A model generated the notes under the pieces. The model was not told where the DNA came from. It did not search any database and was given only the letters and a program-made list of their open reading frames with translations. Source: Romanomermis culicivorax (Eukaryota > Nematoda > Enoplea > Mermithida > Mermithidae). From it: DNA of 64,000 nt. Numbering within the stretch: the first letter of the stretch is position 1; each line of letters opens with the position of its first letter. The stretch is taken from positions 992,001-1,056,000 of the forward strand of contig CAWUHX010000029.1 in NCBI GenBank assembly GCA_963922205.1. Direction: 5' to 3'. Shown in pieces: positions 1 through 64,000 of this stretch. The translations under genes were made by a program, and so were the position numbers.

Positions 1-340
1 TATATCAAAATTTTGGCCAAAAACTTTTCTGCAGTTGTAAGTAGTGTTTCTAGTGAACGCTGCACAAACTCCTAGTTTTACTGCCACTCTTAGGTGCATT
101 TTTGTGCAGAACCAATAAGTTAGCCGTTTTATCTGCTATCGAAAACCTATGAAGGACATAAAAATTTAACCTACTACGAGTGGAACCTGAATTCTATTCA
201 GCACAAAAAAACCACTTAAAAATTCGACACTTTGAAAATTAATAACAGCACTAAGGGCAGTAATTTTTTTGGGGCAGTGTCTATTGACCGGATAGGGTCA
301 TAGCTATTGACAGGATCCGGGCAGAAGGGTCGGTGTCAGA

Positions 341-441
341 TGTGCTACCTAGTGCACATCCGCTGCCTAGTGCACAACCGCTACCTAGTGCACATCCGCT
401 ACCATAGTCAGATCCGCTACCTAGTGGACATCTGCTACTTT
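341..441. repeat. Minisatellite arm, unit about CGCTACCTAGTGCACATC
   Basis: Five to six imperfect 18-bp units lie in tandem. The minus-strand open frame across them (CALGSG repeats) is a by-product of the repeat, not a gene. Confidence 0.85.
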
Positions 442-450
442 CTGCTGAGG

Positions 451-476
451 TATATAATAATAATAATAATAATAAG
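451..476. repeat. (AAT)n microsatellite
   Basis: Eight AAT/TAA units lie at the inner edge of the left minisatellite arm. Confidence 0.9.
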
Positions 477-1511
477 TTGATAACGTCTAAATATGAGGCA
501 AAATACATTAAGTAAATTCAGCGAACATATGAAATAAAGAAGGCTAAACTACGGTAAATAAGGAACGTAAACATAATAGGGTATGCAGGTTACAAATGTA
601 ACATCTAATGCATACCACCCGTGAATTTCATACTTGTAGAGACTTAAGTTTACCCTTAAATGAGTGCAAACTAGAGGCATTAACAACTTCACTTGGTAAG
701 GAATTCCAAATACTATTAAAAAAATCAAATTTAAAAGTTGAACTGTGAGCAAAATTTTGAATTAGTTTACATATAAGTAACACATTAGCGTTGAATAACC
801 TTGGCTGGATTTCATTATGGAAGAATGTACATTATATATTTACAAATTATTAGGCACATTTAATTTTTTCACCAGTTAGACGGCACATGTATCGTGAAAA
901 TTAAAAATTTCATTCGTTAAAAATTGGGAAATATGCGGTTGCAACCGATGCGACTCAAAATTTTCTATTTTCTCCGTATTTTCAGAAGTAAATGCAAGAA
1001 ATAGTGTTCTGTCAAATGCGTGCCATGAACCCCAATGAGATGCATGGGTTTGTTGTTCTAAACCCAGGGTTATCCCAATAATTTTCGATAAAAATGGGAT
1101 AATTGCCATGGACCAGACTACCCCATGGGGAGGGGTATGAGGAGGGTATTACCCCTACCTGGAGTCCTTGAAATTGATCACTGGTTGCCTAATTCTGAGA
1201 CAAAATAACGTGTTTAGTGGACATTTAGCTACACTACATCCAAAAATTTTCAATTTTACCCCTACGTGGAAAAGCTGACCTTGGGGACCTCTGCCATAGA
1301 CCCACGTTTGCTGAAAATAATCAGTCCTATTCAACAATAGTTTTTTTTAAATTTTGAACTCAAAATGATAAAATATTTGAAAATAATTAAAAAAGTATTT
1401 GAAAAAATTAAAAAACAAAACGAAAACGATATTTTCATCACCCGGATTGGTACAGGTAAGGAATAAAAAACGTCCGTCTAGGCTGATTGTTCTGTCACTC
1501 GAGGTGCTTGT

Positions 1512-1610
1512 CATACCTGTAAGACCTCTTACCAGTTGGGGGGGGGGGGTTGGGGCATACCTGTACTTGGGGGAGCCCCCCCCCCCCAAGTCGGACCTCT
1601 TACAGGTATG
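1512..1610. mobile_element. G-run MITE, CATACCTGTAAGACCTC family
   Basis: The 99-bp unit starts CATACCTGTAAGACCTC and ends with its inverted form (..GACCTCTTACAGGTATG). It contains a G-run, a C-run and an internal second CATACCTGTAC. No target duplication was seen, so it may itself be rearranged. Confidence 0.6.
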
Positions 1611-1611
1611 A

Positions 1612-1699
1612 GTAGCGGATCTGACCATGGTAGCGGATGTGCACTAGGTAGCGGTAGTCCACTAGGTAGCGGATGTGCAGTAGGTAGCGGATCTGCTAC
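1612..1699. repeat. Minisatellite arm, inverted relative to 341-441
   Basis: About five units of GATGTGCACTAGGTAGCG, the reverse complement of the left arm unit, end at the junction with the outer element. Confidence 0.85.
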
Positions 1700-1744
1700 T
1701 GAGAAGATGCCATGAGCGTGATATTGACCAGACCGAAAGCACAT

Positions 1745-2280
1745 TAAAACAACTGATCACGTGATCAAGCATGGAAAAATTCAAACCTGCTGATCACTGT
1801 TAGAAATATACACGGCAAGGGCCGTGCACAGAATTTTTTCATGGGTGGGGGGGCGGACTAAATTTTTTTTACTGAATAGCTCCAGAAAATGTTGCTTTTA
1901 CGCGATACACTGTTGCAAGCTGATTTGGTTTGCTATAGAAGCAAATTTAAAAATTACAAAATATTCACAACTTTTCATTGAAAAACAAGCATTAAAAACA
2001 ACTTCACAGTGCACATAACAAGTATTAAATTGCTTAACAATTAAAGTAAATATGATACGAATCAATCAAAAAGTGTTGAGCTCGAAATAAAATATAACGG
2101 TCCCTGCAAAAAAAAATTCATGCTGCCTCAATTAGGGTGGGCGGCCGCTTCCCCCCTTATGCACGGCTCTGTACACAGCTGATTCCAACGAACTTCGTAT
2201 TGCATATAGCAAAATAAAAATTCAAACTTATATAACACGATAGCCATTGCTTTTTGTTATTTTTCATCGGAAATACATGC
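1745..2280. other. Non-coding stretch
   Basis: This stretch is AT-rich with no recognisable gene. It includes short repeat-like pieces (GGGCAAGG, ACGGCTCTG context) but nothing assignable. Confidence 0.5.
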
Positions 2281-2282
2281 TC

Positions 2283-2482
2283 ATAGGGGCGGGGTAAACC
2301 CCCTTACCTGAGACTCTGGCTCAAAAAAAAATCGTGAAACACCTCCCCCTGAAAGTTATCCAATACAGTTTTTTTGATGATTTTTGTAGATATTTTGTAT
2401 GAAAAACAAGCTCGCAGAACTTTTTTCTGTTTTTTTGTTTGCCCATCTCCTAGTCCGTGGATAAAAAGTCCAAGGACCCTCC
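2283..2482 (-). repeat. Dispersed repeat also present at 52930-53165
   Basis: The reverse complement shares many words with 52930-53165 (GGGGGAGGGTCC, GGACTTTTTATCCA, AAAGTTCTGC, AATCATCAAAAAA, GTATTGG), so the two are diverged copies of one repeat. Confidence 0.7.
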
Positions 2483-2490
2483 CCCTTGGA

Positions 2491-2704
2491 CATACCTGTA
2501 AGACCTCCGACCAGTTGAGGGGGGGGGGGGGTAGAAAAAAGTCGAAATTTTTCCCAAAAAAGGCCAAAAAACATACACTTTTTTGCAAATTTTTTTAATT
2601 TTTTTCAAACTGGGGGGGTGTTGGGGGGGGGGGTAAATGATTTTGGGTACAGGGTTGGCCAAGTTGGGGGGGGGGTCCCCCCCAACCCCCCAATTACAGG
2701 TATG
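2491..2704. mobile_element. G-run MITE, CATACCTG family, perfect 8-bp target duplication
   Basis: The 214-bp element starts CATACCTGTAAGACCTCCGA and ends TTACAGGTATG. It is flanked by the exact direct repeat CCCTTGGA (2483-2490 and 2705-2712). Inside are several runs of 7-12 G (or C) separated by AT-rich spacers. Eight-base duplications fit the hAT superfamily, although the termini are not the usual CAG type. No coding capacity; proline-rich open frames across it are artefacts of the G runs. Confidence 0.8.
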
Positions 2705-2712
2705 CCCTTGGA

Positions 2713-4133
2713 AAATACTTGCGGTGTATGTTTGATATCCAACCTTGATTGTGTGCTGAGACAAGGAAAAAATGGTAGTGCAAAAAGGACTTTCCTCAAG
2801 TCATTTTCCTCAGTGTCAGCATTAATTTTAGTTTATCAATGGCGAGCATTACACTCGACTTTATGTTGTCCTATTTGATGGTCGAGTTTTTAGTCCCGAT
2901 AATTTTTTGCCAATCTTTGCCATTACGAAGGGATCACTCATGGACAAGATAATGACAAGATAACAAGACAGATAAAGACAAGGATGATAATCGAAAGTAT
3001 GCCAAACTGCTAACTACAGGCTCTAATCTGTTTCTCTTGTAATTCTTGTAAGCATTGATGGCAGAAATAAAGTTAGGTGTTATTAGATATTTTGTAATCT
3101 TGTGCAGTAAAAAACTACTCATCTTTTATCATATTTTGATTAACAAAAATTTTTTAAGGAAACTGAGTAATAGTCCTATTTTAATTATGCTAATTATTGA
3201 AAAATAGAAAGAAAGTACTGCCCTCAAAGTTGTTTAGACAAGGCCTTTATTGAGGTGCGTCACTCAAAAAATTTGCTGACCATTATTCGAGTACGGTCAC
3301 AAATTTCATGTCCTATGTGGCATACAGTTTATGAGAAAATCGTTAAATCGAAAATTTTCCTTGCTTTCCAGCAGTCCAGTTCTATTATATGCCAGCATTT
3401 CAAGAAAAACAGACTACAGTTAGTTTTTCTAAAGTGGTTGTTACAACAATGAAACCGTTTTTCTACAGTCCAGATTATGCACAATGTGCCATTTGAAATT
3501 GCTGAAATATTGCCCCAAAACAAGAATAGGTGCTTGATGACAGAAAAAGAAAGGACAATAGCGTGGGAAAGATTAAAATAATCGCCATTAAATTGCCAAA
3601 ACATTTGACTTTTTTTCCTGACATAACTGTTCCGTGCAAATGTAGAATTTTTCGTCGAAAGTCAATTTGCAAGTATGAAAATGTGATAGCAGACAGTTCG
3701 GATCATCGATAAAGAATTGGATATCCATTTTGCTTGGATTTATGCTGCATTACCATTGTTTCTGAAAAGATATATAAATGTTGAAACATAAATATTCAAA
3801 ACGATACCATAGACACTCGTAGCAATTCCCATTGCATGACCCGATCCTCAGATGATAACACTTGTAAAACTTTTGAGAGAAAGGGTCACATTAGAGGCGT
3901 TTGCTTCGTGTTGCAGTCCCAAATGTTTGATACTGCTAACTTAAATGCGGCACAAATAAAAATACAATATATTCAATGTGATCATGCATTACATGAAACA
4001 ATGGTATTAAATTATAACAGCACAGCACTGTCACGACAGAGAAAATCAGAGTTTTCAGTGATTTCAATAATTGAAGTAATATATTAATATTAAACATACA
4101 AACGCCACACGGAGCACATAAGTGCCATAAAAT
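2713..4133. other. Non-coding stretch
   Basis: No conserved coding sequence was seen on either strand. Short open frames overlap each other antisense and show no family resemblance. Confidence 0.5.
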
Positions 4134-4141
4134 GGATAAAC

Positions 4142-5003
4142 CAGTGGTTTTTTTTGTACACGGACATTTGTGCCAATTGGCACAAAGAGCCAAAAAACTT
4201 TGTGTGGGCACAAAAAAAATTTTCACCCCAAAAACATACTGAAAACCTTTAAAGAGTTTTATGCCAAAAGCTTTACTTTACAAAGTTATATCCCAAAAAA
4301 AGTTTTTCCTTTTTGTTTGATAAAAACCCCAACTAAAGATATACTTTCACCGCACTAATTTGCATCAAAATTGTGCCTACTCCAGTTTATCTGACCATCA
4401 GTGAGATTAGAAAAACTGATCGATAAAACAGTTTATATATACGATTCCCAAAGAAATTGAATGCTGCGATAATTCAGATATTTTTATAGAATTTGTCAGG
4501 CAGTTAATATTTTTTTTTAATTTTCGGCTACGAATTGACTTTCTTCCTAAAACTGATGTAAATATTAATTCACAAATGTCTTTAATTGCTTTCTCCTGAA
4601 AGTCGCGTTGCGTAAAGTTTTGGTTGAAAAATTGTGCCAACAGAACAATGTCAATTTTTGTGTTCGAATCAAACACCAAATTTCGGCTCCCAATCACCAC
4701 CACTGAATGAACAGAGGAAGGAAGTTAACAATTCCTACTCATTAATCAGTCATTGACAATCTCAAATTCTGGTGTGATCATACAAACATACTATTCGAAT
4801 AGAATTCGCTCGCGTTCGGACAAGTAATATTACAGGACAGGGCGCGAAGCAGCTAGAAAATTTTGCATTTTCAGCCCCTAAATCAAGGAAATTCAGTTTT
4901 AAACCAATCAAAAAATTTGTGCTAATTGGCACAAACGCTCAAAATTTCTTGTGAAATTTTAATTTTTTGTGTGCCAAACACCAAACTTTGGCAAAAAACA
5001 CCG
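4142..5003. mobile_element. hAT-type non-autonomous element with GTGCCAATTGGCAC repeats, 8-bp target duplication
   Basis: The 862-bp element starts CAGTGGTTTTTTTTGTACACG and ends GGCAAAAAACACCG. It is flanked by the exact direct repeat GGATAAAC (4134-4141, 5004-5011). CAGxG/CxCxG ends with an 8-bp duplication are characteristic of hAT elements. Subterminal GTGCCAATTGGCAC palindromes occur near both ends and may be transposase-binding repeats. Related copies lie at 46013, 48200-48651, 48686-49775 and 50240-50915. No transposase is encoded. Confidence 0.85.
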
Positions 5004-5397
5004 GGATAAACATGAAAAACGTGTGTATAGATTTCATACCTACAGTAATTGAATATTGCAACATCAATTTGCTAAAAACCATTGCATTTGATTTTGTATT
5101 GTGTTGACGTTATAACGCAGTATTTGACTTCTTCGATGAGACATAATCATGAGACGTTATATACATTGGATGGGGTTTTCATCGAAAAGCAGAGTGTATA
5201 CTTCCAGAAGTGTTCGACAGGTGCGTTTTAAAATCACTTGATCGATTGTTTCACTGTATTTTTCGTCCGGTGAATATCATGCTCGCATAGCATCTTCTCC
5301 TGCCCGAATCCTGTCAATAGCTGTAAAATACTGACCAGATCCGATTAATAGACACTGCCTTTTTTTGGTGAATTATCAAGTCTTCCACCGTATGATA

Positions 5398-5505
5398 GCT
5401 CTCAGCAGTGGTTGTCTGCACAGCAAATATAACCTGCTGATCTCAAATAGTTATTATATGTCATTTATTCAGCAAACTCTGATCAAAGTCGCCCTCATAC
5501 CCCAC
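5398..5505. repeat. Half-copy of the 51.7-kb snapback repeat
   Basis: GTTGTCTGCACAGCAAA, CCTGCTGATCTCAAATAGTT and CTCTGATCAAAGTCGCCC match the right arm of the palindrome at 51683-51932. Only one arm is present here. Confidence 0.7.
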
Positions 5506-6690
5506 AACTGGCACAAAGTGCCAGAAAATTGTGAGATTATGACCCTCTAAAGTTCTTGTAATGCATCTTTCTCGTTTTAAATTCCCCAAAATTTTTTCCA
5601 CAATGAGAACCATGCCCAAAATTTTTTTTCATTTCCAAATTTTTCTCCTCAAAAGACACCATTTGAGCAGGAAATGGTAGTTGGTTATCGACTACATTCT
5701 GACTACAAAACAGTGTTTTTTGTGCTTCAGCAGTGACTTTGTGTTGTATTTGTAAATTTGGGTTTGGGCGTAGATATTGATGGCAGGCAGGAGGTTATCC
5801 AGGGATCGACCTTAATGCACGAGTTTCCAACACCCATGCTTACCAGAAGAACTAAAATCTAAAAGTGCTCAAACCCCACAACAAAATAATCCAAATTTTG
5901 ATTTGAATTCCCTTTGAATATTGTTTCATTTGATTTTTTTGAAGATTGAATAATTTGAATTTTGATTTGAAGATTGAATAATTTGAATTCCCAATTCTTA
6001 AAACCAAGAGAGAAGAAGTTTCTCCTATAAATTTTACCTAACAGAAAAACAACTTATGTAACCAAATACAAAATATTATGCAGTGGGCGGAGTTAATACA
6101 GGAAATGTCCCGTGTGCTGAAAAATAACAAAAAGGCTCGGGGATGCTGACTAATGGAAAATATATAATGACAATAATAATGAGAGAGCTCACCCAGACAC
6201 CGTGCATAAAAATGCCCGTTGTTTATGTTTTTGGTCATTCATGATTATTGTTTTTTATTAAAGTAAAGAATCAGCAGCCACACGGCCATTTATTATAATA
6301 ATATTATTATTGTTATTTTTGTGGAGTTATTCACCAAATACAACGTCCCTTGTCCGGACATTTGATCAACATCTCGCAGCGGAGGGAATGCAGGTTAGAC
6401 CCCGAATTTCTGGAGAGCCACCCAGCATGCAAGTCTACATTTGCCACTTAATTCTCAGCCTGCCTTTTCAGTTTGTCCCTGATCGGAAGTTACTTGAGAT
6501 CAGAGAGTTATTTGATCTTCTGCAGTTCCTTAGAACGAAAGTGGGTGATCATTTGTTGAACTTGAGACTGCTCGAACTGTTGCAAACTATTTCTACCTAA
6601 GGTTTCAGCCTGATTAGGTAAATTGTCAAGTAACTGATTAGGTCTATTTTGATACCAATCTCTTTATTACATTTCTCAGTCTAACACCAA
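5506..6690. other. Non-coding stretch upstream of Ty3/Gypsy element 1, probably including its decayed 5' LTR
   Basis: A short imperfect tandem (GATTGAATAATTTGAATT, 5945-5990) is present. The 5' LTR should end at 6704, just before the primer-binding site, but I could not find a matching 3' LTR to fix its start. An open frame at 6310-6600 (96 codons, leucine-rich C-terminus) is not recognised. Confidence 0.4.
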
Positions 6691-6706
6691 GTCTCATTTC
6701 AACAAG

Positions 6707-6722
6707 GGGTGGCTTCTGACAC
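6707..6722 (+). promoter_or_regulatory. Primer-binding site of Gypsy element 1
   Basis: GGGTGGCTTCTGACAC lies two bases after a terminal CA and differs by two bases from TGGTGGCTTCTAACAC at the equivalent place in the element at 36585. Such sites are complementary to the CCA end of a tRNA; which tRNA was not determined. Confidence 0.6.
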
Positions 6723-7114
6723 TCAAAGTAAAGGAAAATCAGAGGCAAACCAGAGGAGTCAAAAAACCGATTGGTTTTTATAGAGAATTGGGAGGTTTCA
6801 AGATGAGTAAAGACAACCTAGGTGGCCTCAAGAGTTCGGGGTAGCCCAGAACACCACCAGGAAAAAAGGCCGGTGATTCGGAAAAGTTAATTGTCTTAAC
6901 TTCAGCTGAAAGCTCAGCTTAATAAGACAATTGCTCAGATCACAGGCTTTTATCCGTGGAAAATGAAGGCAACATACCTACGGCCTCGTCAGCTGTCAAA
7001 AGGGAGGACGACGACATAATATTATCATCAAACGAAGATCAAATATTTAAAATCCCTTCGTCCACAAACCTCCCGAGGAAAGGCGATCTATTATAACTGC
7101 CTATTAATGGACTG

Positions 7115-8880
7115 GTGCATCCAATACCGAAGATGAACATTCCAGTAGTGGATCAACAGCAGCGCCGGCCAAGGAATAAGCCCACTCAAGTATTCGATAC
7201 TTACAATCAATTATATTGGGATAATGAGCGGGAGGAACATCGCAAAAATCCTTGTAAAAGCTCATTGGAAGATAAACTGGACCAAATCATGAACAGGTTA
7301 GATGTTTATGATAGCACATTTGGTTCACAGAAAGCCAGTAAGGCACATGAATCCAGGCAAAGCAATGCTGGCTGTATGGAATAAGGTGGTGCATTGAAGT
7401 TTGAGCAGACCCAGGAAGAGTTAATGTGGCAAAATGATGGTATCACTCTACAGAATGACTGTAGATGGAAAGACCAAAAGTCAAGTCTAGGTCCTAAAGA
7501 GCAGTATATGCCTCATTTGCCCAACTACCTCAAGAGTTGAGCAAAGAGTGAGCAGTTGTGGTTTTGAGGAAAGCGTAAAAAACCCCAGTCTGTTAAATTC
7601 AACTGTGTCACAACAAAGCAGTTGTATTAGGGGAGAAAACCCAAATGTCAGGCAGCAGGTTATGCCTACAATGATTCTGATTGATCCTGCCTTGTGGGTC
7701 AATCCAGCACAGGCAGGCCCGACTGTCTATGACATTGAAAGGGCTATCAAACCCAAATTACTGCAATCAGATATGCCAAGCAGACAGTTCCTTGCTTTTC
7801 TAGTGGAGCTAGAAGGTGAGTTTCGAAAGAATACTCCCGATAAGGTGAAGCTAGAAGCATTAACCTGATTGTCAAGGGATTTGCTGAAGGAATTGGCTGA
7901 AGAGTCAATGACCTAGGAAGCCCGAGACAAAATTTTGAATTATTGTGCTCCAGACTGTAACCTAGATATGCTCAAACGAGATCTGTTAGATATTAAACAA
8001 GAACTAGAGGGAGCAGCAACCAAATTTTTGAAAAAGGGTTAGAGCACATGTGAATCTCATTTATCGGAGTGAAACTAAAGAGTTTAAAAATAAAGTAATC
8101 ATTGAAACCTTTTTCTATAGAAGTTCTCCAACTTATCAATTAGAACTGCAAAATCGAACTGGCAAAATTCAAAAATTAGCATGATCTTTCCCAAGCAGTC
8201 TATGAGATAGAGTTAAAACACAGAAATTCAATCAGAACATTAGGGCCAAGAGAACAGCCCATGATAATAAATACGGCACAAACAGAAATTGCTGAGGAGC
8301 AGCAAGCTGATGTGAAGGTAATCCAAAGGCCTTATGAAAGCGCCCAAAAACGCAATAATGACTTTAGAAGACCAAATATAGAAAGGCAAACTCTGATGCA
8401 ATCTTTGAAAAATCAATTGATAGATATAGCAGATGAAGAAGTACTTGAATTACCTCCGCAGCAGGCCATATTGCTTCAGCAACAGCCTGTTGACTAGCAA
8501 AAAAAGGACTCCCTCATGGTGGCTTTATCTAAGGAATTTATTAAAATAGCACAATGTTATGAAGAAATTAAGAACTCTGCCAAACCCCAAGAGGAAGCCA
8601 TAACTGCTTTAACTCAGAAAGTTGAAAAAGTAAAAACGAAAAGTCAACAAGAGGTTCAGCAGCGAAAAAGGTGTACTTACCAAGAAAATAACACCCACAA
8701 CAGGATTGATTGTAGAACTTTGAATTTTTATAAGGGTCTACAAAATCGTGGAAGGGGTGGAAATAGTGGAAGAGGTTTTGAAAGAGGCAATCATAGAGGA
8801 AGTTTTGAAAATTTCTGAGGTAGAGGAAATTTCATAGGTAATTTCAGAGGAAATTACGGAGGAAATAGAGGAGGTTTTGG
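7115..8880 (+). pseudogene. gag of Gypsy element 1 (capsid and nucleocapsid)
   Basis: Pieces in shifting frames: 7115-7381, 7548-7868 (capsid-like, with YDIERAIKPKLLQSDM and LVELEGEFRKNTPDKVKLEAL, closely matched in the gag at 35409-36497), 8261-8494 and 8516-8815. The nucleocapsid end has a knuckle C-X2-Q-X4-H-X4-C at 8672-8713 followed by an RG/GRGG-rich tail, a common RNA-binding arrangement. Stops at 7868 and 8816 and missing frames show it is inactive. Confidence 0.75.
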
Positions 8881-9289
8881 TAAGGAAGGCAAAAGGGGAG
8901 CTTATCAAGTTTCATTTCCTGAGGACAAGGCAGAAAGTTCGCAAGAATATGCCAAATTCCAGGAATAAGTAAAGTTGAAGAAGCTCAGGGAGAAGATAAG
9001 ATTGTTACAGGCTACCACCCAGCTGATGTTACTAGGACGGAATCTAATGGACCAACAACTAGTAGTCCCAAATCAGAGTTCAAATACTCTATTAACTCCG
9101 CAGAAGGTAGTTAGTCAGTCGCAAGCCTCCAGGCAGACAGACTAACTGTTGACTAGTGGTGTTAATAGCGTACAGCAAGAACCGATGATGGAGATGAAGT
9201 TGTGTGGCCTACATAACTGTGCCATAGAAAAGAAGGAGAATGTGCTGGAGATGGAATGCAGTGCCGAGTATGGTAGAAAGAGAAGAAAA

Positions 9290-9720
9290 AGATAAAGAAA
9301 GAAGATAACTGGATATGTTAGCTAGATACCCTAGAACGCAGCCATTTCACATCAGAGTAACTGTGTGTTCCACTACTGCAAAGGCACTGATTGACATGAG
9401 AGCTCAGTGTTCAGTTATGTCGGGTGATTTCTTGAAAAAATCACTTGGACTGGAGTATACAGTGTAGCCTAGGATCCTGAAAGTCACTGTTGCCAATGGT
9501 AAAGTAGTGAGTGCACATGGTTACGTTCAGTTTCAAATGGAATATGATTATGGCCCCTTTCTGGTTAAGGCTTTCATAATGCCAGGGTCCACAGAGGATT
9601 TGATATTGGGAACAGACTTCCTAGCACATCGGGAAGTCAACACGGTAATAGATTTTGGAAAAGGTTCAATGACAACGATGGGTGTAAAGAAGAGTATTGA
9701 TTTGTTAACATCTGATAAGA
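9290..9720 (+). pseudogene. Retropepsin-like aspartic protease domain of Gypsy element 1
   Basis: The sequence ALIDMRAQCSVMS occupies the place of the catalytic ALIDTGAQxSVIS motif and is followed 65-70 residues later by DLILGTDFLAH, the conserved C-terminal ILG motif. The catalytic Asp is kept (9393-9395), but the next two residues are Met-Arg instead of Thr/Ser-Gly, and a TAG interrupts the domain near 9466. The enzyme would be inactive. Confidence 0.75.
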
Positions 9721-10359
9721 AAGCCATTCCAATAGTTGGGACCCATAATCAGATGATAGCAGAATCAAAAGAGGAAAATCCTATTGAAGAAGATCAAAGT
9801 TCGGCAATCCAGCAGCTGGAAGATCTAGTTCCTGTAGTGGCATATAATAGAATTTACATCCCACATGGAACAGATCAACTAGTAAAAGCTGAATTGTGGA
9901 ACAAATCCTGGGCAAATAGGATTAATGGAATCATCTTAGAAGGAGATGATTCAGAAACAAGATTCAGAATAGAGGATACTATAGTTGATGCTTCAAAGGA
10001 AGACTTTGTATTGATGATCTCCAATAATAAGGGTTCTGGTTGCCTGATAGAACCTAATCAAATTCTTGGCTACTGTAACTCTGTATTTAGGGGACAGTCA
10101 AGTGTATCAATTTTACAGGCTAGAAATTGTGGAAAAAATAGCCTAGAGGGTATTTTAGATGCCAAGGAATCAAAATTCAATGGAGTTTTGTTTCTGGAAG
10201 CATTGAATAAAATGACCTCTAAAGCTACTTTGTCAGGGGAACAGAAAGAGATGGTGATACGGCAACTCGTGGAATACCGGGATGTATTTAGCCTACCTTA
10301 TGACCCCCTGACAACTACTCCCCATCTAACTTGTAAAATGAATACAGGTGATGCTAGTC

Positions 10360-11660
10360 CTGTGGTGAAGCATTACTACAGAGCTGCCATTGAAGAGTGA
10401 CCATATATCAGAGAACATGTGCAGGAAATGCTAGATAAGGGAGTCATAGAGCCATCCAGATCACCCTGGGTGGTGCCATTATTCCTAGTAGGGGAGAAAG
10501 ATGGGTCGCTCAGGCCGGTTGTGGATTTTAGAGGCTTGAACAAGGTCATGAAGGATGATTGATATCCAATACCCAGAATGGATGATTATCTGGACTGCCT
10601 CGGGAGAGCAAAATTTTATATGACTCTTGACCTCAAGTCCGGTTATTGGCAAGTGCAAATGGAAGAGGGCAGTAAAGAAAAGATTGCTTTCTTGTGCCAA
10701 GAAGGGTTGTTTCAGTTCAAGGTAGTGCCCTTTGGACTGAAAAATGCACCAGCCGAGTTCCAGAGGATGATGGAAAGAATCCTACATCCTCATGTGTGGA
10801 AGATATGTCTAGTATATATAGATGATATCATAGTGTTCTCAAATACATTCGAGGAACACGTAGAAAATTTAAAATTGGTCCTGGATGCTCTGAGACGAGC
10901 CCAGCTTACACTTAAACTGGAAAAATGTGAATTCCTACCAAAGAAGGTGCATTTTCTTGGTCATATTTTGGATTCTAATGGAATTTCACCGGATCTGAAA
11001 AAAGTGTGAGCTATAAAAGAGTTTGAATTCCCAGACTGGGTCAAGCATATGCAAAGGTTTCTTGGAATGCTCCAGTGGTGTAAAAAATTTATACCACATC
11101 TGGCAAAGCACACAGAACCTTTGTATAAGCTGACGGCCAAGAAAAGGAATAAATGGCTCGTCACAGAGGATCATTACAAAGCATTTAATGCTTTGAAAGA
11201 AGCACTGGTATTGGTTCCATTTCTTAGGTACCCAGTAATGGATGGCTCAGCCCAATTCATTCTGCAAACTGATGCCAGTGGAACAGCATTAGGGGCTGTT
11301 CTATATCAGGAATCTGGAGATGATTGTTGGGTCATAGCATATAATAGCCGAGTGCTAAAAGAGGACAAGAAAAAGTGGTGTGCTACTGAAAGGGAGTGCC
11401 TCGCAATTATGTACAGCCTCAAAATCTATCCACACTATTTATTGGGGCAGAAAGTACTGATTAAGACTGATCACAGACCACTGTTATCAATGAAAGTCAA
11501 TTCAACAACAAATGACAAGTTGAAACGGTGGCATGTGATCATTAATCAATAGAACCACAAGTTAGAATATGTGCCAGGTAGACAGAATGCTATGGCTGAC
11601 TTTCTCTCTAGAAAGCACGAGCCAGAGGATGTGGTGAAGTCACCACCAAAGTGGAAGAGT
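10360..11660 (+). pseudogene. Reverse transcriptase-RNase H of Gypsy element 1
   Basis: RT motifs in order: SPWVVPLFLVGEKDGSLRPV, DFRGLNKV, LDLKSGYWQVQM, VVPFGLKNAPAEFQRMM and the catalytic LVYIDDIIVFS (YIDD codons 10815-10826), then HFLGHI. RNase H follows: LQTDASGTALGAVL, TERECLAIMYSL and KTDHRPLL, ending with GRQNAMADFLSRK. The catalytic aspartates of both enzymes are present. Stops at 10398, 10560, 11007 and 11550 break an otherwise continuous reading, so decay is mostly by point mutation. Confidence 0.9.
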
Positions 11661-11884
11661 ATCTTAAAATTGGATGTATTTTCCTCTGATGTCAAAAGAA
11701 TAAAAGAACAAGAACAACAACAAATTTCTTTAGTGGCCAAGAGGAACAACATCTCTGTGAGAATAAATCCCACAAGGAGGAAGAGAAGGAAGAGGATGCC
11801 CCAATTAGTCCTGAGGACGAAAGGGAGCATTCTAAAGGAGTAGGAGCAGTGGTAACCTAAAGCAAAGCTCATGTTTCGGAAAAG

Positions 11885-13236
11885 ATGCAGAAAAAAAATC
11901 AGGAAACTGATAAATCTGCAATACCTAAGGAACAAGACAATGTGCAGTGGTTGTACCCTGGAAAGGAAGAAGAATTTGATAAACCAGGAACATCAGGTGA
12001 TAAAGAGATATCTATTGGCCTAATGCTAGATAACTTGATGAGCAAACTGCGAAAAGCAGATGAAAGCTTAAAGCCAATCTGGGATAGATTAGGTGCAAAT
12101 AGCACCACGAGGTATCACAGTGGGTTCTATGAAGAAAATGGTGTATTGTATAGGGAAACTGAGGCAGAAAGTGAAGACCAATTGGTCGTACTTGAAAACC
12201 TTAGGGACACTGTGCTGCATCAGCATCATCATGCAGTAATAATGAGACATCAGGGTTTGAGAAGAACTGTGTCACAAAAGATAATTATTGGTTGCCTGGC
12301 ATGGAAAAAGATGTCAGGGAGTGGATAAAATACTGCATTGTCTGTCAAATAGCAACTGCAGAAAAGCCATCCATCTCTCCATTGATACCCATTGTGTCAA
12401 ACAGTCCACTTGACATTGTATCTGTGGATATAGTAGGAATTTCGCCGGTGGGAGAAAGAATGCCTTATGTTATAGTTTTTCAGAACTATTTCCCAAAGTG
12501 GGTTGAAGCTGAAATGATTCCAGATCAATCAGCAAATTCAGTTGTGAATGCGTTCTTAGAAGCTATAATATTTAGACATGGAACAGCGGCGAAACTCTTA
12601 TGTGATAAAGAATCTTGTTTTACTTCAGATTTGATGAAATTAGTCTGTATTTTATTGGAGTGCAAGGAAATCTTCACTACTGCTTACCACCGTCAGGGTA
12701 ATGGTATGGTAGAAATATTCAACCAAACTCTAATGAAACAGCTGAGAAAAGTAGCTATCGGTGAACCGGATAGCTGGCCAAGATATCTCAAATCAGTGGT
12801 CTTTGCTTATAATGCAACCCCACACGCAGTGACGAAGGCATCACCATTTGCATTGTTATGGGGCCATGAAGCAAAGTTTGGGATGAATTTTTCAAAAGCT
12901 CTTAAAATAGTAATGCTTATGAATTATGAGGCATACAAATTCATCCTAACTGACCACTTAACCAGGCTTTATGGTATTATTGCCAAAAATATCCAGAAAG
13001 CAGCTGAAGCTAGCAAAAAATATTTTGACAAAAAAATTAAAAACTCGGTTTTTAAAGAAAATGATTGGGGGCTTCTTAAAGTTGATAAGCACAAGAAATT
13101 GGGCTTAACTTGGGAAGGAGCCTTCATTATTACTGATGTTTCAAGATTGGAGGATAATGTGATAACAATCGCACATTATGATAATATTTTGCTACAGCAA
13201 AAGGTTTCAGCAAGTAGGCTGAAAATTTTTCGCTAG
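11885..13236 (+). pseudogene. Integrase of Gypsy element 1
   Basis: An HHCC-type zinc-binding end (LHQHHHAVIMRHQG ... YCIVCQ) crosses a frameshift near 12290. The catalytic core keeps the D,D(35)E triad: VSVDIVG, LLCDKES and MVEIFN, with exactly 35 residues between the last two acidic residues. A GPY/F-like module (LTWEGAFIITDV) precedes the end KIFR-stop at 13236. No chromodomain was seen. Confidence 0.88.
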
Positions 13237-13339
13237 GAGACTACAAGATGGCAGAACTACACAAAAAATCGACTGAATGGTCTTACTGACCTTCCCAATT
13301 AGCGGAGAATGGAGGGGCGCCATCTGTAGTTTCCTAGCG
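13232..13339. repeat. Inverted repeat over the integrase stop codon
   Basis: CGCTAGGAGACTACAAGATGGC (split here as CGCTAGGAGACTACA + AGATGGC) is inverted at 13319-13339 as GCCATCTGTAGTTTCCTAGCG. A purine-rich tract (GAGAATGGAGGGG) lies inside, just before the right arm, and could be the polypurine tract preceding a 3' LTR. Confidence 0.6.
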
Positions 13340-13340
13340 G

Positions 13341-14260
13341 CAAAATGTGCCCATTTGCGTTTATATATTTTTTGTATTTAATAAATATTTATTCTAAATG
13401 TGTTTTGTAATGGTTGAAATCCATTTTAATATTTTTTGATGTATAGGATTGTGTTTTAGCGAAGCGGGGGGAAAGTTTTCAAAGCGAATGACCCGTTTTT
13501 GTAAATTTTTCATTTCACACATCCTTGGTTAACACCTCCAAATTATTCAAAACTTTACAAAAGTTGTGTCCTGTGCCTGCTCTAAATTTTCAAATTTTTT
13601 CGAGAATATTTTGTATGGAAGAATCCCCCCCTAAGGTAATTTGCAGCTGCAAGGGAATAGACTGTAAATGTTTTATACATCTGTCTACTTTTCACAGCTG
13701 CAAATTCGGTTTAAAATTTTTTTAAAATATTTTGGTGCAAGAATATGGGCCCAATTTTCGAAAATGGGTATGCGCAACAAATGTACATATACGTATAATG
13801 CAACGGACAATGAGTTCCAATTTGGGACGCCACACCCGTGGCAAAACAACCATTATTTTCTGGTCGATGGTAAGCAACCCATTTTTATTTTGTAAATAGT
13901 TAAGTAGAATAATGAGTGGAGGTTAGGCTCATCAGGGGTGTTTTTCAAGACTATTTCTGTGCCTTTTCTCGGATGAGCTACCAACTGGGAGTTGAGAAAA
14001 AGACACAAAAAATTAGGTAGAAGGGGGTTGCAAGGCCAAACCTAGGTGATCTGAAAAAGACTTCCGTCGAATTAGGTGATCTGATTAGGGAAGGTTTTTG
14101 TCATTTCCGCTCCCTCTGGTTCCCGCAAAGCGGCGAAGAAGGGGATTAGCAGAAATTAGTCGCGGAGATCAGGGTGGTGAGCGATTAGCACTGATCGAGT
14201 AGCAAAGGTGTGTTTGGTTTAGAGTGGAAAACACCTAATTTCACATACTTTTGCTGAACA
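13341..14260. other. Non-coding stretch between Gypsy element 1 and the exonuclease-like relic
   Basis: This is expected to contain the 3' LTR of Gypsy element 1, but no match to the 5' side was convincing. A few GATTAGG-type words recur at 14070-14090 and 6611-6645. Confidence 0.4.
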
Positions 14261-14263
14261 ATT

Positions 14264-14506
14264 TTGGTTTCTATAAAGGGACACCCAAGAGCCAAAAAGG
14301 CTAAATATCAAGTTCCCGTTCCAAAAATTTCAAAAGTTTCCAATTTTACAGTGTTTTGCACAAAGGTGTCAGAGTGTCCGAAAAGTAAAGGGTATCAGTG
14401 GGTAAAATTACCCAAAGAGTTCATAAAGGGTCCCAAAAATGCACATAAAAGAGTAAGAGTGTGTTTGAGCAAAAACCTAAATTTCTCCTGGATTTTTAGA
14501 CTATAA
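14264..14506 (+). pseudogene. Unrecognised ORF upstream of exonuclease-like relic
   Basis: Eighty codons, basic and with two cysteines in KVSECPKSKGYQWVKLPK, show no family I recognise. It precedes the 14520 reading by 14 bp in a different frame, so it may be the N-terminal part of the same decayed protein. Confidence 0.35.
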
Positions 14507-14519
14507 CATCCATCAGGCA

Positions 14520-15215
14520 ATGCGGATAGTGGAGTCAGAAAAGTGGTTTTTTGCCACTTTTGAGTTCTGGCTGACTAATCCAATGGAGCCAATAACTGTT
14601 CCCATGGGAAGTGTGGAAAGGATGGTAAAACATCTCGAAAGCAGCACTTTTGGAGGCATGAACATTGTTAGCTTCGACATAGAGAAAGTGAACCGCGAGG
14701 ACACTAAAAAACTATTTAGGTGGGGGATCGATAATGAAAAAGGCAACCAGTTTGCTAGATTAGTTTCATTTGCCTACCTAAATGGTTAAATGTTCGTACT
14801 TGACTTAACATTACTGCAAGAGCAAGAGTGGGACATTTTTTTGCATTTTTTAAGCTCAGCGAAGTAGTCCGTTGACTACGCCGTTTTAGAGGACATAGTT
14901 TCAATTGTTAATGTCCGAGGATGCGGAAAAAGCACCGATGGTCACAATTTGTCTGATGCCATTAGATGTAGTATCAAAGATGGAAATCTGGGAAGATACT
15001 ATAATCTAAGCGTCACCTTAAAGCAGATCATGGGAAGCGAGATTACCAAATCCAGAAAGGCAGGAATCTGCCCAGAAACATTAAAATTGAAAGGCCTCTT
15101 TGCCGAAGTGTATTTGGCTGATATCAGTCCTCACCAGACTGATTTTTGTCTTTTACGTAATAGACAAAGTGTGGCTAAAGAAAAGGTTACTCAAGAGATA
15201 GAGGCTACAGTGTAG
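14520..15215 (+). pseudogene. 3'-5' exonuclease-like (DEDD/RNase D fold) relic
   Basis: One frame runs from 14520 to 15215 with stops at 14787 and near 14865. The core NIVSFDIEK contains a DxE pair (Asp at 14676, Glu at 14682), followed by ARLVSFAYLNG, MFVLDL and EWDIFLHFL, the strand-helix pattern of DEDD exonucleases after motif I. Further on, DAIRCSIKDGN, YYNLSVTLKQIMGSEITKS and VYLADIS resemble the RNase D region leading to the motif III Y-x3-D. It also aligns by eye with the minus-strand sequence at 20887-20660. This is inference from motif order; a profile search would be decisive. Confidence 0.5.
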
Positions 15216-15361
15216 GACTCTCCAAATTGGTCCACTTCACCCATTGGATTCGTACCTGTGCTCATCTTTGGAAAATCGACAAACTATTATAAACATCCTA
15301 AAATCGGCGGGAAAACACTACAACTCCCCTCCGCCTTGCTGAAGATTGCCCTAAGTGATTG

Positions 15362-15836
15362 TCACATGGACAAACAAAACTGGCAAGGGGAGGGACTCCC
15401 CCTGAACAGGCTTTCACTGGGGAGGCAGAAGGAGTCCTTTGGAGGAGCACAGTGGGGCCCATGGAGTCGTTGTAGTGCTTTGAGCCAATTTGGTGATGTG
15501 TAGGGTGAGATCTCCTGACCCAGTCTGCAATTAGCCAGGCTGAAGTACATCAGCAACACCACAGCTCGAATCGTCACTCTGTCTACACAGAGATACTGGA
15601 GCCCACCAGCATAGGAGTCCATGTGGATGGTAGGGTGAGGCTGGCCACTAGCTTTGGGGGCAATCCCGAGAAGAATGACAGAGAATGGCTGCATGGCAGG
15701 CAAGGGAAATGACAATCTTATGGTGGTGGGGCTGTTTGAGGTAGAACAATTTGAAGCATTAGTACTGTAGTAGGCGGGTAAAAGCTTTGCGGCCAGGAGT
15801 TAAACTAGTAAAAACAATAAAGCGCAACAAATGAGA
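15362..15836 (-). other. Convergence zone between plus- and minus-strand units
   Basis: The plus-strand relic ends at 15215 and the minus-strand coding-like signal fades here. A 117-codon minus frame (15715-15362) and an 81-codon plus frame overlap; neither is recognised. Confidence 0.3.
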
Positions 15837-17078
15837 TTAAGATAAAAACAACTGGGTGAAAATGAGAGGAGTAACAAAATAAAACAAGGTTACTGTACAA
15901 AATGGCAATCGATCAATGGGGGCAGTGTTGGCATTGGTCCAACGAGGTGGAGCATGGCTGATTGCGGTAATTGTTGCGATTGTTGTAGTAATCATCGCGA
16001 GGGCAGGAATGGTCTCGATGGTGGGAATTGTATTGGTCGTAGTAGTGGTCCATTTGAGAGTGATATAGAGGGCCGCCGTAGCAGTCAGCATCGACCCTGT
16101 AATGTGAAGATGATGTATTGGTGTCGGCGACAATAGGTTGGTTCCAGGCCATGGGATGGGCTGTGGAACTAGAGTTGGTCTGTCCGATGGTAAGCCTGTG
16201 GTCAGCAAAGGTCCCAGCTCCATTGGGTCGAAAGATTCTGACAGCACAACAGCAGAATTGGGTGGTTGGTATTGCTGTGATATTGGAGGAAAATTTGGTA
16301 AATGTCAGCGGAATTGTATAGCAATGGGAATGGCATATATTGCGGGTAGGCCATCCACAAATTGATAAGGCCTATGGCAATATTGTTGGCTTGAACCAAA
16401 CAACTTGGGTTATTGAGACCATGAGCTTTGTACAAAAACAAGGCAAAATGGGCAGTTTGAATGGCATCTATACGCCCTAATTTTTCCGCCCAGATACCAT
16501 TGACCCATCACAAAATGAGAGTAGTGATGGCGGGAGAAAGGGGGTGGATTCGGCTGGCGCTAGCTGGGGCGGTAGTGTTTGCAGAAGTATTGAAAAATTG
16601 CTAAAGAGGCATTGGTGGTGCGGATGTGAACAGCTATGGTGACATGAATACTCAATCGACTGAAGAAGTTGATCAACACCATTTCTTGCATAGTGCGTCG
16701 AGAGAAAAATTTGACATTTGGATCGATATGTGGTGGAAAACACCCCATTGCCAGTGTGATGGTATGCAGTTGATCCATGGTTCAGAAACGAGTGTAATTG
16801 GGCAATGTGATGGCCTGACTGGGCAATTGTTGTGTGCTGCAGATCACCATACCAGCCTGGTGTGGCTCTGAGCAGGGGGCGGTGGCTATGACCAATGTCC
16901 GCTGCAAATCTGAGGTACTCACCATTGTGGAAACCATGGAAAATGCGGCTGGAATGGAAGTGACGGTGGTAGTAGACAGCAATGCCCAGGCTGTGGTTGT
17001 CAAGGATGCTGTCATCATGGCAGTTTCAGACTTTGAAGAGGTCGCTTGTTCAATATCTATAGGCAGAGCTGGGGGCAA
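15837..17078 (-). pseudogene. Degraded terminal part of the minus-strand retroelement
   Basis: Several overlapping frames show Pro/Ser/Thr- and His/Tyr/Asn-rich composition (for example HYYDQYNSHHRDHS near 16040), similar in style to the segment after the knuckle at 22.1 kb. This could be a second, tandem gag-like region or the C-terminus of the same unit. Frames cannot be ranked with confidence. Confidence 0.3.
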
Positions 17079-17178
17079 TGGAGCTTTGACCTCGGGTTAG
17101 GGCCATGGATTTTTGAGCTCTGCTAGCTGGGGCTGAACTTTGGCTTCATGGTGTAGTGTGCTAATATAGTTGGTCGAA

Positions 17179-17731
17179 TTAGGCCGTGAATGGCCAAAAG
17201 TGCAGGATGCTCATTTTGATAGAAACTGGTAGAGTGAACTTGATGTGATTGTTCGCTCTGCGTGCAATGGTGAGGAGCAGTGCCATAATGATCATGATTG
17301 CAGCTATCATGAGAATCACCATCATGGCAATGGGATTGATCTCCTTCGCGGCGGTGATGATCATCATGTTGGTACGAGTCATGTCGAGATCAGTGAGAAT
17401 TGGACCTTTGGGCCAGTGTTGCCTGTGGTGGCAGCATCGAGGTTTGATCAGTTTTTGCTTGAGTAGTCAATTTTGGAAGCAGTTGTTTCATGGGAGTGAC
17501 TTTCCGCTGGGACATCATGCCAGTAGATGAGGTGGCATGACCAGCCATTTTGCATTCTTTGAACTTGGCCCTTTGCTTGGCCCTTTGCTCACAACATTTC
17601 GTTGTCCTTTCGCTGGGTGTTTTGCTGCAGTCAGTACAAGACGTACTGGGCTGCAGCGTACGTTTTGCATGGGGTTCATCCGTCAAGTGGGCTTTATGTG
17701 CTTTGCAATATTCGACCTCTTGTTGTTGCAT
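17179..17731 (-). pseudogene. Cys/His-rich segment of the minus-strand retroelement
   Basis: The reading 17731-17390 has EYCKAHKAHL, CTDC, TKCCEQRAKQRAK and KECKMAGHA, a basic Cys/His-rich stretch like a zinc-binding nucleic-acid-binding region. After a stop the same general region becomes strongly histidine-rich (HDDHHRREGD, SHDSCNHDHYG). No exact zinc-finger spacing could be fixed. Confidence 0.4.
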
Positions 17732-17972
17732 TTTTCGTTTTACAGAATGATCATAATGAATGGGCTTTTAAATTGGGTGGCCATGTTTATCGAGCTGGGT
17801 GGTTGAGGTACTTGGTTGTTGTTGAACATCATCTGTACTGTCCGCGGCAGTTGGGCAACAGTAGGCTGAGGCGCCAATTGTGGGACAATTGCAGCTGTTT
17901 GAACCGATGGTGTTTGTCATACTGAAACATCAAAGTTTCAGTAATTTGATCACATAAAGCCTGTGGATAATC

Positions 17973-18666
17973 TCACCAATGATGTTCAGGGAATAACATG
18001 TGAGGCCACGGAGTCAGGAATCCGTAGGCTTTAAGAGCCGCAGCCAAAGCAGTTAATTGAGAGTCTGAAATAAACTGTTGAGAAAAATGGACTGGTGGAA
18101 TATACCAGGCAGTGGCAATGGTAGCAATCATTGGTGGACTGGGTAGCACTGCGGCCCAGGCCAGGTAAAGAGAAGGGTCGACTGCCAGCTGAACAACATC
18201 CATCAAAGTTTGGGCGTCAGCAGTGGATTCTTCAGGTATATCCATCAACATTTGGTTGGACCTGTTCATCACCTCTTCGGATTCTCTTTTGGGTTGATGG
18301 ACTGGAGTTTTCATCTCCATGCAGGTGGGTGCAATAGTCGATATGTCTTCCAGCGTTAGCTCCAAAAATTCATTCATCGAGGTTGCTGAAACTGAAAGCT
18401 CCCCGGGGGCTGACAGCCTGGTCAGTGAGGAAGTGACAACATTGGCCAGTAGTTTTGCTATATTCAAATAGAAGATAGGCGTTTCAAGCCAGTCGTTATC
18501 TGATGGTTCGTGAGAATTGGTTGATGGAGCATTTCTTCTGTGGTCAACACTTGCGCCGAGGCTGTAGTTGGCAATGGGTAAGTGTAGATGGTGCAGGAAT
18601 TGAAAATTGTTTACTGAAGTCAATGTGGCCGAACAAATGCAAATATAGGTAGAACACGCTATGTGG
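17973..18666 (-). CDS. Continuation ORF of the minus-strand retroelement after the MITE
   Basis: Sequence left of the MITE continues the interrupted ORF for a few dozen codons to a stop near 18544; a second frame from 18623 to 17973 (216 codons) reads ELTLEDISTIAPT, ESEEVMNRSNQMLMDIPEES, WAAVLPSPPMIATIATAWYI and is rich in Ser/Thr/Pro/Met. Its length and composition suggest real coding, probably shifted by one base relative to the upstream ORF. Function unknown. Confidence 0.45.
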
Positions 18667-18674
18667 GTTGGAGG

Positions 18675-19206
18675 CAGTGTTTTTTTTGTACATGACCCAT
18701 TTGCACATGTACAAATGAGTAGGCAATTTTCATTTGTACATATTTGTACAATGAAAATATTAGTTTTTTAAGCTATTTTGTTTGGGTACTTATTGGTACA
18801 GATATCGAATCAAATATATTATGATTTTAGAAGAAGTGAGACCGCTCTAAATAAAATCAAAAAAATACTCAACAACAACAAAACTAATAAAAATTGACAA
18901 CGACAACAAAGTTAAACCTACTGATTTATCTAAGTACTTCAATTCAATTAAGACTCAATTTATTATTTCCATCCAAAAAATTCCAAAATTTTCAATATTT
19001 GGAAAATCATAAAATTTATACCACAGTAATAAGGCGCAGTTCACAACATGCAGCACAGTTCCGCTGAGACAAGCGGAAATCTCAATTTTTGTTACAAATT
19101 TCGGCAAAATTTTGGATTCTTCTCGTTTGTACATGTACAAATGACGACTCAAAGTTCATTTGCCGCTAGAAATTTTCATTTGCCGACAGCAAAAAAAAAA
19201 ACACTG
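18675..19206. mobile_element. hAT-type MITE inserted in the retroelement ORF, perfect 8-bp target duplication
   Basis: The 532-bp element starts CAGTGTTTTTTTTGTACATG and ends GCAAAAAAAAAAACACTG. The exact direct repeat GTTGGAGG flanks it (18667-18674, 19207-19214). Subterminal CATTTGTACA / TGTACAAATG words recur at both ends. Ends and duplication length are diagnostic of hAT transposition; there is no coding capacity. Confidence 0.9.
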
Positions 19207-19860
19207 GTTGGAGGTATAATCAGTTTCATCGATTTCGATTTCTACAACATTGACTTCCATATGTAGGTCTTCATGAAAAATAATTGGGTGCAAAGCAAAA
19301 TCATTGCAAATATAGTTTCTAGAATCATGGTCAAATGCTGGTTGATGTTCCTGGATGTGATTCATCCAATCTGTTAGATGAGCATGGGGGTTAATGTTGA
19401 TGTAGAACCACATACATTTGTACAAAGCGGTGTGAGAAACATCATCTAGCCTTTTAGCCTGTTGAGCTAATAAGTTGTTTATGTAGGTGAATTTGGTGGC
19501 AGAACAAGGTGAGGCTATGACTGCAGCAAGCGGCATGGTAACCATCAACTTGTCGAGCCAGCTGCCATCGACCTGGAAAATACTAAACAGGGTGTTAGGA
19601 AGGTAAGGATAATGTGTACCATGATAGGTTCTATAGTGAAGCGGTTGATCCGGCACATCACGCTCTGTCCATATGTCCTCAACATCAGTTGGGAGGGGCG
19701 GGTCCTTCTCAATATCCAAACAAGCGCAGACTTCTATTTTGTAGATTGGGGACCCGGGGAAACTGAATAGATCATTGAGGCACTTTATGAGACCTCTCTT
19801 CATGGCCGAGGCAATGGCTGCTTGAAGGCACTTAGGATTGTCGTAAACTTTCTTGGGCAA
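19156..19860 (-). CDS. Unrecognised ORF downstream of the exonuclease-like domain, 3' part cut by a hAT MITE
   Basis: This is 234 codons as read, but the last 17 or so (from 19206) belong to the inserted element. The protein begins with an acidic approach (SDDED just upstream) and LPKKVYDNPKCLQAAIASA, then a basic helix (MKRGLIKCLNDLF), DIEKDPPLPTDVEDIWTERD and a Cys/Trp-containing middle. I know no named domain. Without the insertion the frame joins cleanly to sequence at 18666 and below, so the ORF was intact when the MITE landed. Confidence 0.55.
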   Translation of the reverse strand: MPKKVYDNPKCLQAAIASAMKRGLIKCLNDLFSFPGSPIYKIEVCACLDIEKDPPLPTDVEDIWTERDVPDQPLHYRTYHGTHYPYLPNTLFSIFQVDGSWLDKLMVTMPLAAVIASPCSATKFTYINNLLAQQAKRLDDVSHTALYKCMWFYININPHAHLTDWMNHIQEHQPAFDHDSRNYICNDFALHPIIFHEDLHMEVNVVEIEIDETDYTSNQCFFFCCRQMKISSGK

Positions 19861-20018
19861 GAGTAACGGATCCTCATCATCTGAAACTTCCGGTGATCAG
19901 TTCCATTCATCATACTGTTTCTTCTTCTTCTTTTTTGGCGTTTTCAGTACTGTCAACAGTTTCAGGTCGGTCGTCCTTGTCAACGTTTTAATATCGTGGA
20001 AACTGTTAAGCTGAGTGC

Positions 20019-20887
20019 CTAAACAAAAAGATTAACCATGGTTGGGCGATGTGCAATCATACATAAAAAATAATAGGCTGATAGAACCTTTTCTTGCATA
20101 ATCCCTGGTAAGGCAATTTGCGAGAGTGTTGGATAGATGACAGCATTCAAATCGGCAGGCACTACTTCAGTTATTGGAACATTGTGGAATGTGGCCATTA
20201 TGGTTTCGGCCAGCTGCTCGATTTTGGTGGCATCCAACAAGTCATGTGGATAAAGGGACGCTGCATTGTAAATTTCGGGGATAAAGCCATAATGCCCAAA
20301 GGCGAGAAACAGCAATATCAGATAAAAGTTGTCGAGGGCAGCATAGGCGAGGATATTGGGTGGCAAATACTAATTCTTTAGATTATTGAAAAACTGGAGC
20401 ATGTCGGGGAATTTGAGGGTAAGATGAGAAACACCGAGCGCCCACATGGTGGAGATGGTGCCTTTCAGCGTGCATTTCTCTGGCATAAATCCGATTCTCT
20501 GAGCCAGCTCAAAGAGCAGTGGGTTGATGGTGATATTGTGAATGACTCTGTAGGTGTTGATTGAAATGGATAGACTAAAGCATCTTTGTTTTTCCTTTGT
20601 CGATCAGTGCAAAATTGTGTTCTGAGGTGGACATAGATTCCACCCCAATTGTCGGCTCCATGGAAAGAGATGATGATGGTGTGTTCACCATCAATGAGAG
20701 AGAATAAGGTAGTCCAATCCTTGGGTGTTGTGGCGAAGGTTTCAAAGACAAGTATGGCTCCATTGGGGAATGCGAGTTGAACATATCGGGGATAGCTGGA
20801 AGCATTGGAATCAGCTGGCATTTGGATAGCGAATTTGAAATTTTTCATATCATTGGTGAGAATGGATTCCATATTGAAATTAACCAA
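20019..20887 (-). pseudogene. 3'-5' exonuclease-like domain (DEDDy type) in the minus-strand retroelement
   Basis: From 20887: VNFNMES at the motif I position (N-x-E instead of D-x-E; codons 20875 to 20867), YPRYVQLAFPNGAILVFE, DWTTLFSLI, then SFHGADNWG (motif II-like). After frame changes come AQRIGFMPEKCTLKG-type sequence and, at 20366-20330, LPPNILAYAALDNFYL, a good match to the Y-x3-D motif III of RNase D/WRN-type DEDDy exonucleases (Tyr 20345, Asp 20333). The catalytic Asp to Asn change and frame breaks imply this copy is inactive. Family assignment is by motif order only. Confidence 0.55.
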
Positions 20888-20999
20888 GGTATAGCCTCAG
20901 AAATTTGGCATGGTCTGGGTGATGAGCAGGACCCCCAAACAGCCGGGCCTGAGGAAGATGGGTGGCCGCAATATGTTGGGCAGCCGTGTGAATAGCTAT

Positions 21000-22150
21000 A
21001 AAAACCAGCACTCTAGGTCTGCAATGGGGACCAATCTTTGTACATTGTGTCCTAAACAAAGAGCAGGCGCGTTAGAGCACATAGGACAAAAGGGGTTGTG
21101 GGCAGTGGCAACAGTTGTGCCAGTCCAAAAGTTGACCTTAATTCTAGACCAAGTTTGTTTTGCACCAAAATATGAGAGGAAAGGGTACCCAGGATGGCTG
21201 CAACTTGGGCAGCAATATCTCTGAGACAGGCGGGTCTTGACAATTTCGATCGGATCACTTGAGCGAGGCAACTAAAATCGTGGTACAGGCCAGTCAAAGC
21301 AGTGGCCCGCTGTGCTGATGAGTTGGGCCATAGCTTGATGATTGAGGGATTGCAGCAGCTGACCAGGGGTGTTGGGTGTTGTGGCAGAGGCGAAGATATC
21401 CCATGGGGTACCAAGTACAGGTCAGAGGGCATGCACAGAGAAAGAAAGGCTGAAAGAAGTGCATGCAAAGAATAGAAATATCATTGCAACAAAAGCTGAG
21501 GTCATTTCGATGTGGTTGTTGTTCTCTTCAATGAACGTAGCATTCATTGATGTTGAGCAACTCTTGATAGGGTGGGGGTTCATCAGCAGGGGATGATGTA
21601 GAGGGAGTCATCATTTTTCGAAAAATTTACAGAGTGGTGGTGAGATTCGACTGTTTGGAGCAAAAACAAGAATGAAAATGAGTAAAATAAAAGTAAGCTG
21701 CTGAAAGGTGAAAAGAATGTAAAGTGAGAAATGTGCAAAACTAACATTAATTAGGAAGCACTACAAACAATACTGTTAGGGGAAACTAAGGTCGACCTTT
21801 CCCAATTATTCTTACAAGAGTGAAAATGCCTGATCCTGGGGCTTACAATAGGCACCACTGAGGCGATCTCTTCAGAGAGCATGACCATGTTGGTGGTAGA
21901 TGTTGGTTGAACATTAGCATGCACATCCAACATGTTAGCCATGGCAGGCGCAGAAATTGAGGGTAATGCTGGTAGTGCTAGCAGAATTTTGGAAGATTGA
22001 GAACTAGTGTGGGATGAGTCTGTAGGCTTACTAACATAAGGAGCCGGCCAGGCATTATAATGAATGTGCTGTTCCTACGGCGATGCATATTCGTAATTTG
22101 GGTAGACAACATACGTATTCTGAACAAAATCATTTGTACGAGAAAAATGT
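21000..22150 (-). pseudogene. Degraded linker/protease-position segment of the minus-strand retroelement
   Basis: Readable pieces include SSKILLALPALPSISAPAMANMLD split near 21950 and a 63-codon stretch ending at 21751. The place between nucleocapsid and exonuclease would hold a protease in a standard element, but no DTG/DSG motif was found. The frames 21271-20996 and 21468-21052 overlap antisense and cannot be ranked. Confidence 0.3.
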
Positions 22151-22159
22151 TTACCATGA

Positions 22160-23170
22160 TTATAATATCCATGTGAACCCCCCGAGTAATTGTCCCCCTT
22201 CGCTGTCGGAGCTCCTCGATGGGGTCTCCAATTACATTGCCCACAGAAATCATTGGAATTTATGGGGAAATCACAGGTGGGTTGCTGGGCATTGTATTTG
22301 GATGGGCCTTTATCATTTCTTGGGTTTTGTTGGGTGTTTTGACACTTTAGCCAGATGCAATCTTCGATATTGTGTGTGGGGATTATTGGGCATCACACCA
22401 AAAACCAGTAGACTGATTTTGAGAGGGATGCAAGTTGTGTCAGCTGATGGAATGGACAAATTGGTCATGGTGATTATCAGGGCTTCCAGCAATGATCAAC
22501 TATGCAGCGGTCTGCAGGGGGGTTGTGGTCCTGATAGTGATCTTGAGAGCCGTCTGTGCTATGGTGACGGTCAAATCAGCAGAATGCAGGCTGAGGTGAT
22601 CCCGGCATCACAGCATCCAGAATGGCCTGGTTCACAAGGATAGGCCAGTCAGCGATGCCGAGCACAACTTTGGTGGCATTAAGGACCCTGCCGGCTTTTG
22701 CGATGGCATTGGCCAATTGTTAAACATTTCTGAAGGTTTTAGCTTGCTGGCCCATAGTCAATTGGTAGAAAACAGGCATTTTAGTTAAAAAGGTGTGAAT
22801 GCCTTGTTTGTGCCGGAAAGTTTGGTCTTCATTTTGATATAATAATTGGACATCATTACCTTACTTAGGAAACCTGCAGGTTCTTCTCCAGCTTCAGGCA
22901 CAATTGCAGCAAGTTCATGTTTAAGGGTCATTTGATTGCAATTGGGAGCAAGCTGGAACATAAGGAAATTTTTTCAATCTTCATACTGCATCATATCTTG
23001 GATCATATGGCTTGGTGTATTGTGGGTCAGGTGGTGAAGAGCACTCATCTTTACATGGTTTGAGGCATTGTAACCAAATTCATTTTCCAGCCAAATAAAG
23101 AAGCACAGAAGGCATTTGTTGGTTCCGGCATGGTTGATCATGAGGGGATGCATATTATCCACAATTGTCT
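22160..23170 (-). pseudogene. Capsid/nucleocapsid continuation with zinc knuckle
   Basis: The knuckle reads C-X2-Q ... THNIEDC over 22397-22357 and matches the knuckles at 8672 and 34924 in spacing, but spans 41 instead of 42 bases, so a one-base deletion shifts the frame. It is followed by IWLKCQNT, by CGQCNWRPHRG and by a Gly/Tyr/His segment (GDNYSGGSHGYYNHGKHF). Several stops lie upstream in the capsid region. Confidence 0.5.
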
Positions 23171-23174
23171 TTAT

Positions 23175-23804
23175 TCAACTGTCTTCTTTGTGGAGTGACA
23201 AGCGTGGCTGGTTAAAGCGAGGTTGCAGGTTTTCAAAGCAATCATCAGGCGGGTAGTCCAAAAATCCAAATGGGTGGGCTGCAGGCGGCAGACATCGAAT
23301 TGGCGCTGGGCAGGCAATATTATCTTCACTGGGAGGCGTACTTGAAAATTCATTATTGTAGAGGGTGTCTGTTGAGGGCGCTTTTGGTTTGACACAAGAC
23401 AGTGGGCGGGCGTAGGCCAAAGCAGGCTCAGTTTCCCTGAAAGTATAGTTTGTGATATAAATATCACACATATCCTGGCAGTAAAACTGGGAACCAGCAG
23501 GCAGTGGCCTAGGCATTGGCGGATTGTTACGCACTGCTGCTCCTATTGCAGAAATCAATTGTTGCGTTTGTTGGGCAAGGGCCCCAAATTGTGTGTTTGT
23601 AGCTTGAGCTTGTTCTTTAATTACACGTTGGACCTGCAATTGCTGGGCTTGTAATTGATCGGAAAGGGTGCCAATAATTTGATCAATAGTTTGGACTGTG
23701 GAAACATTGTTTTTGATTCTTGCGGCAGTGGTATTCAGTTGTTCAAGGGCATCACACACTTCTAATTGGAAGTTATGGCCTTCATTGGCATTGGCAATGG
23801 CCAT
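23175..23804 (-). CDS. gag-like ORF of the minus-strand retroelement (N-terminal part)
   Basis: The 209-codon ORF has a glutamine-rich helical/coiled N-terminal half (DALEQLNTTAARI, QLQAQQLQVQRVI, QQTQQLISAIG) and a proline-rich middle. Coding-like sequence continues beyond the stop in several frames to the knuckle near 22390, as expected for the capsid part of a gag protein. Identification as gag rests on position before the knuckle and composition, not on a named domain. Confidence 0.5.
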   Translation of the reverse strand: MAIANANEGHNFQLEVCDALEQLNTTAARIKNNVSTVQTIDQIIGTLSDQLQAQQLQVQRVIKEQAQATNTQFGALAQQTQQLISAIGAAVRNNPPMPRPLPAGSQFYCQDMCDIYITNYTFRETEPALAYARPLSCVKPKAPSTDTLYNNEFSSTPPSEDNIACPAPIRCLPPAAHPFGFLDYPPDDCFENLQPRFNQPRLSLHKEDS

Positions 23805-23823
23805 ACTGCTGTGGTGGGTTCAC

Positions 23824-23839
23824 CCCTGTATTAGCGCCA
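23824..23839 (-). promoter_or_regulatory. Possible primer-binding site of the minus-strand retroelement
   Basis: TGGCGCTAATACAGGG lies about 20 bp upstream of the gag-like start and begins with the TGG expected for a site pairing with a tRNA CCA end. No adjacent LTR end was confirmed. Confidence 0.35.
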
Positions 23840-24009
23840 TCTCAGTTTCCCCTCATTTATGGTTTTGGATCCCTGACATCTATTATTATTTTCAAATCAA
23901 ACTATCTACTGGACACCATTTAGCCCTAGCCCTCCTTAGCCGATCTACCAAAATCCACCATAGCCATCCACTGTGACCCATGCCCCTGTTCAATTGTGTG
24001 CCATTGCCG

Positions 24010-24350
24010 TTCCCCAGCCAGACTAGGTAAGTTTCAGGGTATATTATTACTAGGGGTAGTTAAGAACATTCCTCCTTAAGCAGGTTTCCCCCCTAGCTTT
24101 CCCCCTGGATACCAGTAATTCCCCACCCCTGAGGTCGGGTCAAAAGGGATCTCCTGGTTCACAATTGGGATCCCAGCTCCTAGGTCATCTTAGGGATAGC
24201 CCAGTTTATCCTTCATACTGAACAGGACCAATATTGGTCACCCCTAACCTGATGGTGTTGTCCTTATTCTATAGCAGTAACCCCAGAGCAGCACCACAGT
24301 ACCTATAGTTTCTTCTATAGACAGTACTGACTGGGTTAGGTAAACCAGGC
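24010..24350 (+). repeat. 5' LTR (part) of Gypsy element 2
   Basis: It shares with the right copy GACTAGGTAAG, AGGTCATCTTA, TCACCCCTAACCTG, AGCAGCACCACAGTACCTAT and CAGTACT. Exact ends are uncertain because divergence is high. Confidence 0.65.
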
Positions 24351-24485
24351 ATAGCTCTCACCTCAGTTCTGGGCCAACGGCCCCTTACTTTGGTGACCTA
24401 TCTCTCCTAGGGGGACATTGGGCTATAGTTTACCCATGGTGGCTTAGTCAAGGCTATCCTACCAATAATGCGACAAGGCAAGGTT

Positions 24486-24690
24486 GGAAAATCGCCCTCA
24501 AGTCTGGCAAATCGCCCTTAAGTCTGGCAAATCGCCCTTAAGTCTGGAAATCACCTTCAAGTCTGGAAAATTTCCTTCAAGTCTGGAAAATCACCCTTAA
24601 GTTGGGTAAATCTCCCTTAATTTGGGTGAACCTCCCCCTAAATCAGGTAAATCTCCATCAAATCTAGTAAATCTCCTTCATGTTAGGTAC
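24486..24690. repeat. Minisatellite, unit about AAATCGCCCTTAAGTCTGGC
   Basis: About ten units of 19-21 bp decay gradually to the right. It lies in the leader between the 5' LTR and gag of Gypsy element 2. Confidence 0.85.
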
Positions 24691-24699
24691 TTATTTCTT

Positions 24700-26390
24700 G
24701 GGTTTTTATCTCTTCAGTTTTCTTAGCCACTTGTCATTTTTTCCCCTTTCCTTACTCTTCTTTTTCTCTTTTTCCATTTTCTGAGTGGTATACTATCTGC
24801 CTCAGCACTGATTTAGTTACAGTATGCCTGTTCATAACACGCACTCTAGGGAGTATTGCAGTTTGGAGGTCTATGACCCCATAAACTTTGGATGGTTCAC
24901 AACCGCAAGATAGAGTATACTCTCCATGTTTGATCCTGGAAGTCATGCATGACTGTGATCATGTTATTTGTGGACTGTACCCTTTTCTATTTTCCTTATC
25001 TCAAACTGAGCATTGTCTTAGTTACTCTCTTTGTGGGTTCAAGATAAGCTCAAATTTACTGTTGACACATTTAACACATGTATGCTTCAAAATTTTCACT
25101 TTTCTTATCTTTATGTATCTACTTTTCTTTCCTTTACTCTTCCAGCATCATATGTTCACTTTTGTGTGACCCAAAAACTCAATTTTCAAACCACTTATCT
25201 TTCTGAACAAACATTTTTACTCGCCAAAACCAACTTTCTCTTATCTCAAAAAAAGACAAATCAACAATCATTGATTCTTTTTCTTATATTTCATCCTAAA
25301 ACAAATTCTTTCTATCAAAACAAAACAAAATTATTCTTTTCAAAAACAAAGGTCCAGGGCCCCATTTTATTTTTACTGACTGAGTGTGTCAGAATAGCAC
25401 ATTTGGTACCCATGCTCTTTCCTCACTTCACCTGTGTGATGCTCGAGCCTCATTGCATCTCAATAATCAGTAACCCGGCCACCAGCTGTATATAAAACTC
25501 TTGGAGAGTGTCCATTCTGTTCAAAATGCAAGCTCCTGTTTTGAGGAGGGCCATAAGTTATGAGAGGTCATTCATACTGAACCCTCCTGTGTGGTCCATC
25601 TCACTGCACAGAGTCCCAATCGCTCCTGGTGAGTGAGGCCTGCTAGGCAACAGGGCAGCCTCTTTACATCAGCATGGTTGTAAATTAGTTATGTCCCTAT
25701 TTATCCCCCCTCTTAAGTTTAGTTTAAGTTGACCCCTTTTACTTATTTTTGAGCCACTTCATGTGCTACTCCTGGTGAGTAGGATCTTGTCAGCAATGAG
25801 TCTGCCTTGCCCCTAGATTTGTAATCTAGTACCTGATAGTTGGCCTCCATATAAATTTCCCTTCTGAGCAGGCCTTCTGCCTTCCCTATGTGGCTGAACC
25901 CCATCACTCTATCCTAAGGCAGGAGTAACCACCAATTTATCTAAAATTAATTTATTTTCACCAAAATAGCTGGATCCATGACCCCATTTTCAAACTCTAG
26001 TTGGGATCATTCCCCACCACTCAGGCTACACCTACAGTTTACACCAGGTGACCAGATAAATTGCTTTCTGTGTTACCCTGATACACATGAGCTGGTTTTT
26101 GCTTGCTACAACCTTGTTCTTTGACTAGCTCTATTACTATGGCCACTAGTCTTTATCTAAAAAAAACAAGCCCTTTATGCTTGCCAAAACGCTATGGCGT
26201 AAATGAAAAAGAAATTCACATGCTCCTTTGCCGCGAAATCGAAAGATTAACACTTACTTTTTCTTTACAAAATAGCGACACCTAGGCATTCTTGTCATCT
26301 ACGTACCCAGTCCATATGGACCAATCAGACTCTCTCTATTCAGTTTGACAGAATCCCTTTATAAGCTCGTCAATCAGTTTTAGCCACCCT
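24700..26390 (+). other. Leader/non-coding part of Gypsy element 2
   Basis: Pyrimidine-rich, low-complexity sequence without a recognisable protein. Open frames here are T/C-rich artefacts. Confidence 0.45.
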
Positions 26391-26392
26391 AC

Positions 26393-26995
26393 AGGAGAAT
26401 GAAGTCTCAAAAATGCTCAAGTCAGAAGTTGACCTCACAGCACAGACTGACAGCACAGTCTAAGCAGCATATGAGAATGCGCTCAGACCACTGAACCAAA
26501 AGTTGGAAGCCATGACTAGTCAGAGGCACACTCGCGTGTCCAGTTTCATGTCTCCTCCTACCTTTTTGGGTGCTTTTGGTCAATCAATTGCTGATTTTAT
26601 ATCCCACTTGACCTGTTTCTTCACACTGCAAGATGTGAATGAAACTGATCATGCATATAAAATCGCCTTTTTGGAGTCATGCCTTACTGGTGCTACTCTT
26701 GTTTCCTATCAGGACTTTAGCAGTGGATATCCTCAACCTACCTGCTATGACAAATTTAGGATGTTTCTCAAGTATGAATTTCCCATCTAGTGTGATTCAG
26801 ATTTGCATCAGCAGCTGATCCAAGATCCCCTGGAGAAACTATCCAAATTAGTGACAGTCTATCTTGAGCACCTCAAAAGACTGTCCTGGGTAGCTTATCC
26901 AGATCTTTTGATGAACGTCAGGGATTCTATTATTAAATCTATCTTTTTGTGAGGGTTGAAACATGCCTCTGAGATAGTATTAAGTTCAGGGAGTT
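26393..26995 (+). pseudogene. gag capsid of Gypsy element 2
   Basis: The best frame (ATG 26503, coding-like from about 26393) reads PPTFLGAFGQSIADFISHL, CFFTLQDVNETDHAYKIAFL, TGATLVSYQDF, then after a TAG at 26788 DLHQQLIQDPLEKL, TVYLEHLKRLSWVAYPDL and VRDSIIKSIFL. This is the retrotransposon gag (capsid) domain pattern. Stops near 26788 and 26950 inactivate it. No zinc knuckle was found after it. Confidence 0.7.
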
Positions 26996-27054
26996 TATGA
27001 TTCTTGTAGAGACACTAAAAGCAGCCTGCTACACAGAATTCCAAATCTTCAGGG

Positions 27055-27790
27055 ATGAGATTGGGTTCATTGCACCACCTAATGCTGTTTTCTTTTCAGA
27101 ACAAAAAACCGCCAGATTCAATACTGATTAATCCCTTACAAGTGCCAAAGCTTGCATCGGACATCATCTTTGACTGCAGTTGGGTCAAAGCCAATGCCGC
27201 AAGCTCACCCAGCATCATCCCGTGGGACCGGACAGCATTGCTCCACCTATTGGTTGCTTACACAGACCTCTATGCTGTTGATGAGAAGAACACAGGCACC
27301 ACTGATCTCGTTCAACACTAGATCAGCACAGGTGAGGCCCACCCAGTCCAGCATTTTCCTTATCAGTCTTCAACTAAGGAAAAAGACCTCATCATGCTAG
27401 AAGTCAAGGCACTACAGGATGAAAGTATTATCGGGCCAAGCACTTCACTATGGACAACAAATTCTGTCCTGGTGTGCAAGGAAAAGGGTTCTCACTGTAT
27501 GCATGTTGATTTCCGTGGCCTTAATGGGGTCACAATAAAGGATGTCTACCTCTTACTGTGGATCAACATCTCAGACACTCTAAAGGGAATGAAATACTTC
27601 ACTAACCTTGACCACTAACCTTGACCGCCTATCAGTCAATCCCAATTGCTGAGGCAAATGAGGAAAAGATGGCATCCAATACACCCATTGGACTTTCTGA
27701 GTTCAACTATCTGCCTTTCGGCTTGTGGAATGGGCTAGGGACATTCCAATATCTCATGGATCTTCTCCTAACAGGAATCCAGTGATGCAT
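27055..27790 (+). pseudogene. Pre-RT segment and N-terminal half of reverse transcriptase, Gypsy element 2
   Basis: LLVAYTDLYAVDEKNTGTTD leads to the linker before RT; then IMLEVKALQDESIIGPST, VLVCKEKGS, VDFRGLNGVTIKD and LKGMKYFTNLD give RT motifs up to LDLTAGYH (degraded). The next recognisable block, the LPFGL-equivalent near 27715-27770, is frameshifted. Stop codons at 27319 and 27616 interrupt it. The catalytic YxDD is absent because the following part of pol is deleted. Confidence 0.7.
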
Positions 27791-27794
27791 CACT

Positions 27795-28200
27795 CTCATT
27801 CAACCCTCTGGCCACAGATCTTTGATGTATCCATGTATGATATGGAGGTCCAGCAGCATTTCACCAACACCCTGACCTTAATCCAGAGTTGGATTGAGAA
27901 ATCACAAGAAGCCTATGCTTGGTCATATGATGGCAAAGTCAGAGATGTCTCATACGACATAGGGGATGATGTGCTCAAACTGCACACTTCCAGCAAACAT
28001 AGACTTACTCCTAAATTGCTGCCCATTTATGATGGACCCTATCTTGTTACGAATGTGGCACACCCTAATTTCAGCATTCATCTTGAGGTGGATCAGGAAG
28101 AGACTGTCCATGTCAATCAACTTAGAGGTTATGTGTCTCCAGATGCGTGGATTGAAGCAGACAAAGCACCTTCCACTTCACAGGCAGCAGCAACCCCACT
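27795..28200 (+). pseudogene. Integrase C-terminal end, Gypsy element 2
   Basis: MYDMEVQQHFTNTLTLIQ, DIGDDVLKLHTSSKH, YDGPYLVTNVAH and VHVNQLRGY form the GPY/F module typical of Ty3/Gypsy integrase C-termini. It follows the RT relic with no RNase H or DDE core between, marking a deletion of roughly 2 kb of pol relative to element 1. Confidence 0.75.
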
Positions 28201-28329
28201 GACCACTTTGCTTCCTTTTTGCTTACTCCAACAAACAGAGACTTTACACCTAATCAGATTGAACCACATCTTGATGAGGAGGTCTCTGACCCCTAACATC
28301 AAGGTGCTCTTCTCTTCTTAGTCCTATCC

Positions 28330-29570
28330 TTCATGAACAAGGATGTCCTTTTTGGAATGAGGCTGTGTCCCTCGCGAATTATTCACTTTGACCCTTTCAC
28401 TCTCCCTTCTACAAGGCTGGGAAACAATCAAAAGACAGTTTCCGTCTAGTGAAAAAGAAGAGAATGAGCAGCAATCCGCACATCTGAGTCTGCACACAGG
28501 TGCATTTCTGCAATAGCCTCACGTCACTCCTACCCAAATTTTTTCTCATTATAGATCTCCTTACAGGATACCAAACATCAACAACTGCATGGATTGCTGA
28601 CCACCAGCCATTGCATCACTGTATGTCAATAACTGTAAACACTTCCCACTTCAATGATGCAATAGATTGCCGACTATCACCCATCACATAGCTGGAAATC
28701 AACAACCACAAACATGCTGTGCAATGACTCACATGATTCCGACTCAAATAATGAGAACATCCTTTTTTGAAGGATCACTGTGTCACATTCCCATAAAATC
28801 AGCAACATCACGTGATTCTTCCTTTATGTTAATGTTTTATTTTCCTTGATCATTTTGTTATTCCTTTTGTCATTTTTTCAATGCTTTTGTTCGTGCATTT
28901 GTTTTATCAACAGTATGCCCCATTAGCATGAGTTCCTCAAAGAGCACTCCTTGCTCACAGCTATTTTGGGTTGCATCACATGCCTTTTGTGTCAACAAAT
29001 CGAGCATGACTCTTGCTGATGCAAACAAATAGCTGTAGGAAATTCTGCTAAAAACATTCATATGTTTTGCACAGAAACTGAGTCGGCCTCAGTGCTGAGC
29101 CTATTCGAACTAGGCAAGTGCCTATGTGCACACAGGCCCTGCTCTGCAATGATACCTTTGCAGGCATTGGCCTGGGCATCATGAACTCTGCTCCAGTATA
29201 CTGTAGACAGCAAGTGCTTATAATCACATGTTGTTCTGTCTTATCATCCATTTTGGACTTTTGCATTCATTTTTCCCTTTGGACTCTTGTGCTCATTGTA
29301 TTTTTGCTCTCAGCTCTTAGCATTCTACTTTCGCCAGCATCTCTCTTATTGCCCTTTGCCTTGCTCACCTTATTTGCATATTCATTCCATCATCTTTGTA
29401 CTGTTCAACCTATTGTCAATTGTTAGCCCATTGATTGTATTTTATAAATAAATCGTACATTGGTTGTAGCAGCTCTCCCAGCCAATTCCTGCTTCGTGTT
29501 AGGCGACCCCCGTCCTACCTCAGCTGTCTGTTGCGACCTGTTTACACCCGATCTTGCCATAGTTGTTTCC
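28330..29570 (+). other. 3' untranslated part of Gypsy element 2
   Basis: No conserved coding. A possible polyadenylation signal AATAAA lies at 29446, upstream of the sequence shared with the left LTR. Confidence 0.4.
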
Positions 29571-29574
29571 CTTC

Positions 29575-30340
29575 CCCCTGCAGGACTAGGTAAGCTCCAG
29601 GGCATATTAGTGTTTAGGCCAGTTAAGGGTAGTCCTCCCTGAGTGGGCCTCCCTTTCTAGCTCCTACTCATTTATCAGCAATACCTCCTGCCTTAGGTTG
29701 AATCATAAGGGATCTTTTGGCTAACAGTTGGGGTCCCATTGCCCAGGTCATCTTATGGGTGGCCCCTGTCCATCATCCACACTGACTGGACTAATAATGA
29801 TCACCCCTAACCTGGTAGCATTGTCCTTACCCTAAAGTAGTAAGCATACATGCACAGCATAGAAATTCTGCTGGGGGTCAGCCAAGACGGGGGGGTGGAA
29901 TACAATTTTTTTTCATTCTTGATAATGAAAAGAAAGGTCTTAGAAAGGTTTTCTAACATCCAAACAGCATATTCTCACAACTATATTAGTCAGATATATT
30001 AAATAATTTGCTTAGACAGCTTTTTTTACTGTTTTAATGTTACTCTTTTGGAATCAAGTATGCTTTGTTTAGAAAAATTGTTAAACTAAATGATCATTTC
30101 CATTTTTATGACAACTTTCTCTTCTTTCTTGATCATTTTCCTTCGTCAACTTCTCAATCATTGCTTGGGGAGTCAAATCTGCTGGGGGTCAGCAAGAATC
30201 TGCTAGGGGTCAATAAAAATCTGCTGGGGGTCAAACCCCCCCCCAAACTCCCCCCCCCACGTGCATGTATGGTAGTAACCCCCACAGCAGCACCACAGTA
30301 CCTATAATCTCTTCTATAGCCAGTACTCACCAGGTTAGGT
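29575..30340 (+). repeat. 3' LTR of Gypsy element 2, interrupted by a MITE
   Basis: The left part (to 29844) and right part (from 30272) together match 24010-24350; the segment between is an insertion. Confidence 0.65.
29845..30271. mobile_element. MITE with CATACATGCAC ends and G runs, in the 3' LTR
   Basis: The 427-bp element starts CATACATGCAC and ends GTGCATGTATG. It is flanked by GTAGTAAG (29837-29844) and GTAGTAAC (30272-30279), an 8-bp duplication with one difference. It is absent from the left LTR. Ends, G/C runs and the repeated CTGCTGGGGGTCA (30178-30235) link it loosely to the CATACCTG G-run family. Confidence 0.75.
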
Positions 30341-31627
30341 TAACAAAATGGAAAGCCACACCATAGTGCCAGGCCCCATGGCCCCAGTTGGGATATCATC
30401 ACATGGCAATCCCATCCAAGGTTACATGGTCTGTTCCACCTTAATATGACATGGCAAGTTACATTTTGGGGACATGACCATGGGCTTTCCATTGTATGTG
30501 CAGGAGGATACTGGAGGCGGAACATGGTAACATGGTTTTCTGGCATTTTTTGAGGCAAAGATCCTACAAAGTTGGCCAAAATTTTTTTTTCACATGAAAG
30601 ATTTTCCAATTTCAAAAGTATGGGGATATGTCCCCTTGTATTTCACCTCGCATGTGTGTACCTCCAACTGCATTGAACTCTACTAAGTTTAGTGTCCATA
30701 AAAGAAGAACCAACTGTGGTAAGTTGACACATAAAATCCAACTCAGTTTTTAGAGAGAAGAAGTTACAGCACATAGTCATCTTAGAACCAAATCAATTGT
30801 GTAAACCAATCCCTAGCATTGATTATGCAGATGAGGAAATATCTGCAATTACTGTTAAAAAATTGTAGGATTTATGCAACTTCTTTTTGTTCTTCATGGG
30901 CCAACTCAACTTTGTTGCATTATTGTTGTATGAACGTAAATAAGTTATGTGCATAAATGATCAAGTTGGATCAAAAAATGTTGAGTAGGGTTAACACAAC
31001 TTTTTTAGTGCACATAATGTTTTTGCACAAAGAAATGAAGCAGTAATAGAAGCATCTTTGCAGTCAGAATATACACACATCCAACACACACATACCCACA
31101 TACACCACACACCCATCCTAAAAATCAGCAAAATACACATATGTCAAGGAAGGGGTATGGAAAATCTTTCTAATGGCAGGTTATTTCCAGCCCACTTTTC
31201 TTAATTCTGTGTAGGATTTCTGAACTTGTGATATATTTTACATTTCCAATTTTGTGTGTTTAGCTTTGAATTTCAAGAACTGCATCTGTTTTGTGTAGTT
31301 CATCAACTTTATTCAGTAGAATTTTGGTAGAATTTGAGCCTGTACAATTTTATCTGAATTCAGTTTGAAATTGCTCTTTGATAATGATAAGCTGGGCCAT
31401 ACATGTAATTATGGAGGCATGAAATGCCATGATAACCCCCATTGCCAAGAGTCATCACATACCATTTGATTCATGACTCCACAATAGAATGGGAATCAGG
31501 GCACTTCTGAAGTCAGCACATTTTTTCAAACTCTGTCCATATTAGACCATAACAGAGGAAACTGTCAATTTTTAAGCTGGAAAAAGTCAATTTTAACCAA
31601 AAAAATTATGAAAAAAGTTATTCTGGT
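30341..31627. other. Non-coding stretch between two LTR elements
   Basis: It contains a short inverted repeat (AATGGAAAGCC at 30346, GGCTTTCCATT at 30484) with CATGG-rich interior, and an AC-rich microsatellite at 31066-31120. No gene was recognised. Confidence 0.5.
31066..31120. repeat. AC-rich microsatellite
   Basis: Imperfect CACACA/CATACA repeats. Confidence 0.8.
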
Positions 31628-32207
31628 TGTTATGTTTACTCTTCTGCTTAGGTCAGAAGATGTAAGCAATATAACTTAAGACACTATCGGCTTGTATCCA
31701 ACTGACTACTGTAGGTAACTCGAAGGAGCTTCCTATTAGCAATCAGCTAAGTACTGTGCAACAGTCCTTAAGCAGAAATATACACAACCTTCAGTCACTA
31801 ATCAGTAACTGGAAACTCTAACTCTTGCAATCGAAAAGCAATCAGGGTTTCCCCAGATGCTTCCTAAAGGTTTACACAAATAAGGAGAACTCACTATAAT
31901 GACCTCCAGGAAGGCTGGGACTTTCCTCGGTAATGGATTCCTCATAAATAGGCTCCCACCTCAGGCTAAATGTGCGAGTATAAAGTAATAAATAATAATG
32001 ATATACATAATATGACATATTATTCAAATGTGTGTTAGACTGTCAGTGTTTCGGTTTACTAGGTGCAATAGAACAATTATAAAACAAACTCGCCTACAAC
32101 ACAAACAAATTTCAGAATGATGAACATCTTGTCTTTTTGGTCCAATTGTGACTTTGTTGATTTCACCAATTTTGCATAGATGTGGGATGACTGCTACTGT
32201 AAGTTCA
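31628..32207 (-). repeat. 3' LTR of the minus-strand element
   Basis: This 580-bp copy is near-identical to 36585-37542 without the MITE, with TG...CA ends on the minus strand. It preserves the MITE's empty site at GGAAACTCTA/ACTCTTGC (about 31806-31823). Confidence 0.85.
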
Positions 32208-34660
32208 TCCCTAACATCCCTCGTGCCTTGAAACTGACTAATGGGAGGTAAAGAAGGAAATTGTGAGCAGGACTTTTACCTTTTACAGTGTGACCTACTA
32301 CTGGATCCCAACTCCATAAAAAAATAATGATCCAACCCCGAAGGGTGTACAGGTCATAATCATCATGACCTGACCCCTAAGGGTGTACTAGTCATGACAA
32401 CCCCCAATGTCACATCTTTTTCAAGGTTACCCAGGTCTGTCCATTAAGATGCTGCAGCAGGATCAATCATTGATCCAGCACCTGACAGATCAAGGACTGT
32501 GCATCGGCTTGACTTTCTCTGACTCCGCCAGCATGCCTTGGGGCTCCTTTGCACCTTCTTCTACAGTCGAACGTTTCGTCCCATTGAGTAATGTGGAGTG
32601 TTTTTTGTAGCAGGTCTATATGTCCTGCATAATTGCATTGTTATCATCCTTTCCACCAGTGTAGTGGGTACAATTTTTGAATTTAAAAAATCTAAATAAA
32701 ATAGACATCAAATCACATAAAAAACAACCTAAGTATTCAAAATAATTTGAAATCAAGAATAAATGTGTGATGTACACATAAATGAATTTTAAAAGATCAA
32801 CAGCAAATGAAAAGTGTTTTAAAATTTGGATTTGAAAATCTATGAATTTTGAATAAGAATTGAATGACATCGAATGAAAATTTGAATTCTTTGATCAAAA
32901 TTGTTGCAGTTAAATTACTGCTGTTGTCCGCTGTCTCTTAGCTGCTACTGCATCCTGGTATCTGTGACCTTATTTTCAGCTTGGTTTTGCCATTTCTAGC
33001 TCCATAGCCTATTTTCCAGTGTGCACTTCAACCTTTCAACTTGAGCGGTTTTTCCCTTCCAGGGATTCTAAATTCTATGTGATCCAGACTTCACTCCAAA
33101 CATTGAGTTCCCTAAGCAACCATATTTGCTATGCAGAGTCCTATTGGTTTGATGCGATCATCTGGTCACAAATGGGGTCATAGCTGCTTTCCAGGCATAC
33201 CTGCAGTTACAGCTTGACTTACCATAAACATGAATAACTATCATTTAGATTTGACTCAAATCTGTATGGACATATACACATCACTTTCGGCCATGAACAA
33301 CTACTTCAATGCGGAGGAAATTGTGATTGGTAGGTGCCATAGTCACAGAATTTGGTTGGCTAGTAAGACAATAAGGAGAATGCCGCCTTTAGGGATACCT
33401 ACACTCGATCCAAACTCTTACCACTCGACTCTGCAGTGTGCATTCACTGCATGAAGTTGTCAATAGAATGTCAGACTGCATGTCCTGCAGTCCAACATTC
33501 TATTGATAACTTCATGCCTTGGAATTCCAAAAATTTATTTAGATAGAACCCCTCCAGGTTCAGTTTTGAAATGAGAAAATTTGAAACCAAGCGCTTCAAA
33601 TATGTAACATCAATGCATATGGTTTGGTCAGTGACAAAATTTAAAGTTCCAGCATTTCTGCTGTGACTTTGTAATTTCATCTTGACTATTCCATAGCATA
33701 CTCTATCTGATACACTTTGTTTCTCATTTGCCCTTTGGTCCCCCATTAAGCAGTATGAGCATGAAGTCATCATTCCCATATCACCTAAAATGGACTGACT
33801 CTTCCAGCTGAAAAATCCTACAAATAAACTCACCATCAGCATAGAAAAGAAAATCTGATTCATTGCCGATATCCTGGCTGACTTGCCTGATGTGCTCGTC
33901 CAATATAATTTCCTTCATGATCAAGCAAATTGTTCACTCATTTTTCAATTTGGAAAAAATCTAAATTTCTAAAAATTTCTAATGACAACATTAAGGCAGT
34001 AAGATAATATTGAAAATTTGATAGTAGAAGAAAAAGAATGTGAAAATTTGATTTTGAATGCACAAATGTTTAAAAATTTGAATCATATATATACAGAAGT
34101 GAAAACAAAAATACTGTGCGGCTGTGCCAACTGCATGAACTGCCGTAAGTTGCTGTTCCTCCTTTCAGATGATTATGGCACTTTTGGCATTCATATCACC
34201 TTTCACCATCAAACTGTTTTTTTGAACATGAATTGCTCATTGACCTTGAGGTGATTTATTTCCAAATCACAATTCTCAGTTCTTTCAAAAATCATCTGGT
34301 CTCCCAACTTCTGAGGTTGTTTTACCATATTCAGGTGTTCAACTTCTTCTGTTTGAGTCCAATCTGACTTGAAGTGAACTTCGAATTTACACTTCTCCTT
34401 CTCTGACAATTCCCCATTCACATTCTTCACCTTCACTTCAATACTCTGTGGCATTTGATTCTGTTTATCACTTCTGGCTTCTTCTTTTCACTCTTGTCTT
34501 CTTTCCTAGCTATCATATTTCCACCACAATCAGCTTTCAGATCTGTCCCTGAAGACATGACTGATTGCTTCTCAGGCTCAGATGACAGGCTTGAAATAGG
34601 ACTGGTGAAATTAAGCTTTTGACTCACAGGTAGTGATTGCTGCACATGCTAAATATTGAG
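32208..34660 (-). other. Interior of the minus-strand LTR element downstream of gag
   Basis: Short minus frames (34645-34433, 34454-34209, 33863-33471) have moderately protein-like composition, for example GNESDFLFYADGEFICRIF near 33860, but no pol motif. A hairpin lies at 33449-33517. Confidence 0.4.
33449..33517. repeat. Hairpin-forming inverted repeat
   Basis: GCATGAAGTTGTCAATAGAATG is inverted after a 24-base loop as CATTCTATTGATAACTTCATGC, with one mismatch (shown here as separate arms of 22 bases; key word TCAATAGAATG). Confidence 0.8.
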
Positions 34661-34666
34661 CTTCTC

Positions 34667-35172
34667 TCATCTGATAAATTCCTGAAAATTTGCAGACTGT
34701 TGATATTTATCTTGATTTGCAGTATTTCCAAGGTATCTGACTTGATTAACCCTCTCCTCAACATTTGCTGCATTACTACCTACAGTGTGTCCAGACTGTA
34801 TACCACAACCAAATCTACTGTCTCTACCATATTCATTTTTCCACTTTGTCTTTTGTCTGTTCCTGATAAAATTCAGGCTTGGACAGTCCAATGTATCATG
34901 GGAGTAATTCCTATGGTAATCACAGTATGGCTTCTTGACCTTTCTACCTTGTTGTTCAGGATTTTTCCCTCCTCAACAGTTGCAGTCAAGTCTTTTAAAG
35001 CTTGGCTATCAGCTATAGTCCTTTCACACAAACTCTTGAAACTTTGCATCATCTTGGCAAGCAATATAGATATCTTCAGTATGAGGGATTCACTATTAGG
35101 TTCATCTAAGTTTATTCCTGCTTGAGGAATATGCTTTTGAATCCCCTGTATAGCAGTATTGTCATTTGACAT
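34667..35172 (-). pseudogene. gag C-terminus with zinc knuckle, minus-strand LTR element
   Basis: After a frameshift near 35170 a 99-codon frame (35172-34873) gives a helical segment (KMMQSFKSLCERTIADSQAL). A further frameshift near 34930 leads into the knuckle CDYHRNYSHDTLDC (34924-34883), C-X2-H-X4-H-X4-C, followed by a basic Asn/Gln-rich tail. The same knuckle layout occurs in Gypsy element 1. Confidence 0.7.
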
Positions 35173-36497
35173 ATCAGCTGTAGCTTTTTTTGATCAGTTT
35201 TTCTTCCATTTTGCCTTTTTTGGGCGTAAATTGAAATGTTCCTGTCCACATTGGCTACACCTTCTTGCCTTTTCTCTTTTGCCACACTTGAAACATTCTT
35301 TCCTTCATAAGTTTTCGAAGCAAGACTTTTCCTCTTCTCAATCTCATAAACTTCTTCTGCAAGATCATGCCAGCTTTCAAACTCATTACTTTGATCATGC
35401 AACTCCATCTATAACTCTTCTGAACTCTTATACATGAATGTCTCAATAATCAAGTCATTTCTAATCTCTTCCCACTTATTAGCATAAGTGGCTTCTACCA
35501 ACTCACTAATTCTCATGAGGAATTGAACTGGATGTTCATCAGGTTTCATTTCTATATTAGCTAGTTTTCTCTTCTGCATCCTGATTTTATATCCTGGTGC
35601 AAACACTTGAATGATTTTCTTTCTGGCAATACCATTAAAAGTACAGTGTTTGATTATACTCTTTGGTAGGCCTTTGGAAAGTCTTCGTAATGCTGCAATT
35701 TTGATCCTATCTGGGGTATTCAGCAGAAATTCTCCTTCTAGGTCATTGAGAAAACTGACTACTTGTGGCTCTGTCATGTCATCAAGATGTAACTTTGGTT
35801 CGATAGCTCTAGCTATATCTGAAACAGTAAGCTCAAATCCATCACATGAGGAATCAGATTCATCAGAATCTGATGTATCTCTTTTGATCTTCCTGGATCT
35901 ATGCTTTCTCTTTCTAGCTTTTTTGTTACTGACTTGATCATTGTCTGTTGCTGCATCACTTGTTTCATGAAAATTTTCTCTTACTGTATGGCATTCAGCT
36001 TTTTGGCTGATTCGTCTTTTAGCTTGAGGTTTTTTCACAATAACAGTGGATGGAGCAGTATTAGACAATACCATAACTTTTTGCACTGACTCATCTACTC
36101 TGGACTGCTGCAACTTTTGGTCATCAGCAATTGCCTTTGCAGATGTCATTGGAAAATTTTCTGCCACACTCCTGCCTCTCAGGTCATCCTGACTCAAAAC
36201 TACTGACCTCATAAATTCATCGCTCACTATTGATTCCTGATATTTGCTGCCATTAATCTTGGACAATAAAGCAAATAATGATTTGATCATTGATTGTATC
36301 TTTTCCATATTTTGATCGATTTTCTGGCACCAATTATAATCAAATGGATGGTAATTTGGCCAATTTTGATGGTGATAATAATTGTAATTTGATGGCAGTT
36401 GATCACAATAATCGACTGGAATTTTTGCCATAAATGGATCAACAATATCGTAATCGATTTCCAGAATTGGGCACATTCTTCTTACTTGGCATCTCAA
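35112..36497 (-). pseudogene. gag of the minus-strand LTR element (capsid part)
   Basis: A 362-codon frame from 36497 to 35409, then one in-frame TAG and 99 further codons in the same frame. SDIARAIEPKLHLDDMTEPQ and FLNDLEGEFLLNTPDRIKIA match the capsid of Gypsy element 1 closely, and MRISELVEATYANKWEEIR follows. A lysine/arginine-rich stretch (KKARKRKHRSRKIKRD) precedes the capsid core. This is the least damaged retroelement gene in the window: one stop in about 460 codons before a frameshift near 35170. Confidence 0.8.
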
Positions 36498-36566
36498 CTT
36501 CCCTTCTTTTTGAGGAACCTTCAGGCATATCAGAACTCTGGGTGACTGTGCTTTTCAATGAGGCAA

Positions 36567-36582
36567 GTGTTAGAAGCCACCA
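36567..36582 (-). promoter_or_regulatory. Primer-binding site of the minus-strand LTR element
   Basis: TGGTGGCTTCTAACAC begins two bases inside the LTR edge. Its complement ends in CCA as a tRNA does, and it nearly equals the site of Gypsy element 1. Confidence 0.7.
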
Positions 36583-36584
36583 CT

Positions 36585-37542
36585 TGTTATGTTTACTCCT
36601 CTGCTTAGGTCAGAAGACATCAGCAATATAACTTAAGATACTTGTATCCAACTGACTACTGTAGGTCACTCAAAGGAGCTTCCTATTAGCAATCAGCTAA
36701 GTACAGTGCAACAGTCCTTAAGCAGAAATAAACACAACCTTCAGTCACTAATCAGTAACTGGAAACTCTAAAGGCCCTGTCATACTTCACCTCGCGGCGC
36801 CACGCGATACCGGCCGGCACCGCGTGGCGCCGGTTGTCCTATTCATACTAAAAAGCGGTGCCGGCCGGCGCTGTGCGGCGCCGCGCGGTACCGCCTTCGA
36901 AGTATGAATAGGTTTTTGTAATTCTTGCGGCACCGCGCAGCGCCCCATTAGGTTTCAACTAAACCAATACACATTTTTTGAGAAGAGCAAAATCCAAAAG
37001 TAAAAAAGTGGCGCCGCGCGCTACCGCGCGGCGAAGTATGACAAGCCACCACGCGGTACCGCGCGGCGCCGCGCGGCGCCGCCTTTTAGTATGAATAGGA
37101 CAACCGGCGCCGCGTGGCGCCGGCCGGTACCGCGCAGCCCCACGCGGTGAAGTATGACAGGGCCTTTACTCTTGCGATCGAAAAGCAATCAGGGTCTCCC
37201 GAGATGCTTCCTAAAGGTTTACACAAATAAGGAGAACTCACTATAATGACGTCCAGGAAGGCTGGGGCTTTCCTCGGTAATGGATCCTCGTAAATAGGCT
37301 CCCATAATAAGTAATAAATAATAATGATATAAATAATATAAGATATTATTCAAATGTTTATTGGGCTGTCAGTGTTCCAGTTTACAGGGTGCAACAGAAC
37401 AATTATAAAACACAGGGACGCGACTCGCCCACAACACAAACAAATTTCAGAATGATAAACATCCTGTCTTTTTGGTCCAATTGTGACTTTGTTGATATCA
37501 CCAATTTTGCATAGACGTGGGATGACTGCTACTGTAAGTACA
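36585..37542 (-). repeat. 5' LTR of the minus-strand element, carrying a snapback MITE
   Basis: About 561 bp of LTR plus a 397-bp MITE. Shared blocks with the other LTR include CTACTGTAGGT, GGAGCTTCCTATTAGCAATC and GTTTACACAAATAAGGAGAA. Confidence 0.85.
36771..37167. mobile_element. GC-rich snapback MITE (AAGGCCCTGTCATACTTCACC ends)
   Basis: The left end AAGGCCCTGTCATACTTCAC is inverted at the right end (GTGAAGTATGACAGGGCCTT). The arms are dense in CGCGGCGCC, CCGGCCGG and GGTACCGCGCGGC and fold back over most of the 397 bp, with an AT-rich centre near 36900-37010. The undisturbed site in the other LTR shows a clean insertion between GGAAACTCTA and ACTCTTGC. The target duplication is at most 1-3 bp (TAA/TTA reading possible, as in PIF/Harbinger). 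No coding capacity. Confidence 0.85.
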
Positions 37543-39464
37543 TTCCCAATATGGTGCTCAGTGCCATCAACAGGCTTTTTGTGACGTTTTGGGACTTGAA
37601 CGTGTATTATCGAGACATTCACTGCAATTTTTGATGCAAAAATTTCTCTTTTCCAATGTAACCTCTACCTACAATTAGGCCTTTGGCATAGCATCAGGTA
37701 GCCTTGCATGCATAATTATGCCCAGCGCATTTTTGCTCAGTACAAATATCAAGTAGTACCAGAAGCTTAAGATACTTTACTTGAAAGTTTCTGTCTGCTG
37801 TTGTGATAGCAAAATGCTATATCTTCTGTGGCAAAGTTCTGTGGTAAAAGTTGAATAAGAACGTTTACGTATTATAGTGTGTATGTAAAGCGACATTGAG
37901 AATATCTGAGTGCCCTAAGTCTCTCGATCAGTTTCTGTTAGAGAATCCAAACTTTTAAACCCCAAAAAATCAAAATTATTTAATCTTATTGCACAGTATT
38001 GATTTATGTGGATTATATCACTTGGGTTATCTTGGATTTATGCTGCGTTCAAAGCAAGTAGTTTTGTGTAAACATATTTACTATTACGTCCTCTAATTTG
38101 CAGTTTACAGCACTCTGTATTATGGAATTCCACCAAAGAGGGCAGTTAGTCTGATAACCACTGCTCGAAAGTGTAAAGATGGATCGAGTCATTGTTAAAA
38201 AATCTATGTTTGTGAAAATATTATCTCTTTTATCACGTGATTCGTTCATCGATTTTTGGGTTAAAAATATATTTGAGTAAATCCTACACAACGTTTGTAG
38301 ATGCATTTATTGAGTAAAAAAACACAACATTTGCATGACTCGAAAAATAATAGAACACAACTCAGTTGTTGTGTTCTTGTCAATGACTTGTCAACTTGAT
38401 TTGTTAAAATTAGATTTGTTAAAATTAGGATTGACATAACAAAAGTTGTGTCAATTGAATACAAAAGTTACAGCAACTACACGTAACAATATTGTGTTAA
38501 TCCAACATATTTTTTCAACACTGTTGTGTTAAAGTAATATAGGCTAGCAGTGTGCACGGGATTGAAAACCTTGCCTGCTGTTCACCCGCATAGCCAGTCT
38601 TGTTCCAGTCCCCCTGTAGACCTGGTCTTCCCGTAACAATGCAGGATAATATTTACATTTTCAGTCTTTTTATATAACATATTTTATAGAATTTATTTCA
38701 TAAGTTTGACTGATTACAAGCTATAATCAAGTTTGTCTCCCAGTATGGGTACTCGAAATCAAGTTATTACAAGTGTTTGTTGTAACTATGCAACAAAATA
38801 GCATCATTCACAATTTTTGGATTTAAACTGCAATTTAAACTGAAATTTTTAGAAAAAGTTTTGGAGACGGAAAGCGATTTCACCCATCCCGCCTGCTCCC
38901 GTCCCACTTTCAAAAAAGTCGTCTTTACTTGCATTCCCGCAACTAGATGGAGGTGGGAACAGGATCCTATGCACATCCTAATGTAGACATGGCTGAATCC
39001 GGAGCTTTTACATTTCTGTATGCATTCTGTTGTCCCATTTTCAGATGCCTAATGACCGTAACAAAGACCCTCGTCTTGAAATTGAAGATATCGAACAAAA
39101 AAGCGACCACCTCGGTATCATTGGTTGCACTAACAAATCCATGATCTCAAGCTTTGTATAATCTCAGCGCCATCAGGATTATCCCGAGTGGGGTCGATGT
39201 CGAGATATCCCCAGCTCGAGCTGTTGGGTTGCACTAGTATTTTCTCATAATTTTTTATGTCTAAAGCAAATAAATATAAGAATGTCCACAATTCCCGAGC
39301 TGCTATTCTAGAACTCAAGCTTAAACCTCAGTATTAGTTAATCTTGAAGTGAGGATTGTTAGTTAACTGCAAGAAACTAATCTCGATATTCCCGCTGAAA
39401 CTGAAGATCAGAAATTGAATCACAAAGTTTGTTGTGGTCGTGCGTCCGGCTGTTAGTCACGTTC
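37543..39464. other. Non-coding stretch
   Basis: No recognisable gene. A region at 38290-38530 is rich in ACACAAC/GTTGTG words in both orientations (ACACAACTCAGTTGTTGTGT) and may be a decayed palindromic repeat. Confidence 0.5.
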
Positions 39465-39537
39465 TAACCGTTAGCGCAGTTGGTAGTGCGTCTGCCTTGT
39501 ATGCAGAAGGTCAAGGGTTCGTGCCCCTCACCGACCC
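39465..39537 (+). pseudogene. tRNA-Thr(TGT)-like relic or SINE head
   Basis: The A box TAGCGCAGTTGG and B box GGTTCGTGCC are well formed. The D stem GCGC/GTGC and a perfect 5-bp anticodon stem TCTGC/GCAGA enclose the loop CTTGTAT with anticodon TGT. The T stem has one mismatch, but the acceptor stem (TAACCGT vs ACCGACC) pairs at only three of seven positions. A T-run follows at 39539, like a Pol III terminator. The decayed acceptor argues against a working tRNA. Confidence 0.6.
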
Positions 39538-39544
39538 GTTTTTT

Positions 39545-41400
39545 CTGTGTGTGAATTGAAATTTTTTCTGTGAACTCTATGTGAATTTAGGCGTACGACG
39601 CATTAAGATTATCCTCAGATTGGGTTAGTGCAATCAACCCCAGGTTTCTTATAGTGCTAAAACATGCCCTTTTAATCACAACCAAAGATTGTAAAAAACA
39701 AAATGACTATAATATGCTCATCCCTCACTAATTTTTACTTAGTGTGAGAGGCACAGTTTCGAATCAGTCAGGAGTTAAATAGAATGCTATTGGCCGAGCA
39801 CCTTCCCATCGCTCCCGAGCACCTTCCCGTCGGATGCTGCAGAATTTTATTTTCTCATTTTACAGCTCATGCATTTTTACTGTATTGGTTAAATTTTCAT
39901 CAAAATTTTTCTATCGTTTTGGGAGCTGCACAGCTCTGAAGAAGGCATATCTGTGGGACACCGGGTAGATGCGTGGGCCAAAGTATCGAGCTCGGAGGTG
40001 CTACACCCGATGTGGGGCATGCTATAACTAGAAGCCTAAAAAAATGCCGTCTTGTGCATATTTTTGGGGCATCACCGAGCACTATTTGCAGACAGAGGTC
40101 AAATGACCACATGCAACCTATAGTTTGTCCCTAGGCCCGAAATTTTGAAAAAAACCAAGATTCTAGCTCTTGAGGTTTTGACTCTAATGGGGTTCAAGTA
40201 TATTATAGGTTGTCGCGCCACATCGATGCAACGAGATCACAGCCAAACCTGGAGTAGAAAATCTAAGATTTCTCCCGCATTTACTCCTGCACCACTCCTG
40301 CTTCGCTCCGCTCTGTCTTCTGCGATTTGGGGCCCTATGATGACAACCAGCGATTTTTCGTTTGCAATGAGTTGTATATTCTAGGAAGCATGATTTCGAG
40401 ACGAAATTTTTTTAATGAGATATGAGTTTAATGAGTTTCAGTAGATACCTGATTCGGTTCTAATGAAGTACAACTTCCTGAGGCTACGAATCCCAACAAG
40501 ATACCATCATTTTGAAGTGGATTCATCTGCCAACAAGCGGTTGAAAAAGTGTGAGAAATATCACTAAACAGTCTGATACCATTTTTCTGACTATAGTACT
40601 TATTTGAAAATTTTGACACCCGTAGATACGGATGGAAACAGTAATTTTGCTGATAATAATACTTTGAATTTTTCATGTCGAAAAAACTTTTCTAGTAATA
40701 CGTGCACACTTCGATTATTTGATTCACAAACTACAAAAGAAAGATTGACACTAAAGCAAGGATTCACTGTAAGGCCCAACGTTAATGTAGCTATACGAAT
40801 GAACTTTTCGCAAGAAAATTTCAAAGACTGAAGTACTCCGGAGAAAAGTTTAGTCACTCAGGAAAAGAAATCCAGCAGTCTTATGTTTGACTGGTGATAT
40901 TCTCATGACAATCTTAGACTTTAATATTTAGTCAAAATACTTTAATCATTTGACTTTTAAAACCAACATTATGCTGCATATTTTCATCATGATGATTAAG
41001 AACAAAAGCATGCGTAAAATTATTTCCGATTTTTTCGGTACTGCCCCTGTGAACAGTCTCCAATGACTATTAGAAACAGCGATTGAACACATCCAGTTAC
41101 TGGAAATCTGAAATGCAAGCAGTCACAGGCGGGCAAAGACAATTGAATTTATTAATGATGTGAACAAGCAAGTAAACCTACACAGTTCAGTCATGACAAA
41201 CTCCACCTCCTTCACAACTTTCTTGTGATAAATCAACGATTTTTGCACAGGAAACACAGGAAAAAACGACGGGCACAGAAATTTACATAGGTCTGCCACG
41301 AACAAAAAATAGTACAGAAAAATATGCGGGCAAAATCACATGCCCAAAAACTACGTGCAGGTGCACCAGCATGATGTGCGCGTGCAATCAAACACATCAG
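39545..41400. other. Non-coding stretch
   Basis: No recognisable gene; overlapping short frames on both strands (for example 40604-40831 and 40857-40600) are mutual shadows. Confidence 0.5.
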
Positions 41401-41424
41401 ATTTCAATTCTAAAATATTAGGAG

Positions 41425-41860
41425 CATCCATTATTTATGAATCTGATATTCTTTCGATTCATTGGTCGCCACATTAAGGTTCGACATGAACTAATATAAA
41501 GACAATCTAAGTAGTCTTGAGAAGCCGTAAAGTAATCATCGATCTACGCAAAAAGGGCAATAAAACATTAGATAATTCTACCGTCTAGAATACTGGTACC
41601 ATTCAGCATTAGTATATCTGATATGCCTTCGATTCCTCAGCAGCCACGTCAGGATTTCACATAATCCCATGTAATTATGGTTCTTAGGCAATCTGAAGTC
41701 TTGACAGGCTCCAACCTTCTCCAAATATCATTGATCTATGCAAAAACGGCTGTCAAACTTATGACAGGTCAACAGTCTGGAATAGCTGAAAAATTCAGCG
41801 TTCGCAAATCTAATATTTTTCCATTCATCGATTGCCACACCATTGTCAGGTAAAATTTTT
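41425..41860. repeat. Diverged tandem repeat, period about 180-190 bp, at least 2.3 copies
   Basis: The block AATCTGATATTCTTTCGATT-CATTGG-CGCCACATT recurs at about 41440, 41620 and 41805 with substitutions, together with GATCTA(C/T)GCAAAAA. Confidence 0.6.
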
Positions 41861-43435
41861 TTTTCTTTTTGCCGATACCTCGGTTATTGTATCACATAAA
41901 TTAGACGATGGTTTATTTTAATATAACGAGGGTGGAAAAGAAAAACCAAAATAGTAAAAAAGAATGATAATACCAATGATTAACATGGTGTTGTATGATC
42001 TTTTAAGTTTCTCTTTTATCAGATTTGACCTGTTTACTCACGAAGTTCTTGGTTACTTTTTTGGGAATGTTTAAGTTGCTAACACGAGGCTAGCTATTTG
42101 TTTCTATCGTTTTCCCAGCTGTTGGCTAGCAGCGGCTAGCTAGATGAAGTTTGCTCAGTGCTTATCAATGGTCAACAATAATACGACCAGACTTTTCAAT
42201 TCTAGTTAGTTTCTCAAAATATATAAAGAATGTCAATAAATAACATGTGTCAACATGGTAGCTCGTACATAAAGTTTTTCAAATGGACAATTAAGATGAA
42301 TATGTGACAGCAGAATTTCTCCACAAAATGATACATAAATGATCAATAGAAAGGGTCTTTGCTTCACACCATTGACCTAAGACGAATAAATGTCTCAAAG
42401 CTTTTGACAAATCAATCGTCAGAAAATCGGGATGGTCCAGCATTTGCAAATCAGATTATTCTTGTGATTTAACCACAACCGAATTAGGATGGCCATAAAA
42501 ATAATTCAGTTTCCTTTCTGGGTTTTCAAAAGCTGCAGGAAAAGTGAGTCCCTATGGCATTAAAAATTTATCCACCTGTCGAAGAGAAAAAATCTTGTTG
42601 ATAATCCAGAAGTTCTACCTAAGTAAGGAGTTGTAACATATTAGAGGTGTCTCGTCAGAGGAGTCTATAAAAATCATGGATTTCAATATGGAATTACGAA
42701 TTCACGCATGTCGGGATTTGAACTGAACGACTCTGAAATTCGCAACGCGAATCTTCTAGAGAAAAGATATGAGTTTCACTCATATCTACAGCGTTTATTG
42801 GACAATGTTTTACCTTCCTGATGACCAACACGTCAAATTTTCAACCAATGGAAATAAACATACATTTTCATTGATTCCAGTAAACTTTCGCCTTTCCGAA
42901 CAACTGTCAGATGTCCAATCAACAGACGCATGCAAGTGTGTTCTAAATCGCACAACAGACGGCTTAAAGTTTAACCAGCAGACGAATTTTTTCATTTACA
43001 AAATTTATTTTTTCTCGTTTCGGATTTCAAGATAGAAGCCTAGAAAAATGCTGCATGAAAAATTTCTAGTCGAAAGAAGAATAGCGTGAAGTTTATAACT
43101 TTTACGCCTTTTTCGGTAAGTCATGCTCCACGGTGCTGTGAGCACCCAACTTCTACGGGAAAGCTTTTTGTTAATGTCTTTTGGCAGTTTTTGAGCATTT
43201 TATAAATTTCTACATATTTAGCACTAGTATAAAAGGTTTGATAAGCAATACAAAAGCCTTTACAACAAAGGGAGAATCTCATAAAAAATACTAAATTCGA
43301 GGAATTTAATAATGCAAAAAATCGCACAAAACAAGCGGAATTGCCGATAATAGATATACATTTCAAGGCGCCTACTGACGCCAATTTTGCTGATTAATCG
43401 GCGACAGTCGGCAATTTCACTTCTGAATAGCACTT
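41860..43435. other. Non-coding stretch
   Basis: No recognisable gene. The 88-codon frame at 42769-43032 has protein-like composition but no family, and is mirrored by an antisense frame. Confidence 0.45.
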
Positions 43436-43438
43436 AAG

Positions 43439-43525
43439 TCTGATCCTGAGCCTAAGCCTGGACCTGAACCGTGCCTGAAACTGAGCCTTAACCTAAGCCT
43501 GAGCTTAAGCCTAATATTGAGATCT
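43439..43525. repeat. Degenerate hexamer array CCTGAG/CCTAAG
   Basis: About a dozen imperfect 6-bp units. The minus strand reads as TTAGGC/TCAGGC-like hexamers, resembling interstitial telomere-type sequence. Confidence 0.6.
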
Positions 43526-43527
43526 GA

Positions 43528-43970
43528 ACCTTCAGTCTGTTTTTCTTCAAATGCTGCTAAATAATGAAAGTGGAATGCAAGTATTATTGCATATTTTTAT
43601 GATTATCTGCTAAACCATAGATCACATAAGACTGAAAATTTGTGAAAATTTTCAAATAATGCGTAAAATTGTTTTGAGTAAAACCTTGTTGTAAATGCTT
43701 TGTGTTAAGGGTTCTGACGACAGCACTGATTTTAGTCATTTTACATTTATAGTCTGTTTTTCTTGAAATGCTTCTAAATAATAAAAGTAGAAAGTAAGTA
43801 GTATTTCACATTTTCACGCTTTGTTGATAAACAATATAACGTATTGAACTGGAAATTTGTGAGCATAATGACCTAACCCTTAGAGATTTTTCGAGCAAAA
43901 AATTTTACAGTAAGAGATCCACGTAAACGATTTTGACGACAGTACTGATTTGTGTCACTTTTCTATTTGG
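43528..43970. repeat. Tandem duplication, about 220 bp x 2
   Basis: AGTCTGTTTTTCTT(C/G)AAATGCT, CTAAATAAT(G/A)AAAGT and GACGACAG(C/T)ACTGATTT recur about 215-220 bp apart; the end GAAGCATTTTA-AAAAACAGACT is an inverted return of the start. Confidence 0.7.
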
Positions 43971-44109
43971 AAGCATTTTATAAAAAACAGACTATAGAAG
44001 CATTTTACAAAAAACAGACTCTAAAGCACCATCTTTACTTCATCTCAATGCACTAGGAAAGGACAAAGATACCAGAATGGTGGAAACTGTCTTCCCAACT
44101 GATACATAT

Positions 44110-44257
44110 CTCACAGTATGATCACATTACATGATGTGCAAGTACGAGTCATGCATAGCTCACAGTATGATCACATAACATGATGTGCAAGTACAAGCGA
44201 TGCATGCCTTGCAGTATCATTACATAACATGATGTGCAGGTGCATTTCATGTACTGC
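44110..44257. repeat. Tandem repeat, about 50 bp x 3
   Basis: Units contain CAGTATGATCACAT(T/A)ACATG and ATGTGCAAGTAC. The array lies immediately upstream of the heat-shock-like promoter. Confidence 0.85.
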
Positions 44258-44266
44258 ATTGTACCG

Positions 44267-44334
44267 GAAAGTTCTAGAACCTTCTACAATATTCTATAAT
44301 ATTCTTTTATATTCTACAAGGTTCTAGAACATTC
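44267..44334 (+). promoter_or_regulatory. Two perfect heat shock element arrays
   Basis: GAAAGTTCTAGAACCTTC (44267-44284) is four perfectly spaced alternating GAA/TTC units; TTCTAGAACATTC (44322-44334) is three. HSF binds nGAAnnTTCnnGAA arrays, and four contiguous units is a strong site. They are separated by AT-rich ATATTCTATAATATTC sequence and followed by a TATA box. Confidence 0.75.
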
Positions 44335-44352
44335 CATGATTTTCTGTGATAT

Positions 44353-44360
44353 TATATAAG
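44353..44360 (+). promoter_or_regulatory. TATA box downstream of the HSE arrays
   Basis: TATATAAG lies 18 bp after the second HSE, the arrangement of compact heat-shock promoters. The transcript it would drive is unclear. Confidence 0.6.
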
Positions 44361-45330
44361 CTGTGTTGTTTTGTACATTCATTCGTTTGTTTATTGTACT
44401 GTTTAGTACTTTCATACTATATGTTGTATTAGTTTGCCTTATTGAACTCAGTTATTTACCAGCTATTATTCCAGTTGGATATTTAACAATTAGGCAATAG
44501 TCCAAAAAGTAGTATGAGACATAGGCATTATGCAGAATTGTTGCATCACAAAAGGCATTATTTTTTTACCATGTTTGGGGCCTGTAATAGCAACATTTAG
44601 TTTCGAAAATCAGGACTAACAACCCGTTATTATGATTACCATGAGCAGCATTTGCACATCCTCAAAAATCTGCTTCTCGAGAAATCTTGAAATTCCCATG
44701 ATGAATTAACTGTAATTGCTCAGAATTATGGTTACAGTGAAAACTACTGTAGCACCATTGATCATTGGAAATTTTCATTCCACATCAAGCTGTTATCTAT
44801 TCTCCTTACAATATGTTATGCAAAATCAATGAAAAAAGACAAACCATTATACTCCATTCAATCTGGAATGATTGGTGCCGCAAGGTGGCAGCCCAAACTT
44901 TCTTTCAAAATTATGGAATGCTCGTTGTCAATGTTCAATGAATTTTTCGTTCATGATTGTGTGCTTTGGAACACGATTGAAATTCATTTTGATGCTTACA
45001 GCACAAAATTACATTTCTTTGCATCTCATGTGCTATTTTTTATTTTTATTTATATTTATAGCTGTCTTTCATTCCGAAAATGAGTGACAATTCTGAGAGA
45101 ATTTTTTGAGAGGAACTCCATCATGGGATGCTTGATTCTGAACCCTAATCAAGATGCATATTTTATGTGGCTTGTTCCGGATATAATTCGGATCAAGTAT
45201 AGATCCAGCTCAATTCTGTCCGCTGATGTCGTGGTCGTTGTTCAATAACAAGTTGTAATCGTAATAAGTTTTTTTCACATAGCACCCTCGTTACTGTATC
45301 GCTTCTGATCGTTCTTGTCAAGCAGCCGGC
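44361..45330 (+). other. Possible transcribed region after the HSE/TATA block
   Basis: No recognisable protein follows. Open frames at 44829-45083 (84 codons) and 44872-45087 overlap and show no family. The block could be the promoter of a non-coding RNA or of a transposable element. Confidence 0.35.
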
Positions 45331-45334
45331 GTTA

Positions 45335-45769
45335 CATCACCGTTTTTTTTCCTCGAAGATTTTTTCCACATGAGAACCGGACCCAAAATTTTTTTCCTCA
45401 TTTTCCCAAAATTTTCCACATTTTTAAAAACGTTTATAATGTGGCTACGGATGATTTTTTATGCATTTTCGGAGCATATCCAAGCATTTTGTCTTATTTA
45501 GAAACAGAAACCTGCAAAAATGAGGAAAATAATTGAGAAAATTCTGGTTATGTTAGTCAATATGAGCTCATATGAAGAATATATTGGTGTTCTACAGGAA
45601 CGGGTGAAGCATGTTAACGATAGAGTTCTCAGGACTAAATCTGCTTTTAACATTTCTGTGGTTCCGATTAGATTCATCTAATTTTATTTAGTTCTCGGTC
45701 CGGCGCGGAGCGCCGGAAAAATTTTTGGATTTTCACTTTCTAAAACTCTGGAAAATGAACCTTCACAAC
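45335..45769 (+). repeat. Dispersed repeat copy 1 (also at 51345-52033)
   Basis: Long near-identical blocks, for example CGAAGATTTT-CCACATGAGAACC, AAAAACGTTTATAATGTGGCT, GCAAAAATGAGGAAA and AACATTTCTGTGGTTC, in the same order in both copies. It ends with GGAAAATGAACCTTCACAAC, where a G-run MITE follows here but not in the other copy. Confidence 0.85.
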
Positions 45770-46005
45770 CATACCTGTAAGACCTCCGACCAGTTGCGGG
45801 GGGGGGGGGGGGTAAATCCGAAATTTGGGGCGGGGGGGGGGTAGGAAAAAGTCGAAATTTTTCCCAAAAAAGCCAAAAAACATACACTTTTTGGCAAATT
45901 TTTTTAATTTTTTCCCAACTGGGGCGGGGTTAGGGGGGGGGGGGAAATGATTTTGGGTACTGGGTTGGCCAAGTTGGGGGGGGGTCCCCCCAACCCCCCC
46001 AGGTG
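45770..46005. mobile_element. G-run MITE, CATACCTG family (right end damaged)
   Basis: It starts CATACCTGTAAGACCTCCGA and follows the 2491-2704 copy closely, with several 7-12 base G runs. The other dispersed-repeat copy (51345-52033) reads straight through CTTCACAACGTTGAG, showing the empty site. The expected CAGGTATG end is not intact. Confidence 0.7.
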
Positions 46006-46012
46006 TCTCAAA

Positions 46013-46203
46013 CTCCGGCGCGGTTTTTTGGTACAAAGGCCAAAAAAATTTGTGCCAGTGGCACAAAAAATTTTTTTCTACTAGAAACATACTGAAAACT
46101 GCAGAAAATTTTTAGGCCAAAAGTTTGATAAAAAGTTGACGAACGTATTAATTTTTTGTATAGAAATCCTGCTCTACCTATTTTTCAGCTAACCATGTCG
46201 ATG
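46013..46203. repeat. 5'-end fragment of the hAT-type GTGCCAATTGGCAC family
   Basis: GGTTTTTTGGTACAAAGGCC, GAAACATACTGAAAACTGC and TTTTTCAGCT..AACCATGTC match the left half of 48686-49775. It is interrupted on the right by a G-run MITE. Confidence 0.65.
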
Positions 46204-46204
46204 A

Positions 46205-46477
46205 GCATACCTGTACTTGGGGGGGGGGTTGGGGCCCCCCCCCCCAACTTGACCAACCCTGTACCCAAAATCATTTCCCCCCAACCCCCCCCCCCCCCCA
46301 GTTTGGAAAAAAATTAAAAAATTTTCAAAAAAGTGTGTTTTTTTGGCCTTTTTTGGGAAAAATTTCGACTTTTCCTACCCCCCCCCCCCCAAAATTTCGA
46401 CTTTTCCTACCCCCCCCCCCCCAAAATTTTGGATTTACCCCCCCCCCCCCTAACTGGTCGGAGGTCTTACAGGTTAT
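46205..46477. mobile_element. G-run MITE, CATACCTG family, inverted orientation
   Basis: It starts CATACCTGTACTTGG and ends CTGGTCGGAGGTCTTACAGG, with C runs instead of G runs, so it is the reverse of 45770-46005. Together the two form a roughly 700-bp inverted pair. Confidence 0.7.
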
Positions 46478-47769
46478 ACTCAAGCTTGGAGCCCAGGGGT
46501 CATCCGAGTGACCTGACCAGCTGACTGACCACTCGTCAATCAACTCATCACATCTTTTCTTTGGTGGAGAATTAGCCTATAACTTCCATTTTGTGGCTAG
46601 TGATCATTCAAGTGACCGCACCTGACGAGTGGCCAGTGGTCACTCAAATCAAAAGACGTTTTTTCTTATGAATGGTACTAAAAATACACTATTATTTTGA
46701 ATAAAAGCAGACTGCGGGTCATACAAGTGACCAGATTATCTGAGTGACCAGTCGCCAATCAACTCGGCAAGCCTTTTTTTGGCGGATAACCAGGGTCATC
46801 CGAGTGACCACTCCCTCAGGTCACCTGATTACTCCGATTCATTTTGAAGTTTATTGGTTTAAAATCGGTTACTGTATATATGACAGGTCTCTTGAGTTTT
46901 TGATGGTGTTCAAACGAATAAGCGTGTAAGCCTAAAAATTAAACTATTGTAGCTCATTTACTGCAGAAACTTCACAGTTCTAGTTTATTGTTGTCTTTTT
47001 CTGCTGTTTTTGCTTTTGTTTGCTGTCTATATCATCAAAATGGCTCTGCAGGGCACAGACCCTAATATTATAGAAATTGCCACTATTTGCATCTCAGAAG
47101 AATCTGCCAACAATTTTGCGATAGCTTACCGAACTTACCTGGGGTTGGACAGCTGGGAAATCCACCTTCATGTCCGAAACAGAATTATGCTGGAGAATTA
47201 TATCGTACTGCGACTCATACTCATCGTACCCTACTCATCCATTTTGCCAAATCATACGTGAGACTAGGCAAGCATACCCACAGTAAACAATTGTGCTAAA
47301 TTTTTCAATTTAGCATGTTTATTTGAATAAAAGTTGAAATTTATGAGCGGTGGAAAATGTGTTGAAAATTTGAAAAATAAGATAGCAAATAAGCATTTCA
47401 AAAAAAATAAGCAAGTATAAATGAAATAGAGACAAACAAATTAGATAAGAAAAACTTTAAAAACGCGATAGATGATGAGCAAAAATGCAAATACACATCA
47501 GTCGAGTCACCAAAATAATTACAAGTAAATCATAGTCAGCTTTTATTCAATATTATTTTGTGTGTTTGTAGTGCTAACCATAAGAAAAAGGGTCTTTTGA
47601 TTTGAGTGACCACTGGCCATTCACCAGGTGTGGTCACTTGGATGATCACTAGCCACAAAACGGAAGTTATAGGTTAATTCTCCACCAAAGAAAAGGTGTG
47701 CCGAGTTGATTGACCAGTGGTGTCAGCTGGTCTGGTCACTCGGATGACCTCTGGGCACCAATCTTGAGT
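46478..47769. mobile_element. Long-TIR element (about 200-bp inverted repeats, GTCACTCGGATGAC words)
   Basis: ACTCAAGCTTGGAGCCCAG and GTCATCCGAGTGACC at the left are inverted at 47577-47769, and identity runs through ATTCTCCACCAAAG and CACTCAAATCAAAAGAC. An extra partial arm lies at 46700-46835. The palindromic word GTCAYCCGAGTGAC appears about ten times and could be a binding site. The 1.29-kb unit encodes no recognised transposase; a 74-codon frame at 47040-47261 is unassigned. Confidence 0.75.
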
Positions 47770-48185
47770 GAATATTAGATAACATTCAAATTGCCAGTTA
47801 ATGGGCTGATTTTCCAGCATTATACTCGTAAAGATAGTGTTTAGGTCACTCGGGTCAAAGGTTGACTAAATTTTCCTCATCGCGTCCGAAATCGCGATGC
47901 GTAACCAAATAGCTGGTTTGAATTTCGCGCGCCAACAACGCGATGCGCAAGTATTTGCGTTTGTTGTATGACGTCGACATGCTACTACGTTTACTGTAGG
48001 TACCTTTTACGTTGCTAACGCTATAGGGTGGGTGTGAACCAGACGCAGTAATACCAAAAACAGTTCACGACGACTCAAAAAGAAAGGGAATGCTGAGAAA
48101 ATTTAAATAACTCTAAAATTGTTCAGGAAATTCATATTGATTCAATTTTCCAATACGAATATCTACGACAATGTAATGTAAAGGC
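47770..48185. other. Non-coding stretch
   Basis: It includes CG-rich palindromes (TCGCGTCCGAAATCGCGATGCG split near 47880) and AACGCGATGCGC; no gene was seen. Confidence 0.45.
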
Positions 48186-48189
48186 TAGA

Positions 48190-48651
48190 GAAAATGTAAT
48201 GTCGAAAATTGTGTAAATTTTCGGTCGAAACATTGTACTATTACCAACGATATCGATTTTTCTATCTGAATCAATCAAACACAAAAAGTAAGAATTTCAG
48301 TTTTAAATCCGAATCTGACCGAATGAACAGAGAATATTCAGAATTTCTTTTGATTCATCAGTCATTGAGAGCCTATAAAGTTCGCTCCAACGATACTAAT
48401 ACACTGTTCAAAGAGAAATCGTTCGCGTTCGCGTCAAGTATACGAATAGAAAATATCATATTGTTTGACTCGGCGCGAAGCGCCGAAAAATTTTTGCATT
48501 TCCAACCCCTAAAACATCTAAAAATTAAGGAAATTTAATGTTTGACCAGCCAAAAATTTTGTGCCAATTGGCACAAACGCTCAAAATTTTTTGTGCCATT
48601 CCAAATTTTTTTGTGCCAAAAACCATGTTTTGGTACAAAAAAGAAACACTG
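48190..48651. repeat. 3'-end fragment of the hAT-type GTGCCAATTGGCAC family
   Basis: It matches 49080-49775 in order, including CTCGGCGCGAAGCGCCGAAA, TTGTGCCAATTGGCACAAAC and the terminus AAAAAAGAAACACTG at 48651. The 5' half is missing. Confidence 0.75.
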
Positions 48652-48685
48652 GTGAAAATGCAAAAAATTTTCGGCGCTTCGCCAC

Positions 48686-49775
48686 CAGCGTTTTTTTTGT
48701 GCACGGACATTTGTGCCAATTGGCACAAGAGGCCAAAAAAATGTGTGCCAATGGCACAAAAGATTTTTTTCTACCAGAAACATACTGAAAACTGCGGAAA
48801 AGTTTTAGGCCAAAAGAGTTAACGTTTAACGCACTAAATTTGTGTAGAAATCGTGCCCAATCTATTTTTCAGCTGAACCATGTCAGTGAGATAAGAAAAA
48901 ACTGTGCAAGAAAGTAGTTTGCTATCACTATAAAAGAAATAGAATGCTGACAGTATTTGAATATCTCTAGAATTCTTCAGGAAGTTCAAATTGATTCAAT
49001 TTTTCACAACTAATATGAATAATTAATTATCTATTATTTAACAATGTAAAGACTAGAAAGTCGAACGTTGTACCATCACGATCACCAATGATATCGATTT
49101 TCCTATTTGAATCAATCAAACACAAAAAGTAAGAATTTCGGTTTTGAATCCGAATCAAACTGAATCAACAGAGAATATTCAGAATTTCTTTTCATTCATC
49201 AGTCATTAGATTGCTGCAACGATACCATTCCCGTATCCAGGATTATCGAAAAAGGGGCACAGTTTTCCAATTTTTTTTAGAATTTACTGAATAAAAAGAA
49301 AATCATTTTTGCAGTAAAGACGGCCTATTTTCAGTTAGTTTATGTCTGCTTAGATTAGTGGCTAAATTCTACGTTTGACGAAAAATACGTAAATATAATA
49401 ATTTTATTTGGGAATTGTGATGTATAAGTACAATATAATATTGCTGGAAATTTTATTCTAAAAAAAATTTAGGGGAGGGGAATTCCCCCCCCCCCCCTCT
49501 AAATACGGGTCTGAACGATACTAATACACTGTTCGAAGAGAAATCGTTCGCGTTCGGGTCAAATATACGAATAGGAAACATTATATTCATTGATTCGGCG
49601 CGAAGCGCCGAAAAATTTTTGCATTTTCAGCCCCTAAAACGTCTAAAAATCTAGGAAATTTAATGTTTGACCGGCGAAAAATTTTGTGCCAATTGGCACA
49701 AACGCTCAAATTTTTTCGTGCCATCCCAAATTTTTTTGTGCCAAAAACCATGTTTTGGCACAAAAAAAAACACTG
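48686..49775. mobile_element. Full-length hAT-type element, perfect 8-bp target duplication
   Basis: The 1,090-bp element starts CAGCGTTTTTTTTGTGCACG and ends GGCACAAAAAAAAACACTG. It is flanked by the exact direct repeat TTCGCCAC (48678-48685, 49776-49783). TTTGTGCCAATTGGCACAA lies close to both ends. An internal palindrome CGGCGCGAAGCGCCG is at 49594-49610. No transposase ORF. Confidence 0.9.
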
Positions 49776-49783
49776 TTCGCCAC

Positions 49784-50235
49784 GTCGATTCACGGGATAA
49801 TTGAATAGTTCGTATTCTGGAACATATAGCTCTAATTTACTACACATCGTAAAAAAACAAAAGTAGATTCAGAATCAGCATTCTTTTTCCTATCAGAAAA
49901 TCTATGTTTCGTGTGATAGAGTTCAGTGAGACGTAACCTGATTCACGCCAAATGAGAAAATCCGCTCTGAAAAGTTTCATAACTATCAAGGCGGTATTTG
50001 ATATTTTTGGCTACAGTAAACTATGATACCGAAATGAAAAAACGCGAGTGATATCAAAATGTCCCAATGCTATGTTGAAGACAATTGATAATTATGCAAG
50101 ATTCTCTATCGTACGCTGAAATTGGTTGTTTCTTTACTGAGATATATGTAATTAACCGAAATATTTTTTAATTTACCATTACTGTAGCAACGGTATAACG
50201 AATTTTAATTTCTCCGCTGATGAATTTACGTGTCG
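49784..50235. other. Spacer between inverted hAT-type copies
   Basis: No gene or repeat was recognised. Confidence 0.5.
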
Positions 50236-50239
50236 TGCC

Positions 50240-50915
50240 CAGTCAATTAAATATAATATTTCCTATTCCTATATTTGACCCGAAAGCGAACGATTTCTCT
50301 TCGAACAGTGTATATTAGTATCGTTGCAGAAAATTTTATAGGCTGTCAATGACTGATGAATGAGAAGAAATTTTGAATATTCTCTGTTAATTCAGTCAGA
50401 TTTGGATTCAGAACTGCAATTCTTACTTTTTGTGTTTGACTGATTCAAATAGAAAAATCTATATCATTGGTAATGGTACAATATTTTGGCCGAAAATTTA
50501 CACAATTTTCGACTTTATTGTCCCTAGTCTTTACGTTGTTGTTAAATATATAAGAGATAATTCATATTCGTAGTCGAATTCGAAAAGTGGATCAATTTGA
50601 ACTTCCTGAACAATTCTAGACTTTTTAGAATTTTGTCAGCATTCCATTTCTTTTACAGTCGTCGTAAACCATTTTCTTGCACAGTTTTTTCTTATCTGAC
50701 TGACATGGTTTGTTTAGCTGAAAATAGGTAAAGCACGATTTTTACAAAAAATTAATGCGTTTTAAACGTTAACCTTTTGTCAAACTTTTGTCATAAAACT
50801 TTTCCGCAGTTTTTAGTATGTTTCCAGTAGAAAATTTTTTTTTGTACCATTGGCACAAATTTTTTTGACCTCTTGTGCCAATTAGCACAAAAGTTCGTGC
50901 ACAAAAACAACGCTG
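50240..50915. repeat. Inverted, truncated copy of the hAT-type element
   Basis: The reverse complement matches 48686-49560; the outer end reads GTGCACAAAAACAACGCTG at 50915. The opposite (3') end is missing. Together with 48686-49775 it forms a large inverted pair with a 0.46-kb spacer. Confidence 0.8.
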
Positions 50916-51184
50916 CGGCCGCGTGGATTGGGTTTCACCGAAATACTATCTGTAACTGGGGCGAGCATACCTGAGCAAGCCCTGTCGGTTTATCTCGTAA
51001 CAGCCAGCCCATAAATTTTGTTGGTTGCCTAATCGTTTCAGTAGTTGCCAAGCCAAACAGGGGTGAGGAACCACCGTTTTTTACAAAACATTTGGGAGCG
51101 AGATCTGTCATCAATTTGATTAGTAGAAAAATTTCATACCTTCTATTTGATTGGTCGAAAAGTTGTAGTCTACTCCTTCCTAAC
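50916..51184. other. Non-coding stretch
   Basis: It contains a solitary GAGCATACCTGAGC (50963) reminiscent of the G-run MITE terminus; no gene. Confidence 0.45.
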
Positions 51185-51275
51185 CGTGAGTCGAAGCCTA
51201 AGCCTAAACCTAAGACAAAACCTAATCCTAAGACTAAGCGTAAACCTAAGCCTGAGTCTAAGCCTAAGCCAGACA
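51185..51275. repeat. Degenerate telomere-like hexamer array (CCTAAG)n
   Basis: About fourteen units of CCTAAG/CCTAAA/CCTGAG; the minus strand reads TTAGGC/TTAGGT. The KPKPKP-type plus-strand open frame is a by-product of the repeat. Confidence 0.7.
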
Positions 51276-51344
51276 ATTTGCCAGAAACAACTGTAAAAAT
51301 CAATAAATTTTTTCAACCAATCAAAATGATGACAGATCTCGCTT

Positions 51345-52033
51345 CGCAATGCTTTCTCCGTTGTTTTCCTCGAAGATTTTACCCACATGAGAACCGAACC
51401 CAGAATTTTTTCATTTTCAAAAAATTTTCCACATTTCTAAAAACGTTTATAATGTGGCTGCGGATGCTTTTTATGCATTTTAGGAGCATACCCAAGCATT
51501 TCGATGTTTTTGGCGTCAGAAACCTGCAAAAATGAGGAAACAATTGAGAAAATTCTGGTTAGGTTAGTCAAAATGAGCTAATGAGGAATATTTTAGTGGT
51601 CAACAGGAGCAGAGAAAGCATATTAGCGGTAGAGTTTTCATGAATTTATCCGTTATTAACATTTCTGTGGTTCGGATTAGAAGGTAAAGTGGGTTGACTT
51701 TGATCAGGCAGGGGCGACCTTGATCAGCGTAATGGCATTTGATAACTATTTGAGATCAGCAGGTCATTTTTGCTGTGTAGACAACCCCTGCTGTGAGGCT
51801 GTCTACACAGCAAAAATACAACCCCTGCTGTGAGGTTGTCTACACAGCAAAAATGACCTGCTGATCTCAAATAGTTATCAAATGCCATACTCTGATCAAA
51901 GTCGCCCCTGATCAAAGTCACCCTACTTCACCTGAATACTTATCCAATTTTATTTGGTTTCTTGCCGTGCGGGGAAGGCCGGAAAAATTTTTGGATTTAA
52001 ACTTTTTGAAACGCTGGAAAATGAACCTTCACA
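51345..52033 (+). repeat. Dispersed repeat copy 2 (also at 45335-45769), interrupted by a snapback MITE
   Basis: It matches copy 1 on both sides of 51683-51932. Confidence 0.85.
51683..51932. mobile_element. Snapback MITE, near-perfect 250-bp palindrome
   Basis: GGTAAAGTGGGTTGACTTTG at the left is inverted at the right (..CAAAGTCACCCTACTTCACC). The arms also share TTTGATAACTATTTGAGATC, AGCAGGTCATTTTTGCTGTG and GTAGACAACCCCTGCTGTGA. Copy 1 of the host repeat lacks this segment, giving an empty site. An arm-only relic is at 5398-5505. Confidence 0.85.
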
Positions 52034-52077
52034 ACGTTGAGAAATAAAAAAAAATCAAACTGATGAAGTGTAATTTG

Positions 52078-52230
52078 TTACTCATTCCGGCGCGAAGCGC
52101 CGAAAATTTTTTGTAGTTTTTATATTCTATGAAACGCTGGAAAATAAATCTCTGTAGCAAAGATTCGTGAACAGGAATTCTAAAATCACTGAATAGATTG
52201 ATGTCTTGAGTTTCCATCTTCAATAAACGC
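52078..52230. repeat. Fragment with the CGGCGCGAAGCGCCG palindrome
   Basis: CCGGCGCGAAGCGCCGAAAA followed by GAAACGCTGGAAAAT resembles 45703-45760 and 51955-52020, a recurring repeat module. Confidence 0.6.
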
Positions 52231-52280
52231 TATGTCGCAAAAGATTGAAAAATTCCAAGCGCCGAGAGAAAAGATTCAGA

Positions 52281-52324
52281 GAATTGATGAAAAATCTATA
52301 TTTCTATAGATTTTTCATCAATTC
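52281..52324. repeat. Perfect hairpin, 20-bp stem, 4-base loop
   Basis: GAATTGATGAAAAATCTATA, loop TTTC, then its exact reverse complement ending at 52324. Confidence 0.95.
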
Positions 52325-52519
52325 TAAAATAAATCTAAAATCTAAAGTTGATTTCCGAGCTTATTTTGGGGTCTACACACTTTTTAGGACATGCCAGTGT
52401 ATCTAGAAGACCTGGAGGGTCAGAATAAAAATTATGCCTGGAACCTTGGAATTTGAAAAAGTTCATTCTAGTGCGTTTTGGAACGTCAAAATCTCAAAAT
52501 TTTCTAGTGAATCGCGTTC

Positions 52520-53530
52520 ATTGATTCCCTGATCGGTTGATTGATTCCCTGATTGATTGGTGTGTCGTTCCTCGGCTGCATTGGATTATTGATTGATTTC
52601 CTGATTAGTGTGTTGATTGCGTGGTTAGTTAATTTCTTGATTGGTTCGTTCATTTATTTCCTGTTTACCGGGGTGATTATCTGATTTAGTGGTTGGTTGG
52701 TTGAATTCCTGATTAGTGTGTTGATTGCATGGTTGGATTGGGTGGTTGGTTGATTTCATGATTGGTTCCCCTGTTTAGCGGGTTGATTCTCCGATTCAAT
52801 GGTTGGTTGGTTGATTTCCTGACTGGTGTGTTGATTGCATGGTTGGATTGGGTGGTTAGTTGATTTCATGGTTGGATTGGGTGGTTGTTCGATTTCGTGA
52901 TTCGTTTATTCATTGGTTCCAGACATGTACGGCAAGAATCTTCATGGGGGAGGGTCCCTGGACTTTTTATCCAAGGGGCAGGGGGTGGGCGAGCAAAAAA
53001 ACAAAAAAAAAGTTCTGCAAGCTTGTTTTCATTCAAAATATGCACCAAAATCATCAAAAAAGCTGTATTGGAAAAAGTTCCGGGGAGTATTTGACGATTT
53101 TTTTAGGTCAGGGGAGGGTGGCCAGGGTCTTAGGTAAGGGGATTTACCCCCTACCTCTATGTGCGTGTATGATTGGTTCCCTGTTTAGTGGTTGATTCTC
53201 TGAATCAATCGTTGGCTGATTGATTGGTTGGTTAACTGGTTAATGGTTGATTAGTCGATTCCCTGGTTAATTGTTCGATTGATTTTCTGGTTAGTTGATT
53301 GCTTCTCCGATTCTCTGATTGGTTCATCAAAGCAACCAGTGCCTGGTTGGCTCCCTGATTTGCTAGTTAATTTCCTGGTTAGTTGTTTCATCGATTTACT
53401 TTCTGTTTGGTTGATTGGTTCTCTAATTTGTTAGTTGGTTGGTAACCGGATTGCTTGGTTAATTGATGAATTGTTCCATAATAAGTTGGTTAGTTGGTTT
53501 ATTTCTCAGTTTCTTGATTAGCTAGTATTT
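52520..53530. repeat. Degenerate satellite of TTGATT/GGTTGG/TTCCTG words
   Basis: Roughly 1 kb of quasi-periodic sequence built from GGTTGGTTGATTTCCTGATT-type units (period about 20-45 bp), with an unrelated repeat inserted at 52921-53171. Confidence 0.8.
52921..53171 (+). mobile_element. Repeat inserted into the TTGATT satellite, possible 9-bp duplication
   Basis: This is the same repeat as 2283-2482 (reverse). ATTGGTTCC flanks it on both sides (52912-52920, 53172-53180), but the word is common in the satellite, so the duplication may be coincidental. Confidence 0.55.
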
Positions 53531-54138
53531 AGTGGTTGATAGTCTGTCTCCAAATCCTCTATCCCGTTTTTTATGTTAAAATCTGTTCACACACAAGGAC
53601 TGACCTGGTGATGAGAATTAAGTCATCTTGTACTGAAGCCGCCTCATCTGGTACCGAGTTGCAACTTATTGTCCAGGTATGGTGGTGCAGAATTTGGTGC
53701 AAACCAATTTCTACGTGTTCTTTCGTTGGTAGACTGCAGCTTGTCTGAAGGAAGCATGTCGTTCGTTTCTATTAGGTTTGTTGGATGATTGAAAATATTG
53801 TTAAATATTTTCAAAACAAAATTTGTTGAAAATTTTTTTACATTTTGAACAATTTCTTTTTCCCTATAGTTTTTACATGGGTTTTCTCAGACAAAACCAG
53901 TTAATATATATTTAATCTCCTGTCTGACCATGCACAGGTATGCTGTTGAGCCAACTCTAAAATCCTGTAACCCTAAGCAATTTTCTCATTTGTCGTTTAT
54001 TGTTATTTGTTATGCTTGTGTGCAATTCTTGATGATGGCATACCGAAAAGGGCGATTATTAACTTTAATTTGTGCATGCTTAACCTCGCTTCATGCAGGT
54101 AATGTGATGTTTAAGATATAGATTCAATAATAGCAGTC
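53531..54138 (+). other. Region upstream of UPF2
   Basis: It is expected to hold the UPF2 5' UTR or promoter. CAG|GTAATG at 54097-54105 looks like a splice donor and TAGCAG at 54131-54136 an acceptor, but the gap is too short for both to be used. No coding homology was seen. Confidence 0.4.
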
Positions 54139-54933
54139 ATGGAAACCGAAAACGAACCAGCAACTTCTATCATCATATCTACATCCGAAGTAACTGAAAA
54201 TGAAATTCGCGATTATATTACAAACTTGAAGAAGAAGATGGAAATGAGATTGAATCTCAGGCAAGCGAATTTAAGCGTCGATCGTCCCGACGAATCCATG
54301 CTACGCAAATTAGATTCAAATCTAAAAAAGAATACAGCTTTCGTTAAAAAAGTTAAATTGTTTACTGATAGTCAAAAAGTAGCGATTTTGAAAGAATTTC
54401 AATCGCTTAATTTAAGTAAATACGTTGGAGAATTAGCTAGTAGCATCAGCGAAGCCAAACTCAAAATTTCGGACGTCCCGGCTATTGTCGAATTATGTTC
54501 TTTGATCCATCAACGATATGCCGATTTCGCTAATAATTTATTGGAAAGCTACTTCAAAAAAGTATTTCCGAAAAGGAAAGACGATGTGATAACCAATCTA
54601 AGTAAATTTCGCGTCGATATTCGTCTTTTAGCTGATCTAATTATTGCCGGAATTTTCAGTGAAAAAGACGCTTTAAATGTTTTGGGGGCTGCGCTCAATT
54701 TTTTAGTTCAATGCGACAAAGAAGAACATCAATTTTTACCAATAATAATATCTTTTTGCAAATTTTGTGGTGAAGATTTCGGGAATTTTGTTCCACGAAG
54801 ATACAAGCTAGCTGCTATCAAATTTGGTCTGGAGCTACCCCAAATTATTTGCTTTATCGGAACTGATAGACAGAACATTATCGTCAATTTATTTAAAGAT
54901 TATGCAGCGAAATTGAATGAAGATTTACTGAAA
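54139..54933 (+). CDS. UPF2: UPF2 exon 1 (N-terminus and MIF4G-1)
   Basis: This exon encodes 265 codons and ends in phase 0 at ..LNEDLLK before GTAATA. It holds a short acidic/coiled N-terminus (residues 1-45) and then MIF4G-1, an all-helical HEAT-like repeat. The open frame runs 27 bases past the donor, but that extension loses the UPF2 match, which instead resumes in the exon at 57008. The chosen ATG is the first after an in-frame stop; TAGCAG just upstream (54131-54136) could be a splice acceptor or trans-splice site, so upstream non-coding exons are possible. Confidence 0.92.
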
Positions 54934-57900
54934 GTAATAATACAGTGTAATGTCGCTTAGCTTGAAACAAAAATTTTAGACACAGTTTCTGAGACGTTCG
55001 ACCTTGACTATGATAAGTTAAAAATTAATCATACCTCAAAATTGGGTATATTGTGTGTTTTACATGCTGATTATCGTTCGGCAATTTATTTTGCATACAA
55101 GTCAAAATTGATGTAAGCTACTGTATCCTAAGCTTTGGAATTTTCCAATTTTTTTCAGCATTTCATGTTATGTACAGGCGATTCGAAATATCAAAGCTTA
55201 GGAGACATAACCCCATAGTAAAATATTTATTATATAATAGGAAGCAATTTTCTATAATTTGGTGTGCGACAATTTTTCTAATCTCACATTTTACACTTTT
55301 TACGCTATTTTAAAGCGTCAAAAATGACGGAAAAACTAGAAAGGTTATTTGGAATCTTTCCAGATACCCTCCCATAAGATGCCCAAGAATTTTTTTCTTC
55401 ACATTTACGGGCACTAGTGTCCAAAATATTGTGTTAAAATGTCAATCCGATTTGCTTAACCGTTTTGAGGTTCGTAAAGATTTTCACACACTGCACTGCC
55501 ATTCAAATATGTTTTTGAATCCGAATTAATCCTCAACAAAAAGTTATGAGAATACAGGATTCGTCTTCATCTAATATATTAGAAGAGCACTTTCTCACAG
55601 CTTATTAAGTAGGCCGGAATCTGACAGCCGACATTTATTTTGTAGCATCAAACTCTCAGCTTCTATTTCTTTCGACAATTTACTGAAGAAAAAATTTTTT
55701 CTGGACACTCTGTTGCAGAACTATTGTCAATAGATCGATGAAATCGCACCAGTGATTCGATACACGTCTTCTCTTTTTATTCGTTTAATCTGAACGTTTC
55801 CAATTTTTCCTGCATCCCACTAATGGCATATTTAGTGGGATTAAACAACATTTTCTATTAACTTTCAGGATGCACAGACCCCTACAGATCCAAAAACGGT
55901 ACGCAAATCTGGGTGAAATTTTTGGAAATCTTTTGGGGGTTAGTGGCTGCAGAAATGAAGAAAAAGAATACTGCGGGAAAGGTGCCAAAAAAGCTCTAAA
56001 TGATTTTTTCAGTTTAGTTCGGCTTATTTTTAATATTCTCAGAACTTTATTTGTTGAGGATTCAGCATAAAAAGTGTGAAGTAGGGGTTTAAAATTCTTT
56101 TTCATACCTGCATATAGAGAGCATGCTCTCCTGCATGTCATGAACATCTGTCTAGACTCACGTCTTTTCTGTGCTATGATATCCCGAAACATGTGTACGG
56201 ACCGGAAAATGCAAAAAATAAAAAATTTCAAACTTCGGAGTATTGTAGCTATGCAAATTTTGACTTTTACGCGGAGTGAATATTGTCACGACACTCAGCC
56301 TCTAAAACTACTCAAAACATATCGTTTTCAGATATTGTTAATTTTCAAGTCATCGCAGGTCAATGGAACAGAAAATCGAATCGCTGAAATCGTGTCTTTG
56401 AACTTGTAAATAATCTAATTAATATCTCAATTCGGCTTCGCGCCTTGGCTGGTGACGCCGAGGGGTGCTGTAGGAAACCCCAGAAATCGTCGGCCATATG
56501 GCTATCTATTGGGTGACCCTCCTAGGATTTTCCAACCCTATGGCTAGCCATATGGTAGTCGTTAAGATTCCCATACTTTTGGTCGGAAAAATACTGCAAA
56601 AGTGCAAATTTTTTGAAGAAAAATGTTGCTCAATTGTCACCAAGTTACCACATGTTTTGACAGTGCTAAAATATTTTCCAGTTTTTCATATTTTTAGGAA
56701 AAACAAGTAATCTTTATGTTGAAAGACCATTTCTCCCTCTTTTCAACCGTGTGCATTTTCTGACCGTGTTGAAATGCGCGCATCTTTATTGTTGGTACCT
56801 TACCCCAAATCAGTTTAAAAACATGTCAAGCTATTGCAACAGCTACTCATTCTCACTTTTTCATTATACTAATGAATTTCTGAACCGCTTTTAATAAATT
56901 TTTTTGCAGCAAATGAGTATTTTACCGGGGTAAGATAAATTCTGTTTAGGATTTGGGTCTCTATGGTTTTATAGACCTACATTATTCGGAGTTTTCGTGT
57001 TTTTAAGTTATATAAAGAAATGAAACGTACCGAACGTCGCATGCAACACCAATACGACACGAAAGGGGAAATACATCCGGAAACGCGGCAAAAGTTTGAC
57101 GACGTTAAAAATTCTTTCACAAAATTGCACGCCAACGTTTTGACGATCGCTGATCTAATCGACAGCTCAACTCCACTTATGCAGTTCGACGAAAAAATCG
57201 ATGATCCAATCGAAAGTATCGAGATGGCTAATGGCGACACTATAATAGTGCCTAGCGGCGGTCTGCCGACGCAGGCCGATATCGGTGGCGGACTATGGGA
57301 AGATGTTGAAACGCAAACGTTTTACGAATCGCTGCCGGAATTAAAATCAATGTTGCCCGGTATTTTATTCAAAGATAGCGAAAAAGCAACTATACCGGTC
57401 TTAGAAGTTAGTAAAAGCATAACATGTAATTAGGGAAGTGCTATGAGACCCCCACAAATTGTCGGCAATATACCTGGACCATATAATCGTGGCTGAAGTG
57501 GACAAGCCGTAAAAACCCCATTTTTTCGATCGAAAAAAGCTGAAAATTTCGAAAAAATGGCCATAAATGTCCTTTTTTTCGGCGCTTCGCATTATAAATA
57601 CATATTTTTTGGTTTTCAGACAAAATCACAATTTTTTAACAACTTTTCGGACTTGTTGCTTGAGAAAAAATTGAAATTTTTTTCATTCCTTGCCGTTCAC
57701 GCCATCAAATTTTGGGCAATCGATGACTCCTCCCGTAAAAAAATCGCTTCACTCCATAGAACGCAGAGCTCCGTTACTTGTATGAGTAAAAATATATGAT
57801 CACGACTCAAATTTCTTCAAAATTGAAAAATGAATAGACTTCTCTTGCTTGGAGACAAAAATTTTTTTAAAGTTGAAATCTGAAACACTGACTGCATTAT

Positions 57901-60900
57901 TCACAGCGAAATTGTGGGGATCATAGTTATTCTCTTCATCAAAATTAAAAGTCGATGTCCTTAAATTGTGAAGGTTTTTCAGTCTTCACCACCACCATTA
58001 ATAGGAAGGAATCAAGGTCGTTATCCGCGAATACGGTTAGTACACTGACCCTACTTGCATATCATGGGTAAAGGAAACCCAAAGGAATTGACACATTTTT
58101 CAATAACCGAAAGCGAATTTTCAAATGTTTCAAGAACCGGAACTGAAGCCGTGGTTCGATTCTTATACAATGTTTCATCAGATGTCAATCTTACTGCTGA
58201 TGGGTATAACCATAGACTATGCTATCTAGGGTATACAGAGGTGTGGAGATGCAGTTTTATGAGAGCCATTAATCGACTAAACCCCTGACGTGGATTTGCT
58301 ATACTTTCTATTTAATTTCAAATTTTGAAAAAAAAAATACTTTTTGGAATTTCTCGGACTCATCCTATATACATGTTTAACATACTGTATGTATGTATGA
58401 CGCTGGCGCGGATGCCTAAGCATCGGCTTCAGATCACCGGTACATCAGTAGTACATATTTGTCTTGGAAATTTTCGGAATGTCAGTTGGTTCGTCTATGC
58501 TTTTTCTCGGATGATTTTTTAAACTACCAGAGAAATCTCAAGGATTGTTTATATGAAGGATAAAATTGACGAACAAGATATGACCGACCAATTAGAATCA
58601 GTGACACAACCTCTGGACGATGCTGATAATGCAGAATGTAGCCAAAATTCTGCCGCCGAAGAAGAAGAAATTGAGTCCAACACCGGTGTCGACGAAGCTG
58701 AAGAATCCACCGCGGAATCATATGTATCAGGCAGCTTATATAAAGTAAAGACTTCCAAAGATTTTATTTTTCTCGTTTTCTCGGACTTTGAATTCTCCTT
58801 TTTGGATTGGATATCTTATAAAAGTATATTTTTGTGGTGTATTACAAATTTTGAGGCATTTAGTAGATTCAAGAATTCATAATTTTAAGCAAATGATGGA
58901 CGTTTTCGTCGCTCAAATGCCTAATCAAGTAAACCGGGACATGATCGACAAAACAGCGACTGATTTTGTTACGAATTTGAATAACAAAATCAATCGAAAG
59001 CGACTCTTGAAAGCATTGTATGGCGTTCATCGCAATCGGTTGGATCTTTTGCCTTTTTACAGCAGATTAGCCGCTGTCTTACGGCCTGTAGGTTTGGATT
59101 GTGATTAATGTATAATGTGTTCCCGACATGCACAGTGAGGTACAAATTCAGATTTCGATCAAAACTGACTTTGCTGTGTGTCAGAAAAAATAATCATTGC
59201 CGTGACTCCTGACTTAAATTTTACGCAAGAATAATTTCAAAATGCAAAAAATAATAATCTGCTCCAATTAAACATAATGGCGTTGAACTGATCATTCCGA
59301 GACAGATTTTTGGCTCCCTACAAAGATTTAGGATCTTTGTACATTCTACAAGGATTTTTTTCCAAGTTTACTATTATGTTATGTTGTACAACAAAATAAA
59401 ATTTTTTTGTACAAAGATTTTTTTTATCTTTGTATATGTACAAAGAGGGTCGTACAAAAAAACAATGATCCGTACCGTACGATATGCTAGTCAGAAAATT
59501 TCCGTACCATCCTTCCCATTTCTGTACAATTATTATTTTCTACATGCTTCATATCCTGTATGTAATATTAATAACATTAGTTCAAAGTATACGTCGTAAA
59601 ACTACGAACATGGTTGCTCACTCTAAAATTGAAAAGTTTATTTACTTTTATCAGAAAAAGGATTAAACGCTAATTTTCTTGAACATCATTCAAATCGCGT
59701 CAGTTCTGAACTTTTGCGACTGAATTTCATGAGTTTTGGAGAAATAATAGAAAATCTGCTAGACTGTCTGCAAATTTTCATTTTAAGGCTTCTAAAATGT
59801 CGGAAAATGCATTTCTTAGCTTATTCTTCTGCAACCATAGGTTGTCGATCGTAATCACTGTTTTATAGTATAGATGATCATAATAATGCATCAAAATAAT
59901 GTTTTCACATGTGTGAACAACGTGAATAAAGGTTGTAAAAAATGCAACGGCGGACATTCCATCTTTCAGTCAAAGATCGTTAATTTTCTGAATTTCAAAA
60001 TTCTGGAATACAGGAAAACGAATCTTTTTTCAGCCTTTATTTGATACAAAAATTAGGCATGCACCCGATAGTTTGGATTCTTTGGATTCTTCAAGGAGAA
60101 AAAACATATGTCATTTTTTGCGCTGATGATGTTTGAATCATATTCCAAATGGGAAGTTTATGTTTAAGAAACATCAAAATATTTAAATACAGGAAAAAGG
60201 TTTTCAGAAAATAACCAAGAAAAATCTTGATTTTTGTCAGTGATGTCAAGAAACAATACAAGATCAAATATGGATCTATGATGTGTCGATCTTTAAAATA
60301 TATAAGCAGCAGATAGGACGACATTTTTCAATCGTGGTCCTGGTCCAGAAATAACATGCAGAATTACATATCATTTAAAATCCGGATTTTTAGGATTTTT
60401 CATTTTGAAACGCATGAGAATGAATTATAGGGCAGGAAATTCTAGAACTTAATCAGAAGGATCCTCAGGCCTTATTTTGTACTGTGCATCAAGACATACG
60501 TACCGGAAACAGAAAGCTCGGCAAAAGTTTTTCGTACCGATCGGTAAAAGTTTTTCGTAGAAAATCCGTCTGGTACGGAAAAAATTCTGTTTCTCATGAC
60601 AATTAACTCAATTGACGTAATTTTCACTTATATTTCAGGTTATGCCAGATCTATGCACGGAATTAGTACAACTACTCATCAGGGATTTCCGACGTCGGGT
60701 CCGTAAAAAGGATCAATTATTTATCGAAGAAAAAATTAAATGCGTTCGATTCATCGGCGAACTTGTGAAATTTAAACTTTTTCCCAAATCCGAAGCCTTA
60801 CATTGTTTAAAAATTCTATTATTCGACTTTCGTCATCATTCGATCGATATGGTGTGCGCATTATTAGATTCGTGCGGATATTTCCTATATCATTCGCCAG

Positions 60901-61811
60901 ATAGTCATCAAAAGACGAAATTGTTATTAGATCAAATGATGCGTAAAAGGCAGATCAGTTCCAATTTAGATCAAAGGTATCAATTGATGATCGACAATGC
61001 GTATTTCACCAGCGTTCCGCCGCAAGCTAATGCCGTTGTCAGACCTGAGCTGGATCCTGTCGAAGAATACATAAAGAAAATTATATTTTCAGATCTTCGT
61101 AAGCATTTGTGCTGTGACTCACTCAGAGTAAGCTAAGTTTGAAAGTTTTAAAAACTAAAAATTGCGAAATCTCAACGTTGACTGAGAAATTAGTCGAGTC
61201 GTAGTTTTTATCGTAGATAGTTTAGGTAAAATTCATCTAAAAATCTAGCTAATAAATCATCATTGCGTGAATTTTCATGCACCTTTATTTCAAGTAATTT
61301 TGAACCGAGAATTACGATTTTATTAAATTTCTTCATCTTTCCTACTGATTGTGTACTGCTGAGCACGTTTCTTCGATTTTCTCAATTTTTGCAGAGGAAA
61401 ATACTGTCGAGAAAGTTCTAAAACAAATGCGCAAATTAAATTGGGAAGATTCGACAATTTCCGCGCAAACTGTATCCTATCTATCTCGACCTTGGTTGGC
61501 TAAATTTGAAAATGTCCAATGGATAGCCAGTTTACTGGCCGGCTTGACATGGTATTATGATTTCGTTGGTCATCGGGTGATCGACAGCATACTCGAAGAA
61601 AATCGTATCGGTATGGAAATCAATCACAGCAAGTTTAATCAACGCCGCTTGTGCTGCGCTCGATTTTTGGGTGAATTATACAATTATCGACTTATCGATT
61701 CGAACATTATCTTTCACTTTTTGTATTCTTTGGTCACCTTCGGCGTCACTTACGATCACAACGTTCCTTCGTCAGTGGATCCTCCGGAACACTTATTTCG
61801 AATTAGATTAG
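54139..61811 (+). CDS. UPF2: UPF2, regulator of nonsense transcripts 2 (six exons; 3' end beyond window)
   Basis: UPF2 is the cytoplasmic scaffold of nonsense-mediated mRNA decay; it links UPF1 helicase to UPF3 and the exon-junction complex through three MIF4G domains. The reading 54139-54933, 57008-57410, about 58533-58744, 58890-59087, 60639-61098, 61395-61811 follows known UPF2 proteins almost collinearly. Blocks I recognise are LRQANLS, SNLKKNTAFVKK, SEAKLKISDVPA, HQRYADFANNLL (MIF4G-1), QVNRDMIDKTATDF, RLDLLPFYSRL, VRKKDQ, CVRFIGELVKFKLF (MIF4G-2), EKVLKQMRKLNW, FNQRRL, ARFLGELYNYRL and DPPEHLFRIRL (MIF4G-3). About 820 residues are encoded here; the rest of MIF4G-3 and the UPF1-binding C-terminus must lie downstream. 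The ATG at 54139 follows an in-frame TAA at 54112, so the protein lacks the long charged N-terminal extension of vertebrate UPF2 unless upstream exons exist. No frameshift or internal stop is needed, so the gene looks functional. Confidence 0.93.
54934..57007 (+). other. UPF2 intron 1
   Basis: This 2,074-bp intron runs from donor GTAATA to acceptor TTTTAAG. No conserved exon was seen inside. It is AT-rich and holds a GC-rich patch near 56425-56560 (TTCGGCTTCGCGCC) that loosely resembles 57437-57600 in intron 2, suggesting an old shared repeat. Confidence 0.75.
57008..57410 (+). CDS. UPF2: UPF2 exon 2
   Basis: The acceptor TTTTAAG ends at 57007 and the exon opens in phase 0 with LYKEMKRTERR, which joins exon 1 to restore the family's charged stretch after MIF4G-1. 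The exon covers the linker motif GGGLWEDVETQTFYESLPEL and the conserved ILFKDSEK. The end is less certain: a donor GTAAAA after 57410 (phase 1) pairs with an acceptor at 58532, and a donor GTTAGT after 57406 (phase 0) pairs with an acceptor at 58558. Reading further to 57425 would create a stop with the next exon. Confidence 0.82.
57411..58532 (+). other. UPF2 intron 2
   Basis: This intron is about 1.1 kb; its boundaries share the uncertainty of exons 2 and 3. It contains a repeat-like segment at 57437-57600 (GTCGGCAATATAC, TCGGCGCTTCGC) related to dispersed copies elsewhere in the window. An open stretch at 58055-58285 is not recognisable as UPF2. Confidence 0.6.
58533..58744 (+). CDS. UPF2: UPF2 exon 3 (acidic linker)
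   Basis: This exon encodes the acidic, low-complexity linker before MIF4G-2 (AAEEEEIES, DEAEES), as in other UPF2 proteins. It ends ..GSLYK in phase 0 before GTAAAG; the next exon begins 145 bp later. The start is ambiguous between AG at 58531-58532 and AG at 58557-58558, each fitting one of two donors of exon 2. Sequence conservation is low in this linker, so homology does not decide the start. Confidence 0.72.
58890..59087 (+). CDS. UPF2: UPF2 exon 4 (start of MIF4G-2)
   Basis: The acceptor TTTTAAG ends at 58889; the exon opens in phase 0 with QMMDVFVAQMPNQVNRD and ends RLAAVLRP before GTAGGT. The segment matches the first helices of UPF2 MIF4G-2 closely. The open frame runs a few codons past the donor, but the next exon continues the family sequence directly (VMPDLCTEL). 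Confidence 0.9.
59088..60638 (+). other. UPF2 intron 4, carrying a dispersed repeat
   Basis: The 1,551-bp intron carries a repeat (about 59462-60600) whose internal part reappears in the last intron at 61832-62005 and 63410-64000. The repeat ends are rich in GTACGG/CCGTACC words. No exon was seen. Confidence 0.75.
59462..60600 (+). repeat. Intronic dispersed repeat, copy 1 (CCGTACC-rich termini)
   Basis: The stretch shares long near-identical segments with the last UPF2 intron (for example AAGTATACGTCGTAAA and AAACGCTAATTTT). Its right end reads GTACGGAAAAAATTCTG, the reverse complement of which (CAGAATTTTTTCCGTACC) resembles the left end of copy 2 (CAATTTTTTACCGTACC). That makes it a likely non-autonomous TIR element. 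I could not find a matching target duplication, and the left edge lies near 59400-59470. Confidence 0.6.
60639..61098 (+). CDS. UPF2: UPF2 exon 5 (MIF4G-2 and start of MIF4G-3)
   Basis: A canonical acceptor ATATTTCAG ends at 60638 and the exon begins in phase 0 at GTT ATG. It encodes FRRRVRKKDQ, CVRFIGELVKFKLFPKSEAL, LDSCGYFLYHSPDSH and LLDQMMRKRQ, strongly conserved in UPF2. It ends in phase 1 at ..FSDLC before the consensus donor GTAAGC. Confidence 0.93.
61395..61811 (+). CDS. UPF2: UPF2 exon 6 (MIF4G-3, first half)
   Basis: The acceptor TTTTTGCAG ends at 61394; two bases complete the split codon (CAG, Gln) and the exon reads ENTVEKVLKQMRKLNW. MIF4G-3 is the UPF3-binding module; helices with IASLLAGL, FNQRRL, FLGELYNYRL and DPPEHLFRIRL are visible. 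The donor G|GTATGT at 61811/61812 leaves phase 1, matching the family where a Val codon follows. The next exon is not in the window. Confidence 0.92.
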
Positions 61812-61831
61812 GTATGTAAGAAGGACGCATG

Positions 61832-64000
61832 ACCAATTTTTTACCGTACCGGTCGATCCGTACCGTATGGAAATCTAGTAGATAATTTCCGTACGATCTT
61901 ACCCATCTCCGTACAACAATTATCTTTTACTTGCTTTATATCTTTTAGGTAATACTTATAACATTAATTCAAAGTATACGTCGTAAAGTACGGACGTGGT
62001 TGCTCAAGGGTATTTTTGGCCGGTTAAGAGCCATGGATACTATATATTCTGATTGGCTCCTAAAAATTTAGGGACACTAGCCAAATTGGTTTGTAAAAAT
62101 TAGGGCCTAACGACCCTTTTGATTAGGCGAGTTTCCTGTCCGGAGATGCATTTCTATGCGCTAAAAAAAATACCGAAATTTTTCTTTCTAATCATTCATG
62201 ATTCTTAGTATCATTTCTTGTGTGGTTGGAAAATGTCGGCCTAGCTTATGCTTATAGCTTCCAAACATCAGCATGTTATCGATGAATGTTGAACCTTGTA
62301 TTGTTTTTTCACATATTTAACGAAAACGTAGATTTTTCTAGATGATTTTCACAAAATCATTTTATGGTCTTCTAGAATTTTCGACTTTCGTGAACATAAC
62401 TTTTTGAATTTGTAAAATGATTTATACATCAACAGCATGGCAAAATGGCAGAGGTTCTTCTGTCTGAAGAAGTCATCCATTCTTTGTTGCTTGCCTAATT
62501 TTTGAATTTTAGTTTGCCTGACTGAAAACACGTTTAATTCACTGAAAAATTACACCTTTCATGCAGGAAATAGATATTAAAAATATTCATTTTCCAAGGC
62601 TATAGAATATCGAAATCCAAAATTTTCTTCCGATGCTAAGCGCATTAATCAATCGATATCCAAGTCTGAAGTAAAATACCTATCGCGCTTTTTTATGCTT
62701 TATACGTTTGAAAACAATAATAAATAATTATGATTGGTGAATTCGTGGCTATAGATATATTAAATCGAAAATGTTGGAAAAATGTTTAAATGCTTCCGCC
62801 AACCAAATGGTGAAAACATCACGATCGATCATCGGTAGTTACAGAAGAAAAATTTAATTTTCCGAGGCTTCGGAATAAAAATTTTTTGGCGATAGTCGCC
62901 GAACAACTTACTTAAGCTGGCCTTTTGATTTTTCCTCCAAAACTCAGGAAATTCAGTTCTAAAAGTCTGGAACTGGCGCGGAGTGAAGGAAATACAAGAG
63001 GAGTAACTTTTAAAGATTTTTCTTATGAAACTAAGCGAATTCATCAATTTTAGTGTGAGCAACTAAAAATGTATCTGTACAGCCAAATTTTTTCCCCAAG
63101 TTTCACATTGCAACCTGGTTTTTGCAAAAATTACCCTGATGATTGATTGGAATAATGACTGATCTAATGTGCGAGCTTTATCATTCCGTGTTTGATTGAG
63201 AATGTATTCAAAAGGATAGATCTGTTATGTGGGCTTCTACTGTGATTTTGAAGGGCTTTTTGAATAAATTTGTTGAAATAAGCATTGTTTTTATACTCCC
63301 ACATTCGTTCACAAACTTTTTAGTTTGGCTTGTTGAAGTTCGAATTGGTTTGTAAAATTTTGACCCTTAGGAGCCCGTCGAGAAAAAATGAAAAAAGACC
63401 TGTTGCTCACTCTGAAATTTATAAATTTACTTACTTTTATCAGAAAAACGATTAAACGCTAATTTTGTCGAACATCATTCTAATCGCGTCAACTCTAAAG
63501 TTTTGAACTGGATTTTATGAGTTTTGGAAGAAAATAGCGAAAAGTTTCCAAGACTGCCGATAATTTTCATTTCAAGGCTTCTAAAATGTCGGAAAGAGCA
63601 TTTTTAGCAACCGTAGGTTATCGATTCTTATCACTGTTTTCTAGCATAGATAATCATAATAATGCAGCAAAATGGTGCTTTCACATGAATGAAATCACGA
63701 GAATGGAGGTTGCAAAAAATTCATCGGCGAACGTTCCATCTTTCAGTCATAGATCGTTAATTTTCTGAATTTCAATGTTCTAGAATGCAGGGAAATGAAT
63801 CTCTTTTCAGTATTTATTTTATACAAAAATTAGTCACGCACCCGATAGTTTGGATTCCTCAGGCAAAAAAAACATCTGTCATTCTTTTGCGCTGATGATG
63901 TCTGAATCATATTCCAAATAGAAAGATGTTCACAAAACACTAAAATATTTAAATACTGCAAAAAGATTTTCAAAAAATAACCAAGAAAAATCTTGATTTT
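61832..64000 (+). repeat. Intronic dispersed repeat, copy 2, split by an insertion and cut by the window end
   Basis: The left part (61832-62005) matches about 59462-59613 and the right part (63402-64000) matches 59606-60230. They are separated by a foreign 1.4-kb segment. The right terminus lies outside the window. Confidence 0.7.
62006..63401. mobile_element. 1.4-kb TIR element inserted in intron repeat, 8-bp target duplication
   Basis: The segment is absent from the paralogous repeat in intron 4 and is flanked by the direct repeat GTTGCTCA at 61998-62005 and 63402-63409. Its ends, AGGGTATTTTT and (reverse complement) AGGTCTTTTTT, are imperfect inverted repeats, and a subterminal GGCTCCTAA is present in inverted orientation near both ends. 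An 8-bp duplication is typical of hAT-type transposition. No transposase was seen, so it is non-autonomous. Confidence 0.7.

What the first reader, a model, noticed from the sequence alone, without database searches (positions are those of the whole stretch)
15362..23850. Retroelement-like unit carrying an exonuclease-like domain instead of recognisable pol
The minus strand shows a gag-like ORF, a C-x-H-C zinc knuckle and then, where protease/RT would be expected, an RNase D-like sequence (VQLAFPNGAILVF, SFHGADNWG, LPPNILAYAALDNFY) plus further ORFs of unknown function. I know of no standard LTR or non-LTR family with this layout. It may be a novel element, a host multigene family, or a chimeric relic.
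Basis: partly seen in the sequence, partly recalled or inferred. Interest (0 to 1): 0.75.

Follow-up and report, generated by a model that had tools for sequence, protein, structure and literature searches.

The report
Decayed nematode retrotransposon with exonuclease-like ORF3
A broken copy of a Ty3/gypsy-type jumping element of a mermithid nematode has lost its polymerase genes but keeps a large extra gene, in the place where retroviruses carry env, whose first part looks like an RNA/DNA-trimming 3'-5' exonuclease; I found a comparable arrangement in print only for bdelloid rotifers.

Summary
On the minus strand, 23.8-16.2 kb is a decayed mobile-element copy: gag with a zinc-knuckle remnant, then a long coding unit from an ATG at 21614 whose first part is RNase D-like. 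Three protein searches gave 126 distinct relatives, all from Romanomermis culicivorax. The exonuclease does not replace pol: 12 of 126 relatives carry a protease, RT/RNase H or integrase piece in the same gene model, N-terminal to the exonuclease in 12 of 12. A second, ~25% identical exonuclease remnant lies on the plus strand (14481-15215), 1.2 kb behind the integrase of another gypsy element. So this is ORF3, in the env position, of a Ty3/gypsy lineage; pol is missing here. The exonuclease call is good, not airtight: motifs DxE / D / YxxxD in order; profile match to RNase D-type exonucleases above 299 of 299 column shuffles, but hhalign's own probability is only 19%, Pfam gives nothing significant and AlphaFold models are poor. 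This copy is catalytically dead (two of four acidic residues are Asn). LTRs were not found; the genome search did not complete (20 calls). DEDDy ORF3s are known in rotifer LTR elements; the nematode case, with a unit of up to 5.4 kb, looks like a new variant.

The parts
21751..23819 (-). gag-like region, broken over several frames (23819-23175, 22392-22075, 22074-21751 and pieces between)
   Evidence: ORFs; 22020-21832 matches residues 2-63 of P0024, which continues into an aspartic protease; no Pfam hit above its cut-off for the four gag pieces tested (best TRIM_CC E 0.0015, below cut-off)
22357..22392 (-). zinc-knuckle remnant CPIIPTHNIEDC (C-x5-H-x4-C)
   Evidence: read directly; kinship to gag knuckles is recalled, not tested
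21615..21831 (-). [quoted passage not shown] holds two pyrimidine-rich stretches ending in CAG (last base 21701 and 21651) just before the ORF3 ATG, i.e. splice-acceptor-like
   Evidence: sequence; P0024 and P0025 carry protease and RT-linker parts before their ORF3 part; splicing is inferred
16187..21614 (-). ORF3 unit, broken; from ATG at 21614 (MMTPSTSS) to the last base matched by a relative; 18688-19170 is not covered by any relative and may be an intron or a boundary between two ORFs
   Evidence: tblastn of 126 relatives: 0 of 143 neighbouring match pairs out of order; 11 of 126 relatives reach from above 20000 to below 18600; gaps
20019..21058 (-). RNase D-like (DEDDy) exonuclease domain with its N-terminal extension; frame changes near 20573 and 20070
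   Evidence: ExoI Asp replaced by Asn at 20875-20873, Glu kept 20869-20867; ExoII Asp replaced by Asn 20650-20648; ExoIII Tyr 20345-20343 and Asp 20333-20331 kept (counted from the translations)
19897..19944 (-). Lys-rich linker (KTPKKKKKK...) ending at a stop codon in this copy
   Evidence: similar linker in P0022, P0023, P0026, P0027, P0028
19156..19896 (-). second conserved ORF3 region, no known family
   Evidence: matches P0028, P0092 and P0097; no Pfam hit at E<=1
16187..18767 (-). C-terminal Pro/Thr/Ala- and His-rich region
   Evidence: matches P0026, P0052, P0062, P0066, P0069 in the same order
7491..13236 (+). second, different Ty3/gypsy element: gag-like 7491-7868, protease 9315-9791, RT 10563-11009, RNase H 11010-11552, integrase 12205-13236
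   Evidence: Pfam RVT_1 5e-32, RT_RNaseH 1.6e-29, Integrase_H2C2 2.2e-7, rve 2.1e-7 (31.6 bits, 1 bit below its cut-off); protease by tblastn of P0024, E 5.9e-16
14481..15215 (+). divergent exonuclease-like ORF3 remnant behind the plus-strand element (FDIE motif kept, two stop codons, no motif III found)
   Evidence: tblastn of P0022, 25% identity, E 2.7e-6 in the window; 8 of 126 relatives match here at E<=1e-3

Best explanation
The feature is a decayed copy, without pol, of a Ty3/gypsy LTR-type retroelement lineage of a mermithid nematode, probably Romanomermis culicivorax. The order in relatives, pieced together from separate gene models, is gag - PR - RT - RNase H - IN - ORF3. ORF3 sits where env would be and probably was read from a spliced subgenomic RNA, because acceptor-like sites lie just before its ATG. 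The ORF3 unit is long (up to 5.4 kb, at most ~1,800 codons, fewer if the uncovered 483 bases are an intron) and starts with a DEDDy 3'-5' exonuclease-like domain. Shown: repeated unit, order, co-occurrence with pol pieces, motifs. Inferred: when intact, the domain trims 3' ends of nucleic acid for the element. My first guess is trimming of element RNA/cDNA ends during replication (about 45% of my belief about function). Next come degradation of host small RNAs (about 20%) and proofreading for the RT (about 10%); the rest is binding without catalysis or something else. This copy cannot do any of it.
For: 126 distinct relatives, all from R. culicivorax (one search counted 122 and listed 120). 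12 of 126 carry a protease, RT-linker, RNase H or integrase piece: 9 by comparison with the window's plus-strand pol, 11 by comparison with one another, union 12; in 12 of 12 it is N-terminal to the ORF3 part. Pfam agrees for P0024 (gag-asp_proteas 1.1e-6), and for RT_RNaseH (1.5e-13) and Integrase_H2C2 (9.1e-11) in one member each, listed for P0068 and P0051. The integrase C-terminus of P0122 and P0108 has a GPF motif and runs into the ORF3 part. A second gypsy element in the same window has an exonuclease-like remnant 1.2 kb after integrase. Exonuclease: majority residues D-x-E, D, Y-x3-D; hhalign of 38 rows to 13 RNase D-type exonucleases P 0.0012, score 28.58 against at most 26.69 in 299 column shuffles; an HMM of the 13 gives >=3 bits in 10 of 126 relatives and in 7 of 2646 shuffled or reversed controls (relatives are not independent of one another).
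Against: No significant Pfam or NCBIfam hit to an exonuclease. hhalign's own probability in the supporting run is only 19% and it aligned another stretch opposite ExoII; without the two plus-strand window rows the score falls to 24.99 and 1 of 300 shuffles exceeds it. hhalign to enterobacterial RNase D alone gave probabilities below 1% and was out of register. AlphaFold models are poor (mean pLDDT 42 and 55) and the fold search found nothing at E<=0.001. Catalytic columns are no more conserved than others among the sampled copies (percentiles 0.35-0.80); 4 of 10 copies that cover all five positions keep all five. Gene models may be wrong joins: P0070 also holds an astacin piece, and 114 of 126 relatives show no pol piece. 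LTRs were not found; primer site and target duplication were not identified. The genome could not be searched.
Confidence: 0.77

Rival explanations
1. A host multigene family with an RNase D-like domain that happens to lie next to retroelements; the pol-exonuclease gene models are prediction artefacts.
For: R. culicivorax gene models are fragmentary and at least one is chimeric (P0070 with astacin); no LTRs seen; 114 of 126 relatives show no pol piece.
Against: The pol piece is N-terminal in 12 of 12 cases; another gypsy element in this window has the domain at the same place; the gag tail lies directly upstream in the window; relatives look like decaying repeats (29 of 43 losses at the four acidic catalytic columns are D to N or E to K, counted).
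Confidence: 0.1
2. A stable non-autonomous subfamily: gag + ORF3 without pol, moved by autonomous relatives, rather than a one-off deletion. (A sub-case of the best explanation, not exclusive with it.)
For: In the window the matched gag tail is followed within about 220 bases by the ORF3 ATG, with no pol match between.
Against: Only this one such copy is known; no other copy's DNA could be examined.
Confidence: 0.2
3. The domain is not a 3'-5' exonuclease but an unrelated retroelement protein whose motifs match by chance.
For: No significant Pfam hit, weak structure models, hhalign probability 19% and ExoII misaligned.
Against: Motif order, 299 of 299 shuffles below the real score, two separate stretches in register with the HMM, DxE kept in the ~25%-identical plus-strand copy, published precedent in rotifers.
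Confidence: 0.15

Closest known systems
Vesta and Juno LTR retrotransposons of bdelloid rotifers with a DEDDy ORF3 (Rodriguez, Kenefick and Arkhipova 2017, PMC5408684; abstract, found passages and section 3.1 read)
   Same: RNase D-like DEDDy exonuclease in ORF3 of an LTR element with a PR-RT-RH-IN pol; acquired at least twice there, and here present behind two diverged gypsy elements
   Different: Nematode host; long ORF3 unit with a second conserved region and a Pro/Thr-rich tail; no dUTPase hit in the plus-strand element; the paper reports the motif changed to DEED, here the majority is DEDD. Sequence kinship could not be tested because the rotifer sequences are not held
Ty3/gypsy elements with env as third ORF (errantivirus type; recalled)
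   Same: Third ORF after integrase, acceptor-like sites before its start
   Different: Exonuclease-like domain; envelope features were not looked for beyond Pfam
RNase D / WRN / Rrp6 / MUT-7 cellular exonucleases (PF01612)
   Same: DxE, D and YxxxD motifs in order
   Different: Spacing ExoI-ExoII 75 and ExoII-ExoIII 106 residues in P0033 against 57 and 70 in E. coli RNase D, by my count; no significant single-sequence match
ExoN of nidoviruses and arenaviruses (PMC7968707, found passages read)
   Same: Exonuclease domain taken up by an RNA-based replicator
   Different: No sequence link tested; resemblance of situation only

Membership tests
Ty3/gypsy (Metaviridae) | pol order PR-RT-RH-IN | tested here: met
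   Plus-strand element in the window. For the minus-strand family pieced together from separate gene models: protease, protease-RT linker, RNase H, H2C2, integrase C-terminus. Pol is absent from the minus-strand copy itself.
Ty3/gypsy (Metaviridae) | GPY/F module at integrase C-terminus | tested here: met
   IQPDFIGPF in P0122 and P0108, read directly; that this is the module is by eye
Ty3/gypsy (Metaviridae) | gag with zinc knuckle | tested here: inconclusive
   CPIIPTHNIEDC remnant; no Pfam gag hit
Ty3/gypsy (Metaviridae) | Two LTRs, primer-binding site, target-site duplication | tested here: not met
   No repeat pair flanks the unit; 24004-24384 repeats at 29567-30385 but not near 13-16.5 kb. 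The copy is truncated or very old, so the lineage claim rests on relatives.
DEDDy 3'-5' exonuclease (PF01612) | Profile match above Pfam cut-off | tested here: not met
   Best E 0.092, 13 bits against cut-off 23.6; 1 of 126 at E<=0.1
DEDDy 3'-5' exonuclease (PF01612) | Four acidic residues and Tyr in ExoI-III | tested here: met
   Majority residues of the family: D 26 of 33, E 27 of 34, D 53 of 72, Y 56 of 61, D 52 of 62. Not met by this copy (two Asn).
DEDDy 3'-5' exonuclease (PF01612) | DnaQ-like fold | tested here: inconclusive
   Models with mean pLDDT 42 and 55, no fold match
DEDDy 3'-5' exonuclease (PF01612) | Metal-dependent 3'-5' exonuclease activity | not testable with these tools
   needs protein
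Rotifer Vesta/Juno-type elements with DEDDy ORF3 | DEDDy ORF downstream of pol | tested here: met
   12 of 12 pol-bearing relatives and the plus-strand element
Rotifer Vesta/Juno-type elements with DEDDy ORF3 | dUTPase between PR and RT | tested here: not met
   window:9468-10400 has no Pfam hit at E<=0.01; tested only in the plus-strand element
Rotifer Vesta/Juno-type elements with DEDDy ORF3 | ORF3 groups with rotifer ORF3s in a tree | not tested
   rotifer sequences not available here

The most novel reading that the evidence does not exclude
Nematode gypsy elements, old enough that two lineages in one window share the domain at only ~25% identity, carry their own 3'-5' exonuclease in a very long ORF3 and use it against the host's small RNAs (R. 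culicivorax is reported without Piwi and without 5'-triphosphate small RNAs; a Dicer/RdRP pathway is proposed for its clade I relative T. spiralis; PMC4323106), or as a proofreader that permits a retroelement of more than about 11 kb, in parallel with nidovirus ExoN.
Probability: 0.12. Interest if true: 0.8.

Novelty: new variant of a known kind. Interest (0 to 1): 0.47.

Why it matters
Enzymatic ORF3s in the env position were reported from bdelloid rotifers with unproven purpose. A separate, apparently long-lived case in another phylum would suggest that retroelements gain something definite from an exonuclease. The nematode in question is reported to lack Piwi, so the case bears on how elements live with other silencing systems. 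It also tells annotators that over a hundred 'uncharacterized' R. culicivorax proteins are probably pieces of retroelement ORF3.

Tried and rejected
Exonuclease in place of pol: rejected, the pol piece is upstream in 12 of 12 relatives that have one. Host gene family: kept as rival at 0.1. LTR pair around the unit: not found; the 24004-24384 / 29567-30385 repeat does not recur at the 3' end. PDB sequence searches with the two single ORFs and with alignments A1 and A6 gave nothing credible. hhalign to enterobacterial RNase D alone failed, so I widened the reference set. Two AlphaFold jobs were poor and the PDB fold search was empty at E<=0.001. IMG/VR: no relative of P0033; no relative of the RNase D alignment either. 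Selection on catalytic residues among sampled copies: not seen. Literature searches for a nematode case (listings): I recognised none beyond the rotifer paper and a review that mentions it; five papers were opened (PMC5408684, PMC10879605, PMC4323106, PMC5718144, PMC7968707), none read whole; subscription journals are mostly not held.
Full report
What is there. The 143-residue ORF 20896-20465 matched 21 proteins, all from Romanomermis culicivorax, with E from 3.8e-43 to 3.1e-4. Two further searches (7 proteins; 122 counted, 120 listed) raised this to 126 distinct proteins, all from R. culicivorax. The window is therefore most likely R. culicivorax or a close relative; identities of mostly 60-75% mean these are other copies, not this locus. 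Many gene models are fragments; lengths run from 63 to 808 residues.

One repeated unit. tblastn of the 126 relatives against 15-24 kb places them on the minus strand in one order: 0 of 143 neighbouring match pairs are out of order. 11 of 126 relatives reach from above 20000 to below 18600, the furthest to 16187. The unit thus comprises an N-terminal stretch from an ATG at 21614, the exonuclease-like domain (to 20019), a Lys-rich linker, a second conserved region (19896-19156) and a Pro/Thr/Ala- and His-rich tail. No relative covers 18688-19170 (483 bases; smaller gaps of 193, 78 and 91 bases start at 16592, 17477 and 17831), so an intron, or two ORFs, is possible, and the figure of up to ~1,800 codons is an upper bound. 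15362-16187 has no match and is left open.

Where it sits in the element. In one search, 9 of 126 relatives match the pol of the plus-strand gypsy element of this window. In one search, 11 of 126 match pol pieces cut out of five of them. The union is 12 (P0015, P0017, P0024, P0025, P0036, P0051, P0062, P0067, P0068, P0092, P0108, P0122), and in 12 of 12 the pol piece comes before the ORF3 part. The pieces cover aspartic protease, the protease-RT linker, RNase H, the integrase zinc-binding domain and the integrase C-terminus with a GPF motif. Such gene models can be wrong joins (P0070 has an astacin piece behind the exonuclease), but a constant order in 12 of 12 is not expected from random joins. 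The order is gag - PR - RT - RH - IN - ORF3; no single model holds all of it.

A second case in the same window. The plus strand holds another gypsy element (gag-like 7491-7868, PR 9315-9791, RT, RNase H, IN to 13236). P0022 matches the plus strand at 14655-15128 with 25% identity and E 2.7e-6 for the window (0.013 when scaled to 360 Mb). 8 of 126 relatives match between 14505 and 15128 at E<=1e-3, and there were no matches in the window outside 6.6-13.4 and 14.3-24.1 kb. The stretch TFGGMNIVSFDIEKVNREDTKKLFRW lines up with NFCGYTLVGFDTESIMAADMKNFQFT of P0021 (by eye). It has two in-frame stops and I found no motif III. So an exonuclease-like ORF follows integrase in two well separated lineages.

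Pol is missing here. The window's gag tail (22020-21832) matches residues 2-63 of P0024, which goes on into protease; in the window the ORF3 ATG comes about 220 bases later, and the protease and RNase H pieces of P0024, P0025 and P0015 match only the plus-strand element. Two pyrimidine-rich stretches ending in CAG lie just before the ATG, consistent with a splice acceptor for a subgenomic ORF3 RNA (inference).

Is it an exonuclease? For: the majority residues are D and E of DxE, D, and Y and D of YxxxD in the right order. An HMM of 13 fetched RNase D-type exonucleases scores 3 bits or more in 10 of 126 relatives and in 7 of 2646 shuffled or reversed controls, in two separate stretches in register (the relatives are not independent). 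hhalign of 38 rows (36 relatives and the two plus-strand window pieces) against the same 13 gives P 0.0012 over 124 columns, score 28.58; of 300 column shuffles one gave no output and 299 reached at most 26.69; the reversed alignment scored 12.64. Against: hhalign's own probability for that match is 19.2%, and it put another stretch opposite ExoII. Without the two window rows the score is 24.99 and 1 of 300 shuffles exceeded it (25.57). Pfam and NCBIfam give no significant exonuclease hit. hhalign with enterobacterial RNase D only gave probabilities of 0.5-0.9%. AlphaFold models had mean pLDDT 42 and 55, with no fold match at E<=0.001. By eye, DWTTLFSLVDGEHTIVVSFDGADDW of P0009 and DWSPLKAILRDPSITKFLHAGSEDL of E. 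coli RNase D align without a gap and put the ExoII Asp at the same distance from DW. I put about 85% on a DEDDy exonuclease origin.

State of this copy and of the family. Here the ExoI Asp and the ExoII Asp are Asn, and the frame changes near 20573 and 20070, so it is dead. Among relatives the catalytic columns are not more conserved than their neighbours (percentiles 0.35, 0.43, 0.46, 0.52, 0.80), and 4 of 10 copies covering all five positions keep all five. Of 43 losses at the four acidic columns, 29 are D to N or E to K (my sum), as expected from C-to-T decay; a role of DNA methylation is a guess. Past function is indicated by the majority residues and by DxE in the divergent plus-strand copy, not by selection among present copies.

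What it does. When intact, probably a 3'-5' exonuclease encoded by the element. Rodriguez et al. (PMC5408684, passages) suggest 3'-end processing of element RNAs, or mention a silencing role like that of mut-7, and note that activity is unproven. R. culicivorax is reported without Piwi, without detected 5'-triphosphate small RNAs and with DNA methylation machinery, while a Dicer/RdRP pathway is proposed for T. spiralis (PMC4323106, passages); interference with small RNAs is thus a fair alternative. Proofreading for a long retroelement is a further, weaker idea by analogy with nidoviruses (PMC7968707, passages). The 11 kb is a sum: matched gag 2.1 kb, ORF3 unit 5.4 kb, and pol 3.9 kb as in the plus-strand element (9315-13236).

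Comparison. The nearest published system I found is the DEDDy ORF3 of rotifer Vesta and Juno elements, shared with Athena retroelements; a review repeats it (PMC5718144, passages). Shared: position and enzyme type. Different: host phylum, length and content of ORF3, no dUTPase hit in the plus-strand element, DEDD majority against the DEED reported there. Kinship could not be tested. Literature searches showed no nematode case that I recognised; PMC10879605 (passages) reports 68.2% repeats in R. culicivorax without naming such elements in the passages shown.

Limits. The window's own genome could not be searched, so LTRs, copy number in DNA, breakpoints and intact full-length copies are unknown. 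Gene-model evidence is second-hand. The function is inference.

Noticed in passing
window 54115-61819 (+): ORFs of a probable host gene with a MIF4G domain (PF02854 E 9.4e-20 for 60621-61136); looks like UPF2, a name recalled and not tested
   Followed up: partly
window 35409-36554 (-): Gag-like ORF whose residues 243-289 are 57% identical to residues 78-124 of the plus-strand gag-like ORF at 7491-7868 (E 2.9e-14): another copy of that family in the opposite orientation
   Followed up: partly
window 27701-28321 (+): ORF that reads like an integrase C-terminus (PIYDGPYLVT...) of yet another gypsy-type element; no Pfam hit at E<=0.01
   Followed up: no
window 24004-24384 and 29567-30385: Direct repeat, 71-77% identical in two pieces, just upstream of the minus-strand gag; the second copy holds a ~425-base insert with GACCCCCAGCAG-type repeats near both ends. 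Possible LTR or leader remnants
   Followed up: partly
P0001-P0126 (R. culicivorax proteins): 29 of 43 losses at the four acidic catalytic columns are D to N or E to K, as expected from C-to-T decay; may reflect methylated CpG
   Followed up: partly
window 24485-24676: About ten 20-base tandem copies (TGGTAAATCTCCCTTAAGTC) on the 5' side of the minus-strand element
   Followed up: no
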